In this document: piece after piece, positions 1 through 42,836 of the stretch | Layout: every line of letters starts with the position of its first letter | Position numbering within the stretch: the first letter of the stretch is position 1 | Assembly (NCBI RefSeq): GCF_019890615.1 | Contig: NZ_JAINVZ010000039.1 | Coordinates: 1 to 42,836 of the forward strand | Reading direction: 5' to 3' | Length of the DNA: 42,836 nucleotides | Source: Streptantibioticus parmotrematis | GTDB lineage: Bacteria > Actinomycetota > Actinomycetes > Streptomycetales > Streptomycetaceae | The notes under the pieces: generated by a model | What the model was told of the DNA's origin: nothing | Database searches by the model: none | What the model saw: the letters and a program-made list of their open reading frames with translations, nothing else | Position numbers and translations under genes: made by a program

Positions 1-106
1 CACCCCCGGATCAACGGCCCCAGAGCGATCCAACCATCCAGAAGATCATTTCGTTAGGAGTTCTAAGACGTGGTTTCTAATGGCTCGCCGATCGGGGCAG
101 GTTCGT

Positions 107-541
107 TCAGCGGGCCATGAAGCGGCTCAGCTCGCGGGACTGAGCCTGGAGCCGGTCCAGGCGCGTGCGTTGGTTGGCCGTGTCCGATGCGGGCCCCGAC
201 ACCTGCACGTCCCTGGTGCTGCCCCAGGTCGCTGGGTCACCAGTAGGCAAGGCGAGTTCGATGCCGGCTCGTTCGGACAAGACCAGCATGGTCGCAACGA
301 AGCCTTCGGAGAGGGCGATCATGACGGTGTGGCTTGTTCGCAGATGCTGCTCCAGCAGGGCCTCAGCGAACGTCTTCAGGGCTGCGGGGTCGATCTGGCA
401 CTCGTCATCGCGCATCTGCCCGAGGCCGGAGGGCAAGCCGAGTTCCGCCTCGAAGACGTAGACCTGTCGCAGGAAGAGCCTGGCCGCCCCGTTGGACGGG
501 TTCCAGAGCGTCTGCTTGCCCAGGTCGAAGTACTGGCTCAC
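107..541 (-). CDS. Small conserved actinobacterial protein (DUF6086-like)
   Basis: This encodes a 144-residue soluble protein of unknown function. It begins with a GTG codon at 541, preceded by an AGGGA-type ribosome site about nine bases upstream. The N-terminus (MSQYFDLGKQTLWNPSNGA), the following RLFLRQV segment and a central helix rich in EALLEQHLRTSHTVMIALSEG recall a small Streptomyces family that I know as DUF6086; this naming is from memory. There is no signal peptide, membrane segment or recognisable catalytic motif. It lies immediately downstream of, and in the same direction as, the IS5-type transposase. It could be a neighbour into whose upstream region the element inserted, or a passenger if the outer inverted repeats noted elsewhere are real. 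Confidence 0.6.
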   Translation of the reverse strand: MSQYFDLGKQTLWNPSNGAARLFLRQVYVFEAELGLPSGLGQMRDDECQIDPAALKTFAEALLEQHLRTSHTVMIALSEGFVATMLVLSERAGIELALPTGDPATWGSTRDVQVSGPASDTANQRTRLDRLQAQSRELSRFMAR

Positions 542-577
542 CGCTGCGTTTCCCTGTTGTCCACGACGGAATCGTAG

Positions 578-1057
578 TCAAGCCGCCGCGAGGCGCCGGA
601 AGCAGATGAACGCGGCGGCGATGCCGACGAAGCCGAGGAAGTGCTCGGCCTTGCGCTCGTAACGGCGGTGGAGCCGTCGACATCCGGCCAGCCAGGACAC
701 GGTTCGCTCCACCACCCAGCGATGCCGGCCGAGTCTCTGCGAGGACTCGACTCCCTTCCGGGCGAGCGGTGGGGTGATGTGGTGGCTGCGAAGCCACCGC
801 CGGAGGCCGTCGTAGTCGTATCCCTTGTCGGCGTGGAGCTTGCCGGGGCGTCGGCGCCGCGGTCCGCGGCGGGAGCAGATCGGCGGGATGCCTCGGATCA
901 ACGGTTCCAGGGCCTGGCTATCGTGCAGGTTCGCGCCGGAGATGCCCAGCGACAAGGGCAGACCGTTTCTGTCTGTGACCAGGTGGATCTTCGATCCCAA
1001 CTTTCCCCGGCCGGTCGGATTCGGTCCCGTTAGCTGCCCCCTTTTGCAGCTCGAAGA
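578..1057 (-). CDS. IS5-family transposase, second frame (OrfB, by -1 frameshift)
   Basis: This frame continues the DDE transposase after the slippery site. Reading from about 1045, the sequence runs KRGQLTGPNPTGRGKLGSK, then the second catalytic Asp in GANLHDSQALEPL, a DKGYDYDGLRRWL block, and the catalytic Glu in WVVERTVSWLAGCRRL, ending FLGFVGIAAAFICFRRL. All three DDE residues are present once OrfA and OrfB are joined, giving about 275 residues, normal for the group. The frame is open further upstream to 1231 but that extension is the antisense-like shadow of OrfA. No disabling mutation is visible, so the element may still be active. Confidence 0.82.
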   Translation of the reverse strand, partial: SSSCKRGQLTGPNPTGRGKLGSKIHLVTDRNGLPLSLGISGANLHDSQALEPLIRGIPPICSRRGPRRRRPGKLHADKGYDYDGLRRWLRSHHITPPLARKGVESSQRLGRHRWVVERTVSWLAGCRRLHRRYERKAEHFLGFVGIAAAFICFRRLAAA

Positions 1058-1389
1058 CTCACGGAGTCGACCGCGCATCTCGACCAGTCCAGCTGGCCGC
1101 GGGCACCCAGCTCGTCCAGGATCACCCGGTGGAGGCGAGCCCAGACCCGATCTCGGCTCCAGAGGGCGAAACGCCGGTAGACCGTCTGCCAGCACGGGCC
1201 GAACATTGGCGGCAGCTGCCGCCAGGTACACCCAGACGTTGCCACGAAGACGATCGCGGTTAGAACCTCGCGGTCACCTGCACGACGTCGACCGCCGCCC
1301 TGCGGGCGCACCACTTCCGCCGGCGGAACTACCCGGCGGAATAGTTCCCACAGTTCGTCAGGCACCAGACGCTCAGCAAGGGTCGTCAT
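1030..1389 (-). CDS. IS5-family transposase, first frame (OrfA)
   Basis: This 119-residue frame carries the N-terminal helix-turn-helix part of an IS5-type transposase: LVPDELWELFRRVVPP at the start, then a central GGGRRRAGDREVLTAIVF/TSGCTWRQLPP segment typical of the DUF4096-like N-terminal domain. It ends with the first catalytic aspartate in AVDSVSLRAAKGGS. The frame stops at 1030, directly after a slippery run read as AAAAGGGGG on the minus strand (1045-1037). In IS427-group elements such a run allows ribosomes to slip back by one base and produce the full OrfAB transposase. OrfA alone would lack the second Asp and the Glu. Confidence 0.85.
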   Translation of the reverse strand: MTTLAERLVPDELWELFRRVVPPAEVVRPQGGGRRRAGDREVLTAIVFVATSGCTWRQLPPMFGPCWQTVYRRFALWSRDRVWARLHRVILDELGARGQLDWSRCAVDSVSLRAAKGGS

Positions 1390-1431
1390 GTCCTGTCAAC
1401 GAACGCCACGACCAACAGAAACGACGTTCTA

Positions 1432-2218
1432 ATGCTCAACGACATCTTCACCACGGCCACCGCCCAGGTCGCGGGGCCAGACCGAACAACTCCGCCTCGA
1501 CACCACCGTCGACCCCGAACAGGTCACCGAGGACGACATCCTGCGCGTCCACGCCGGCCAGTTCGCACCCTACCTGCTCTGCTCTCTCCACCTCGCGCTC
1601 GCCCTTGCGGGTCACCGCGCGGTCCACCGGGACCGTGTCACCACCGACCTGACGCCGATGTGCCAGGCATACCATGTCCACAACGACCTGACCGGCTACC
1701 AGGAACTCGTTCGAGTGCTCGCCACGCGTGACGACGAGGGAGCCGTGTTGACTCTCGCGAATACCAGCGACCTCGCCCGCCGCCGCCTCACCCTGCTCGC
1801 CCACACCGTCCACCGCCTCGCGCCCCCGCCCGACCGCCGCTGGCTCCACGCCTTCCTCACCGGGCTCACCGACGACGACCTGGTCTCCATCACGGGCCTG
1901 ATCGCCGACACCGGCGTCCCCGACCACATCACCTTCCGTGTCCCCGAACTGCACCAGCAAACACGCGGGTTACTCGATGCCGACGCGCGCCTTCCCGCAG
2001 CGCTACGGACAGCGCTGGCCGCCACCGTCCGGTACATGGGCGACCTGTACGATGCGGACACCCCGACGAGTCGCCTCTACCTCCAAGCCCGCGACGACCT
2101 CGCCCTGGCGATATGCGAAGTGGATCCGGTCTGCATTCCCGCCACACACAAGCCGGCTTCAATCGGAGGTGTAACTAGCTCGTTGCGGAGCCGGAACACC
2201 AGGCTTGGCGGCTGGTGA
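1432..2218 (+). pseudogene. Unknown gene broken by a one-base frameshift
   Basis: Translation from the ATG at 1432 gives MLNDIFTTATAQVAG and then leaves frame within the G run at about 1472-1476. Dropping one G joins it to the frame that runs on as QTEQLRLDTTVDPEQVTEDD and continues without a stop to 2218, giving about 261 residues. Codon bias in this second frame is strongly actinobacterial from 1472 on, so the intact protein was probably real. It is acidic and mostly helical (LARRRLTLLAHTVHRL, LPAALRTALAATVRYMGDLYDA), with no motif that I recognise. The last residues (SSLRSRNTRLGGW) look like read-through past a lost original end. The start codon falls inside the candidate right end of the upstream insertion sequence. 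A sequencing error in the G run is the simple alternative. Confidence 0.5.
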
Positions 2219-2659
2219 ATCTGCAGCGACGAACACGATTCATCGCATACCTCATGAAACAATTACTTCGACCACTGTCCTGCTGCGCCCCGACTGGAGT
2301 AGACGCCCCAGAGATTTGCAAGGCCTGACTGCATCTATACTGCGCCAGTAGCCCTGTGCCAGCGCTCTTTCGAGCAACTGTCACCGTCAGGAGTTCACCC
2401 TGCTCCGGAGGTTCAAGCGAGCCAAGCTCTGGTTGTACACGTCGATGGGCAATGATTGGCTGCGTACGCCCGAACAACGACACGCTTGAAGCTCTGGCGA
2501 CGATGCCAGGAATCCTGAGCGAGCACGAATACGTCGCCTAGAAAACAAAGAGGTGGATATCGTGGGCATTACCGTGGCAGCGTCAGCAGCCGTGCCCTTT
2601 TGCCGACCTGAGGTCGTGGCGATGGAGGACAGCACGCATGACAGTAAGGCGCGGCGGAC
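2219..2659. other. Gene-free stretch
   Basis: About 440 bases with lower GC than the surroundings and no reading frame with convincing codon bias on either strand. No tRNA-like or strong hairpin structure was recognised. It follows the frameshifted gene and probably contains decayed sequence plus the promoter of the membrane protein gene at 2660. Confidence 0.4.
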
Positions 2660-3208
2660 ATGACGGCAGGTTCCATTCGTGGTCTTTTTTCTCGCACACG
2701 CTTGCCATTGGTACTCGGATTGACCGATGGGCTGCTCAACGCGCTGACGTTGGCAGCTGGTTCTCTCATCGGCGGTGGCGGGTCGATCAGCTACGGCCTC
2801 GCCGTCCGAGTCGCGTTCGTTGCGTTGGTAACGGCCGCCTTCTCCGTCTTCGTCTCAGACTATGCTGAGCGACGCGCACAACTGGTACGGGCATCACGAG
2901 AACTCAACTTGACATCTCGGGGGCATTTGGCAGCTACGCGGCTTGGCCGACTGGCGCTCGGCCGGTCGCTGCTCGCCATGGCAGTTGCTTGCCTTGCCAG
3001 CTTCGTCGGTTCTGTCGTACCGCTGCTCGCGGGTGCCCTGCTTCCCAATTTGTCTTGGCTGGTATTGGTATTGGCCATCGGCGCACTAGCCGTCCTCGGT
3101 GCGGCCCTGGGCCGCACCTTGTCCGCAAGTGCATGGCGCTGGTGTGTGTTGATGGGATGCGGAGGGATCGCGGTGACGTGGATCGGCGTATGGCTGCACA
3201 TCACATAG
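2660..3208 (+). CDS. VIT1/CCC1-like integral membrane protein
   Basis: This 182-residue protein looks like a member or relative of the VIT1/CCC1 family, which moves Fe(II) or Mn(II) across membranes. Seen in sequence: a first membrane segment with GLTDGLLNALTLAAGSLI, resembling the family's first-helix signature, a second helix (VAFVALVTAAFSVFVSDYAERRAQLVRASREL) running into a charged cytoplasmic stretch, then three hydrophobic segments near residues 100-180. The cytoplasmic metal-binding domain of plant VIT1 is short here. The ATG at 2660 is preceded by AAGG about eleven bases upstream. It stands alone and is convergent with the MutS-like operon. Another small polytopic protein family cannot be excluded. 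Confidence 0.55.
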   Translation: MTAGSIRGLFSRTRLPLVLGLTDGLLNALTLAAGSLIGGGGSISYGLAVRVAFVALVTAAFSVFVSDYAERRAQLVRASRELNLTSRGHLAATRLGRLALGRSLLAMAVACLASFVGSVVPLLAGALLPNLSWLVLVLAIGALAVLGAALGRTLSASAWRWCVLMGCGGIAVTWIGVWLHIT

Positions 3209-3373
3209 GAGCACCGCAGTCGCGACAGGCTCCTTTCACTTGCGACCTGGCGGGTCGCCTGTGGAGCAGAGCACAAAAGCTGATCGCTGCGTGTGTTCCC
3301 ATGAACCTGCTGAGCTTCAAGTACGGGCAGCCGTCGCAGGCTCGTGGACGGGCCACAGACCACAGCCCTCCCG

Positions 3374-4888
3374 CTACCGGGCCGGGTGAACGGGCCCCGG
3401 GTCCGAGCCGAATACCTCGCGATAGAGGTCCTCGCCGTAGCCGGTCGGCAGGGGCTCCCCGGGCTCCAGCCTGAAGGTACGGGTACCTTCGGCAGTGCGC
3501 TGTGCGCGCAAGAACACGGCATCCTCCGAGTGCTCCGTGTGGAGACGATGCGCGAGGTCGAACAGATGGGTGACGATGACGGCCTTGACGTCGGACTCGA
3601 CCAATGCGCGCAGAATCTGGCGGGCCAGTTCCGACCCCTCGCGCTCATTGGTGGCTGCGAAGGACTCGTTGAACAGCACCATGTCGTGTGAGGACACCTG
3701 GTTCGCGATGGTGCTCATCCTCGCCAATTCCTCGTCCAGCTTCCCGCTTTCCATTTCGGCGTCCTCTTCGCGCCGATAATGGGTGAACATCTGCCCCCGC
3801 AGGTCCGTGGCGTACGATTCCGCACCCGCGAACATCCCAGCCTGTGCCATCAACTGTGCGAGGCCCAGGCTGCGCAGGAAGGTGGACTTGCCGCCTTCAT
3901 TCGCTCCGGTGACCACCACCAACCTCGCGCCGGCCGCGTCGATGTCGTTGCCGACGACTCGCTCTGTTTCCCGCAGGCTGAGGCAGACGTCGTAGAGTCC
4001 ACGAGCGATGAGGACAGGGGTACCGGGTGGATGCGGTTCAGGAGTGCAGAGTGGTTCGCCTTTGTCTCGCAGCCTCTCGTGGAGATTCAGGCAGCCCACG
4101 TAGAAGGCCAGTTCGCGAGCGAGCATCGTGAAGAAGCTCAGGATGTGGTCAGTGGAGCGGGACAAGGCGTCGGCGGCCAGAGCGATACCGCGATCCCGTA
4201 GTTCGGAGAGGGCTTGGGCACCCGCCTCGTCACGGTCGGGAACGCGGTAGCTGTAGGAGGGAGGGCTGTTGTGGGTGATGCGGTCCTTCAGAGCAGGCTT
4301 TGGGTGTGGGGTGCGCAGGGTGTAGTCGGCACCTCGACACCCAGGGCCCAGCTGTGCGCTGACCAGCACCCCGTTCTTGAACTTCAGCCGATGCAGGTGT
4401 TCATCGACGATGCCGAAGTAGTCATCGTCGAGTTCCCTCTCGACCATCTCGAAGAACTTGGTGAAGCCGGGAGAGGCCACTTGCGTGCCGTACTCGTCAC
4501 CCAGGTTGCGCAGCGCGTGGAGACGCTCGATGAACATCTCCATCACCTGCACGGCCCGGTACATCGTCGATTCAGCGCTGCGCACGAGGCTGGGCCAGAT
4601 CCTGTGCTCAGTGGCAATGGCATCGAGCGCGAGGTTGAACAGGTCCCGGGCCATGCGCGGCTGTTTGAGGCAGTCCGCGAAGACCTTTTGCCGGTGGCGC
4701 ACGGAGTCAGGGTCGGTGAGAGGACGGAACAGTACGAGCCGGCAGACACCCCGCATGAAGGAGTCCTCACCAGCCATCGCGTCGAACAGTACGTCCAGGC
4801 CGAGGTCCCGAGTGAGGTCTTCGGCCTCGGGCGGGCAGTCCGCTTCCCAGAGGAAGTCCGCGTCCTCGTGGAGCAAGAAGGCTTTCAT
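3374..4888 (-). CDS. MutS-like ATPase, second gene of the pair
   Basis: A 504-residue protein with the core/clamp and ATPase regions of the MutS superfamily but without the N-terminal mismatch-reading domain; canonical MutS is about 850 residues. Visible: a long helical part (residues 1-310) and a P-loop VVTGANEGGKSTF at about residue 330, matching the MutS pattern GxNxGGKST. Next come SGKLDEELARMSTI, corresponding to the MutS dimer signature region, and a Walker B region MVLFNESFAATN. In MutS this last motif is normally DE, so the Asp is replaced by Asn while the Glu is kept. A VIVTHLFDLAHRL segment follows. Its start overlaps the stop of the upstream MutS-like gene by 4 bp, so the two are translated together. 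A role in DNA structure recognition is inferred from the family only; the specific substrate is unknown. Confidence 0.82.
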   Translation of the reverse strand: MKAFLLHEDADFLWEADCPPEAEDLTRDLGLDVLFDAMAGEDSFMRGVCRLVLFRPLTDPDSVRHRQKVFADCLKQPRMARDLFNLALDAIATEHRIWPSLVRSAESTMYRAVQVMEMFIERLHALRNLGDEYGTQVASPGFTKFFEMVERELDDDYFGIVDEHLHRLKFKNGVLVSAQLGPGCRGADYTLRTPHPKPALKDRITHNSPPSYSYRVPDRDEAGAQALSELRDRGIALAADALSRSTDHILSFFTMLARELAFYVGCLNLHERLRDKGEPLCTPEPHPPGTPVLIARGLYDVCLSLRETERVVGNDIDAAGARLVVVTGANEGGKSTFLRSLGLAQLMAQAGMFAGAESYATDLRGQMFTHYRREEDAEMESGKLDEELARMSTIANQVSSHDMVLFNESFAATNEREGSELARQILRALVESDVKAVIVTHLFDLAHRLHTEHSEDAVFLRAQRTAEGTRTFRLEPGEPLPTGYGEDLYREVFGSDPGPVHPAR

Positions 4889-6498
4889 GACTTGTCCTTC
4901 GCCGGTCGAGAGCTGCTGCCGTCTGACGCGTCCAGCCTTTTGATCCGTTCGGCGAGCTTGTCGTGAGTGAGGCCGTACTTGTCCGCTACGGCCAGGGCGT
5001 AGGAGAGGCCGTCGGCCGGTTTGCGCACAATCCGAAAGGTCCGTCGGGCAGGGTCGTCCGGCACCACGGTGCTGACCATGCTGACGGTGGCCGGCCCGAG
5101 TTCGGACAGCTCATCCACGAATGTCACGCAGACACCCAGCGCACCGGCGTCGATGACCTGCCGAAGCACTTTTGTCCCGAGGTCGACCGCGTCGTGCAAT
5201 GTGGTGGAGGTGAATACCTCGTTCATGATGACGATGCTGTTCTCAGTGACGCGCTCCAAGATGTCATGGATGCGCACCAGGTCATCCTTGAGCTTGCCGC
5301 TGAGGTCCTTGAGGTTCTCGCCTCGCTCGAAGTGAGTGAAGACGGCGTCGCACATCAGCAGGCCGGCTTCACGTCCTGGCACTGGGCAGCCGAGCGCGGC
5401 CAGATGGTGCAACTGCCCGATGGTACGGGCGAACGTGGTCTTGCCACCCTGGTTCGGCCCTGAGACCACCAGGATCCGTTCGGGGGCCTCGAGACGGAAG
5501 TCGTTCGGCACGACGGTGGTCCGCGTCCGGGCCAGGCGGTCAGCCAGCACCACGTCGAAGACCCCCTGGCCCTCCACTGTCGTGGCTCCCGCCATCATTC
5601 GCGGGTAGCAGAAGTCCAGTGCGGCTTCTTTGAGCGGCACGAGGGTGTCGAGGTAGGCGAGGTAGAACTGGGCCTCACGATCGAACGTGGCGATGGCCTC
5701 GGCCACGAAGTCGCCGTGTCGTTCGGCGTAGGCGTCCAGTTCCTGGAACTCCTCGGGGAAGAGCAACGCCACCCGGTCGAGCACAGCGGCCTCGACGGAG
5801 TTCAGCTCCACCGGCTCCCGGAACCGGACGGAGTGGTCCTGGGTCTGTCCCTGCGAGAACTTCTCGAAGCCGGCGACCACTTCGGCGCCGTAGTCCGGTT
5901 CGTCGTCGTAACGCGTCACCTTGACCTTGCCACCCGTGATCGTCAGACAGTAGCGGACCGCCGTGAGACGTTCTTGCGTCGTCGCCGTCTCCTCCAGCAA
6001 CGTGGTGTAGGCGGTACCGCGTTCGTACTCGACGAGGTGGTCCCGGAAGGCGCGGAGCCCCCGTGAGCCGAGGTCGGCTTCTTTCAGCGTCTGCACCAGA
6101 TGGGAAACGGCCTGCCGATAGGAGTCCACTGATCGCAGCAGCCAACTCTGCTGCTGGTAGCGGTGCCGAAGCCGGGCGCCCTGCCGTAGGCGGGCTCGTG
6201 TCTCACGCATCCGCTCAGCAAAGGCCTTCACGCCCTCGGCGAGCGCGGGATTCTCCAAGTCGCGGAAGACCTCCTGGCGGTAGAGCACGGCGTCCGCCGT
6301 GCGCAACCGTCGCCGGTACAAGGGCAGCAGGTCGTACCCAGGGCGATCTTCGGTGACGACCTCGAAGAGCTGGTCCAGGTTGAGGTCGGTGAAGTAGTCC
6401 GGGTCATGCGTCTCAGTGCTGCCCGCACCGCCGGCCCCCCGTGTGCTCGGGCTCTCGTCAGCGGTCTCGAACAGGATGCTGGGAAAGGTCTCGACCAT
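4885..6498 (-). CDS. MutS-like ATPase, first gene of the pair
   Basis: A 537-residue MutS-superfamily ATPase, again lacking the mismatch-binding domain. The N-terminal 50 residues are Ser/Gly-rich and acidic. Residues 60-330 form the helical core/clamp. The ATPase shows VVSGPNQGGKTTFARTIGQL, then LSGKLKDDLVRIHDIL and IVIMNEVFTSTT, where the Walker B Asp is Asn as in its partner. A short conserved FVDELSELGPATVSMVS block follows. It is the first gene of a two-gene operon with the 504-residue homologue, and the two share about the same architecture, which suggests a heterodimer like eukaryotic MSH pairs. Canonical MutS is absent from most actinobacteria, so this pair is not expected to be the ordinary mismatch repair protein. 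Confidence 0.82.
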   Translation of the reverse strand: MVETFPSILFETADESPSTRGAGGAGSTETHDPDYFTDLNLDQLFEVVTEDRPGYDLLPLYRRRLRTADAVLYRQEVFRDLENPALAEGVKAFAERMRETRARLRQGARLRHRYQQQSWLLRSVDSYRQAVSHLVQTLKEADLGSRGLRAFRDHLVEYERGTAYTTLLEETATTQERLTAVRYCLTITGGKVKVTRYDDEPDYGAEVVAGFEKFSQGQTQDHSVRFREPVELNSVEAAVLDRVALLFPEEFQELDAYAERHGDFVAEAIATFDREAQFYLAYLDTLVPLKEAALDFCYPRMMAGATTVEGQGVFDVVLADRLARTRTTVVPNDFRLEAPERILVVSGPNQGGKTTFARTIGQLHHLAALGCPVPGREAGLLMCDAVFTHFERGENLKDLSGKLKDDLVRIHDILERVTENSIVIMNEVFTSTTLHDAVDLGTKVLRQVIDAGALGVCVTFVDELSELGPATVSMVSTVVPDDPARRTFRIVRKPADGLSYALAVADKYGLTHDKLAERIKRLDASDGSSSRPAKDKS

Positions 6499-6754
6499 CT
6501 GCGCCTCCAGGCTCAGTCCACGCGTACCCGCGAGACCGCGGTATCACGCGTGGAGGCGCGCCAAGGCACTCCTGGTAAGTGCTCCGTTCTGGGAACCCAC
6601 CGGAAGCGCCTTGGCTCTCACCCGGGGCGGTCGGGGGGACGTTCACACGTCAGTGGTAAGTCGGCCGTCGCGGCGATGTCACTCCGCTGGGGCACTGAAG
6701 GAGGTGGCATCGACGTGGTCGTCGCCCGTTCACGGTACGGCTGACGAGAGTGTG

Positions 6755-7327
6755 TCAGCCGAGGGCTTCGTGCCCGGCGACCACAAGCAGCAGTAGCCCG
6801 CCCACCAAGGGAGCGTACGTTCCCACCAGCTTCGAGAGGAGGCCGATCCCCAGTACGTTGCCCAGCCAGATCATCACGTAGCCCCACGCGGTGATGGCGA
6901 TCACGATCGACCACAGCGGCGCCGAGGAGGCAACGGTGGCTCCGAAGCCGTTGGCGACGTTGGTGATGGACAGGCCAAGCCCGAGGAGCACCCCTTGGCG
7001 CCAGCCGGGGTGGGGAAGAGACACATCCCGTTTCTGCTTCCGGAGTCGCGGGCGCACGTAGGCGGAGTACCAGTAGATGAGGCCCACACAGGCCAGCACA
7101 GCGCTCGCTGTCCAACGTGCCGCCGTTTGAGGAAAGTAGCCTGCAGTCGCGTCACCGACGTAGGCACCCAGAAACGCGCTGGCGAAGCCGATGGCGTTCA
7201 CGAGGGCGTTGATCCGGTGGGGAAATTTGATTTTCGCGGTGCCGTAGGCGACTCCGATACCGGAGTTGTCGAAGTTGGTGCCGATGCCGATCAGGTTGGC
7301 GGTGATGAATCCGTTCACCCAGCTCAT
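6755..7327 (-). CDS. MntP/YtaF-like manganese efflux-type membrane protein
   Basis: A 190-residue polytopic protein of the MntP/YtaF (UPF0059-like) type, thought to export Mn(II). Two halves each carry the diagnostic pattern. The first half has NLIGIGTNFDNSGIGVAYGTAKI followed by a helix with NAIGFASAFLGAYVGDATAGY. The second half has a helix with GLGLSITNVANGFGATVAS and a C-terminal GLLLLVVAGHEALG. The conserved Asp and Asn residues in the first and fourth helices are present. About six membrane segments are visible, separated by a basic loop (RPRLRKQKRD). It is 256 bases upstream of the MutS-like operon in the same direction and probably independently transcribed; no manganese riboswitch was recognised upstream. 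Confidence 0.7.
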   Translation of the reverse strand: MSWVNGFITANLIGIGTNFDNSGIGVAYGTAKIKFPHRINALVNAIGFASAFLGAYVGDATAGYFPQTAARWTASAVLACVGLIYWYSAYVRPRLRKQKRDVSLPHPGWRQGVLLGLGLSITNVANGFGATVASSAPLWSIVIAITAWGYVMIWLGNVLGIGLLSKLVGTYAPLVGGLLLLVVAGHEALG

Positions 7328-7914
7328 CGGCGCCTCTGCTTGCCGCGCGTCATGTGTGGACCCACCCTCTGGCTCGGAGAAAGCGCGACCAGGACGAACC
7401 CGCTGACCGAACAGGAAGCGATGGCGGACGGCGACCGTCGGCGGCTCCCATGGGCACTTCCCACGGGCCGAACGTCAACTTCGTCCGTGTTCCATGGTGT
7501 TTTGCCCAGGGGGGAGCAGGGGGCGGCCCGACGATAGTCGTCGGTCGTGGTGAAGGTGGAACGCACGAAACCGTTCCTCCTCGGTTCTTGGCCTGAGTCC
7601 ACGACGGGGGCCGACGTACAGGGGTGGCGTGCACCTCGCCCGGCGCAGGGCTTTGGCCGCAGGCGACTCGAGCCGGCCGGACCGTTCTCCGGAACCCGAG
7701 GTTCTCTTCCAGTACCACGCCGCACGCTCAACTACTCCAGAGCACGGATCCCGGCTCGACCGGCTCAGGTAGGCCGAAAGCAGGACACACGCCTCCTGCG
7801 GTCCTGGCGGGGCATGGCGCGACGGCGTCTTGGCGGGTATCACGTGCGGGTAGGTGATTCGCTGGCACAGAAGGTGCAGGGAAGCCGGAGCGATGAAGGG
7901 GGCGGTGAGGCTCG
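7328..7914. other. Gene-free stretch between divergent genes
   Basis: Nearly 590 bases between the divergent MntP-like and phosphatase genes. Several frames are open on both strands, as is usual at this GC content, but none has actinobacterial codon bias or a protein-like sequence. The part just before 7915 contains repeated GGGTA-type strings (7836-7855), which may be part of a stress sigma-factor promoter; this is only a suggestion. Confidence 0.35.
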
Positions 7915-9222
7915 GTGAGCGTCGACGACGGACAGGCGGACGTCAAACGGGACCTCGAGCGGGCGAGGTCGCGACTGCGCCTGCTGTCGGACGCCAGTGT
8001 GGCGCTCGCGAGCATTCTCGACGCGGACGAGGCGCTGGGCCGTCTCGCGCGGCTGATAGTGCCGCACCTGGGCGACGCCTGCGTGATCGACTTGGTGGAG
8101 CACGGCCGGGTGCGCCGGGTCACCACTGTGCACCGCGACACCGCGCGTCGTCTCCCGCGTCCCCCGCACAACCCCCCTCCCGGCCCCGGTGACTCACCCG
8201 CTCCGTTGGCCAGGGTGCTCAGGGGTGCCGGCCCGTTGGCGACTACCGACTTCGGGCCGCCGGCGGAACCCGGGTCGCTCCAGGCCGCTCAGCTGCGTCT
8301 GTACCGGGGACTGGACGCCGGAACGGTGCTCATCATTCCGCTCAAGGTACATCGAGAGGTTCTCGGCGCGTTGAGTCTGGTGCGGCCGGCGTCCTCCGGA
8401 CCGTTCGAGCAGGAAGTGGTCGACATCGCCGGCGACCTGGCCTACCGCGCGGGCCTGGCTCTGGAGAACGCGCGCTTGTACGCCCTTCAGCAGAACACCG
8501 CCGAGCAACTGCAACGCTCACTTCTGCCGGAGCTCACCGACTTCAGCCGGCTCCAGCTGACAGCCCGCTACGTACCCGCCCGCAAGGGCGTCGAGGTCGG
8601 AGGCGACTGGTACGACGCGTTCGCCCTGCCCGACGGCTCGACGGTACTGGCGATCGGCGATGTCGTGGGGCACGACTTGACCGCGGCGGTGCGGATGGGC
8701 CAACTGCGCAACATGCTGCGAGCCCTGGCCTTCGACAGCGGCGACTCGCCCGCAGGCGTCATGCGTCGCCTCGACGGCACCATGCAGGGCCTGAGCAGCA
8801 CCGAACTGGTCACCGCGGTCATCACCCGCGTCTACACCCCGCCCTCCGGGCCCTGGCTGGCCCACTGGACGAACGCCGGTCACCCGCCGCCCCTGCTGAC
8901 CAGCCCCACGGAGGGCAGCCGACTGCTGGAAGACGGCTTGGCGCCGGTTTTGGGGGTGGACACGTCGATCGCTCGCGGCGATGCCCTCACTCCCCTTCCA
9001 CCGGACAGCACGCTCTTGCTGTACACGGACGGGCTCATCGAACGGCCTGGTGAGAACATCAGTCGCGGCTTGACCCGGCTGCGGCAGCATGGCGCAAGCC
9101 TGGCCCACCTGCCGCTGGAAGAGTTCTGCGACGGCTTGTTGGAGCGTCTCACCGACGGCCACCAGGATGACGTGGCCATTCTCGCTCTGCGCGTGCCGGC
9201 TCAGACACAGGTCCTGTCCTGA
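7915..9222 (+). CDS. GAF-domain SpoIIE-type PP2C protein phosphatase
   Basis: A 435-residue protein with a helical start (residues 8-40), a GAF domain (about 35-190, ending LALENARLYALQQ) and a C-terminal SpoIIE/PP2C phosphatase domain from about residue 200. Metal-binding and catalytic blocks are seen as LLPEL...YVPA, GGDWYDAF (229-234), IGDVVGHD (247-254), GHPPPLLT, LLLYTDGLIE and GHQDDVAILALRV. Such proteins dephosphorylate anti-sigma-factor antagonists and so control stress sigma factors; unlike many Streptomyces members, this one has no HATPase (RsbW-like) domain. The GTG start at 7915 has a purine-rich site (GAAGGGGG) upstream. Its stop overlaps the ATG of the kinase-like gene, so they form an operon. 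Confidence 0.88.
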   Translation: MSVDDGQADVKRDLERARSRLRLLSDASVALASILDADEALGRLARLIVPHLGDACVIDLVEHGRVRRVTTVHRDTARRLPRPPHNPPPGPGDSPAPLARVLRGAGPLATTDFGPPAEPGSLQAAQLRLYRGLDAGTVLIIPLKVHREVLGALSLVRPASSGPFEQEVVDIAGDLAYRAGLALENARLYALQQNTAEQLQRSLLPELTDFSRLQLTARYVPARKGVEVGGDWYDAFALPDGSTVLAIGDVVGHDLTAAVRMGQLRNMLRALAFDSGDSPAGVMRRLDGTMQGLSSTELVTAVITRVYTPPSGPWLAHWTNAGHPPPLLTSPTEGSRLLEDGLAPVLGVDTSIARGDALTPLPPDSTLLLYTDGLIERPGENISRGLTRLRQHGASLAHLPLEEFCDGLLERLTDGHQDDVAILALRVPAQTQVLS

Positions 9223-10208
9223 TGAAGATGAACGCTGTCTCCGCGCGAGCGCTTCCTGCTTGGGTGGGCGGGTTGCCCGACGTACGCGTCGGCCGCTGGC
9301 AGCCGGTGAGCTGGCACCCCACCGACAAGTGGCTGCATGACGGCAAGTCCTTCGAGATCGGCGAACTGCTCTACGAGGACGAAGGCGGCCGGCCCCTGGG
9401 CGTTCGCCTGCTCGTGGACCCGGGCTCCGAACGGATGCCCCTCCCGGACGTGTACCGGGGGTTGGACCTGTTGTGGAGCTCGGGGTTTCGAAGCCCTTCG
9501 CCCTACCGCGTGCCCCGGCCATTCACGTACGACCAGGACACAGGCGTACTCGTCCGGGAGTTCATCCCGGGTAGCACCTGGGCCGACACCGTCCTGGGCG
9601 GCGACGGGCGGGACGCGGCCTCGGACGGTGTGGCCCGGTGGCTGTGTGCACTGCAGCGACTCCGCGTGACGCCTTCCGTCGCCGAACTCCCCAGGACGCC
9701 ATACCCGTATCGCACAGCCGAACAGGTAGCGGAGCTGCAGGACCAGATCGGCGACAGGGCGGCAGAGCGCCGCGTCGAGGCTGTCGGGCGAGAAGTACGC
9801 GAGCGGCTCGCCAGTTCGGCGGGCAGGCCGTTGGTGGTCTCGCACGGGGACCTGCACCCGAAGAACGTCCTCATCAGTGGTCACGCCGTCGTGGCCATCG
9901 ACACCGACAGGCTGGCCCTGCGCGACGAAGGCGCCGACCCAGGCCGGGCCATGGCGCAATTGATCAGCATGTCCGTCGCACGACGGGGACACGCCAGAGC
10001 CGGCGAAGCCGCCGCCGGAAGATTCTGGCGTTCCTACCGACGGTCCGGCGGCGCGGCAACGTGGCCGAAGACGGCGCCTCACGTAGTGGCCACACTCATC
10101 GAGTGCGTCCATTACCGGGTCGCGCTCGGTGACAACACATGGCCAGGACCTCATCACGGGTGGATCGCCTCCTGGGAACGCATCCTCCGTGGGGGCAAGC
10201 CTTGGTGA
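9222..10208 (+). CDS. Phosphotransferase (APH/choline kinase-like fold)
   Basis: A 328-residue protein of the aminoglycoside phosphotransferase/kinase-like superfamily. The catalytic loop is clear at about residue 208 as VVSHGDLHPKNVLI, and the metal-binding Asp follows in VVAIDTDRLAL. The N-lobe has GELLYEDEGGRPLGVRLLVDPGS, which may correspond to the nucleotide-binding strands, but a classical Lys is not obvious. The N-terminal 45 residues (WVGGLPDVRVGRWQPVSW) are an unusual extension. It overlaps the phosphatase gene by one base, so its product is probably made with it. It resembles the 357-residue kinase-like protein at 18571 in the catalytic loop and in overall layout. Substrate unknown. 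Confidence 0.75.
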   Translation: MKMNAVSARALPAWVGGLPDVRVGRWQPVSWHPTDKWLHDGKSFEIGELLYEDEGGRPLGVRLLVDPGSERMPLPDVYRGLDLLWSSGFRSPSPYRVPRPFTYDQDTGVLVREFIPGSTWADTVLGGDGRDAASDGVARWLCALQRLRVTPSVAELPRTPYPYRTAEQVAELQDQIGDRAAERRVEAVGREVRERLASSAGRPLVVSHGDLHPKNVLISGHAVVAIDTDRLALRDEGADPGRAMAQLISMSVARRGHARAGEAAAGRFWRSYRRSGGAATWPKTAPHVVATLIECVHYRVALGDNTWPGPHHGWIASWERILRGGKPW

Positions 10209-10411
10209 GCTGAAGACGCCTGTCTTGAGAGCCGCCTACGGCAGGGAGGCCTTACGGCGGAGCGGAGGAGCGGGGGGATGGGATTTCGCGATGGGCGGTT
10301 TGCTGAGCACGGTGGCGAGGTACGCAGCTAAGTGGCGGTGGGGCCCGCCTTCAACCGCGGAATGTCCGCCAACGGTCCCTGCACTCGTGATTCGGCGTGC
10401 AGGAGGACGGG

Positions 10412-12007
10412 TTGGTCTCGGGCCGGCAGCAGCGAACAGAACTCATCAGGACGCTCGACGAGCTCGGGCAGCTTGACGGCACCCAGGGGACCGCGACAGC
10501 AGGAAGACTGCTCCGCCGACTGACGACAGACTGCCTGCGGGTCCTGGTCGTCGGCGAGGAGGAACGGGGCAGAGGAAGCCTCGTCGAGGCGCTCGTCGGG
10601 CGGGCTGCGGTGCTCACGAACGCCTCGACTTCCACGTCGATATCGGCCACGGTGCCGGTGGGCTCCCCCGAGGGCGTCAGCGGGAGTGTGGAGCTGATCG
10701 TCGCGCCGCCCGCCGACTCCGTCTACGACGGCGCACAGGCAAGCCAGGCGTGGGCGGCTGTGGACGTCGTGATCGTCGTGCTCACCGCGGACTTCCCTCT
10801 GTCGGCCACCGAACGCTCACGGCTGACCAAGGCCGGCCAAGCCGCGGTACCCGCGCTGGTCGTGCTGAACAAGGCAGACCGCCTTGGCGCCGAGGAGTTG
10901 GCCGAGACGGTCTTGGTCGCCAGATCCTGCGTGGAAGCCGCCTACGGTCGTGAACTGGCGGTCTACCCGGTCTCAGCCGAGATCGCGATGAGCGGCGGCG
11001 GCCGCGACACCCTCTCTGCCCTTCGCTGGTCCGCTTTCATGACAGCGTTCCACGAGAAGGTCCCGGCGGATCATGGTCGGCAACTGACCGACGCCGTCGC
11101 TGCCCAGGCGTATCACGTGATCAGCACGCTCCTGGACGAGACCCGACTGCTGCTTCGGGCCCATGCGCTGCGAGAGTCCGGCAACGGGGCACAGGTTCGC
11201 CACTTTCAGGCGCAGTTGACGAGAATCCGTGCGTCTCGCCGGAATGTCACCGAGGCCATCACCGAGGAGGTCAGGCGCCTGTCCGAGGAGACGGACGCGG
11301 CAGCGAGAACGCAGGCCCAGCGCCTGCGAGTAACGATCGAAAGGTCCTTGGACACACGGCTGTCCGGAGACTGGCAGGACCTGCCGACGGGAGAGCTGGA
11401 CGAACAAGGCTTGGCCTTTCTCACGCGCACGGTCGCTGAGGGTACGAACTCCTGGTGCCGTCGGCAGGCCGTACGGCTCCAAGAAGCCATGCACGAGCTG
11501 GCGCGGGCGGCCGAGGCAGGCCAGGAGTCCCAGTTGACGACGGTGAGAGCAGCGGCCCGAGACCTACTGGACCTGGATCTGAGGATTTCTGCCGAGCCGA
11601 TCGAGCCGGACGACAACGGCTGGTTCGCCTACTCGCCACCGGATACGAACAGTCGGCCGAACTTGCTGGCTTACGTGGCCCGAGGCCATCTTCCCGGACG
11701 GCTCGGACGTGGCCACGTCTCACGTCATCTGAGCGACTTGGCCCGTGACTTGACGGAGCAACAGGTAGGGCGGGCTCGGTCCAGCCTTCGACACCAACTC
11801 TCCGAGGCCGCGCAGAACCTCTCCCAGGCCCTTCTTCGACGCGTCACCGCCTGCGTGGCAAGTCTGGAGGACGCTCTGACGGAAGCCGCTCACATAGCCG
11901 CGCTGCCGAAATCCCAGGCCGCCACGCGACTGACCGCGGCCGAAAGACGCGAGAAGGCGCTGGGCGAACTCGCCCAGCGCATCCAGGCGCTCCGCACACG
12001 CTCCTGA
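10412..12007 (+). CDS. Dynamin-like GTPase-fold protein with degenerate P-loop
   Basis: About 531 residues with a GTPase-like N-terminal domain and long helices after it, as in bacterial dynamin-like proteins. The P-loop position reads VVGEEERGRGSLVEALVG, where the usual GK[ST] is GRG, so nucleotide binding may be weak or lost. The base-specificity motif is intact as VLNKADRL, and VVIVVLTADFPLSATE resembles the switch region. From about residue 240 the protein is mostly helical and coiled coil (RIRASRRNVTEAITEEVRRL; RREKALGELAQRIQALRTR). I chose the TTG at 10412 because AGGAGG lies five bases before it; a GTG at 10397 is in frame but lies before that site. It is 188 bases after the kinase-like gene, same direction. 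A membrane-remodelling or scaffold role is inference. Confidence 0.65.
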   Translation: MVSGRQQRTELIRTLDELGQLDGTQGTATAGRLLRRLTTDCLRVLVVGEEERGRGSLVEALVGRAAVLTNASTSTSISATVPVGSPEGVSGSVELIVAPPADSVYDGAQASQAWAAVDVVIVVLTADFPLSATERSRLTKAGQAAVPALVVLNKADRLGAEELAETVLVARSCVEAAYGRELAVYPVSAEIAMSGGGRDTLSALRWSAFMTAFHEKVPADHGRQLTDAVAAQAYHVISTLLDETRLLLRAHALRESGNGAQVRHFQAQLTRIRASRRNVTEAITEEVRRLSEETDAAARTQAQRLRVTIERSLDTRLSGDWQDLPTGELDEQGLAFLTRTVAEGTNSWCRRQAVRLQEAMHELARAAEAGQESQLTTVRAAARDLLDLDLRISAEPIEPDDNGWFAYSPPDTNSRPNLLAYVARGHLPGRLGRGHVSRHLSDLARDLTEQQVGRARSSLRHQLSEAAQNLSQALLRRVTACVASLEDALTEAAHIAALPKSQAATRLTAAERREKALGELAQRIQALRTRS

Positions 12008-12089
12008 CCGCGTGTTGCTCTTCGCGCCAGGCACGGACGCGCACTCATACCGACGACTCGAAAGAGACCGAGGAAAGACAGGAACAGCC

Positions 12090-14180
12090 GTGACCACAGA
12101 CGAATCGCGAGACGCCAAGAACCGGCAGCTGGATGGCTTCCGGGCCCATCCCGAGCACAGCGCCCTCACCACGGACCAGGGGGTGCGTATCGACGACACC
12201 GACAACGCGCTGCGCGCCGGGACACGTGGGCCGACGTTGCTCGAGGACTTCCACAACCGGGAGAAGATCACCCACTTCGACCACGAACGCATCCCCGAGA
12301 GGGTTGTGCACGCCCGCGGTGCCGGCGCTTACGGCTACTTCGAGGCCTACGAGTCACTGGCCGAGTACACGTGTGCCGACTTCCTCGGCGAGGCCGGGCG
12401 GCGGACGCCGGTGTTCGTGCGCTTCTCCACGGTGCAAGGCCCACGGGGCTCGGCCGACACCGTGCGAGACGTGCGCGGTTTCGCCACCAAGTTCTACACC
12501 CGGGAGGGCAACTACGACCTTGTCGGAAACAACTTTCCCGTGTTCTTCGTCCAGGACGCGGTCAAGTTCCCGGACTTCGTGCACGCGGTGAAGATGGAAC
12601 CGGACAGCGAGATGCCCACCGGCGCCTCCGCTCACGACACGTTCTGGGATTTCTGCTCGCTTCAGCCTGAGTCCACCCACATGCTGATGTGGCTGATGTC
12701 GGACCGCGCCATCCCCCGCAGCTACCGCATGATGCAGGGCTTCGGGGTGCACACCTTCCGCTTCGTCACCGACGACGGTCGCGGCACGTTGGTGAAGTTC
12801 CACTGGAGGCCGAAACTCGGCGTGCACTCACTGGTGTGGGACGAGGCTCAGATCGCGGCGGGCCGAGACCCTGACTTCAACCGGCGTGACCTGTGGGAGG
12901 CCATCGAGTCCGGCGACCACCCCGAATGGGAGCTGGGTGTGCAGTTGGTACCAGAGGGGGACGAGCACGCCTTCGGCTTCGACCTGCTGGACGCAACGAA
13001 GATCATCCCCGAGGAGCAGGTGCCGGTGCGTCCGATCGGACGCATGGTGCTCGATCGGAACCCGCAGAACTTCTTCGCCGAGACCGAGCAGGTCGCCTTC
13101 CACACGGCCAACGTGGTGCCGGGCATCGACTTCACCAACGACCCGCTGCTCCAGGGCCGCAACTTCTCCTACCTCGACACCCAACTGATCCGGCTCGGCG
13201 GCCCCAACTTCAGCCAGATTCCCATCAATCGGCCCCTCGCGGAGGTGCACCACAATCACCGCGACGGCTACGGCCAGCAGGTCATTCACCCAGGTACCAA
13301 CTACTTTCCCAACTCGCTGGGAGGCGGATGCCCAGCGCACGCCGGGGCGGGCGGCGGTGCCGGAGTGTTCCGGCACTACCAGGAGCGAATCGACGGCGAG
13401 AAGATCCGCGTACGCAGCGCCAGCTTCGACGACCATTACAGCCAGGCCGCTTTGTTCTGGAACAGCATGGCCGACTGGGAAAGGCGCCACATCGTGGAAG
13501 CGTTCCGCTTCGAGCTGGGCAAGGTCGAATCCGCCGCTGTGCAACAGCGGATGGTGGACAACCTCGGCAACGTCGACCCCGAGCTCGCCGCTCAAGTGGC
13601 CGACGGCCTCGGCATGACTGCACCTACCCAGTCGCGACGTGGGAGCGAGGAAGTCTCGCCGGCCCTCAGCCAGGAGAACCTGCGCGCTCCCGGTATCTGC
13701 ACCCGCAAGGTGGCGGTGCTGGTGGCGGAAGGCACAGACGCAGCCCAGACGGATGCCATGCGGGAGCGACTGGCTGACGAAGGGGCGGTTGTGGAGGTGT
13801 TGGCTGAGAAGGGCGGCATCGTGGGCGGCGCCGACGGCACCGCGATCGAAGTGGACCGCGCCCTGCGCACGGCGGCCTCGGTACTCTACGACGCGGTCGC
13901 GGTACCGGGAGGAGCCGAAGCGGTCGAAACCTTGGAGGCCGACCCTGCCGCGGTGCGGTTCGTGGCCGAGGCTTACCGGCACGGGAAACCGTTGGCCATG
14001 CTGGGCGAAGCCAGCAGGCTCATGCACGCCGCCGGGCTCCCTGTGACCGTCGTGGACGATCCCGCCCCGAGCCAGGGTCTATGCGTCGGCGCGGGTGAGG
14101 TCGCCGACAGGGTCACCAGGGAGTTCGTCTCCGCCATTGAGCAACACCGCTTTCCCGTGCGGCCCGGTATGTTCGGCTGA
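12090..14180 (+). CDS. katE: Large-subunit catalase, HPII (KatE) type
   Basis: A 696-residue monofunctional haem catalase of clade 2. It breaks down hydrogen peroxide in the cytoplasm. Residues seen are the distal His74 in [14 protein letters not shown], the distal Asn147 in [14 protein letters not shown], and the proximal Tyr in [17 protein letters not shown]. From about residue 545 there is the extra C-terminal domain of large catalases, which has a flavodoxin/class I glutamine amidotransferase-like fold ([33 protein letters not shown]). The GTG at 12090 has AGGAAC upstream; the frame is open earlier, but homologues begin near here with [18 protein letters not shown]. It follows the dynamin-like gene by about 80 bases and may be cotranscribed or have its own promoter. 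Confidence 0.95.
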
Positions 14181-14244
14181 ACGACGGCGCTCCCGACGGG
14201 GACCGTTGTGCTCGCGGTGCCGCTCGGTGGGCTGTGGTCGAGGA

Positions 14245-14502
14245 TCAGCGTCGCCGTTTGCCACGCTCACCGGACCACAGCCCGCTCTCCTTGCCCGGGG
14301 GCCAGGGAGGGACCACCCCGTCGGGCAAGAGCAGGAACCATTGGCCGCAGTCGGCGAGGAGGACCGCTTCGAGGCGGTCCGGCGGGTTCCAGCGCCAATT
14401 ACCAGGATACCTCCAGCGGCTTCGGGCAGAAGGGCGTTGCCTCGTGCCTCGAGCAGCCGGACCGACCGCACGCCCCCGGGCGCCGCAGTCTCCCGACCTC
14501 AT
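14245..14502 (-). CDS. Possible small protein or remnant, unknown
   Basis: A minus-strand frame whose C-terminal half looks protein-like: NWRWNPPDRLEAVLLADCGQ, then WFLLLPDGVVPPWPPGKES. The first half is Arg-rich and poorly biased, so the start at 14502 is uncertain and the reading may be only the tail of a decayed gene. It lies in a 395-base gap between the catalase and DUF211 genes. An inverted repeat at 14361-14380 (GGACCGC, six bases, GCGGTCC) lies within it. I do not recognise the family. Confidence 0.3.
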   Translation of the reverse strand: MRSGDCGARGRAVGPAARGTRQRPSARSRWRYPGNWRWNPPDRLEAVLLADCGQWFLLLPDGVVPPWPPGKESGLWSGERGKRRR

Positions 14503-14575
14503 GGTGTATTCGGGTGCTCTCCGTGGTACCGGGAGGCATCGACCGTTTCCGAGCACCATTCCGACCGGAGGCACT

Positions 14576-14860
14576 ATGCCGATCCGCCGTCTCGTCCTCG
14601 ACATCGACAAGACCGTCCAAGAACCCGATCTCGTCCTTCTGGCCCGTACGATCGAGGCGTCGGAGGGCGTTGACGCCGTGAGTGTCATCGTCACCGACAT
14701 CGACATCGAGACGGTCGGAACGGACGTCACCGTGGAGGGACCGGACATCAATGTCGACGTGCTGATCCATTCCATCGAGCACATCGGAGCCGTCGTGCAC
14801 AGCATTGACCAGGTGGTCGCCGGTGACCGCCTGATCGAGGGCAGGCTGCGGCGGCGGTGA
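14576..14860 (+). CDS. DUF211 family protein
   Basis: A 94-residue protein with the DUF211 pattern. It begins MPIRRLVLDIDKTVQEPDLV, has a ferredoxin-like beta-alpha-beta core (LARTIEASEGVDAVSVIVTDIDIETVGTDVTVEGPDI), and ends with the conserved IEHIGAVVHSIDQVVAGDRL. The family is common in archaea, where its members are small ferredoxin-fold proteins that assemble in rings; function is not established. The ATG at 14576 has GGAGG four bases upstream. It is transcribed alone, downstream of the catalase gene. The match is strong across the whole length, so the family assignment is secure but the role is not. Confidence 0.85.
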   Translation: MPIRRLVLDIDKTVQEPDLVLLARTIEASEGVDAVSVIVTDIDIETVGTDVTVEGPDINVDVLIHSIEHIGAVVHSIDQVVAGDRLIEGRLRRR

Positions 14861-15227
14861 GCCGCGAGACGGAGAAGCGGGCGGGACGGCCGGACCTCGG
14901 CTCCCCCGTCGCAAAGAGCGGCTCACAGGAGGCATACACACGGACGAGGCCGGGCAGACTCCTGGCGGCGATGAGGCTCGCCGTTACCCGCACCAGCCGG
15001 TGCTGATGGCCTCTACGAGGAACGCCGCAAAGTCGAATGGGCTCTGCGGCCGATCACCGTGGAGGCCATTCGTATGTACCCGCACACGCCATTCGGTGTG
15101 CAGATAGCATCCACCTCTCGACACCCTGGGCGCGCGGCATCCTTCTGTGCCCCGCAATGGCGAGGGCTCACTGCCCTCCTTCGGGACCAAGCAGTACGCC
15201 CGATACACGTGGATGCCCGCGCGATGC

Positions 15228-15617
15228 ATGCGCTGGGTGGCTGAGGTGGCTGCCACCGAGTACGAAGACGCGGCAGCGGCGATAGTCAGGGTTGCGCAAT
15301 GCACGATTGTGAACGCCAAGTGGCATCTGTGTCAGGAGTGGGCGATCGCCCGTTTGGCCAAGCACCGTGGGCTCGCCTGCGTAGCGCTCTTCCCCGACCA
15401 CCCGGTCGTCCAGCTCATTGCATACAACGGGCAGTTGCTCGGCCGCGCCCGCTGGCACCGAACCGGGACCACCGCTCGTTGGATCGCTACACAGGAACCA
15501 ATCGCACACGAAATCGGCAACTACCGTTCCCTGCACGGTGCGGCACGAGCACTGGCCCAGGCAGCCGGCATGCCACACCGCGTGGTCACCTGCCTGCCGG
15601 ATCAAGCGTGGGAGTGA
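15228..15617 (+). CDS. Unknown protein, paralogue of the gene at 17354
   Basis: About 129 residues if the ATG at 15228 is used; the frame is open back to 15147. The C-terminal half (PVVQLIAYNGQLLGRARWHR, then RWIATQE, then IGNYRSLHGAARALAQAAG) aligns along its length with the minus-strand product at 17354 (DAIQLVTYDGEYLGSIRLAG, SWVAVPEG, AGTFHSPKAAAKALGLAAD). The fold looks like a small beta-sheet followed by a helix that may be a partial Pfam-type repeat. The N-terminal half contains two cysteines not shared with the paralogue. Function unknown. A 16-base palindrome at 15651-15666 (CCGCCCGGCCGGGCGG) lies just after the stop. Confidence 0.55.
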   Translation: MRWVAEVAATEYEDAAAAIVRVAQCTIVNAKWHLCQEWAIARLAKHRGLACVALFPDHPVVQLIAYNGQLLGRARWHRTGTTARWIATQEPIAHEIGNYRSLHGAARALAQAAGMPHRVVTCLPDQAWE

Positions 15618-15896
15618 GGAAAACTACCTGTCACCCGGTCCACGCCTCTCCCGCCCGGCCGGGCGGCGGCACGCTCGCCGGATCAACGGCGCCGCAGTGG
15701 CGGGCGCCCAGGGAGGACGACAACGGCCCAGCCGCCGTACTCGGGCCGGAACACCACTCGCGCGGTCGTGCCCGACTTCCACAGCTCGTCCGCCCGGTGC
15801 TCTGCCGCCCTACGCGCCTGCGGACCGACACCGAACTGCTCGATGCGTCGTGACTCCAGCGGACCAGCCGCAGAGCCCCCGCGCCTTGAACCCTCG

Positions 15897-16781
15897 TCAG
15901 CCACCGTGCGCCTCGTTCTCGCGGTACGCCGCAAGCACTTCCGGTACGCCGCCGTCCATACGCACACGACCCGCTTCCATCCACACCGCCCGCCCGCAGC
16001 TCTCCTCGATCGCCGCCAGCGAATGGCTCACCAGGAACACCGTCCCCGCCTCCGCCCGCATTTCCTCGAGCCGCCGCGCGCTGCGGTGCCGGAACTCCGC
16101 GTCCCCGGTGGCCAGTGCCTCGTCGATGAGCAGCACTTCATGCGGCGCGGCGGTGGTGATGGCAAACCGCAACCGCTGTGCCATGCCGGTGGAGTACGTG
16201 CGCAATGGCCGGTCCAGTGCCTCGCCGAGCCCCGCGAACTCGGCGATCCCGGCGAAGGCGTCCCGCACTTGGCGCGCCGACATTCCCATCGCCAGACAGC
16301 CGAGCACGATGTTGCGTTCACCGCTCAGGTCGCCCATCAGGCCTGGATCAACGCCCAGCAGCGACGGCCGCTCCCGCACGTAGACGCGTCCCGCGTCCGG
16401 CGGCAGAAGACCGGCGATCGCTCGCAACAGGGTGGACTTGCCGGAGCCGTTACGGCCGATCACGCCGATCACATCGCCACGGCGGGTCATCAGGCTCACG
16501 CCGCGCACCGCCCGCACCGTACGCGTTCCCGCACCGCGTTCACCGTGCAGCATCCGCCATACGGCCCCGGGGGCACCGCCCCTGCGTCCCCCTGCCATGG
16601 GCACTCGGTAGGTCACATGGAGATCGTCCACGAGCACGGACAGCTCGCCCGGCGCGGCCGTGGCCGACCCGGCCGGGGGCGCCGACGACGTCGGGGACGT
16701 CGTGGTCGTGCCACCAGGCCCGCCCGGGACCTGGATCGAGCCGGTCGCGTCACCCGGGTCGTTCGCGGCACAAGTGCTCAT
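15897..16781 (-). CDS. ABC transporter ATPase, polysaccharide/teichoic acid export type, orphan
   Basis: A 294-residue ATPase of the TagH/Wzt (ABC-2 polysaccharide export) subfamily. After a low-complexity Thr/Ser/Gly/Pro start (residues 1-45) it has VRAVRGVSLMTRRGDVIGVI and the Walker A GRNGSGKST. A Q-loop region (LLGVDPGLMGDLSGERNI) and a YSTGMAQRLRFAI signature follow. This signature, with YSTGM rather than LSGGQ, is typical of the subfamily. Walker B is VLLIDEALATGD and the switch His is in LVSHS. The start ATG at 16781 gives the usual length for the ATPase core. No cognate TagG-like permease or glycosyltransferase gene is nearby, which is odd because these ATPases are normally next to one. 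It may serve a permease elsewhere or be left from a lost cluster. Confidence 0.85.
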   Translation of the reverse strand: MSTCAANDPGDATGSIQVPGGPGGTTTTSPTSSAPPAGSATAAPGELSVLVDDLHVTYRVPMAGGRRGGAPGAVWRMLHGERGAGTRTVRAVRGVSLMTRRGDVIGVIGRNGSGKSTLLRAIAGLLPPDAGRVYVRERPSLLGVDPGLMGDLSGERNIVLGCLAMGMSARQVRDAFAGIAEFAGLGEALDRPLRTYSTGMAQRLRFAITTAAPHEVLLIDEALATGDAEFRHRSARRLEEMRAEAGTVFLVSHSLAAIEESCGRAVWMEAGRVRMDGGVPEVLAAYRENEAHGG

Positions 16782-17047
16782 CCGGTTCCCGCCTCTCAGC
16801 AGGGACCGTTGGCGGCCTCCGGCCGCGGTTCGGCGGTGAGCCCCTCCACCGTCTTGGACACCACGGTAAGCGTGCCCCACGGTGCCTTCCAGCCGAAGGC
16901 GTACGAACGGGCCCATTGGCCGGCTCCTCACGCCTTCGTGCCCATGTACACCTGTAGCCCGTAGGCGGCTGCTGACGCGGCAGCGATCGCTGCGACGAGG
17001 CAGGGTCGTGGCCGCGGCTCCTCGTCCGTTCGGACATCCGGTGTGCC
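16782..17047. other. Upstream region of the ABC ATPase, with a possible tiny membrane peptide
   Basis: This interval holds the presumed promoter of the minus-strand ATPase gene. A short minus-strand frame (17056-16928, 42 residues, GTG start) encodes an acidic/Pro-Arg start followed by one hydrophobic stretch, CLVAAIAAASAAAYGLQVYM. It could be a small membrane peptide or the tail of a decayed gene; support is weak. Confidence 0.25.
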
Positions 17048-17302
17048 GTGGCGCACAATGGAGTTGTGCGTGGCGAATACCATCCGGTGGTGGTTCACCC
17101 GCCCGGCCCGAAGGGGCGGCGTGTGACGGTTGACGGTGTACAGGCCGGGTACGCGCTTTCGCGGATGGACGTCCTGTGGATGTTGTGGGAAGCCGGGTAC
17201 GAACCGGATGACATCGAACTGGATGACACGGAACTCGTCGATTGGCGCGGCGGCGGCCCTGACGCATGGGACGGTCCGCCGGGTGTCGCGGCAGCCGGAT
17301 AG
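17048..17302 (+). CDS. Small acidic unknown protein
   Basis: An 84-residue frame starting at GTG 17048 (a second in-frame GTG is at 17066). The sequence VRGEYHPVVVHPPGPKGRRV, then TVDGVQAGYALSRMDVLWMLWEAGYEPDDIELDDTELVDWRGGGPDAW, has the bias and composition of a real actinobacterial gene: a short beta-strand region, one helix (DVLWMLWEAG) and an acidic end with WRGGGPD. I believe similar short proteins occur in Streptomyces but cannot name a family. No signal peptide or membrane segment. It is convergent with the small gene at 17354. Confidence 0.5.
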   Translation: MAHNGVVRGEYHPVVVHPPGPKGRRVTVDGVQAGYALSRMDVLWMLWEAGYEPDDIELDDTELVDWRGGGPDAWDGPPGVAAAG

Positions 17303-17353
17303 CCCGCCCCCGCGTCCAGTGTGAGAGCGGGTCCGGCGCGCAGGGCGCCGGGT

Positions 17354-17665
17354 TCACACCGCCTTGTCCGCCGCGAGGCCGAGCGCCTTGGCGGCTGCCT
17401 TGGGGCTGTGGAAAGTGCCTGCCGTCATCAGTTGTCCTTCAGGCACCGCGACCCAGCTCGCCTGCCGGGCAGGTCCGCCGGCCAAGCGGATCGATCCGAG
17501 GTACTCACCGTCGTACGTGACGAGCTGGATCGCGTCGCTGTGCGGGTACAGCTTGCTGCGCACCAGCCCTTGGGTGTCATGAGCCTTGGCGAGTACCGAA
17601 TCGCGCTGTGCGGCCGCCGCGTCCGCCCGACTCTTCGCCGCATGGGTAGTGGCTCCGCTGGTCAT
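17354..17665 (-). CDS. Unknown protein, paralogue of the gene at 15228
   Basis: A 103-residue protein starting at ATG 17665 with a Ser/Ala/Lys-rich helix (MTSGATTHAAKSRADAAAAQ) and then AIQLVTYDGEYLGSIRLAGG, ASWVAVPEGQLMTAGTFHS and PKAAAKALGLAADKAV. The second half is similar, in order and spacing, to the protein encoded at 15228, so these are members of one small family on opposite strands flanking the orphan ABC ATPase. The final helix resembles those used for DNA or protein contacts, but no known motif is present. The open frame extends upstream to 17908 without a convincing coding character. Confidence 0.65.
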   Translation of the reverse strand: MTSGATTHAAKSRADAAAAQRDSVLAKAHDTQGLVRSKLYPHSDAIQLVTYDGEYLGSIRLAGGPARQASWVAVPEGQLMTAGTFHSPKAAAKALGLAADKAV

Positions 17666-17959
17666 GACCGCCTCCCAGGATCTCGCGCCTGCTGGGTAGG
17701 ACGCGGCCGACCTCGCGGGACCGCCTCGGGCGTCCGATGAGGTGCGCCCTGCGGCCGGGCCACGACCTACACCCCCACCTACGGGCGGTCCAGGAGCTAC
17801 CGCCGCCCGGGGCAGGCCAGGAACCATCGGCCTTACGGCGTGTCGACCGCTCATCCGCGGTCTGGTGGGATCCACCACCACTTCCAGGATAGCCGCGCAG
17901 ACGACCACGCGTGCCGTGCTGCGACGGCGGTCTTCGTACGGATCCAGCGATGGCGCTGC

Positions 17960-18196
17960 TCAGCCATGCACCCCGGCACCCTTCACGTAGGACTCGTAGC
18001 CCTCCTCCTCCAACTGCTCGGCAAGTTCAGCACCGCCCGATTCCACGATCTTTCCATCGGCGAAAACGTGGACGTAGTCGGGCTGGATGTAGCGCAGGAT
18101 GCGGGTGTAGTGCGTGATCAGCAGCGCAGCCACCCGGCCGGTGGAGCGGACCCGGTTGATGCCTTCCGAGACGATGCGCAGCGCGTCGATGCTCAG
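17960..18196 (-). pseudogene. sufC: Remnant of sufC (Fe-S assembly ATPase), 3' end only
   Basis: Seventy-eight codons match the C-terminus of SufC, the ATPase of the SUF iron-sulfur assembly machine: [20 protein letters not shown], then [40 protein letters not shown] and EGYESYVK. The switch His (ITHY) is present, but Walker A, the signature motif and Walker B, which together need about 170 upstream residues, are missing. Upstream of 18196 the reading frame continues with unrelated, poorly biased sequence. The break is exactly before the LDIDALR block that follows Walker B in intact SufC. No other suf gene is nearby. This is a truncated copy, probably brought in or left by recombination; the functional suf operon should be elsewhere. 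Confidence 0.8.
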
Positions 18197-18570
18197 CCAG
18201 GGGCTGTGAGTAACCGGCCGGCGAATCCCGCCTCCAGGGAGCAGCATCTCGGCAGAAGGGGTCTGGCTGCGTTCAAGGCCTGCGTAGGGGTGACTGCCTC
18301 GACGACGAGAGCCGTCGACCACCCGTAGTTCCGTCAGCGCGACGGCTACGTGTGTTGTCCCGGCGTGGCGGGCGGCGGATGCCCTGCCGCGAGGGCACGC
18401 GGGTTTACGCTCCTGGTGGGCGTGCGGTCCGCGGGCCCTGGGCGGTGGGGCTCGCCTGCCTCGAACCTCGGCATCTGATGCCGACAACGGTCCCTACTCG
18501 TCAGCACGCGCTCGTCGCGGGCGCAGGACGAGTGGGAGCGTGACATGCGAACGTTCAGGCAGGCGGTGAC
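18197..18570. other. Gene-free stretch
   Basis: About 370 bases between the sufC remnant and the divergent kinase-like gene. No frame with convincing coding character and no recognised RNA. The last 60 bases should hold the promoter of the kinase-like/GH57 gene pair. Confidence 0.35.
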
Positions 18571-19644
18571 GTGCGAGTGACCTCCTATGCGCATCGCCAG
18601 GGCGAAGAAGGTTCCGTTCTCGACGCTGATCAGTGCGCCGAGCTCATCAGCAGCACCGTGCCCGAGATCGTCGTGGGGCTGTGGAGCCTGGACGAGGTTG
18701 CGGTGACCAGCGTCGAGGATCATGCCGGTACGTGGCTCATGTCGGTACGCGCCGGGTTGACCGACCACGTCGTGGGAGTTTCGAGAGCGCAGGACCTGGT
18801 GATCAAGTTCGGTCACCGTAAGGAAGGATGGCATGCCGACCGCGCCTCACGACTGCTGCACGCCGAGGGCCTGGGGCAGCCGCCGAACATGGTGGTCCGG
18901 AGCCTGGGCGTCGGCAGCGGGGGCGTGTTGGTGACCGAGGCCGCCACCGGGCGTCCGTGGGCCGACTGCCTGGCCGGCCCTGACGCGGGCCGGACAGCGG
19001 ACGCCGTCGCCCGTTTCCTCCTCGCTCTGCAGAACGCGGACGCCTCCTTGCCGCTACCGGCCGGAGAGCAAAGCCGCACCACCATGGAGATCAGTGCTCT
19101 GCTCAGCCTGGCGGGACGTGAACTCCCCAGAGTAAGTGGGTACTTGGAGGAACTAGCGGGTCGCCTGGAGCGTGCGCTGGTCCCAACCGCAGGAGAGGCT
19201 CCCGTTGCGAGCCATGGCGACTTTCATCCGCGCAACGTGCTCGTCGACTGGTCGTCGAGCACGGACCAACCATGCGTCACGGCCATCGATCTCGATCACG
19301 CCGGTCGACGCGAACCGGCCTTCGACGTCGGGTACGCCTTGTGGCAAGTGCTGGTAACCGCCCATCACCTTGGCCTGGAAGTGGAACAGGCAGCCCCCGC
19401 GGCACATCGCTTGTGGACCTCCTACCGGGATGGCGGCGGTCTTGCCACGGAGGAACGAGTAACAGTGCAGATGATCAGGGCCTTCGTCCAGGTCACGCAC
19501 TTCGAGCACCTGGGATTCGGAGGTGCGCCATTGGCCTCACTCCTCGAGTGGGCCCGGATCGCCGCGCGGATCTCGCGGCATGGCCCAGACATTCTCGCGA
19601 ATCCGGATATCGGTGCGGGCCGTGACAGCGCAGGAGCACGATGA
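18571..19644 (+). CDS. Phosphotransferase (APH/choline kinase-like fold), upstream of GH57 gene
   Basis: A 357-residue kinase-like protein. The N-lobe contains DLVIKFGHRKEGWHADRASRLLHAEGLG, where VIKF could be the ATP-binding Lys strand. The catalytic loop is PVASHGDFHPRNVLVDW at about residue 211, followed by the metal-ligand Asp in VTAIDLDHAGRREPAFDVGY. This is a complete set for the APH superfamily. Its stop overlaps the start of the GH57 gene by 4 bp, so the two products are probably used together, for example on a sugar or glycan. A GTG start at 18571 is given; GTG at 18577 is equally possible. Substrate cannot be told from the sequence. Confidence 0.75.
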   Translation: MRVTSYAHRQGEEGSVLDADQCAELISSTVPEIVVGLWSLDEVAVTSVEDHAGTWLMSVRAGLTDHVVGVSRAQDLVIKFGHRKEGWHADRASRLLHAEGLGQPPNMVVRSLGVGSGGVLVTEAATGRPWADCLAGPDAGRTADAVARFLLALQNADASLPLPAGEQSRTTMEISALLSLAGRELPRVSGYLEELAGRLERALVPTAGEAPVASHGDFHPRNVLVDWSSSTDQPCVTAIDLDHAGRREPAFDVGYALWQVLVTAHHLGLEVEQAAPAAHRLWTSYRDGGGLATEERVTVQMIRAFVQVTHFEHLGFGGAPLASLLEWARIAARISRHGPDILANPDIGAGRDSAGAR

Positions 19645-21650
19645 ACCGCGAGGACAAGCAGGCCATGGCCTTCGTCCACCACGCCAACCAGTTGGTCATC
19701 GGAGACGGATACGCCGATCGCGATGGCATCAGTGAGATCTGCCGGGGGTACGAGCGGGTCCTCACCCTGCACCACGACCATGGCGTTCCCGCGGCCCTGC
19801 ATCTGTCGGGGACGTTGATCGAGGCTCTGGCCTGGCACCGGCCGGAGTTCCTCCACCGGGTTCGTCAGGCCGTCGCGGAAGGGTGCCTGACCTTGCTCGG
19901 CGGTCCCTACTCCGAGCCCATCATGCCCTTGCTCGCGGCTGAGTCGAACCGTCGGCAACTGATCACCATGGCAGACCTGCTGGAACGTCACCTCGGCGTG
20001 CCGGAAGGCGCCGTGCCCACAGCGTGGCTTCCGGAGCGAGTGTGGCACCCCAGCCTCATGCGCGTGCTGACCGACCCCGGTCTGCCAGGAGGCGGATACC
20101 GGCGCGCCCTCGTGGACGACCGCCTCTTCCATGACGATGTCGGCGGCGGCGCACGATCAGCGGCCGAGAACCCCGGCCCCTACGAGTGGCACAACGCACT
20201 TCCGTCCAGCGTCGCCGGGCTGGTCGACCCCGCCCTCACCGTCGCCCGCACGGTGCCGGGGCCTCGCCCACTCGAACTCATTCCCATCAATTCCTTTCTT
20301 CGCTACCTCATTCCGGCCCGCACTCCTGACCACCTTCGTCTCCTCGACGAATTCGTCGAAGACCTGAGGGGCAGGGCAGCCGACCCGGGGGCGTCGTTGT
20401 TGGTGTACGCCGACGATCTGGAACGCACGGCGGGGGTCGCCGGCTGGGAAGCGGCGCTGGATTCCTATGAGCGCGTCGTACGGTGGGCCGCAAGCCCTGC
20501 CGGACCGGTGCACCCAGTGCACTTGGACACCTGGCTCGACAAGCATCCGCCGCCGGTGAACCCCGTTCCGTCCGCGGGCAGTTACCACGAGCTCGCGGTC
20601 GCCTGGAGTGCCGGGGAGACCTACCAGGGCTGGGCCGGCAGTCCCGAATGGCAGCCCTATCAGCGGTTGATCGATGACACTGGGGCACTGGTCACGGCGG
20701 CCCGGGACCGCCCGGCTGACTCCCGTTTGCTCGATCTCGCGGAGCGTCTGGTGATGGTCGGGATGCATGAGACCGCCTGGCGTGATGCTTCTCCGGAGGG
20801 ACGCCACCTCGCGCCCTGGGTGAAAGCCGTGGCCTCGCACAGCAGGCTTGCCCGCCCGCTCGTGGCTGCCGCACGCTGGTCCGCCGCACAGGCACCGTCG
20901 ATGCCTTGCGCGGCCTTGGTCGACGTGGACGGAGACGGCGATGAGGAGCTACTCCTCGCCGGGCAGACCGTCTGGGCATTGGTGTCGCCCGGCGAAGGTG
21001 GCCGCGTCTGCCTGCTCGCGCACCGCCCTGCGTCGCACCCCGGTGACCAGTCCGGTAACAAGGCCGCGTTGATCGTGGGCAATCCCATCGACCACTGGAA
21101 CTTCCAGGAAGAACTCCACCGCTTCATGGACGTCCCACCCGGCCACCCGGGGGCGCTGACCGAACCCACTTTCCGTCATCTGGCCTGGGCACCGCGGCAG
21201 CCCAAGCGCCACGCGCATGCGGTCACCGTGGACCTGCACCCGCGCAGCGACACCCCTCAGGCAGGCACGCGCCGATACGCGGTGCTCGACGGCGTTCCCG
21301 CGCTGGCTGCCTGCCTCCGCGCCGGGAGCGCGAGTCGGCCGCTCGACGTGGAGAGCGCTCTGGTCCCCGATTACCTGCGCGCGCTGCTCAACGGCCGTGC
21401 GGGTTTGCGGCGGACCGGCGGCCACGGCTGGGCCGGATGGTCACTCGGAGACCGCACATGCTGGGTCGGCTACGACCCGCTGCAGGCGTGCTCGATCCCG
21501 CCCCGCTGGACGGCAGCCGGGCACAGCTGCCCATTCGCGCTGAGGTCCTGCACGGGACACCTGGACGTGCTCATCGGTGCCGGGCCGGTCACCGATTCCC
21601 ACCTCGCCAGTTGGCTCGACACCAGTCGAGCGGTTCTCCACGCGAGGTGA
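19641..21650 (+). CDS. Glycoside hydrolase family 57-like protein
   Basis: A 669-residue protein whose first 300 residues fit GH57, a family of alpha-glucan amylases, branching enzymes and 4-alpha-glucanotransferases. Motif 1 is FVHHANQLVIGDGYAD (residues 11-26), in place of the usual HQP. A region GGPYSEPIMPLL matches motif 2. TAWLPERVWHP (127-137) matches motif 3 with the nucleophile Glu132. LLVYADDLERTAG (253-265) matches motif 4 with the acid/base Asp258 or 259. The C-terminal part is beta-rich and contains a calcium-loop-like DVDGDGDEEL around residue 433-442. No signal peptide, so it is cytoplasmic. It is coupled to the kinase-like gene by a 4-bp overlap. A role in storage or signalling glucan turnover is inferred. 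Confidence 0.8.
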   Translation: MNREDKQAMAFVHHANQLVIGDGYADRDGISEICRGYERVLTLHHDHGVPAALHLSGTLIEALAWHRPEFLHRVRQAVAEGCLTLLGGPYSEPIMPLLAAESNRRQLITMADLLERHLGVPEGAVPTAWLPERVWHPSLMRVLTDPGLPGGGYRRALVDDRLFHDDVGGGARSAAENPGPYEWHNALPSSVAGLVDPALTVARTVPGPRPLELIPINSFLRYLIPARTPDHLRLLDEFVEDLRGRAADPGASLLVYADDLERTAGVAGWEAALDSYERVVRWAASPAGPVHPVHLDTWLDKHPPPVNPVPSAGSYHELAVAWSAGETYQGWAGSPEWQPYQRLIDDTGALVTAARDRPADSRLLDLAERLVMVGMHETAWRDASPEGRHLAPWVKAVASHSRLARPLVAAARWSAAQAPSMPCAALVDVDGDGDEELLLAGQTVWALVSPGEGGRVCLLAHRPASHPGDQSGNKAALIVGNPIDHWNFQEELHRFMDVPPGHPGALTEPTFRHLAWAPRQPKRHAHAVTVDLHPRSDTPQAGTRRYAVLDGVPALAACLRAGSASRPLDVESALVPDYLRALLNGRAGLRRTGGHGWAGWSLGDRTCWVGYDPLQACSIPPRWTAAGHSCPFALRSCTGHLDVLIGAGPVTDSHLASWLDTSRAVLHAR

Positions 21651-21725
21651 CGTGGCAGGTAACCGCACCGGAGGGACGTGCTTCGGTGGCCAGTTCACCG
21701 CAAGAGGCACGTTCATGGTGGCCAA

Positions 21726-22019
21726 TCAGTCACGACGAGCGAAAGGGAGGTACGTGAGCACCAGAAGCGCGTAGCAGAACAGGACCGTGACGCCGATGGC
21801 GACGAAAGAGTCCATCCCGATGCAGATGCCGATGACGAGCATCGCGAGACCTGCGGCGAGCGGCACCATGGCCGCGGCGACTCGGACGAACGGCACCAGT
21901 CGGCGCGCCCTCAACCGGCCCCTGAGCCAGGCCATGGTCACGGCAAGACGCAGATCGTCCTGCAGAAGTTGGCTCTCCAGCCGATCGAGCGCACCGCGTT
22001 CCTCTTCGGACAGCCCCAT
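21726..22019 (-). CDS. DUF3040 small membrane protein
   Basis: A 97-residue protein with the actinobacterial DUF3040 pattern: MGLSEEERGALDRLESQLLQDD at the N-terminus, followed by an Arg-rich stretch and two hydrophobic segments (VRVAAAMVPLAAGLAMLVIG and FVAIGVTVLFCYALLVLTYL). The start ATG at 22019 is the family's usual start. It is convergent with the GH57 gene, whose stop is 75 bases away. Such proteins are widespread and paralogous in Streptomyces; function is unknown. Confidence 0.85.
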   Translation of the reverse strand: MGLSEEERGALDRLESQLLQDDLRLAVTMAWLRGRLRARRLVPFVRVAAAMVPLAAGLAMLVIGICIGMDSFVAIGVTVLFCYALLVLTYLPFARRD

Positions 22020-22554
22020 GTCAGCGGGCCCGCAGGCTCAACGCGCACCCCGCAGTGGGCTGTCCCGCGCGAGGCGATGACGTGACGATGAGCATGCCTG
22101 TCCCCTGTCTCCGTTGGACAGGGACCGTTGGCGGTGTTCCTACCGCGGATATCGGCGAGCCCCACCGCCGTTCGCGCTGCGTATACCTATCACAATGATA
22201 GGAGCTCGCGAGGGAAACCGGCCCGGCCGCGACGGTGGATGTCCTCTTTGTCGGTCATGCGCGACCTACGGCTGGAGGGGCGCGGGAAGCAGCGCGCCCG
22301 CGCCGAAACGTGGGTGCAGACGGGCAAAGGCGAACACTTCTGTGAAGTGATTCATTTCAGGACACCTTGGCGGGGCGGCCGCACGTCCCCCCGCTCGGCG
22401 CCTAGACTACGCCCAGGCGATGGAGCCCGCCTGGCCCCCGGGATTCGGGGCTGCCGAACTGCCGTTGAGTTGCTGATGGCGCCTGTCACTTGCTGTGGCC
22501 TTGAGGCCACCACTGTGCCGGGAGTGCCTCGTGCCTGGATTCGCCCCTTCAGCA
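22020..22554. other. Gene-free stretch with one palindrome
   Basis: About 535 bases between the divergent DUF3040 and repeat-HTH genes. No coding frame is convincing. It holds a perfect inverted repeat, CCTATCA-CAA-TGATAGG, at 22186-22202, in a locally AT-richer patch; this could be an operator. Confidence 0.4.
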
Positions 22555-23397
22555 ATGCGCCCATGGGTGTGCACCGTTGACGACGAGAACAGCTCAGTCG
22601 TGAGCCGCGTCTGTCATTCGTACGTCTGCGAACGCCTCTCGGTGGCGGAGATCGCTCGCAGGACCTGCTTGTCGCGAGGTGAGGTGACGAGCATCTTGCT
22701 GGATGCCCACATCACCGTGGCGCCACGTGGTGCGGGCCAGCGCCACGGCGCGGGCAGTTCAACGGCGTTCGGCGAACTCCTGGTCGAGCTGTACGTGGAA
22801 CGGGGCCTCAGCAGCGCGGAGATCGGTGACCTGCTGGGCATGAGCGGCCGTGCGGTGAGAAGACGGCTGGCAGAACACGCAATTCCACGACGGCGCAGAG
22901 GACGCCCCGGTCTGACGGGGCGTGCCCAGCTCCCCGGTCAGGACCTCACCGCGCTGTACGTGGAGGCCGGGATGAGCGCGGAGCAGGTCGCCGCCAGACT
23001 CGGCAGCACCCGGGGCGTCGTGCTGCGGAACGCGCATGACCTCAACCTGCCGGTGAGGCTCGGCGGGTCCGAGCCCCGTGGAGAGCCGGCGACCATCCAG
23101 CTGGTCACCGCACTCTACGCCGACCCGTTGGTCGCCGCCGCACTTCGACGGCATCGCGTCCCTGTCGTACCTGCTGAGCGAGGGCGTCTGCATGACCGCT
23201 TCCCAGTGCCGGTTCCGCTGACGAAGGACCTGCTCTCCGACCTGTACCTCGAATGCGGTGTGGCCAACACCCACATCGAGCTGCTCACCGGCCAACCCGC
23301 TGTCACGGTGGGGCGACGTCTGCATCGCGCCGGAATCCCCGTGCGAGGACGCGGTGGACGGTGCCCGTTTCTCCGTCGCTGGCGAGCCGCGTTGTAG
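22555..23397 (+). CDS. Protein with tandem helix-turn-helix repeats, probably DNA binding
   Basis: About 280 residues (ATG 22555; an internal GTG at 22567 is an alternative) made of repeated homeodomain-like units. Each has the form of a short acidic/hydrophobic helix, SxAEI, a turn and a second helix: ERLSVAEIARRTCLSRGEVT, ERGLSSAEIGDLLGMSGRAV, EAGMSAEQVAARLGSTRGVV and ECGVANTHIELLTGQPAVTV. Each unit is followed by an Arg/Pro-rich tail such as AIPRRRRGRPG or GIPVRGRGGR. The periodicity is about 65 to 75 residues. No other domain is present. A repeat array of this kind suggests binding to a long or repeated DNA site. It stands alone; the palindrome at 22186 is about 350 bases upstream of its start. 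Confidence 0.65.
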   Translation: MRPWVCTVDDENSSVVSRVCHSYVCERLSVAEIARRTCLSRGEVTSILLDAHITVAPRGAGQRHGAGSSTAFGELLVELYVERGLSSAEIGDLLGMSGRAVRRRLAEHAIPRRRRGRPGLTGRAQLPGQDLTALYVEAGMSAEQVAARLGSTRGVVLRNAHDLNLPVRLGGSEPRGEPATIQLVTALYADPLVAAALRRHRVPVVPAERGRLHDRFPVPVPLTKDLLSDLYLECGVANTHIELLTGQPAVTVGRRLHRAGIPVRGRGGRCPFLRRWRAAL

Positions 23398-23690
23398 AAA
23401 GCGGGCCAGGCAAGTGGAACAAGCAGCCTGCGGCGCCTTGACCTGATGGGTGGCGAAGCTGTTCACTCTCCCCAGGTGATGGACCCCACCCGGGTATTCG
23501 AACCCGAACCGCCCCCCACGGGCTGATGGCTCCTGACAGTGTTCGCCCATGTCGGTCGGCGCACGTCGGAGGTGCCCATGGATCCATCCCAGCCCGCCCT
23601 CGCTCTCTTCACCCCAGGGCTCGGCGCGCCTCGTACGACGACCGCCTCCTCGCTCCCGGTCGCTCACCGCGCCGGAACGGGGGCCGGCCG

Positions 23691-23894
23691 ATGAACTGCT
23701 ACGACTGCGTGCTCGACGGAACCATCGCTCCGGCGGTGGCCGTGTGCAGCCGCTGCGGCTCAGGCGCCTGTCTCAACCACGTGCGCGTGACAGCCGAACA
23801 TCCGCACCGCGTGACCGGCACCGGTGTGGCGACCATGCCGAGAACGGCCCGCCGTGCCACCTGTCCCACTTGCTACGCGGCGGAGCGTACCTGA
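23691..23894 (+). CDS. DUF2180 family zinc-ribbon-like protein
   Basis: A 67-residue protein of the actinobacterial DUF2180 family. It has MNCYDCVLDG at the start, then AVCSRCGSGACLNHVRV, and a final ATCPTCYAAE. The paired cysteines (CxxC at 3-6, CxxC in the middle with a following C and H, and CxxC at the end) should bind zinc. The ATG at 23691 follows GGCCGGCCG; the ribosome site is weak. It is encoded before, and in the same direction as, the MoxR-type operon, with 137 bases between. Function unknown; such proteins are often near stress genes in Streptomyces. Confidence 0.82.
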   Translation: MNCYDCVLDGTIAPAVAVCSRCGSGACLNHVRVTAEHPHRVTGTGVATMPRTARRATCPTCYAAERT

Positions 23895-24031
23895 CCCTCT
23901 CCTGCGCGGGTCGGCATGCCCCGCAGCGGCGCCGTCCGCACAATGGATTCCACAGAGGTGATGGGGCTCACCTGACGAACCGCGGTCAGCCGCTGACGGT
24001 CCCTGGGAGATGCGACCAGGGAGAGGTGTGC

Positions 24032-24973
24032 ATGCGATCTGCCGGTCCCCGTGTGGTGGCATCGCGCCCAGCCGTGGCATTCGCCCTACTCCTGGTGGCC
24101 GCGCTCGGCATGGCCGCGCGCCCCACCGCGCCGCGCCGGACACACGCTCTCGACGGCACCGCGCTCGGGGTGGTGGCGATGGGGCTCGCCGTGGTCCAGA
24201 TGGGACTGCTGGTGTGGCTGGTGCTGTCCGGACGGCGCTGGCGCAGGCGCCGGGACGACGAGAACGAACGGCTGCCTCAGCCGGTGCCCATGAGTCGTTG
24301 GGCACGGCCGACGGCGCTGCTGGGCGTTCTCGCGATGCTGGTGGTGCCGTGGGTTGTCCTGGTGGCGATCGGCCGACGTACGGGTGCCGGAGGCAACGCG
24401 GTGGTGCCACGACGGCCGGTCTCGTCGCCCGTACCCACGGCCGACGCCTCCCCGGCTCCCCGTATCCCCTCGGGGCACCATGTGGCCTCGGCGCAGGAGA
24501 CCGGGTGGCTGCTGTGGATCCTGGCGTTGAGCGCGGTTGTGGTGGTGTCGGTGGTGGTCGGATTCCTGTGGTCGCACGGCTGGAGGAACGTCCATGTGGA
24601 GGGCGCCCCGGGTCGGCGGGGCGCCCGATCGGGTTTGCTGACTCCGGCAGTTGACGGCACCGCGGCGCCCACGGGGGATCGGTCCGATCCCCGCCAGGCC
24701 GTCATCGCCTGCTGGAGCGTGCTGCGCGACGAAGCGGCCCGGCGCGGCGCACGCCCCTCCCCCGCCGACACCCCGGAGCGGCTGTTGCGCCGAGCCGGGG
24801 ACGTGGGACTCGCAGGCGGGGAGGCGGGACCGCGGCTGGCCGGCCTGTTCCGCGAGGCACGTTTCAGCACGCATCCCATCACCGAGGAGCACCGCGTGCG
24901 CGCCGAGGACGCTCTGCGCCGAATCACCAGGCATCACGCCGACGTGGACGTGGATGGGCACGATGCCCTGTGA
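24032..24973 (+). CDS. DUF4129 domain membrane protein, first gene of MoxR-type operon
   Basis: A 313-residue protein with an N-terminal hydrophobic segment (VAFALLLVAALGMAA), a second (LGVVAMGLAVVQMGLLVWLVL), a third (TALLGVLAMLVVPWVVLVAIG) and a fourth (TGWLLWILALSAVVVVSVVVGFLW). A C-terminal cytoplasmic DUF4129 domain follows: DPRQAVIACWSVLRDEAARR, TPERLLRRAG and ARFSTHPITEEHRVRAEDAL. This domain is found with MoxR, DUF58 and transglutaminase-like proteins. The ATG at 24032 has GGGAGAGG upstream. The next gene overlaps it by 4 bp. Together the five genes form a membrane-linked module, probably for maturing or folding secreted or envelope proteins by analogy with MoxR systems; the target is unknown. 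Confidence 0.85.
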   Translation: MRSAGPRVVASRPAVAFALLLVAALGMAARPTAPRRTHALDGTALGVVAMGLAVVQMGLLVWLVLSGRRWRRRRDDENERLPQPVPMSRWARPTALLGVLAMLVVPWVVLVAIGRRTGAGGNAVVPRRPVSSPVPTADASPAPRIPSGHHVASAQETGWLLWILALSAVVVVSVVVGFLWSHGWRNVHVEGAPGRRGARSGLLTPAVDGTAAPTGDRSDPRQAVIACWSVLRDEAARRGARPSPADTPERLLRRAGDVGLAGGEAGPRLAGLFREARFSTHPITEEHRVRAEDALRRITRHHADVDVDGHDAL

Positions 24974-25479
24974 GACGCGGACTGCTCGCCATGGGGACGT
25001 GCGCGGCTGTCGTCGCCTGTGCCCTCGGCGGCACGCTGCTGGGCCTGTTCGGCTTCGTGGTTGCCGTGGACCTGGTCGCGGTCGTGGTGCTGCTGAGTGT
25101 CCGTCTCACTGTCGCTCCCGTTCCGTCGGCCCGGCCGGTCCCGCAGGCGACGCCGGGGCCGGCGCCTCCTCCGCGGGAGGACCCGGACCTTCCGTTCCGC
25201 GATCACCGCGACATCGAACTCGCCCTCGGCTGGGCCGATTCGTCGGCACGGATCTACGATCACGCCGCGCGGCCATTGGTGCGCGACATCGCCGACCGGG
25301 TGCTGGCCGCCCGCCGTGGCATCGACACCCGCCATGATCCTGACGCCGTTCGAGCGCTCGTCGGCGAGGAGTTGTGGCCGCTGCTCGACCCCTCCCGGCC
25401 CGTCGCCGACGACGACCGGCTGCCGGCGCCGGGGCTGACCGCGTTGGACCGTCTCGCCCGTCGATTGGAGGAACTGTGA
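24970..25479 (+). CDS. Membrane-anchored accessory protein of the MoxR-type operon
   Basis: A 169-residue protein with two adjoining N-terminal hydrophobic segments (LAMGTCAAVVACALGGTLLG and FGFVVAVDLVAVVVLLSVRL), a Pro/Ala-rich linker (residues 50-75) and a soluble helical domain with DIELALGWADSSARIYDHAA and DPDAVRALVGEELWPLLDPS. A protein of this shape is regularly found between DUF4129 and MoxR genes in actinobacteria, but I cannot name the family. It starts with a GTG overlapping the upstream stop by 4 bp and its own stop overlaps the MoxR gene in the same way. Confidence 0.75.
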   Translation: MRRGLLAMGTCAAVVACALGGTLLGLFGFVVAVDLVAVVVLLSVRLTVAPVPSARPVPQATPGPAPPPREDPDLPFRDHRDIELALGWADSSARIYDHAARPLVRDIADRVLAARRGIDTRHDPDAVRALVGEELWPLLDPSRPVADDDRLPAPGLTALDRLARRLEEL

Positions 25480-26435
25480 CCCCGCAGGAGACCCACGTGC
25501 GGTCGGCGGCCGTGCTGGACGAGCTGGAGCGGGTGGTGGTGGGGAAGCGCCGTGCCCTGGAGCTGGTGTGGTGCGGCATCCTGGCGTCCGGGCACGTGCT
25601 GATCGAGGATCTGCCGGGGCTCGGCAAGACCCTGATCGCCCGCTCGTTCGCCGCCGCGCTCGGACTCTCCTTCACACGCCTGCAGTTCACCCCCGACATG
25701 CTGCCCGCCGACGTGACCGGTGCGAGCGTCTACGACAGGGCCGAGGCGCGCGAGGTCTTCCGCCCGGGCCCGCTGTTCACGCAACTGCTGCTCGCCGACG
25801 AGATCAACCGCACTCCGCCCAAGACCCAGGCGGCGCTGCTGGAGGCGATGGGTGAGGGTCAGGTCAGCGTGGACGGCCACACGCACGCGCTGCCCCGGCC
25901 GTTCGTCGTCCTCGCCACCGACAATCCCATCGAGTACGAGGGCACCTACCCGCTGCCCGAGGCACAGCTCGACCGGTTCGCGCTCCGCGTCCGGCTCGGC
26001 TACCTCACGGCTGACGAGGAACGGGCCATGCTCCGTCGCAGGCTGGAGCGCGGGACCCCGGAAGGTGAGGTCGCGGCGGTGACCTCGGCGGAGGAACTGC
26101 TCGCCATGAGGGAGTCGTTGGAGCGGGTCGAGGTCGACGACGACCTGCTCGCCTACGTGGTGGAACTGCTGGCCGCGACCCGCGATCACCCCGAGGTCGC
26201 GGTCGGAGCGAGCCCGCGCGGCGGCCTGGCCTTGGTCCAACTTGCCCGCGCGCACGCCACGTTGGACGGCCGTGACTTCGTCGTGCCAGAGGACCTGCAC
26301 GCCTGCGCCGGGTCCGCGTTGGGCCACCGGATCAGCCTGCGGCCCGAGTTGTGGGTGCGCCAGGTGACGGGCGACGACGTGATCCGGCGGCTGCTGGAAC
26401 GGCTGCCCGCCCCCGGGCCGGAGCGCGCCCGGTGA
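25476..26435 (+). CDS. MoxR-family AAA+ ATPase
   Basis: A 319-residue AAA+ ATPase of the MoxR family. It shows VLIEDLPGLGKTLIARSFAA (Walker A), LLLADEINRTPPKTQAALLEAM (Walker B with sensor context), FVVLATDNPIEYEGTYPLPE (sensor 1) and LDRFALRVRLGYL, all in the normal MoxR order. The GTG at 25476 is chosen because homologues begin a few residues before VLDELERVVVGKRRALELV and because it overlaps the upstream stop; the frame is open further upstream. MoxR proteins act as chaperone-like ATPases on partners including DUF58/VWA-type proteins, here encoded next. Confidence 0.93.
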   Translation: MTPQETHVRSAAVLDELERVVVGKRRALELVWCGILASGHVLIEDLPGLGKTLIARSFAAALGLSFTRLQFTPDMLPADVTGASVYDRAEAREVFRPGPLFTQLLLADEINRTPPKTQAALLEAMGEGQVSVDGHTHALPRPFVVLATDNPIEYEGTYPLPEAQLDRFALRVRLGYLTADEERAMLRRRLERGTPEGEVAAVTSAEELLAMRESLERVEVDDDLLAYVVELLAATRDHPEVAVGASPRGGLALVQLARAHATLDGRDFVVPEDLHACAGSALGHRISLRPELWVRQVTGDDVIRRLLERLPAPGPERAR

Positions 26436-27712
26436 GCACCCTGCGCCTGCGGCCACTGCCCTCCCCCTACGCACGAGCCCTGCTGACCGTGGCCGTGGTC
26501 GCGTTGGCACTCGGCATCGTGCTCGGGAGACCGGACGCGGCGGTGCTGGCCATCCCGCTGGTGTGGACACTCGCCCTGAGTGGCCACCGGGCGCTGCCAC
26601 GCGAGGTGACGGTCGTGGCCCGGGTCGAGCCCCCGGTGTGCTTCGAGGGCGAGCTGAGCGTGCTGCACGTCACCATCGACGGCTGGCCCGGTCCCTGCCG
26701 CATGGATCTCGACCTTCCTTCCGGCCTGCGCATGCCACCGGACGAGCGGCGTACGCGCAAGTGGCTCGGCCTCGCGCCGCGCGCGAATCCACGACAGACG
26801 TACGGGCCACGCGGTGAATGGCATCTGCGGTCCACACGGTGGGGACGCTGGTCGGCAGGTCCGCTGACGCTGCGGCTACGCAGCCCGGACCGCCTGTGGC
26901 AAGCCCGGTTGAACCCTGCCCCGGCGGTGCTCACGGTCTACCCGCACGCCCAATTCGCCGTGCTGGCAAGGGACATGGCAGCAGGCACCCATCCACGCGC
27001 CGGCGAGCACACGACACGGCTGCCGGGCTCAGGGGTCGAGTTCGCCGCAATCCGTCCCTGGACGCCCGGCGAGTCCCTGCGCCGTGTCAACCGCCGCGCC
27101 AGCGAGCGTTCGGGACGCCTTCAACTCAACGCCTTCGCGGACGAGCGCGCCGTCGACCTCGTGGTGTGCGTCGACGCCTACCAGGCCGTCGGCCCACCCG
27201 GTCACACCACGCTGGACGTCTCACTGCGTGGCGCGGCCGGACTGGCGCAGTCCTACGTGCGGGCCCACGACCGGGTCGGTGCGGTGGCGTTCGGCGGAGC
27301 GCTACGCTGGCTCGGGCCCGACGTGGGCGACCGGCAGTTCTACAGACTGGCGGGCCTGCTGCTGGACGTCCGGCGCGACGAGACGTTCCTCGACCCGGAC
27401 GTCGGACGCATCCCACGTACCGCCCTGCCTCCGCGGGCCCGGGTCGTGGTCTTCTCTCCGCTGCTGGACCCCAGGGCGGTGGCCGTCCTGCGCGACCTGC
27501 GCATGCGCGGCCACTCGGTGGTGCTGGTCGACCCGCTCGTCACGCGACCGCACGGCAGTGGGCAGCTGCGGCCGGTGGCACTGCGCTGGTGGCGGTTGCA
27601 CCGCACGGGTCTGGAACACGAGATCGCCAGGCTCGGGGTGCCCGTCGTGCACTGGGACGGCACGAGACCGCTCGAACTGCCCTTCCGGTACGTTGCGGTG
27701 GCCCGGCGGTGA
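26432..27712 (+). CDS. DUF58 domain protein, partner of MoxR
   Basis: A 426-residue protein with two N-terminal membrane segments (YARALLTVAVVALALGIVLG and AAVLAIPLVWTLAL) followed by a large soluble part. It contains the DUF58 signature at about residues 205-225 (FAAIRPWTPGESLRRVNRRAS) and a von Willebrand A-like region (DLVVCVDAYQ...HDRVGAVAFGG...VVVFSPLLD). The MIDAS Asp-x-Ser-x-Ser pattern is incomplete (DAYQA), as in many DUF58 members. The GTG at 26432 overlaps the MoxR stop by 4 bp. MoxR and DUF58 proteins usually act together; this one likely sits at the membrane. Confidence 0.9.
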   Translation: MSTLRLRPLPSPYARALLTVAVVALALGIVLGRPDAAVLAIPLVWTLALSGHRALPREVTVVARVEPPVCFEGELSVLHVTIDGWPGPCRMDLDLPSGLRMPPDERRTRKWLGLAPRANPRQTYGPRGEWHLRSTRWGRWSAGPLTLRLRSPDRLWQARLNPAPAVLTVYPHAQFAVLARDMAAGTHPRAGEHTTRLPGSGVEFAAIRPWTPGESLRRVNRRASERSGRLQLNAFADERAVDLVVCVDAYQAVGPPGHTTLDVSLRGAAGLAQSYVRAHDRVGAVAFGGALRWLGPDVGDRQFYRLAGLLLDVRRDETFLDPDVGRIPRTALPPRARVVVFSPLLDPRAVAVLRDLRMRGHSVVLVDPLVTRPHGSGQLRPVALRWWRLHRTGLEHEIARLGVPVVHWDGTRPLELPFRYVAVARR

Positions 27713-28215
27713 GGAGTGCGGTGGTACGGCTGGCGGCCTGCCTGACGGGAGTGTCGGCGGCGGCGGTGGCCGCCGCTCCGTGGCACGGTGTGTCCCTGGC
27801 TCCGGCAGCGGCGGGCGCGGCACTGATGGCGACGGCGACCGTGCTGGGAGGCCGCTCCGCGGAGGCGGTCAGCCGGGCCGCGGGCACATCGGGGGCGTGC
27901 CTCGTGGCACTGGCTCAACTGCTTTCCGGCGGTGGCGTACACCACGCCCTGAGTGGCGGCGACGCGTGGCGGGCCGCCGTCACCGCCTCGGCACTCTTCG
28001 CGTTCCTCACCCTGCTCGACCAGGCGAACGTACCAGGACCGACCCCGGGAACGGCTGTCCTGGTCGGCGCCCCGGCGGCCACCGCCGGGGTAGCGGTGGT
28101 CGCATGGCTCGGCTCAGGGTACCGGTGGTCCAGCTGGGTGGCAGCCTGCGCGGTCATCGCGGCGACGGCCGCCATCGTGTGGGTCAGGCCTGCGTCCCCT
28201 CGCCAGCAGGGCTGA
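27709..28215 (+). CDS. Small polytopic membrane protein, last gene of MoxR-type operon
   Basis: A 168-residue, highly hydrophobic protein with about five membrane segments: CLTGVSAAAVAAAPWHGVSL, PAAAGAALMATATVLGG, GACLVALAQLLSGG, AVTASALFAFLTLLD and a final pair around VAVVAWLGSGY and WVAACAVIAATAAIVWV. No known catalytic motif is seen. It starts at a GTG overlapping the DUF58 stop by 4 bp and closes the five-gene operon. Actinobacterial MoxR operons often end with a membrane protein of this sort. I do not know its function. Confidence 0.75.
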   Translation: MRSAVVRLAACLTGVSAAAVAAAPWHGVSLAPAAAGAALMATATVLGGRSAEAVSRAAGTSGACLVALAQLLSGGGVHHALSGGDAWRAAVTASALFAFLTLLDQANVPGPTPGTAVLVGAPAATAGVAVVAWLGSGYRWSSWVAACAVIAATAAIVWVRPASPRQQG

Positions 28216-28315
28216 GTTCTTCCTCGTTCACACCGGAAACCGGGCAGGCACTCGGGACGGGCTTCGATCCCGTCCGCATCTAGGCAGCGATCCGTCAATG
28301 CGCGACACGGCGCAC

Positions 28316-28786
28316 TCATCGTTCGGACGGTGGCGTGGCCAAGCGCGCGATGACCGGTCTCGTGTCCTGGCCCGCGGCTATGGTGTTGAGGAGCCAGCCG
28401 ATTCCAGGGGCGAGGACGTCGTAGAGGAGCACGGTCTGGTCGTCGTCCGCGGGCGGCTCGACGGGGAGTGCGCCGAGGCCCACTTCGTGCCATCGGTACC
28501 GGCGTCCGGCGAAGGCGTGGCGTACTTCCTTTGCCGTGACCTCCAGCACGCCTTTCCCCTCGGTGACCACGCGGTGGGCCAGGGCGATCGCGGGGTCCTC
28601 GCTCTCTGTCGAACGGAAGGGTCGGCACCGCGCGAAAATGGGCCGTGCGGCCAGTTCACGTGCCCACAGGGCGAGTTGTGCGGTGTCTCCTCGACCGGTC
28701 GAGACCTGCCGGGCGAGCGCTTCGACCAGAGAGACCAGTTGGGGTGTTGAAGGCGATGTTCCCGGGGCGTCTTCGTGCGAGGGCAT
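28316..28786 (-). CDS. Unknown soluble protein
   Basis: About 156 residues from the ATG at 28786 (an upstream extension to 28825 is possible). It has a Ser/Pro/Thr-rich N-terminus and then a helical and beta-rich part with LVSLVEALARQVSTGRGD, LALWARELAARPIFARCRPF, GKGVLEVTAKEVRHAFAG and PADDDQTVLLYDVLAPG. No membrane segment or named domain is recognised. It lies next to, and convergent with, the MoxR-type operon. It is transcribed with a separate 206-residue membrane protein gene 58 bases upstream, so both may form a transcription unit. Confidence 0.6.
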   Translation of the reverse strand: MPSHEDAPGTSPSTPQLVSLVEALARQVSTGRGDTAQLALWARELAARPIFARCRPFRSTESEDPAIALAHRVVTEGKGVLEVTAKEVRHAFAGRRYRWHEVGLGALPVEPPADDDQTVLLYDVLAPGIGWLLNTIAAGQDTRPVIARLATPPSER

Positions 28787-28844
28787 GGCGTGCTCCGTGT
28801 TCGCGTGCGGTCGGTTCCCACCCACCCCTCGGCAGGCGGGACTT

Positions 28845-29465
28845 CTAGCGATTCGCCGGTGCCGTGCCGGGGCCGGGTGTGCCGGAGGCCGCGTAGATCG
28901 CCCACGTCACCCAGCCGTGGGTGCGGGGAGCCGGCGTGAGGGAGACAGTTCCCTGCTGGGGTAATCGGCCTCTGTAGAGGGCGTCACCGCAGGTGATGCG
29001 GTGCGGCTCGGGGCTGCCGGGAAGGACGGCGTCCAGCGAGCCGGTGCCGGTGCACGCCACGAGGATGCTGTACGGGACGTCGCCGTCCGAGGGGTTCCAG
29101 GCGATGCGAGCCGGGCGCGCGGCGTCCGCGGTGCCGTACCGCAGGAGCTTCCAGGTCGCGGGCACGCTGTGGCGCAGCCGGCCCGCGAACTCGTTCTCCG
29201 CCTGTCGGGAATCGGAGGGTGATGCGGGTGGCTCGATGAGACCGCGCGTCGGGCTGCGGTGGTGTGCGACGAGGAGCAGGTAGGCGTCGGCCACGATCAG
29301 CAGAGCGACGGCGATGACGTACCACGGTCGGGTCAGCCGGAAGCCGCCTGCGCGCCGTTCGCGTCGGTAGCGGTGCTTTTCCCAGTGCTCCACCACGCCG
29401 GGGTATGGCTCTTCGTGCGGGGCCCGAGGCTCGCGCGACGGGGTGCGGCGTAAGGGGAAATGCAT
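28845..29465 (-). CDS. Single-pass membrane protein, unknown
   Basis: A 206-residue protein with a basic, Arg/His-rich cytoplasmic start (residues 1-48) and one membrane segment (YVIAVALLIVADAYLLLVA). An extracellular part of about 135 residues with two cysteines (LVACTGTGSLD and RITCGDALYRG) that could form a disulfide follows. The start is ATG at 29465. The topology suggests a cell-envelope protein. No domain that I can name. It is encoded between the soluble unknown gene and the Xre regulator, all on the minus strand. Confidence 0.65.
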   Translation of the reverse strand: MHFPLRRTPSREPRAPHEEPYPGVVEHWEKHRYRRERRAGGFRLTRPWYVIAVALLIVADAYLLLVAHHRSPTRGLIEPPASPSDSRQAENEFAGRLRHSVPATWKLLRYGTADAARPARIAWNPSDGDVPYSILVACTGTGSLDAVLPGSPEPHRITCGDALYRGRLPQQGTVSLTPAPRTHGWVTWAIYAASGTPGPGTAPANR

Positions 29466-29522
29466 GTCCGACTGACCCTCCGAGCATGTCGCGGTCGCAT
29501 CGAAGGGGAAAGTGCGCGCGTT

Positions 29523-30359
29523 TCAGAGGTGGTTGAGCGCCCCCGAGATCAGGTGGTCTCGTTCCGGACCATAGATCGCGAGGGATTGCAACTCTGCGAA
29601 CGCGTCGGCGTAGAGCTTTACTTCGGGCGACTGGGAGACGGTGAGAAATGCCGATACCAATTCGACGTGGACGATCGCGTCGTCGTAGATCCAGAAGTCC
29701 TCGACCGGCCAGAAGTGCGTACGGTCGGCGGTGCGAGGGATGATGCCGATACTGACGTAAGGACGGTGGGCGAGACTGAGAAGGTGGAGAAGCTGCTGCC
29801 GCATGACCTCGCGGTCGCCGATCCGGTGCCACAGGACCGACTCCTCCAGGACCACGAAGAAGCGCCGGTCGTACAGCAGTCGCGTCTTCTCCATCCGCGA
29901 CTCCACCGCGGCTTCCAGGCTCCCCTTGGTCTTCCGGCGTCGGCAGAGGGTGCCGAGGACCTGTGTGACGTACGGGCGGGTCTGGAGCGGGCCGGGAACG
30001 AGGGAAGCGGAAAAAGCTCTGAAGTGCTGGGTGTCACGCCACAGGGGCAGGACGGATTCCTGCACGTGGGGCAGTCCCCGCTGCTCCTTCCGCTCCCAGT
30101 CGACGTACATTCCCTCGATGTCGTGTGCCGCGGCGATCAGCGCGTCCGCCTGTTCCGGAACGCCGCAACGCTCGGCCCACACGCGAATCGTCGCGTCGGA
30201 GGGCACCGTCTTCCCGTTCTCGATCCGGCTGCATTTCGAACGGTCCCACCCGGCTTGTTCAGCGAGGGCTGTCGCTGTGAGACCGGCCCGGCGCCGCAGT
30301 TCACGCAACTGCCGTCCGAAGTCGCGTTTGGCTTGCTCGATGCTGTTCAAGGTGTCCAT
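29523..30359 (-). CDS. Xre-family regulator with DUF5753 domain (WhiJ-like)
   Basis: About 278 residues. An N-terminal Cro/C1-type helix-turn-helix (FGRQLRELRRRAGLTATALA, then EQAGWDRSKCSRIENGKTVP) is followed from about residue 100 by a DUF5753 domain. That domain contains FSASLVPGPLQTRPYVTQVL, FVVLEESVLWHRIGD, QLLHLLSLAHRPYVSIGIIP and the ending YDDAIVHVELV...AELQSLAIYG. These regulators are abundant in Streptomyces and often pair with small DUF397 or AbaA/B-like proteins to control development or antibiotic production. ATG at 30359 is the likely start; a TTG ten codons upstream is open. The small gene at 30401 precedes it by about 40 bases and is its probable partner. Confidence 0.9.
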   Translation of the reverse strand: MDTLNSIEQAKRDFGRQLRELRRRAGLTATALAEQAGWDRSKCSRIENGKTVPSDATIRVWAERCGVPEQADALIAAAHDIEGMYVDWERKEQRGLPHVQESVLPLWRDTQHFRAFSASLVPGPLQTRPYVTQVLGTLCRRRKTKGSLEAAVESRMEKTRLLYDRRFFVVLEESVLWHRIGDREVMRQQLLHLLSLAHRPYVSIGIIPRTADRTHFWPVEDFWIYDDAIVHVELVSAFLTVSQSPEVKLYADAFAELQSLAIYGPERDHLISGALNHL

Positions 30360-30400
30360 GCCGTCCAGTCTGACGGCAGCCACCTCCAACGGACGGGAAG

Positions 30401-30679
30401 CTAACCGTCGTTGCCCTGCTCGACCGGGGCTATCGCCTGGACTAATGCCCCATCACACGAGTAGTACTCGCCGTCCTTGAGCTGCGGGAATAGCCCCAAC
30501 AAGCGCTTGGGGAACTCGATGATGGTCTCGTGCTCCGGGATACTGATCCCCGAGATGCGTCGTGCGTCCTGAATCTTCCACGACTGGAAGAGGAACGTGT
30601 CGGCTTCGTCGTCGTAATACAACGTCGGGCTGCCGTTGTTCGGACTTTCCGGATCCTTGCACAGCTGATGAATCGTCAC
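30401..30679 (-). CDS. Small acidic protein upstream of Xre regulator
   Basis: A 92-residue protein starting at GTG 30679, five bases after a GGAGG ribosome site; the frame is open to 30778, but the downstream start is better supported. Sequence: TIHQLCKDPESPNNGSPTLY, YDDEADTFLFQSWKIQDARR, ISIPEHETIIEFPKRLLGLF and DGEYYSCDGALVQAIAPVEQ. It is acidic and soluble. Its place directly before a WhiJ-like Xre gene suggests a partner or antagonist of that regulator. It resembles small proteins found in such positions, but it is not DUF397. Confidence 0.7.
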   Translation of the reverse strand: MTIHQLCKDPESPNNGSPTLYYDDEADTFLFQSWKIQDARRISGISIPEHETIIEFPKRLLGLFPQLKDGEYYSCDGALVQAIAPVEQGNDG

Positions 30680-30787
30680 GCCGCCTCCATTCGGGCTTGG
30701 GGCTACCGGAATCGAGATTGCTTCAGCACTGCGCGTGACCGCTACACCTGTGCACACACTTGCGGGCGACTGCGACATTTGACAGCT

Positions 30788-32818
30788 TTACCCCACCAGG
30801 CTGCTCATATGAGCGTCCTGCTGAGCGTGTCGACTGGGTGCGTGCGTGCGGTGCCAGGCCGCATCGCGCAGCAGCCGCAGTCCGTTCAGGCCGACGATGA
30901 CGGTGGAGCCTTCGTGTCCGAGGACGCCGAGCGGCAGCGGCAGGTGCCCGGCGAGGTCCCAGACCGTCAGGCCGGAGATGAACGTCGCGGCGATGGCGAG
31001 GTTCTGCACCACCAGGCGGCGGGCGCGGCGGGAGAGGGCGACGACGGTGGGAACCGCGGCGAGTTCGTCGCGGACGATGACGGCGTCGGCGGTCTCCAGT
31101 GCGAGATCGGAGCCGGCCCGGCCCATGGCGATGCCGGTGTGGGCGGCGGCCAGGGCGGGGGCGTCGTTGACGCCGTCTCCGACCACCAGCACCTTGCGGC
31201 CGGTCTCCTGGGCGTTCCGCACGGCGGTGACCTTCTCCTGGGGCAGCAGCCCGGCACGGACGTCGGTGATGCCGACCTCGGCGGCCAGGCGGGCGGCGGT
31301 CGTGGGATTGTCACCGGTCAGCAGCATCGGGGTGGCGCCGGTCAGGTGCCCGAGGGCGGTGATGGTGGCGGTGGCGTCGGGGCGCAACCGGTCGGCGATG
31401 CCGAGGACGCCGACGGGCACGCCGTCGCGCTGGACCAGCACGGCGGTGTGCCCGCTGCCCTCCAGCTCGTCGACGGTCCGCGCGGCGTGGGCAGCCGCGT
31501 CGGCGTCGTCGAGTGCGGTCGGCAGGCGGGCCGGGGCACCGACGGTGATGGTGGCGCCGTCGAGGGTGGCGGTGACACCGACGCCGGGGGTGGCGGTGAA
31601 GTCCCGGACGGTGGGCGCCTCCGTGCGGCGGTCGCGGGCGGCGTCGACGACGGCACGGCCCAGGGGGTGTTCGCTGGGGTGCTCGGCCGCGGCGGCCAGC
31701 CTCAGCAGGGCTTCCTGGTCGAGGCCGCTACCGGCCAGGGGGCGGATCGCGGTGAGGCGAGGGGTGCCTTCGGTCAGCGTGCCGGTCTTGTCCAGGGCGA
31801 CCGTGTCGACCTGGCCGAGGCGTTCCATCACCACGGCGGACTTGACCAGGACGCCGTGGCGCCCGGCGTTGGCGATCGCGGACAGCAGCGGCGGCATGGT
31901 GGCCAGGACCACCGCGCACGGCGAGGCGACGATCATGAACGTCATCGCGCGCAGCAGCGACCCGGCCAGTGCCGCGCCGCACGCGACCGGCACGAGGAAG
32001 ACCGCGAGGGTGGCGGCGACCATGCCGAGGCTGTAGCGCTGCTCGACCTTCTCGATGAACAGCTGGGTGGGGGCCTTGGTCTCCGAGGCTTCCTCGACCA
32101 TGGTCACGATCCGCGCGATGACCGAGTCCGACGGATCGCGTTCGACCTTCACCCGCAGCGCACCGGAACCGTTCAGCGTGCCGGCGAAGACCTCGTCCCC
32201 GACGCCCTTGGCAGCCGGGAAAGGCTCACCAGTGATGGTCGCCTGGTCGACGTCACTCGCCCCGTCCAGGACCCGGCCGTCGGCGCCGACCCGCTCGCCC
32301 GGCCGCACCAGAATGACGTCGCCGACGGCGAGGGCGGCGGACTCGACGCTGGTCTCGCTGCCGTCGTCGGCGAGACGTGTGGCGGTGGCGGGAGCGAGGT
32401 CGAGCAGGCCGCGCACCGCGTCCTGGGTGCGGGCGGTGGCCAGCGCCTCCAGGGCGCCGGAGGTGGCGAAGATGACGATCAGCAGCGCACCGTCCGTGAT
32501 CTGCCCGATCGCGGCGGCGCCGAGCGCGGCGACGATCATCAGCAGGTCCACGTCCAGGACCTTGCCCCTCAGGGCCTTCAGCCCGGCCCAGCCCGGTTCC
32601 CAGCCACCGGCGAGGTAGACCAGCGCGAACAGCGGTGCCGACGCCCAGGCGGGAGCGCCGGTCAGTCGCACCGGCAGCGCGATCAGGAACAGCACCAGGG
32701 CGGTCGCGGCCCAGCGCGCCTCGGCGAGCGCGAGCACCCGCGTACGCCGACGCGGGGTGGAAGCGGGCGTGCGTGTCGGCGGAGCCTGAGGCGGGCGGTG
32801 GGCAGCGGCGGAAGGCAT
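30788..32818 (-). CDS. P1B-type metal efflux ATPase, SPC class (Co/Zn)
   Basis: A 676-residue heavy-metal-transporting P-type ATPase. The N-terminus lacks CxxC or His-rich metal-binding domains. Visible motifs are TGEPFPAAKG (actuator), ASPCAVVLATMPP (the membrane SPC motif), DKTGTLTEGTP (phosphorylated Asp), AEHPSEHPLG (HP motif), LTGDNPTTA and VGDGVNDAPAL. A C-terminal membrane HEGSTVIVGLNGLRLL completes the set. SPC together with HEGxT marks P1B-4 ATPases, which export cobalt, zinc or iron-class ions. It is divergent from an SmtB-type repressor, with an operator between them, so metal-induced efflux is expected. The nearby cobalamin-riboswitch-controlled NiCoT gene points to cobalt as one relevant ion. 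Confidence 0.92.
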   Translation of the reverse strand: MPSAAAHRPPQAPPTRTPASTPRRRTRVLALAEARWAATALVLFLIALPVRLTGAPAWASAPLFALVYLAGGWEPGWAGLKALRGKVLDVDLLMIVAALGAAAIGQITDGALLIVIFATSGALEALATARTQDAVRGLLDLAPATATRLADDGSETSVESAALAVGDVILVRPGERVGADGRVLDGASDVDQATITGEPFPAAKGVGDEVFAGTLNGSGALRVKVERDPSDSVIARIVTMVEEASETKAPTQLFIEKVEQRYSLGMVAATLAVFLVPVACGAALAGSLLRAMTFMIVASPCAVVLATMPPLLSAIANAGRHGVLVKSAVVMERLGQVDTVALDKTGTLTEGTPRLTAIRPLAGSGLDQEALLRLAAAAEHPSEHPLGRAVVDAARDRRTEAPTVRDFTATPGVGVTATLDGATITVGAPARLPTALDDADAAAHAARTVDELEGSGHTAVLVQRDGVPVGVLGIADRLRPDATATITALGHLTGATPMLLTGDNPTTAARLAAEVGITDVRAGLLPQEKVTAVRNAQETGRKVLVVGDGVNDAPALAAAHTGIAMGRAGSDLALETADAVIVRDELAAVPTVVALSRRARRLVVQNLAIAATFISGLTVWDLAGHLPLPLGVLGHEGSTVIVGLNGLRLLRDAAWHRTHAPSRHAQQDAHMSSLVG

Positions 32819-32876
32819 GACGGCAGCGGTCCTTCACATGAGGGCGGAGCGACCTCCTCACGGTAACAGGAACACT

Positions 32877-32890
32877 TGAAGACTCGTTCA
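32877..32890. promoter_or_regulatory. SmtB/ArsR-type operator
   Basis: The string TGAAGACTCGTTCA fits the TGAA-N6-TTCA core of 12-2-12 operators bound by metal-responsive SmtB/ArsR repressors. It lies between the divergent ATPase (start 32818) and repressor genes, close to where both promoters must be. A further TTCA half-site lies at 32895-32898. Because the ATG at 32890 overlaps it, the repressor probably starts at 32917. Confidence 0.72.
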
Positions 32891-32916
32891 TGGGTTCATT
32901 TCGTAGGATGGGGCCC

Positions 32917-33318
32917 ATGGGCCACGCAGCGAACGCCTCCGACAGCGCCACGCCCCCGCGCACCCGCCTGACAGCGGCCAATGCCGGGCAGGTCGCCACC
33001 ACGCTTCAGGCGCTCTCCACGCCCTCGCGGTTGCTGATCCTGGCCCGGCTGCGCGAAGGGCCGTGCGCGGCCACCGAGTTGGCCTCCGCGGTCGGGATGG
33101 AGCAGTCGGCCTGCTCCCACCAACTACGGCTCCTGCGCAACCTCGGCCTGGTCACCGGCACCCGCCAAGGCCGCTCCATCGTCTACGCGCTGCACGACGA
33201 CCACGTCGCCGCACTGCTCGACCAGGCCGTCCATCATGTCGAGCACCTGCGCCTCGGCATGATCGACGCTCCGGCGTCGGCCGGTGGCCCGGTCGAGCCG
33301 GAGTCCGCCCTCCCCTGA
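32917..33318 (+). CDS. SmtB/ArsR-family metal-responsive repressor
   Basis: About 133 residues of the ArsR/SmtB family. The winged-helix domain reads LSTPSRLLILARLREGPCAA, TELASAVGMEQSACSHQLRL, LRNLGLVTGTRQGRSIVYAL and HDDHVAALLDQAVHHVEHLR. The HDDHVAALLDQAVHHVEH segment matches the alpha5 metal site of SmtB/CzrA/NmtR-like sensors (D and H spaced by about 10 residues, then H-H). NmtR/KmtR-type nickel-cobalt sensing is therefore possible. ATG 32917 has AGGATGGGG before it; upstream in-frame ATGs (32908, 32890) are alternatives. It is divergent from the P1B-4 ATPase and probably represses both genes until metal binds. Confidence 0.9.
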   Translation: MGHAANASDSATPPRTRLTAANAGQVATTLQALSTPSRLLILARLREGPCAATELASAVGMEQSACSHQLRLLRNLGLVTGTRQGRSIVYALHDDHVAALLDQAVHHVEHLRLGMIDAPASAGGPVEPESALP

Positions 33319-33589
33319 GCCGCCGGCCCATCCGACGAGACAAGGCCCTGGCGCGACTTCACGCAGGCCGTCCGGCCCACCCCTCGCGAACGATCGGGCC
33401 CCGGCGGAGGCACCTCGGCCCTGTGCGAGCGAGATCGATGGACAGGAGGGGGTTGCCAGAGATCAGCAGACGGCCTTCGCAGTGACGCCCCAGAATCCAT
33501 CACTCACTGTGAACGCGGCCGCTGGCCGACGAGGACCGCGGGAATGCGCTGCTGGACGCCGACTGCTCGGGCATCGCCCGACAGGTGGA

Positions 33590-33725
33590 AAAGGTCGCAT
33601 CGTCGCCCTGGCCACCGGCCGTTACCTGCTGCCACGCGCCCGGAAGCGCGATCCGGTGCGGGAGTTCGACCTCGCGGGTGCCCTCCTGCTGGCGACGGTC
33701 ACCACCTCCGGGCTCCTCGGGAGCT
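33590..33725 (+). pseudogene. Short remnant of an MFS transporter
   Basis: About 45 codons read GRIVALATGRYLLPRARKRD, then FDLAGALLLATVTTSGLLG. This is the pattern between helices 6 and 7 of drug-exporting MFS proteins (typically PIGxxALxxGRxxLP...FDLxGALLL). No upstream or downstream MFS parts are found in frame. It is too short to function and indicates a deleted gene. Confidence 0.5.
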
Positions 33726-34236
33726 CCGCCGTGATGGTCAGCGCCAGACTCTCCGCGTTCGTCACCGGGTCACCCAATCAAACGGACCGGGTGCCGGGGC
33801 CCGAGGCACCCACCATGCCCTGCGCGCCCCGCCCTGGTGAGTTCCTACGCGACGTCGCCGTGCTCGGAGCCGTCGATCGGCTCGGGCCAGTCCTCGGTGA
33901 AGCGCTCTGTTTCCGGGAAGACATGCATGACGCGATCCTCACTTCCGGAGACGGGTCCACCACGGGATATCCGGGGCACACCGGTGGACTCCCGTTCACG
34001 CGCCCCTGATTCGGGCCCGTTCGTCACTTCGGCGGGCAGACGCGCGACGGCCCGGCCGCGGGCCCTGGTGGGGCGGGTGCGGCCGGGCCGTGCGCAGGTG
34101 CCGGGGTCAGGCGGTGGTGGTGGCCTTGGTGAAGCGGTCGGCGACGTCGGTCCAGTTGCCTCGGGCCCCGGTCGGCAGGCGGCACACGCCGCGCCGGCCG
34201 CGGCCCGCGCCGTGTGCGCCGGGGTACGAGACACCA

Positions 34237-34290
34237 CCCGGTCTTATTGCACAATGGTTGCAGGTACTCATTGAGCGCATTAAGTCAGAG
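34237..34290 (+). promoter_or_regulatory. AT-rich probable promoter of the tsaD-GNAT-alaS cassette
   Basis: A stretch with unusually low GC for this window. It contains two TTGCA strings (34246 and 34258 region) and, 16 bases after the second, TTAAGT, which could serve as -35 and -10 elements. An imperfect inverted pair CAATG...CATTG, 13 bases apart, overlaps it and could be a regulator site. This is a pattern reading only. Confidence 0.35.
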
Positions 34291-34306
34291 GTGTCGGGAG
34301 GCCGTG

Positions 34307-35383
34307 GTGGCGGGTTCGGATTCGCCGGTGGTGCTGGGGATCGAGTCGTCGTGCGACGAAACAGGGGCGGGCCTGGTGCGGGACGGGGTGCTGCTGGGGC
34401 ACGCGGTGGCGTCCAGCATGGACGAGCACGCGCGGTTCGGCGGCGTGGTGCCCGAGATCGCCTCCCGGGCGCACGTGCACGCCATGGGCCCGGTGGTGCG
34501 GCAGGCGCTCGCGGAGGCGGGTCTGCGGCTCGCCGACGTCGGCGCGGTGGCGGTGACCACGGGTCCCGGCCTGTCGGGGGCGTTGCAGGTGGGCGTGGCC
34601 GCGGCGAAGTCCTACGCGTACACCCTGGGCGTCCCGTTGTACGGGGTCCACCACCTCGCGGGGCACGTGGCCGCCGACACCCTGGAGCACGGCCCGCTGC
34701 CCGACCCCTGCATGGTCCTGATCGTCTCCGGCGGCCACACCTCACTGCTGCTCGTACGGGATCTCGCCCGCGACCCCATCATCCACCTCGGGGACACCCT
34801 CGACGACGCCGCCGGGGAATGCTTCGACAAGGTCGCCCGCGTGCTCGGCCTGCCCTACCCGGGCGGCCCCGCGATCGACCGGGCCGCACGCGAGGGCGAT
34901 CCGGACGCCATCCGCTTCCCGCGGCCCCTGACCGGGCCGCGCGACGACCGCTACGCCTTCTCCTTCTCCGGCCTGAAGACGGCCGCCGCCCGCTGGGCGG
35001 AGGCTCACAACGGCGGATCGCTCCACGTCGCCGACGCGGCCGCCTCGTTGCAGGAGGCGGTCGCCGACGTCCTCACCCGCAAGGCGGTCACCGCCTGCCG
35101 CGACCACGACGTGAAGACCCTGGTCGTGGTCGGCGGAGTGGCCGCCAACTCCCGCGTACGGGCACTGGCCCAGGAGCGCTGCGCGGCCGCCGGCATCGAA
35201 CTGCGCGTCCCGCCGCTGAAGTTGTGCACCGACAACGGCGCGATGATCGCCGCCGTCGGCGACCTCCTCGTGCGCGCCGGGGCCCAGCCCGCCCGGCTGG
35301 ACGTCTCGATCGACCCTTCCGCACCCCTGGAGCACGCCACCCTGCACCCCGTCGCCGCCCCGGCCGCTCCACGAGTCGCGTGA
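34307..35383 (+). CDS. TsaD-like tRNA threonylcarbamoyladenosine protein, probable second copy
   Basis: A 358-residue TsaD/Kae1/YgjD-family protein. In the normal pathway TsaD transfers threonylcarbamoyl to A37 of ANN-reading tRNAs with TsaB and TsaE. Full family motifs are present: [48 protein letters not shown], the metal-binding [39 protein letters not shown] and [15 protein letters not shown] chose GTG 34307, five bases after GGGAGG; GTG 34304 is possible. No tsaB, tsaE or tsaC is nearby, although these are usually clustered with housekeeping tsaD in actinobacteria. It overlaps the GNAT gene by 4 bp and leads the cassette ending in alaS. Being a second copy is inferred from context. Confidence 0.88.
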
Positions 35384-35943
35384 TCACGGTGCGGACCGTC
35401 CTTCTGTGCGGCCGGGAGGTGCTGCCGCACGCCGCCGCCCTGCGCGAGGTGTACGCCGACGCCTTCGGCGACGCGCCCTGGCACGAGGATGACACGTACG
35501 CCGACGCGTTCCTGAGCCGACTGGAGGGCCACGCCGACCGGCCCGGGTTCCATGCCGCGCTGGCCTTCGACGGGCAGCGGCTGCTGGGCTTCTGCACGGC
35601 CTGGCTCACCCCCGCGCCGTTCCCCGGCGACCGCTGCTACCCCCAGGTCGCCGCGGCGCTCGGCCCCGAACTGACCGGCTCCTGGCTCTGCGGCAGCCAG
35701 GAGATCGACGAACTCGCCGTGCGCGCCGAGGCCAGGGGCCGCGGTCTGGGCACCGCACTCCTCGATGCCGTCACCAGCAAGGCGCCCGACGACTCGTCGT
35801 GGCTGATGACGTCGGTACGCGCCCCGGACGCCGTGCGCTTCTACCGGCACCTGGGCTGGCGGCAGATCGTCCACCCAGCTCCGGAAGGCCGTGGCATGGC
35901 GGTCTTCCTCGCCCCGCGCCACCCCGCCATCCCGTCCGACTGA
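35380..35943 (+). CDS. GNAT-family N-acetyltransferase
   Basis: A 187-residue acetyltransferase of the GNAT superfamily. The acetyl-CoA-binding motif A is [23 protein letters not shown] (Q/RxxGxG/A form RGRGLG), followed by [22 protein letters not shown], the family's motif B. The N-terminal part ([20 protein letters not shown]) is typical of the fold. The GTG at 35380 overlaps the tsaD-like stop by 4 bp. A GNAT protein (RimI) normally sits between tsaB and tsaD in actinobacteria, but this one is not close to RimI in its N-terminal half. Its substrate could be a tRNA, an amino acid or a small molecule; the sequence does not say. Confidence 0.85.
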
Positions 35944-35964
35944 GCCGATTCGGAGCACCTCCCC

Positions 35965-38610
35965 TTGCGCACCGCCGAGATCCGTACCCGTTTCCTGGAC
36001 TTCTTCGCCGCCCGCGGTCACACCGTGGTCCCCAGCGCGCCGCTGCCCACGCCCGATCCCACGCTGCTGTTCGTCAACGCCGGCATGGTCCCGTTCAAGC
36101 CGTACCTGACCGGTGAACGCACGGCGCCGTGGCCCCGGGCGACCAGCGTGCAGAAGTGCGTGCGCACCCTGGACATCGAGGAGGTCGGCAGGACCACCCG
36201 GCACGGCTCGTTCTTCCAGATGAACGGGAACTTCTCCTTCGGCGACTACTTCAAGCGCGAGGCCGTCGCCTTCGCCTGGGAACTGTCCACGACGCCGGTC
36301 GCGGACGGCGGCTACGGGCTCGACCCCGACCGGATCTGGGTGACCGTCCACCACTCCGACAGCGAGGCGCGCGGCATCTGGCGCGAGGTGGCGGGGCTGC
36401 CGGAACGGCGGATCGTGGCGCGTGGGGACGAGGACAACTTCTGGTCGATGGGCGTGCCGGGCCCGTGCGGTCCGTGCTCGGAGCTGTACTACGACCGCGG
36501 CCCGTCGCTGGGCCGTGAGGGCGGACCGGCAGTCGACGAGGACCGCTACATGGAGTTCTGGAACCTGGTCTTCATGCAGTACGAACGCGGCGAGGGCGCG
36601 GGCAAGTCCGGGTATCCGGTCCTCGGCGAGCTGCCCCGCCGCAACATCGACACCGGCATGGGCCTGGAACGCATGGCCACCCTGCTCCAGGGCAAGGACA
36701 ACCTCTACGAGATCGACGAGACCCGCCCGATCCTGGACCGGGCCGCCGAACTCGCCTCCGTGCGCTACGGATCCGACCCCCAGGCCGACGTACGGCTGCG
36801 GGTGGTCGCCGACCACGTGCGCACCGCGTTGATGCTGCTGGCCGACGGCACCGCGCCCGGCAACGAGGGCCGCGGCTACGTCCTGCGCCGCATCATGCGC
36901 CGCGCCGTCCGCTCGATGCGCCAACTCGGCTACCAGGAACCGGCGTTGCCCGAGCTGCTGGCCACGGCCCGGGACTGCATGGCACCCGGCTACCCCGAGG
37001 TCACGGAATCCTACGCGCGGATCAGCGACCAGGCGTGCGGCGAGGAGGACGCCTTCCGCGCGACGCTCAAGCAGGGCACCACCGTTCTCGACACCGCCGT
37101 GTCCCAGGTCAAGAAGGACGGCGGGCGCACGTTGCCGGGAGCGCAGGCGTTCCTGCTGCACGACACGTACGGCTTCCCCATCGACCTGACCCTGGAGATG
37201 GCCGCGGAGCAGGGTGTCGAGGTGGACCGCGAGGGGTTCACGGCCCTCATGGACGACCAGCGCGAGCGGGCCCGCGCCGACGCCCGCGCCCGCAAGTCCG
37301 GTGGTACGGCGGACACTTCCGCGCTGCGCGCGCTGCTGGACGCGAACGGCCCCACCGACTGGCGGGCCTGGGACACGTTGACGACGGAGTCGCGGGTGCT
37401 GGGCGTCCTGGGCGCCACCGGGCCGGTGCCGGTCGCCCGTGCGGGCGAGATCGTCACCGTGGTCCTGGACCGCACCCCCTTCTACGCCGAGTCCGGCGGC
37501 CAGGACAGCGACGCCGGACGGATCTCGGGGGCTGGCGCGGAGGCCGAGGTCCTCGACGTCCAGCGGCCCCTGCCCGGGCTGGTCGCCCACCAAGTACGCG
37601 TCACAGCGGGCGAATTGGCGGTCGGTGACTCCGTGGTCGCCGCCGTCGACCCCGAGTGGCGGCTCGGCGCCCGCCAGGCGCACTCCGGCACCCACGTCCT
37701 GCACGCCGCCCTGCGCGAGATCCTGGGCCCCACGGCCCTGCAGTCCGGCTCCTACAACCGTCCCGGCTACCTGCGCCTGGACTTCCCCTGGCGCGGCGCC
37801 CTGTCCCCCACGGTCCGCGGCGAGATCGAGGAGGCCGCCAACCGCGCCCTGCGCGGGGACCTCCCGGTCGGGGTGCGCTGGATGACCCTGCCCGAGGCCA
37901 AGCAGATCGGCGCGCTCGCCCTCTTCGACGAGACGTACGGGGAGAAGGTCCGGGTCGTCGAGATCGGCGGCGCGTGGTCGCGGGAGCTGTGCGGCGGCAC
38001 CCACGTCGCGCACGCCTCCCAGATCGGCACCGTCGCCCTGACCGCCGAGTCGTCGGTCGGCGCGGGCATGCGGCGCGTGGAGGCCGCCGTGGGAATCGAG
38101 GGCTTCGGCTATCTCGCCCGCGAACGCGACCTGGTCTCCCGCATCTCCGACCAACTCGGCTCACCGCGAGGGGAGTTGCCCGAGCGTATCGCGGGCCTCC
38201 TGGACCGGCTGAAGGCGGCGGACCGGGAGAACGCCCGCCTGAAGTCCGAGGCGACAACGGTGCGGGCCGCTGAACTGGCCGCCGGAGGCGTCGACGCGAA
38301 CGGCTCCCTGGTCGTCACCACGACCGTGCGGGGCACCGCGGCCGACGCGCGGGCCCTGGCCCTGGCCGTCCGCGACCGGCTTCCCACCGGGCAGGCCGGT
38401 GTGGTGGCGGTGGCCACCGAGGACGGCGGCCTCGTCGTCACCCTCAACCGTCCCGCCAAAGAGGCGGGACTCGACGCCTCCGCCCTCGTCAAGCGTCTGT
38501 TGAACGGCCGCGGCGGCGGCTCGGCGCAGATCGCCCAGGGAGGTGGCGTGCCACGCGACCGGCTTCGCCAGGTGCTGGCCGACGTGCCGCGCGTCGCCTC
38601 GACGAACTGA
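35965..38610 (+). CDS. alaS: Alanyl-tRNA synthetase, probable second copy
   Basis: A complete 881-residue class II alanyl-tRNA synthetase. The catalytic core has MVPFKPYLTG, RATSVQKCVRTLDIEEVGRT and HGSFFQMNGNFSFGDYFKRE, then IDTGMGLERMATLLQG and RGYVLRRIMRRAVR. The editing domain has the zinc sites HSGTHVLH and CGGTHVAH. The C-Ala domain is present with an RGTAADARALALAVRD segment, and GGGSAQIAQGGG closes the protein. Thus charging and editing should both be intact. The TTG start at 35965 has GGAG nine bases upstream; the gene is 21 bases after the GNAT gene. I infer a second copy because housekeeping alaS in Streptomyces lies with other housekeeping genes, and this core differs from my memory of that protein (NGNFSF rather than CGNFSF). 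Confidence 0.93.
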   Translation: MRTAEIRTRFLDFFAARGHTVVPSAPLPTPDPTLLFVNAGMVPFKPYLTGERTAPWPRATSVQKCVRTLDIEEVGRTTRHGSFFQMNGNFSFGDYFKREAVAFAWELSTTPVADGGYGLDPDRIWVTVHHSDSEARGIWREVAGLPERRIVARGDEDNFWSMGVPGPCGPCSELYYDRGPSLGREGGPAVDEDRYMEFWNLVFMQYERGEGAGKSGYPVLGELPRRNIDTGMGLERMATLLQGKDNLYEIDETRPILDRAAELASVRYGSDPQADVRLRVVADHVRTALMLLADGTAPGNEGRGYVLRRIMRRAVRSMRQLGYQEPALPELLATARDCMAPGYPEVTESYARISDQACGEEDAFRATLKQGTTVLDTAVSQVKKDGGRTLPGAQAFLLHDTYGFPIDLTLEMAAEQGVEVDREGFTALMDDQRERARADARARKSGGTADTSALRALLDANGPTDWRAWDTLTTESRVLGVLGATGPVPVARAGEIVTVVLDRTPFYAESGGQDSDAGRISGAGAEAEVLDVQRPLPGLVAHQVRVTAGELAVGDSVVAAVDPEWRLGARQAHSGTHVLHAALREILGPTALQSGSYNRPGYLRLDFPWRGALSPTVRGEIEEAANRALRGDLPVGVRWMTLPEAKQIGALALFDETYGEKVRVVEIGGAWSRELCGGTHVAHASQIGTVALTAESSVGAGMRRVEAAVGIEGFGYLARERDLVSRISDQLGSPRGELPERIAGLLDRLKAADRENARLKSEATTVRAAELAAGGVDANGSLVVTTTVRGTAADARALALAVRDRLPTGQAGVVAVATEDGGLVVTLNRPAKEAGLDASALVKRLLNGRGGGSAQIAQGGGVPRDRLRQVLADVPRVASTN

Positions 38611-38704
38611 ACGGATCCGTAAAGACGCGACCAGGATTTTCTTGCCAAGAGCTTGCAACTGGGACCACTTGTCAGTGGCTCGATCCGGCCCCTAGTCTTG
38701 CCGG

Positions 38705-38885
38705 GCCGTGGTGTTCGGGAAGACCGGTGGGATACCGGAGCGGCCCTCGCCACTGTGATCAGGGAGTCACCGCGTCACTCCGCTCCGGCCCGGCCGGAGC
38801 GGAACGACAAGCCACTGGGCGCCTCGGCGTTCGGGAAGGCGGACGCGGCGGCGTTCGACCTGTCAGCCAGGAGACCGGCCACGGC
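38705..38885 (+). ncRNA. Cobalamin (B12) riboswitch
   Basis: Leader RNA between alaS and the NiCoT gene with the conserved cobalamin-riboswitch blocks in order. A closing helix is formed by GCCGTGG (38705-38711) and CCACGGC (38879-38885). Then come GGGAAGACCGGTGGGATACC and CGGAGCGGCCCTCGCCACTG, the AAGCCACTGGGCGCC arm, GGGAAGGCGGACGCGGCGG, and the B12 box AGCCAGGAGACCGGCC (38865-38880). Binding of adenosylcobalamin to such leaders lowers expression of the gene downstream, here by masking translation or ending transcription. The distance to the NiCoT start is about 46 bases. Confidence 0.9.
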
Positions 38886-38931
38886 ACCGCATGACGAACT
38901 GTCCACGAGGTGCTGGAGAGGCTGCCCCGAC

Positions 38932-40053
38932 ATGGCCCTGCCCGAAAAGACGTCCGCGTCCCCGGACGCACCCGCGATCCCCCAGCGCTTCGGCCGGGCC
39001 GACTGGATACGCACCGCGGTCCTGCTGTCGGTCATCGCCGCCCTGCACGTGCTGGCCTTCGCGATCCTGGTGATGATGGTCGCGCCGCACCACTACACCG
39101 TGGGCAAGCAGGCGTTCGGCGTCGGCCTCGGGGTGACCGCGTACACCCTCGGCATGCGGCACGCGTTCGACGCCGACCACATCGCCGCCATCGACAACAC
39201 CACCCGCAAGCTGATGGCCGACGGGCAGCGTCCGATATCCGTGGGATTCTGGTTCGCCATCGGACACTCCACCATCGTCGTCGCGATGGCCGGACTCATC
39301 GCCGCCGGGGCCAAGGTCGCCGGGACCCTCGTCGACGAGAACTCCTCGGCGCACGTCACCCTCGGCGTGATCGGCACCACGGTGTCGGGCACCTTCCTCT
39401 ACCTGATCGCCGCGCTCAACCTCGTCGCCCTCGCCGGCATCTACCGCGTCTTCAAGGCCATGCGCGCCGGGAACTTCGACGAACACGAGCTGGAGAAGCA
39501 CCTCGACAACCGCGGCTTCATGAACCGCCTCCTGGGCCGCCTGACCAAGTCGATCCGCCGACCCGGCCAGATGTATCCGGTGGGCGTGCTGTTCGGGCTC
39601 GGCTTCGACACCGCCACCGAGGTCGCCCTCATGGTGATGGCGGGTTCGGGTGCGGCGGCGGGGCTGCCGTGGTACGCGATCCTGTGCCTGCCCCTGCTGT
39701 TCGCGGCGGGCATGAGCCTGTTCGACACCCTCGACGGCACGTTCATGAACTTCGCCTACCACTGGGCGTTCTCCAACCCGGTGCGCAAGGTCTACTACAA
39801 CCTCACCATCACCGGCCTGTCCATCGCCGTCGCCTTCGTCATCGGCACCATCGAACTCGTCGGCGTCCTGCACGACAACGTGGGCCTCAGGGACGGGCTC
39901 ACGAACTGGATCTCCGGCATCGACCTCAACAACGTCGGCTACGTCATCGTCGGCCTCTTCGTCGTCGTGTGGGCCTGCGCCCTCGCCTACTGGCGCATCG
40001 CCAAGGTCGAACACCGCTGGGGCACCAAGACGGAGGCCACGGAAGCGGGCTGA
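38932..40053 (+). CDS. NiCoT-family cobalt/nickel permease, B12-controlled
   Basis: A 373-residue permease of the NiCoT family (NixA/HoxN/NhlF). The ligand-binding signature RHAFDADHIAAIDN (HX4DH in helix 2) is present. Also seen are GFWFAIGHSTIVVAMAGLIA, VLFGLGFDTATEVALMVMAG and LFAAGMSLFDTLDGTFMNFA, which together define the family. Eight membrane segments can be counted. ATG 38932 follows GGAGAGG by ten bases; an upstream open frame exists only because the riboswitch lacks stops. Regulation by a cobalamin riboswitch indicates that cobalt for B12 synthesis is the main cargo. It follows the alaS gene but has its own control. Confidence 0.94.
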   Translation: MALPEKTSASPDAPAIPQRFGRADWIRTAVLLSVIAALHVLAFAILVMMVAPHHYTVGKQAFGVGLGVTAYTLGMRHAFDADHIAAIDNTTRKLMADGQRPISVGFWFAIGHSTIVVAMAGLIAAGAKVAGTLVDENSSAHVTLGVIGTTVSGTFLYLIAALNLVALAGIYRVFKAMRAGNFDEHELEKHLDNRGFMNRLLGRLTKSIRRPGQMYPVGVLFGLGFDTATEVALMVMAGSGAAAGLPWYAILCLPLLFAAGMSLFDTLDGTFMNFAYHWAFSNPVRKVYYNLTITGLSIAVAFVIGTIELVGVLHDNVGLRDGLTNWISGIDLNNVGYVIVGLFVVVWACALAYWRIAKVEHRWGTKTEATEAG

Positions 40054-40066
40054 CCCGCCGGTCCCC

Positions 40067-40113
40067 CGCCCACGCCTCGCACGGCCGGAAGGCGGCCGCG
40101 CGAGGCGTGGGCG
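40067..40113 (+). terminator. Rho-independent-type terminator after NiCoT gene
   Basis: A 14-base perfect stem, CGCCCACGCCTCGC (40067-40080) pairing with GCGAGGCGTGGGCG (40100-40113), encloses a second GGCC-type hairpin. It lies 14 bases after the NiCoT stop. No long U tract follows, as is usual in high-GC actinobacteria. Confidence 0.75.
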
Positions 40114-40164
40114 TTCGATGCAGGACGCCCGACGGCGGGCGGACCAGGTGAGGTGAGGAATCCC

Positions 40165-40473
40165 ATGTCCACACACGCGCCGAAGCCGACTCGGATGCGG
40201 CTCAACGGCCGGGAGATCGTGCTTCTTGCACAAGAGGAGTACGAGCGGCTCGACGCCAGCCGACGACAGGTCGGCGCCCAGCACACCCGTCTGAGAAAGG
40301 CACGTCAGCAGCTCGACACCCTGGAGGAACTGGTGGCGCAGGCGCGCGCCTTGCTCGCGACGCGCGCGCCGCACACCTGCTCCGGTTCGCTCCGGGAATC
40401 GGATGCCACGAGGCCGGAGTGCCCAGCCTGCCGCTTCCTCACCCGCAGCCGGGACGAAGGACAGCCGCGGTAA
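40165..40473 (+). CDS. Small coiled-coil protein, unknown
   Basis: A 102-residue protein. The start is MSTHAPKPTRMRLNGREIVL, then LAQEEYERLDASRRQVGAQH and a long coiled-coil helix RLRKARQQLDTLEELVAQAR. The end contains three cysteines (HTCSGS, PECPACRF), of which the CPAC pair may bind metal. The segment VLLAQEEYERLDASRRQ resembles the start of Phd/YefM-type antitoxins (VxxSxEEYExL), but no toxin gene is next to it. ATG 40165 follows GTGAGG. It is convergent with the amidase gene at 40544. Confidence 0.6.
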   Translation: MSTHAPKPTRMRLNGREIVLLAQEEYERLDASRRQVGAQHTRLRKARQQLDTLEELVAQARALLATRAPHTCSGSLRESDATRPECPACRFLTRSRDEGQPR

Positions 40474-40543
40474 CGAGCCGTTCGTCACGGCGCCCCCTTA
40501 CGGCCTGGGAACGCGCCCGCTGCGTGAACGCCTTCCACCGGGC

Positions 40544-41488
40544 TCAGTCCGTGGCGGTGAGCGGTGCGTAGGCGTCCGGGCGGCGGGTCGTGAGGAACGG
40601 GAACAGCTCCAGCCAGTCGCGCCGCGCGTCCAGGTCGAGGTCCGCGACCAGCACGGCCGCCTCGTCGCGCGGGGCCTGGGCCAGGACGCGGCCGTAGGGG
40701 TCGGCGATGAACGAACTGCCGTAGAAGGTCAGGCCGTTCTCGGAGCCTATGCGGTTCGGCACGACCATGAACGTCGCGTTGGCGGCGGCGTTGCCGGTGA
40801 TCACCCGCTGCCAGATCGGCTGGGTGTCGAACCCGGGGTGACCGGGCTCGGAGCCGATGGCCGTGGGGTAGACGAGGACGTCGGCACCGGCCAGCGAGTA
40901 GGCGCGAGCCAGCTCGGGGAACCACTGGTCCCAGCAGGTCGGCAGGCCGAACCGCGCGTCGTCCACGGTGACCAGGGGAAAGGCGTCGTCGCCCGCAGGT
41001 CCCTGGCGGAACCAGTGGTCCTCGTAGTACCCCTCGGAGACCGGGATGTGGGTCTTGCGGGTGCGCTGGACCAGCGTGCCGTCCGGGGCGACCAGGATGG
41101 CCGTGTTGTAGCCCAGGTCGTCCTCCCGGCCGCCGGGCGCGGGCGCCTTCTCGTAGAGGGAGGCGTGCACGTGGACCCCGTGCGCGCGGGCCGCCTCCGC
41201 GGCGAAGGCGAACGTCGGTCCGGTGGTCAGGTCCTCGGGCTCGGCGGGCTCCGGGTGGTCGGCCTTGCGGACGACCGCGAAGTACGGGGACAGCGTCAGC
41301 TCCTGGAGACACACGACCCGCGCACCCTCGGCGGCGGCGAGGCGGATGCCCTCCAGCAGGGCGGCGCGGTGCTCGGCCGGGTCGCGGTGCCAGCGCTGCT
41401 GGACCGCGGCGACGCGTATCGGGGAGCGGTCGGCGGGACGCGTGCGAGCCGGGGACGCGGGCGGGTGGTAAGCGGTGATCAAACGCAT
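40544..41488 (-). CDS. Nitrilase-superfamily amidase (N-carbamoylputrescine amidase-like)
   Basis: A 314-residue carbon-nitrogen hydrolase. The catalytic triad is clear: Glu in VVCLQELTLSPYF, Lys in RTRKTHIPVSEGYYE, Cys in GLPTCWDQWFPELARAY. The PTCWDQWFPE block and the ending VPNRIG...TFYGSSFIADPYGRV are typical of the N-carbamoylputrescine amidase / beta-ureidopropionase branch, which releases ammonia and carbon dioxide from carbamoyl amines. ATG 41488 is chosen because the sequence upstream holds the operators. It is divergent from the LacI gene at 41602. Substrate may be a carbamoyl polyamine or a related compound; regulation by the LacI-type protein is expected from the twin palindromes. 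Confidence 0.88.
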   Translation of the reverse strand: MRLITAYHPPASPARTRPADRSPIRVAAVQQRWHRDPAEHRAALLEGIRLAAAEGARVVCLQELTLSPYFAVVRKADHPEPAEPEDLTTGPTFAFAAEAARAHGVHVHASLYEKAPAPGGREDDLGYNTAILVAPDGTLVQRTRKTHIPVSEGYYEDHWFRQGPAGDDAFPLVTVDDARFGLPTCWDQWFPELARAYSLAGADVLVYPTAIGSEPGHPGFDTQPIWQRVITGNAAANATFMVVPNRIGSENGLTFYGSSFIADPYGRVLAQAPRDEAAVLVADLDLDARRDWLELFPFLTTRRPDAYAPLTATD

Positions 41489-41519
41489 GGTGGTTCCAGA
41501 CACTGGGTGGCGAGACGTT

Positions 41520-41537
41520 TGCCGGAACGTTCCGGCA
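41520..41537. promoter_or_regulatory. LacI-type operator, copy 1
   Basis: A perfect 18-base palindrome, TGCCGGAACGTTCCGGCA. It lies 32 bases upstream of the amidase start and shares its 18 bases with copy 2. Palindromes with a central CG are typical for LacI/GalR-family proteins. Confidence 0.85.
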
Positions 41538-41551
41538 GCACGACGGTAGCC

Positions 41552-41573
41552 CTTGCCGGAACGTTCCGGCAAG
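41552..41573. promoter_or_regulatory. LacI-type operator, copy 2
   Basis: A perfect 22-base palindrome whose inner 20 bases are TTGCCGGAACGTTCCGGCAA. Its centre is 34 bases from that of copy 1 and about 40 bases before the LacI start, so a dimer at each site could control both divergent promoters. Confidence 0.88.
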
Positions 41574-41601
41574 AGCAGTCCTGGGGTTAGAATCCCGAAG
41601 C

Positions 41602-42594
41602 GTGACCACCCGTACCGTGACCCTCCTCGACGTCGCCCGCGCCGCGGGGCTGTCCAAGAGCACCGTCTCCGACGCGCTCCAGGGCTCCGGACGGGTGGCG
41701 GAAGCGACGCGTGAGCGCGTACGCGAGATCGCCGACGGCCTCGGGTACCGCCCCAACAGCGCGGCCCGGCGGCTGCGCCGCGCCAGCACCGGGGCGATCG
41801 GCCTGCATCTGCCGCACACCGCGACCCGCCTCGACTACTACATGAACCTCGCCTTCGGAGCCGTCGAACGTGCCCAGGAGGAAGGGCTGGACGTCGTCCT
41901 GCTCGGCACGCCTACCGCGGCACACGGCCCGCTGGCCACCCGCGTGGACGGGCTCCTCGTCATCGACCCGGAGGCCGGTGACACCGCGGTCCCGGGCCTG
42001 CTGGACGCCGGGGTGCCCGTGGTCACCGGCGAGCGCTATCCCGGCCCCGTCCTCTGCGGCGCGGTGGTCTGCGACAACGCGGCCTCCCTGACCGCGCTCC
42101 TGGACCACGTACGCGGCAACGGCGCCCGCCGGCCGGGCCTCCTCGCCCCCGAAGGCGACTCCGCCTGGGCGCAGGCACTGCGGTCGACGGCCACCTCCTG
42201 GGCCGCGAAGCACCGGATCCCGGTCGTCGTGCGGTCCGTGCCCTTCGTGGCGACGCCCGGCGAAGCGGCGGAGGCGACCCGGCTCCTGCTCGCGGAGGAC
42301 CCCGCGATCGACGCGGTGATCTGCGGCCCCGACGGCGCGGCTCCCGGTGTCCTGGGCGCGGCGATCGCGGCGGGCCGCGCCGTCGGCCGCGACTTCCTGG
42401 TCGCCTCCTGCGTGGACGGCGTGGCCACCCGGACCAGCCACCCGCCGATCACCGCCATCGACCTGCGCCCCGCCGACTACGGCCGCGCCTGCGCCGCCCT
42501 CCTGTGCGACATCCTGGCCGAGCGCACACCGGCGGACGCGATCCGCCACCACGACTGGGCACTGGAGACACGCGCCTCCACGCTGCCCGGCTGA
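41602..42594 (+). CDS. LacI-family transcriptional repressor
   Basis: A 330-residue LacI/GalR-type regulator. The N-terminal HTH and hinge read TLLDVARAAGLSKSTVSDAL, QGSGRVAEATRERVREIADG and LGYRPNSAARRLRRAST. The periplasmic-binding-protein-like effector domain follows (IGLHLPHTATRLDYYMNLAF, RVDGLLVIDPEAG, VVCDNAASLTALLDHV, AVICGPDGAAPGVLGAAIAA and ITAIDLRPADYGRACAALLC). GTG at 41602 is the start; there is little ribosome-site signal, so a leaderless message is possible. It is divergent from the amidase gene. The two palindromes between them are the likely operators, giving autoregulation and repression of the amidase gene. Confidence 0.93.
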   Translation: MTTRTVTLLDVARAAGLSKSTVSDALQGSGRVAEATRERVREIADGLGYRPNSAARRLRRASTGAIGLHLPHTATRLDYYMNLAFGAVERAQEEGLDVVLLGTPTAAHGPLATRVDGLLVIDPEAGDTAVPGLLDAGVPVVTGERYPGPVLCGAVVCDNAASLTALLDHVRGNGARRPGLLAPEGDSAWAQALRSTATSWAAKHRIPVVVRSVPFVATPGEAAEATRLLLAEDPAIDAVICGPDGAAPGVLGAAIAAGRAVGRDFLVASCVDGVATRTSHPPITAIDLRPADYGRACAALLCDILAERTPADAIRHHDWALETRASTLPG

Positions 42595-42608
42595 CGCCGT
42601 CCCAGGCC

Positions 42609-42653
42609 GCCGCCATGTGTCGCCCGGCGGTTCGCCGGGCGACACATGGCGGC
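42609..42653. terminator. Very strong bidirectional terminator
   Basis: A 21-base perfect stem: CCGCCATGTGTCGCCCGGCG (42610-42629) pairs with CGCCGGGCGACACATGGCGG (42633-42652), extended by one more G-C pair, with a 3-base loop. It lies between the LacI gene and a convergent minus-strand gene, so it should stop both. Confidence 0.88.
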
Positions 42654-42661
42654 CCTGTCGA

Positions 42662-42836
42662 TCAGGCGGCGTTCCGCCGTCCCCTGACCAGTGCGAACGC
42701 GGCGGCGGCCAGGCCCAGGACGCCCACCGCGAGGCCCGCGATGCCGAGGTCCCTGGCGGTGGAGTCGTCCGCTGTGGCCGCCTTCTGCTGCTGCGCGGGA
42801 GCGGGGGACGCGTCGTCGCTGTCGGCGGAGGCCGGA
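42662..42836 (-). CDS. C-terminal tail of a membrane-anchored protein (possibly CopC/YcnI-like), partial
   Basis: Only the last 57 codons are in the window. The sequence shows a Ser/Asp/Ala/Pro/Gln-rich linker (ASPAPAQQQKAATADDSTA) followed by RDLGIAGLAVGVLGLAAAAF and ALVRGRRNAA. This is one membrane helix with a basic end. Actinobacterial CopC (copper) and YcnI proteins have tails of this form, but so do other secreted, tail-anchored proteins. The start lies beyond the right edge of the window. Confidence 0.6.
   Translation of the reverse strand, partial: PASADSDDASPAPAQQQKAATADDSTARDLGIAGLAVGVLGLAAAAFALVRGRRNAA

Follow-up and report, generated by a model that had tools for sequence, protein, structure and literature searches.

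A MutS4-type gene pair with Walker B asparagines in a genomic setting rich in fluoride riboswitches

The window, by which we mean the whole 42,836-nucleotide stretch of Streptantibioticus parmotrematis DNA analysed here, carries an overlapping pair of genes for MutS-like ATPases. We propose, with a probability of about 55%, that they are a MutS4A/MutS4B-type pair within a fluoride-resistance gene set that has spread horizontally, and that the two proteins act as an asymmetric, slowly hydrolysing clamp on nucleic acid. The fluoride context of MutS4 pairs is well supported; the substrate and the hydrolysis mode of the clamp are what we infer from it and from the features of the two proteins.

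Results

Both genes are read from the reverse strand. The upstream gene encodes a MutS4A-like subunit of 537 residues (A; 4885–6498) and the downstream one a MutS4B-like subunit of 504 residues (B; 3374–4888), each composed of a MutS core and an ATPase domain. The stop codon of A and the start codon of B share the tetranucleotide ATGA (4885–4888, read on the coding strand), which confirms the two MutS-like ATPases with a 4-bp overlap reported at 3374–6498 by the initial annotation. MutS_V is the sole Pfam family above cut-off in A (3.9e-17) and in B (2.9e-17), two AAA matches in B being under cut-off, and the P-loops read GPNQGGKTT and GANEGGKST, respectively. Pfam found no mismatch-reading domain in either protein, with MutS_V as the only MutS domain, and the match ranges of the models agree with this absence, which had already been proposed. 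A MutS ATPase domain without a mismatch-reading domain is what we take to be the defining trait of MutS4, and the window pair has it.

The best score of the pair on the MutS models was 88.9 bits against curated cut-offs of 480 and 641.7, and on the mutS2 model the two proteins reached 68.7 and 71.3 bits against a curated cut-off of 400, which places them outside both MutS1 and MutS2. Across the whole genome, PF00488 (E ≤ 0.001) matched four places, all within the two MutS4 pairs, and a canonical MutS in this genome was therefore rejected. By the family medians both proteins are acidic overall (−13.5 for A rows and −10 for B rows); the median net charge of the lever tip is +5 in B and −0.5 in A, whose tip is thus not basic.

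Structure prediction gave models with a mean pLDDT of 87.5 for A and 86.1 for B. Residues 19–505 of the A model superpose on residues 154–776 of E. coli MutS (3zlj) with Z 28.6 and an rmsd of 4.2 over 394 aligned residues, and residues 15–488 of the B model on residues 260–776 of the same structure with Z 28.1 and an rmsd of 5.1 over 379 residues. The predicted models show that A and B carry the MutS core and ATPase folds without the mismatch reader. They have the core, lever and ATPase fold in common with E. coli MutS (MutS1), from which they differ by the missing mismatch-reading domain and by an Asn in place of Asp. MutS2, represented among the fold matches by the B. subtilis protein bound to collided ribosomes, has a similar core and likewise no mismatch-reading domain, but it keeps the Asp, and A and B stop soon after the ATPase.

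A adjoins B at 49 of the 50 loci compared, after removal before counting of L055 (gene coordinates identical to those of L041), L128 (on a contig as long as that of L052, with one common gene 100% identical) and L138 (partial). A is frameshifted at L041, and L132 contains a fragment of B with no A found. The 1059-residue frame at L041, in Pannonibacter, was considered as a natural A–B fusion and discarded, the C-terminal part of A lying in another frame there. In all five plasmid stretches examined both genes are present with the ATGA overlap. The pairing in the initial annotation is therefore near-constant across these loci and plasmids, contrary to the absence of co-occurrence in other genomes that it had named as evidence against its proposal, and it would fit an obligate heterodimer. 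Both alignments omit L041, and L132 contributes no A, which leaves 48 A rows and 49 B rows; several of these are near copies (L102–L104, L044/L045, L053/L054, L109/L110), so that the counts given below are not of independent events. A quick tree, calculated without bootstrap and with L137 on a single very long branch, joins the window pair to three pairs from Streptomycetaceae (L111, L096 and L097; SH-aLRT 100). The spread of the pair is patchy: it occurs in three of 245 genomes of the host's order, its own included. A relative of B is found in 48 plasmid records, and a Mycobacterium branderi plasmid pair, lying in a similar island, scored 697 bits (A) and 694 bits (B) on the profiles built here.

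The Walker B motifs read IMNEVF in A (N426) and LFNESF in B (N407). In the alignments, Asn426 of A falls on the Walker B Asp of Taq MutS, and Asn407 of B on that of two MutS2 chains. The Asn noted at first in the two window proteins turns out to be a family-wide feature, kept in 48/48 A rows and 46/49 B rows. The canonical DE in homologues, which would have spoken against it, is seen only in three distant B rows (L134–L136), all from the archaeal search. At the active-site His position that follows Walker B, occupied by Phe460 in A and His441 in B, Phe is found in 45 of the 48 A rows and His in 45 of the 49 B rows. From the sequences, it is plausible that the Asp-to-Asn change alters hydrolysis. 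According to its title, structure 3k0s is that of the D693N mutant of E. coli MutS, and residue 693 is presumably the counterpart of the window Asn.

MutS4A and MutS4B have been described as adjacent genes with overlapping stop and start codons (Kim 2017, PMC5742357, citing Lin 2007). In the available part of that article, the adjacency, the overlap of the A stop with the B start and the patchy spread are the same as for the window pair, and the MutS4 genes of M. yongonense share their island with genes for an NADH-dehydrogenase complex, enolase and a hydrogenase subunit, as at several of our loci. By gene arrangement the window pair thus fits the MutS4A/MutS4B type, a match to the published description rather than to reference sequences. 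The distinct subfamily suggested by the initial annotation is supported, as is the conservation of the Asn; given this fit it is not a new one, having already been named.

Fluoride aptamers are abundant in the window. Three fluoride riboswitches score above the gathering threshold of Rfam RF01734, all on the forward strand: 14958–15022 (37.5 bits), 22407–22492 (34.7 bits) and 23466–23542, before a DUF2180 gene (37.3 bits). A further model, R1, was built from 38 related sequences, 37 of them Rfam matches above gathering and one below it. Four of the 38 come from the window and are therefore bound to match, namely the three riboswitches (58, 48.4 and 56 bits on R1, respectively) and the one below gathering, a variant aptamer on the forward strand before a dynamin-like GTPase gene (10325–10388; RF01734 27 bits against a gathering threshold of 34; R1 42.7 bits). 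In total, R1 gives 11 matches in the window between 10.3 and 24.2 kb, the nearest 3.8 kb from A. They include an aptamer before a DUF4129, MoxR and DUF58 run (23948–24012, forward, 48 bits) and variant aptamers before an ABC-transporter ATPase gene (16793–16859, reverse, 36 bits), before genes for an APH-like kinase and a GH57 protein (18432–18503, forward, 33.4 bits) and before a DUF3040 gene (22112–22178, reverse, 32.7 bits). Two matches are weak variants (14325–14405 and 17811–17888, both reverse; 27.5 and 23.3 bits), and one is a partial aptamer-like match covering model positions 10–47 only (24175–24220, forward, 19.9 bits). The fluoride setting of the pair was absent from the initial annotation.

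Upstream of the window's own A, neither Rfam at a lax threshold nor unfiltered R1 detected an aptamer; a degenerate copy ahead of the pair was rejected on the same scans, membership of a fluoride regulon is not indicated, and direct control of the window copy by fluoride is thus not established. The segment 6486–6586 (reverse strand) is predicted to fold into a stable hairpin in which most of the GGAGG before the A start codon is paired (−48.6 kcal/mol, z −2.31; 3 of 200 shuffled sequences reached so low an energy).

At many of the other loci an aptamer lies closer to A. With an aptamer defined as an R1 match of at least 20 bits, weaker matches (about 9 to 17 bits, for example in L042, L048 and L052) being dropped, 25 of the 50 loci have one on the same strand within 900 nt upstream of A (at L037 only about 890 nt of contig lie ahead of A), five more, the window included, have aptamers elsewhere in the locus, and 20 have none, which shows that a link to fluoride does not hold for the whole family. 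RF01734 matches above gathering occur at other MutS4 loci as well. In the three closest relatives (L111, L096 and L097), one of them in the same genome as the window, the aptamer is 45–89 nt upstream of A. The records with an aptamer ahead of A are labelled Actinomycetota, Bacillota, Pseudomonadota, Thermotogota and archaea, several being metagenome bins. From the R1 density of the host genome (17 matches in 7.4 Mb), 0.0011 per locus would be expected by chance; the total of 17 is a lower bound, four window matches having been missed in that scan, and 13 of the 17 lie on the window contig (7) or near the second MutS4 pair (6). Within 29 aptamer-bearing loci, 89 matches in 515,907 bases predict an aptamer ahead of A at about 2.4 loci by chance, compared with 24 observed.

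Upstream of A, 6755–7327 (reverse) encodes a 190-residue membrane protein, YtaF-like although below the family cut-off, that is 54% identical to the protein ahead of A on an Alicyclobacillus plasmid. The GTPase encoded at 10397–12007 (forward) is related to dynamin-like GTPases adjoining the MutS4 pairs of L044 and L096; it is directly followed by a gene for a long catalase (12012–14180, forward), and the DUF211 protein of 14576–14860 (forward) recurs at L111, L096, L097 and L101. Of the 20 window genes tested, seven have counterparts at other MutS4 loci, and the remaining 13, including the catalase, were not found there. crcB is absent from the window, the two matches of the genome lying on another contig (C16). 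On plasmids, the neighbours of the pair include crcB, eno, phosphoglycerate mutase, universal stress protein and pyrophosphatase genes, and crcB, enolase or pyrophosphatase genes adjoin it in three of the five copies examined. Many but not all relatives are linked to fluoride riboswitches, crcB, enolase, pyrophosphatase and universal stress proteins, and likewise to a hydrogenase-4/complex-I-like membrane complex and dynamin-like GTPases. With its Rfam and R1 matches and its recurring genes, the window itself qualifies as a fluoride-resistance island.

On an E. coli plasmid, the set ppaC, uspA, eno, gpmA, crcB and a cation-ATPase gene stands next to a MutS4 pair, in the gene order of the operon of E. 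cloacae FRM that is induced by fluoride and required for resistance (Liu 2017, PMC5533749). Linkage alone is no proof that the pair aids survival in fluoride, and MutS does not occur in the available text of that paper. The fluoride (crcB) riboswitch motif has been reported to precede mutS and genes of formate hydrogen lyase (Weinberg 2010, PMC2864571); the accessible account of that regulon names neither MutS4, nor the pair, nor the Asn, and the window pair differs from it in having no adjacent aptamer. A role in mobile-element defence, raised by the initial annotation, finds no clear support: PADLOC, applied to A and B of both pairs, gave only weak matches around the P-loop (best 24.2 bits).

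Discussion

In the mechanism that we favour, fluoride would raise expression of the pair through riboswitches, directly in relatives and, for the window copy, indirectly or not at all. A and B would close into an asymmetric heterodimeric clamp in which weaker Mg2+ coordination, together with the defective site of A, would slow hydrolysis, the state of the clamp then being set by ATP binding instead of fast turnover. The basic lever tip of B may contact nucleic acid, and the clamp would thereby hold or remodel DNA (or RNA) junctions that accumulate when fluoride blocks phosphoryl transfer. Such a junction-holding clamp would fit the published rise in homologous recombination caused by MutS4 (Kim 2017, section 9, PMC5742357). 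The recombination role first suggested for the pair agrees with one gain-of-function result, from a single study in one host.

A more far-reaching proposal, which we regard as tentative and rather unlikely in this full form, is that MutS4AB serves specifically in the response to fluoride. It would be a clamp gated by ATP, with both Walker B sites naturally crippled and one of the sites also without the active-site His, and would use ATP binding rather than turnover to hold or release complexes of nucleic acid or protein that magnesium-fluoride has arrested. If this were true, the recombination effect of MutS4 would be a side view of fluoride tolerance.

The clamp might instead act on proteins, pulling apart enzyme complexes locked by magnesium-fluoride in the manner of KamC, a MutS-like protein annotated as reactivase of lysine 5,6-aminomutase; we consider this unlikely. 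The plasmid neighbours enolase, pyrophosphatase and phosphoglycerate mutase, fluoride-sensitive enzymes or spare copies of them, could be its clients, and the MutS core fold is known in other jobs, such as that of MutS2 on ribosomes. KamC (NF052383), also a MutS core of about 500 residues, is among the NCBIfam matches below cut-off, but B and A score 63.2 and 39.6 bits against a threshold of 300. Its member L076 (316 bits, above cut-off) has the canonical Asp (LLIDEF) and a preceding gene that by eye is not MutS-like, whereas the window pair has Asn and a MutS-like partner; an identity with KamB/KamC was rejected on these grounds. Besides, the neighbouring enzymes vary by locus, so that no single client stands out, and the alpha subunit of lysine 5,6-aminomutase was not found in the host genome, in a search that returned no control match either.

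It is more doubtful that the pair is an accessory recombination factor serving the recombination or integration of the island, with the fluoride linkage due to hitch-hiking on mobile elements. Its plasmid records, its patchy spread and the recombination result cited above would suit this explanation, which is hard to reconcile with aptamers ahead of A at half of the loci across the bacterial and archaeal labels listed above. That the Asn hardens the ATPase by preventing ADP-magnesium-fluoride trapping, leaving the pair active in fluoride, is very improbable, since the Asn, present in all aptamer-bearing rows (A 28/28, B 29/29), is also kept in aptamer-less ones (A 20/20, B 17/20) and so does not track the fluoride linkage as an adaptation to it would.

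The favoured reading of a nucleic-acid clamp within a fluoride-resistance gene set connects three literatures, those of MutS4, of the fluoride riboswitch and of fluoride-resistance islands. No article joining them was found among the matches listed, and the words "fluoride" and "Walker" do not occur in the main text of Kim 2017 (PMC5742357), as far as it is available. Pairs with a natural Asn can be set beside the D693N variant of E. coli MutS as native counterparts, and a subfamily of MutS known from a single paper as a driver of recombination now has fluoride as a testable physiological setting.

Sequence and predicted structure of the pair

The two MutS-like genes, A (4885–6498, minus strand, 537 residues) and B (3374–4888, minus strand, 504 residues), have the bases ATGA in common, which is the 4-bp overlap reported in the initial annotation, and a Pfam scan of both proteins returned MutS_V as the only family over the cut-off in either. 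The motifs are also as first read, with the P-loop GPNQGGKTT and Walker B IMNEVF in A, and GANEGGKST and LFNESF in B. In alignments, the Walker B Asn of A falls on the Walker B Asp of Taq MutS and that of B on the same residue in two MutS2 chains. The predicted structures are of good confidence (mean pLDDT 87.5 for A and 86.1 for B), and the models superpose on the core and all later parts of MutS and MutS2, without the mismatch-reading domain.

The conservation of the Asn, on which the distinct-subfamily proposal depended, was borne out by alignment of homologues: it occupies the Walker B position in all 48 rows of A and in 46 of the 49 rows of B. The exceptions, loci L134–L136, carry Asp in B and Asn in A, which may be an older state. 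The Glu that follows the Asn and the P-loop Lys are invariant across the 48 A and 49 B rows. MutS has a conserved His after Walker B (His728 in E. coli). At this position 45 of 49 B rows keep His, and 45 of 48 A rows carry Phe, the exceptions being distant rows and locus L038; the pair is therefore asymmetric by sequence. No published description of the Asn pattern was found among the matches listed, in a search with most subscription papers outside it.

Distribution and pairing of the family

Relatives were gathered from named genome contigs and from genomes in the phylum and order to which the window belongs. Four further groups were sampled, namely the order that includes a Nocardia, the classes to which a Martelella and a Clostridiales bin belong, and the phylum around a Nitrososphaerales bin, every per-group count taking in the genome at its centre. 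The presence of the family across the sampled genomes is patchy. Within the window's phylum, 15 of 396 genomes have a long B match (E below 1e-100), the remaining 44 of the 59 hits in that search being short ATPase-domain matches. At E ≤ 1e-40, a B relative is present in 3 of 245 genomes of the window's order, 7 of 249 for the Nocardia order, 1 of 289 for the Martelella class, 26 of 291 for the Clostridiales class (5 of them close) and 5 of 151 for the Nitrososphaerales phylum; L134–L136 came from the archaeal-phylum search.

A adjoins B in 49 of 50 counted loci, so the pairing expected in other genomes is indeed found there. At L132 there is a B fragment only, with no A found at the locus. 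A is frameshifted into B, in a 1059-residue frame, in L041 (7146–10325 of a Pannonibacter record) and in L055 (an alphaproteobacterial bin). Two Lachnospiraceae pairs (L053 and L054, about 30% identity) have Asn in both subunits and no aptamer, and a family-A DNA polymerase gene lies near the pair in L054.

MutS4A and MutS4B are described as neighbours in which the stop of A overlaps the start of B, and a Mycobacterium yongonense island as holding enolase, an NADH dehydrogenase complex, a hydrogenase subunit and MutS4AB (passages of Kim 2017, PMC5742357, the former citing Lin 2007). A Mycobacterium branderi plasmid island resembles it, with complex-I-like and hydrogenase genes, a universal stress protein and the pair (697 bits for A and 694 for B against our profiles), and no enolase in the stretch examined. 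On the pair signature and the shared neighbours, the window pair is filed here as a putative MutS4.

Fluoride riboswitches in the window and at related loci

A hydrogenase-4/complex-I-like complex, enolase, dynamin-like GTPases and small proteins resembling CrcB by eye recur beside the pairs, and because of them a fluoride regulon was suspected. Rfam places fluoride riboswitch aptamers (RF01734, above gathering) at 14958, 22407 and 23466 on the plus strand of the window and in many relatives' loci. The model R1, trained on 37 hits of this kind plus one that scored below gathering and searched without filters, gave 11 window matches with E below 1e-5, all located between 10.3 and 24.2 kb, four of which belonged to its training set; the next match has E 0.27. 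Ten are full length and one is partial, the majority precede different genes, and all lie within 14 kb, making 10325–24220 a dense riboswitch cluster. The long-range pair, whose columns R1 left unpaired, is A-U in 75 of 89 aptamer rows, G-C in 12, otherwise in one and a gap in one. The G-C variants comprise those at 10325 and 18432 (plus) and 16793, 22112 and 17811 (minus) in the window, and others in L096, L097, L111 and L036; the sole C-C exception is at 14325 (minus).

Among the 50 loci, 25 have an R1 match of at least 20 bits on the same strand within 900 nt upstream of A, five have matches elsewhere and 20 have none at that score. The aptamer-less rows keep the Asn (20/20 in A, 17/20 in B), so fluoride does not account for this residue. 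The window's own genome holds 17 R1 matches at E ≤ 0.001: seven on the window contig, six near a second MutS4 pair on contig C56, two on C78 and two weak ones elsewhere. No aptamer was found in three stretches around other MutS-like genes: L113 (which holds KamC), L114 and L115 (KamC-profile matches below the cut-off).

Other features of the window were observed. Two small proteins, alike by eye, each lie downstream of an aptamer match (15147–15617, plus; 17354–17665, minus) and have no Pfam match; a copy of the first is also present at L111 and L096. The frame at 17960–18487 (minus), also lacking a Pfam match, ends like a SufC-kind ABC ATPase by eye and is perhaps an ABC ATPase remnant. A cobalamin riboswitch (67.1 bits) lies at 38692–38897 (plus).

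The window pair and its closest relatives

Rfam and R1 searches found no aptamer directly upstream of the window pair, the nearest being 3.8 kb away; a stable hairpin (z −2.31) in the leader of the pair takes in most of the Shine-Dalgarno sequence. In a quick tree, the pair clusters with L111, L096 and L097 in a four-row group (SH-aLRT 100), and in these three an aptamer precedes A by 45 to 89 nt. L111 (also L005) is the second pair of the window's genome, on contig C56, and is 57% and 62% identical to the window's; this second pair adjoins a hydrogenase-4-like complex, with enolase further off and aptamers present. Twenty window genes were tested for recurrence at other MutS4 loci, and seven were found there: the membrane protein at 2660 and the DUF211 gene at all three relatives (the latter also at L101), and, at one or two of them, SpoIIE, the 156-residue protein, DUF2180, the YtaF-like protein (also at L143) and the GTPase (also at L045). 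The other 13, catalase among them, were not found at these loci.

Possible mechanism

The sequences show that the pair consists of MutS cores, is asymmetric and has altered catalytic sites. Since the Walker B Asp of MutS, altered here, helps to hold Mg2+, hydrolysis would be slow and the ATP state long-lived. A crystal structure of E. coli MutS with the D693N change exists, going by the title of entry 3k0s. Both proteins are acidic overall, and the lever tip is basic in B (median net charge +5) and not in A (−0.5). In M. smegmatis, MutS4 raised recombination, with donor change in 27/36 versus 5/16 sequenced colonies (passages of PMC5742357), and no further functional reports were found among the matches listed. 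The charge of the B tip and this recombination effect favour a nucleic-acid clamp as the putative role of the pair, the main rival being a protein reactivase, which would act on proteins instead.

Plasmids and fluoride operons

B relatives (E ≤ 1e-40) occur in 48 plasmid records, including 18 of Klebsiella, six of Citrobacter, five of Enterobacter and two of Salmonella. Gene content was examined in stretches of five (L139–L143), all with R1 matches (the top match within L139 scores 30.8 bits). E. coli p027_SK3a, the only plasmid with the pair at near identity among 5,426 E. coli genomes, has the order universal stress protein, MutS, MutS, P-type ATPase, crcB, phosphoglycerate mutase, enolase, universal stress protein and DHHA2 protein, with a chloride-channel family protein further along. 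The Rhodococcus plasmid carries the pair, enolase and two crcB, and the Burkholderia plasmid enolases, pyrophosphatases, the pair, dynamin and complex-I-like genes. The Alicyclobacillus and M. branderi stretches have complex-I-like genes and no crcB, enolase or pyrophosphatase.

The crcB–eno operon next to the pair on p027_SK3a has the same genes in the same order as the E. cloacae FRM operon, which Liu 2017 (PMC5533749) describes as fluoride-induced and required for resistance; mutS is unmentioned in the main text of that paper. Genes for mutS and formate hydrogen lyase had earlier been listed downstream of the same RNA motif (Weinberg 2010, PMC2864571). The MutS4 subfamily and the mutS–fluoride link are each already published, and no publication joining the two was found among the matches listed, most subscription papers being outside the search. 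The named plasmids render the link between MutS4 and fluoride explicit.
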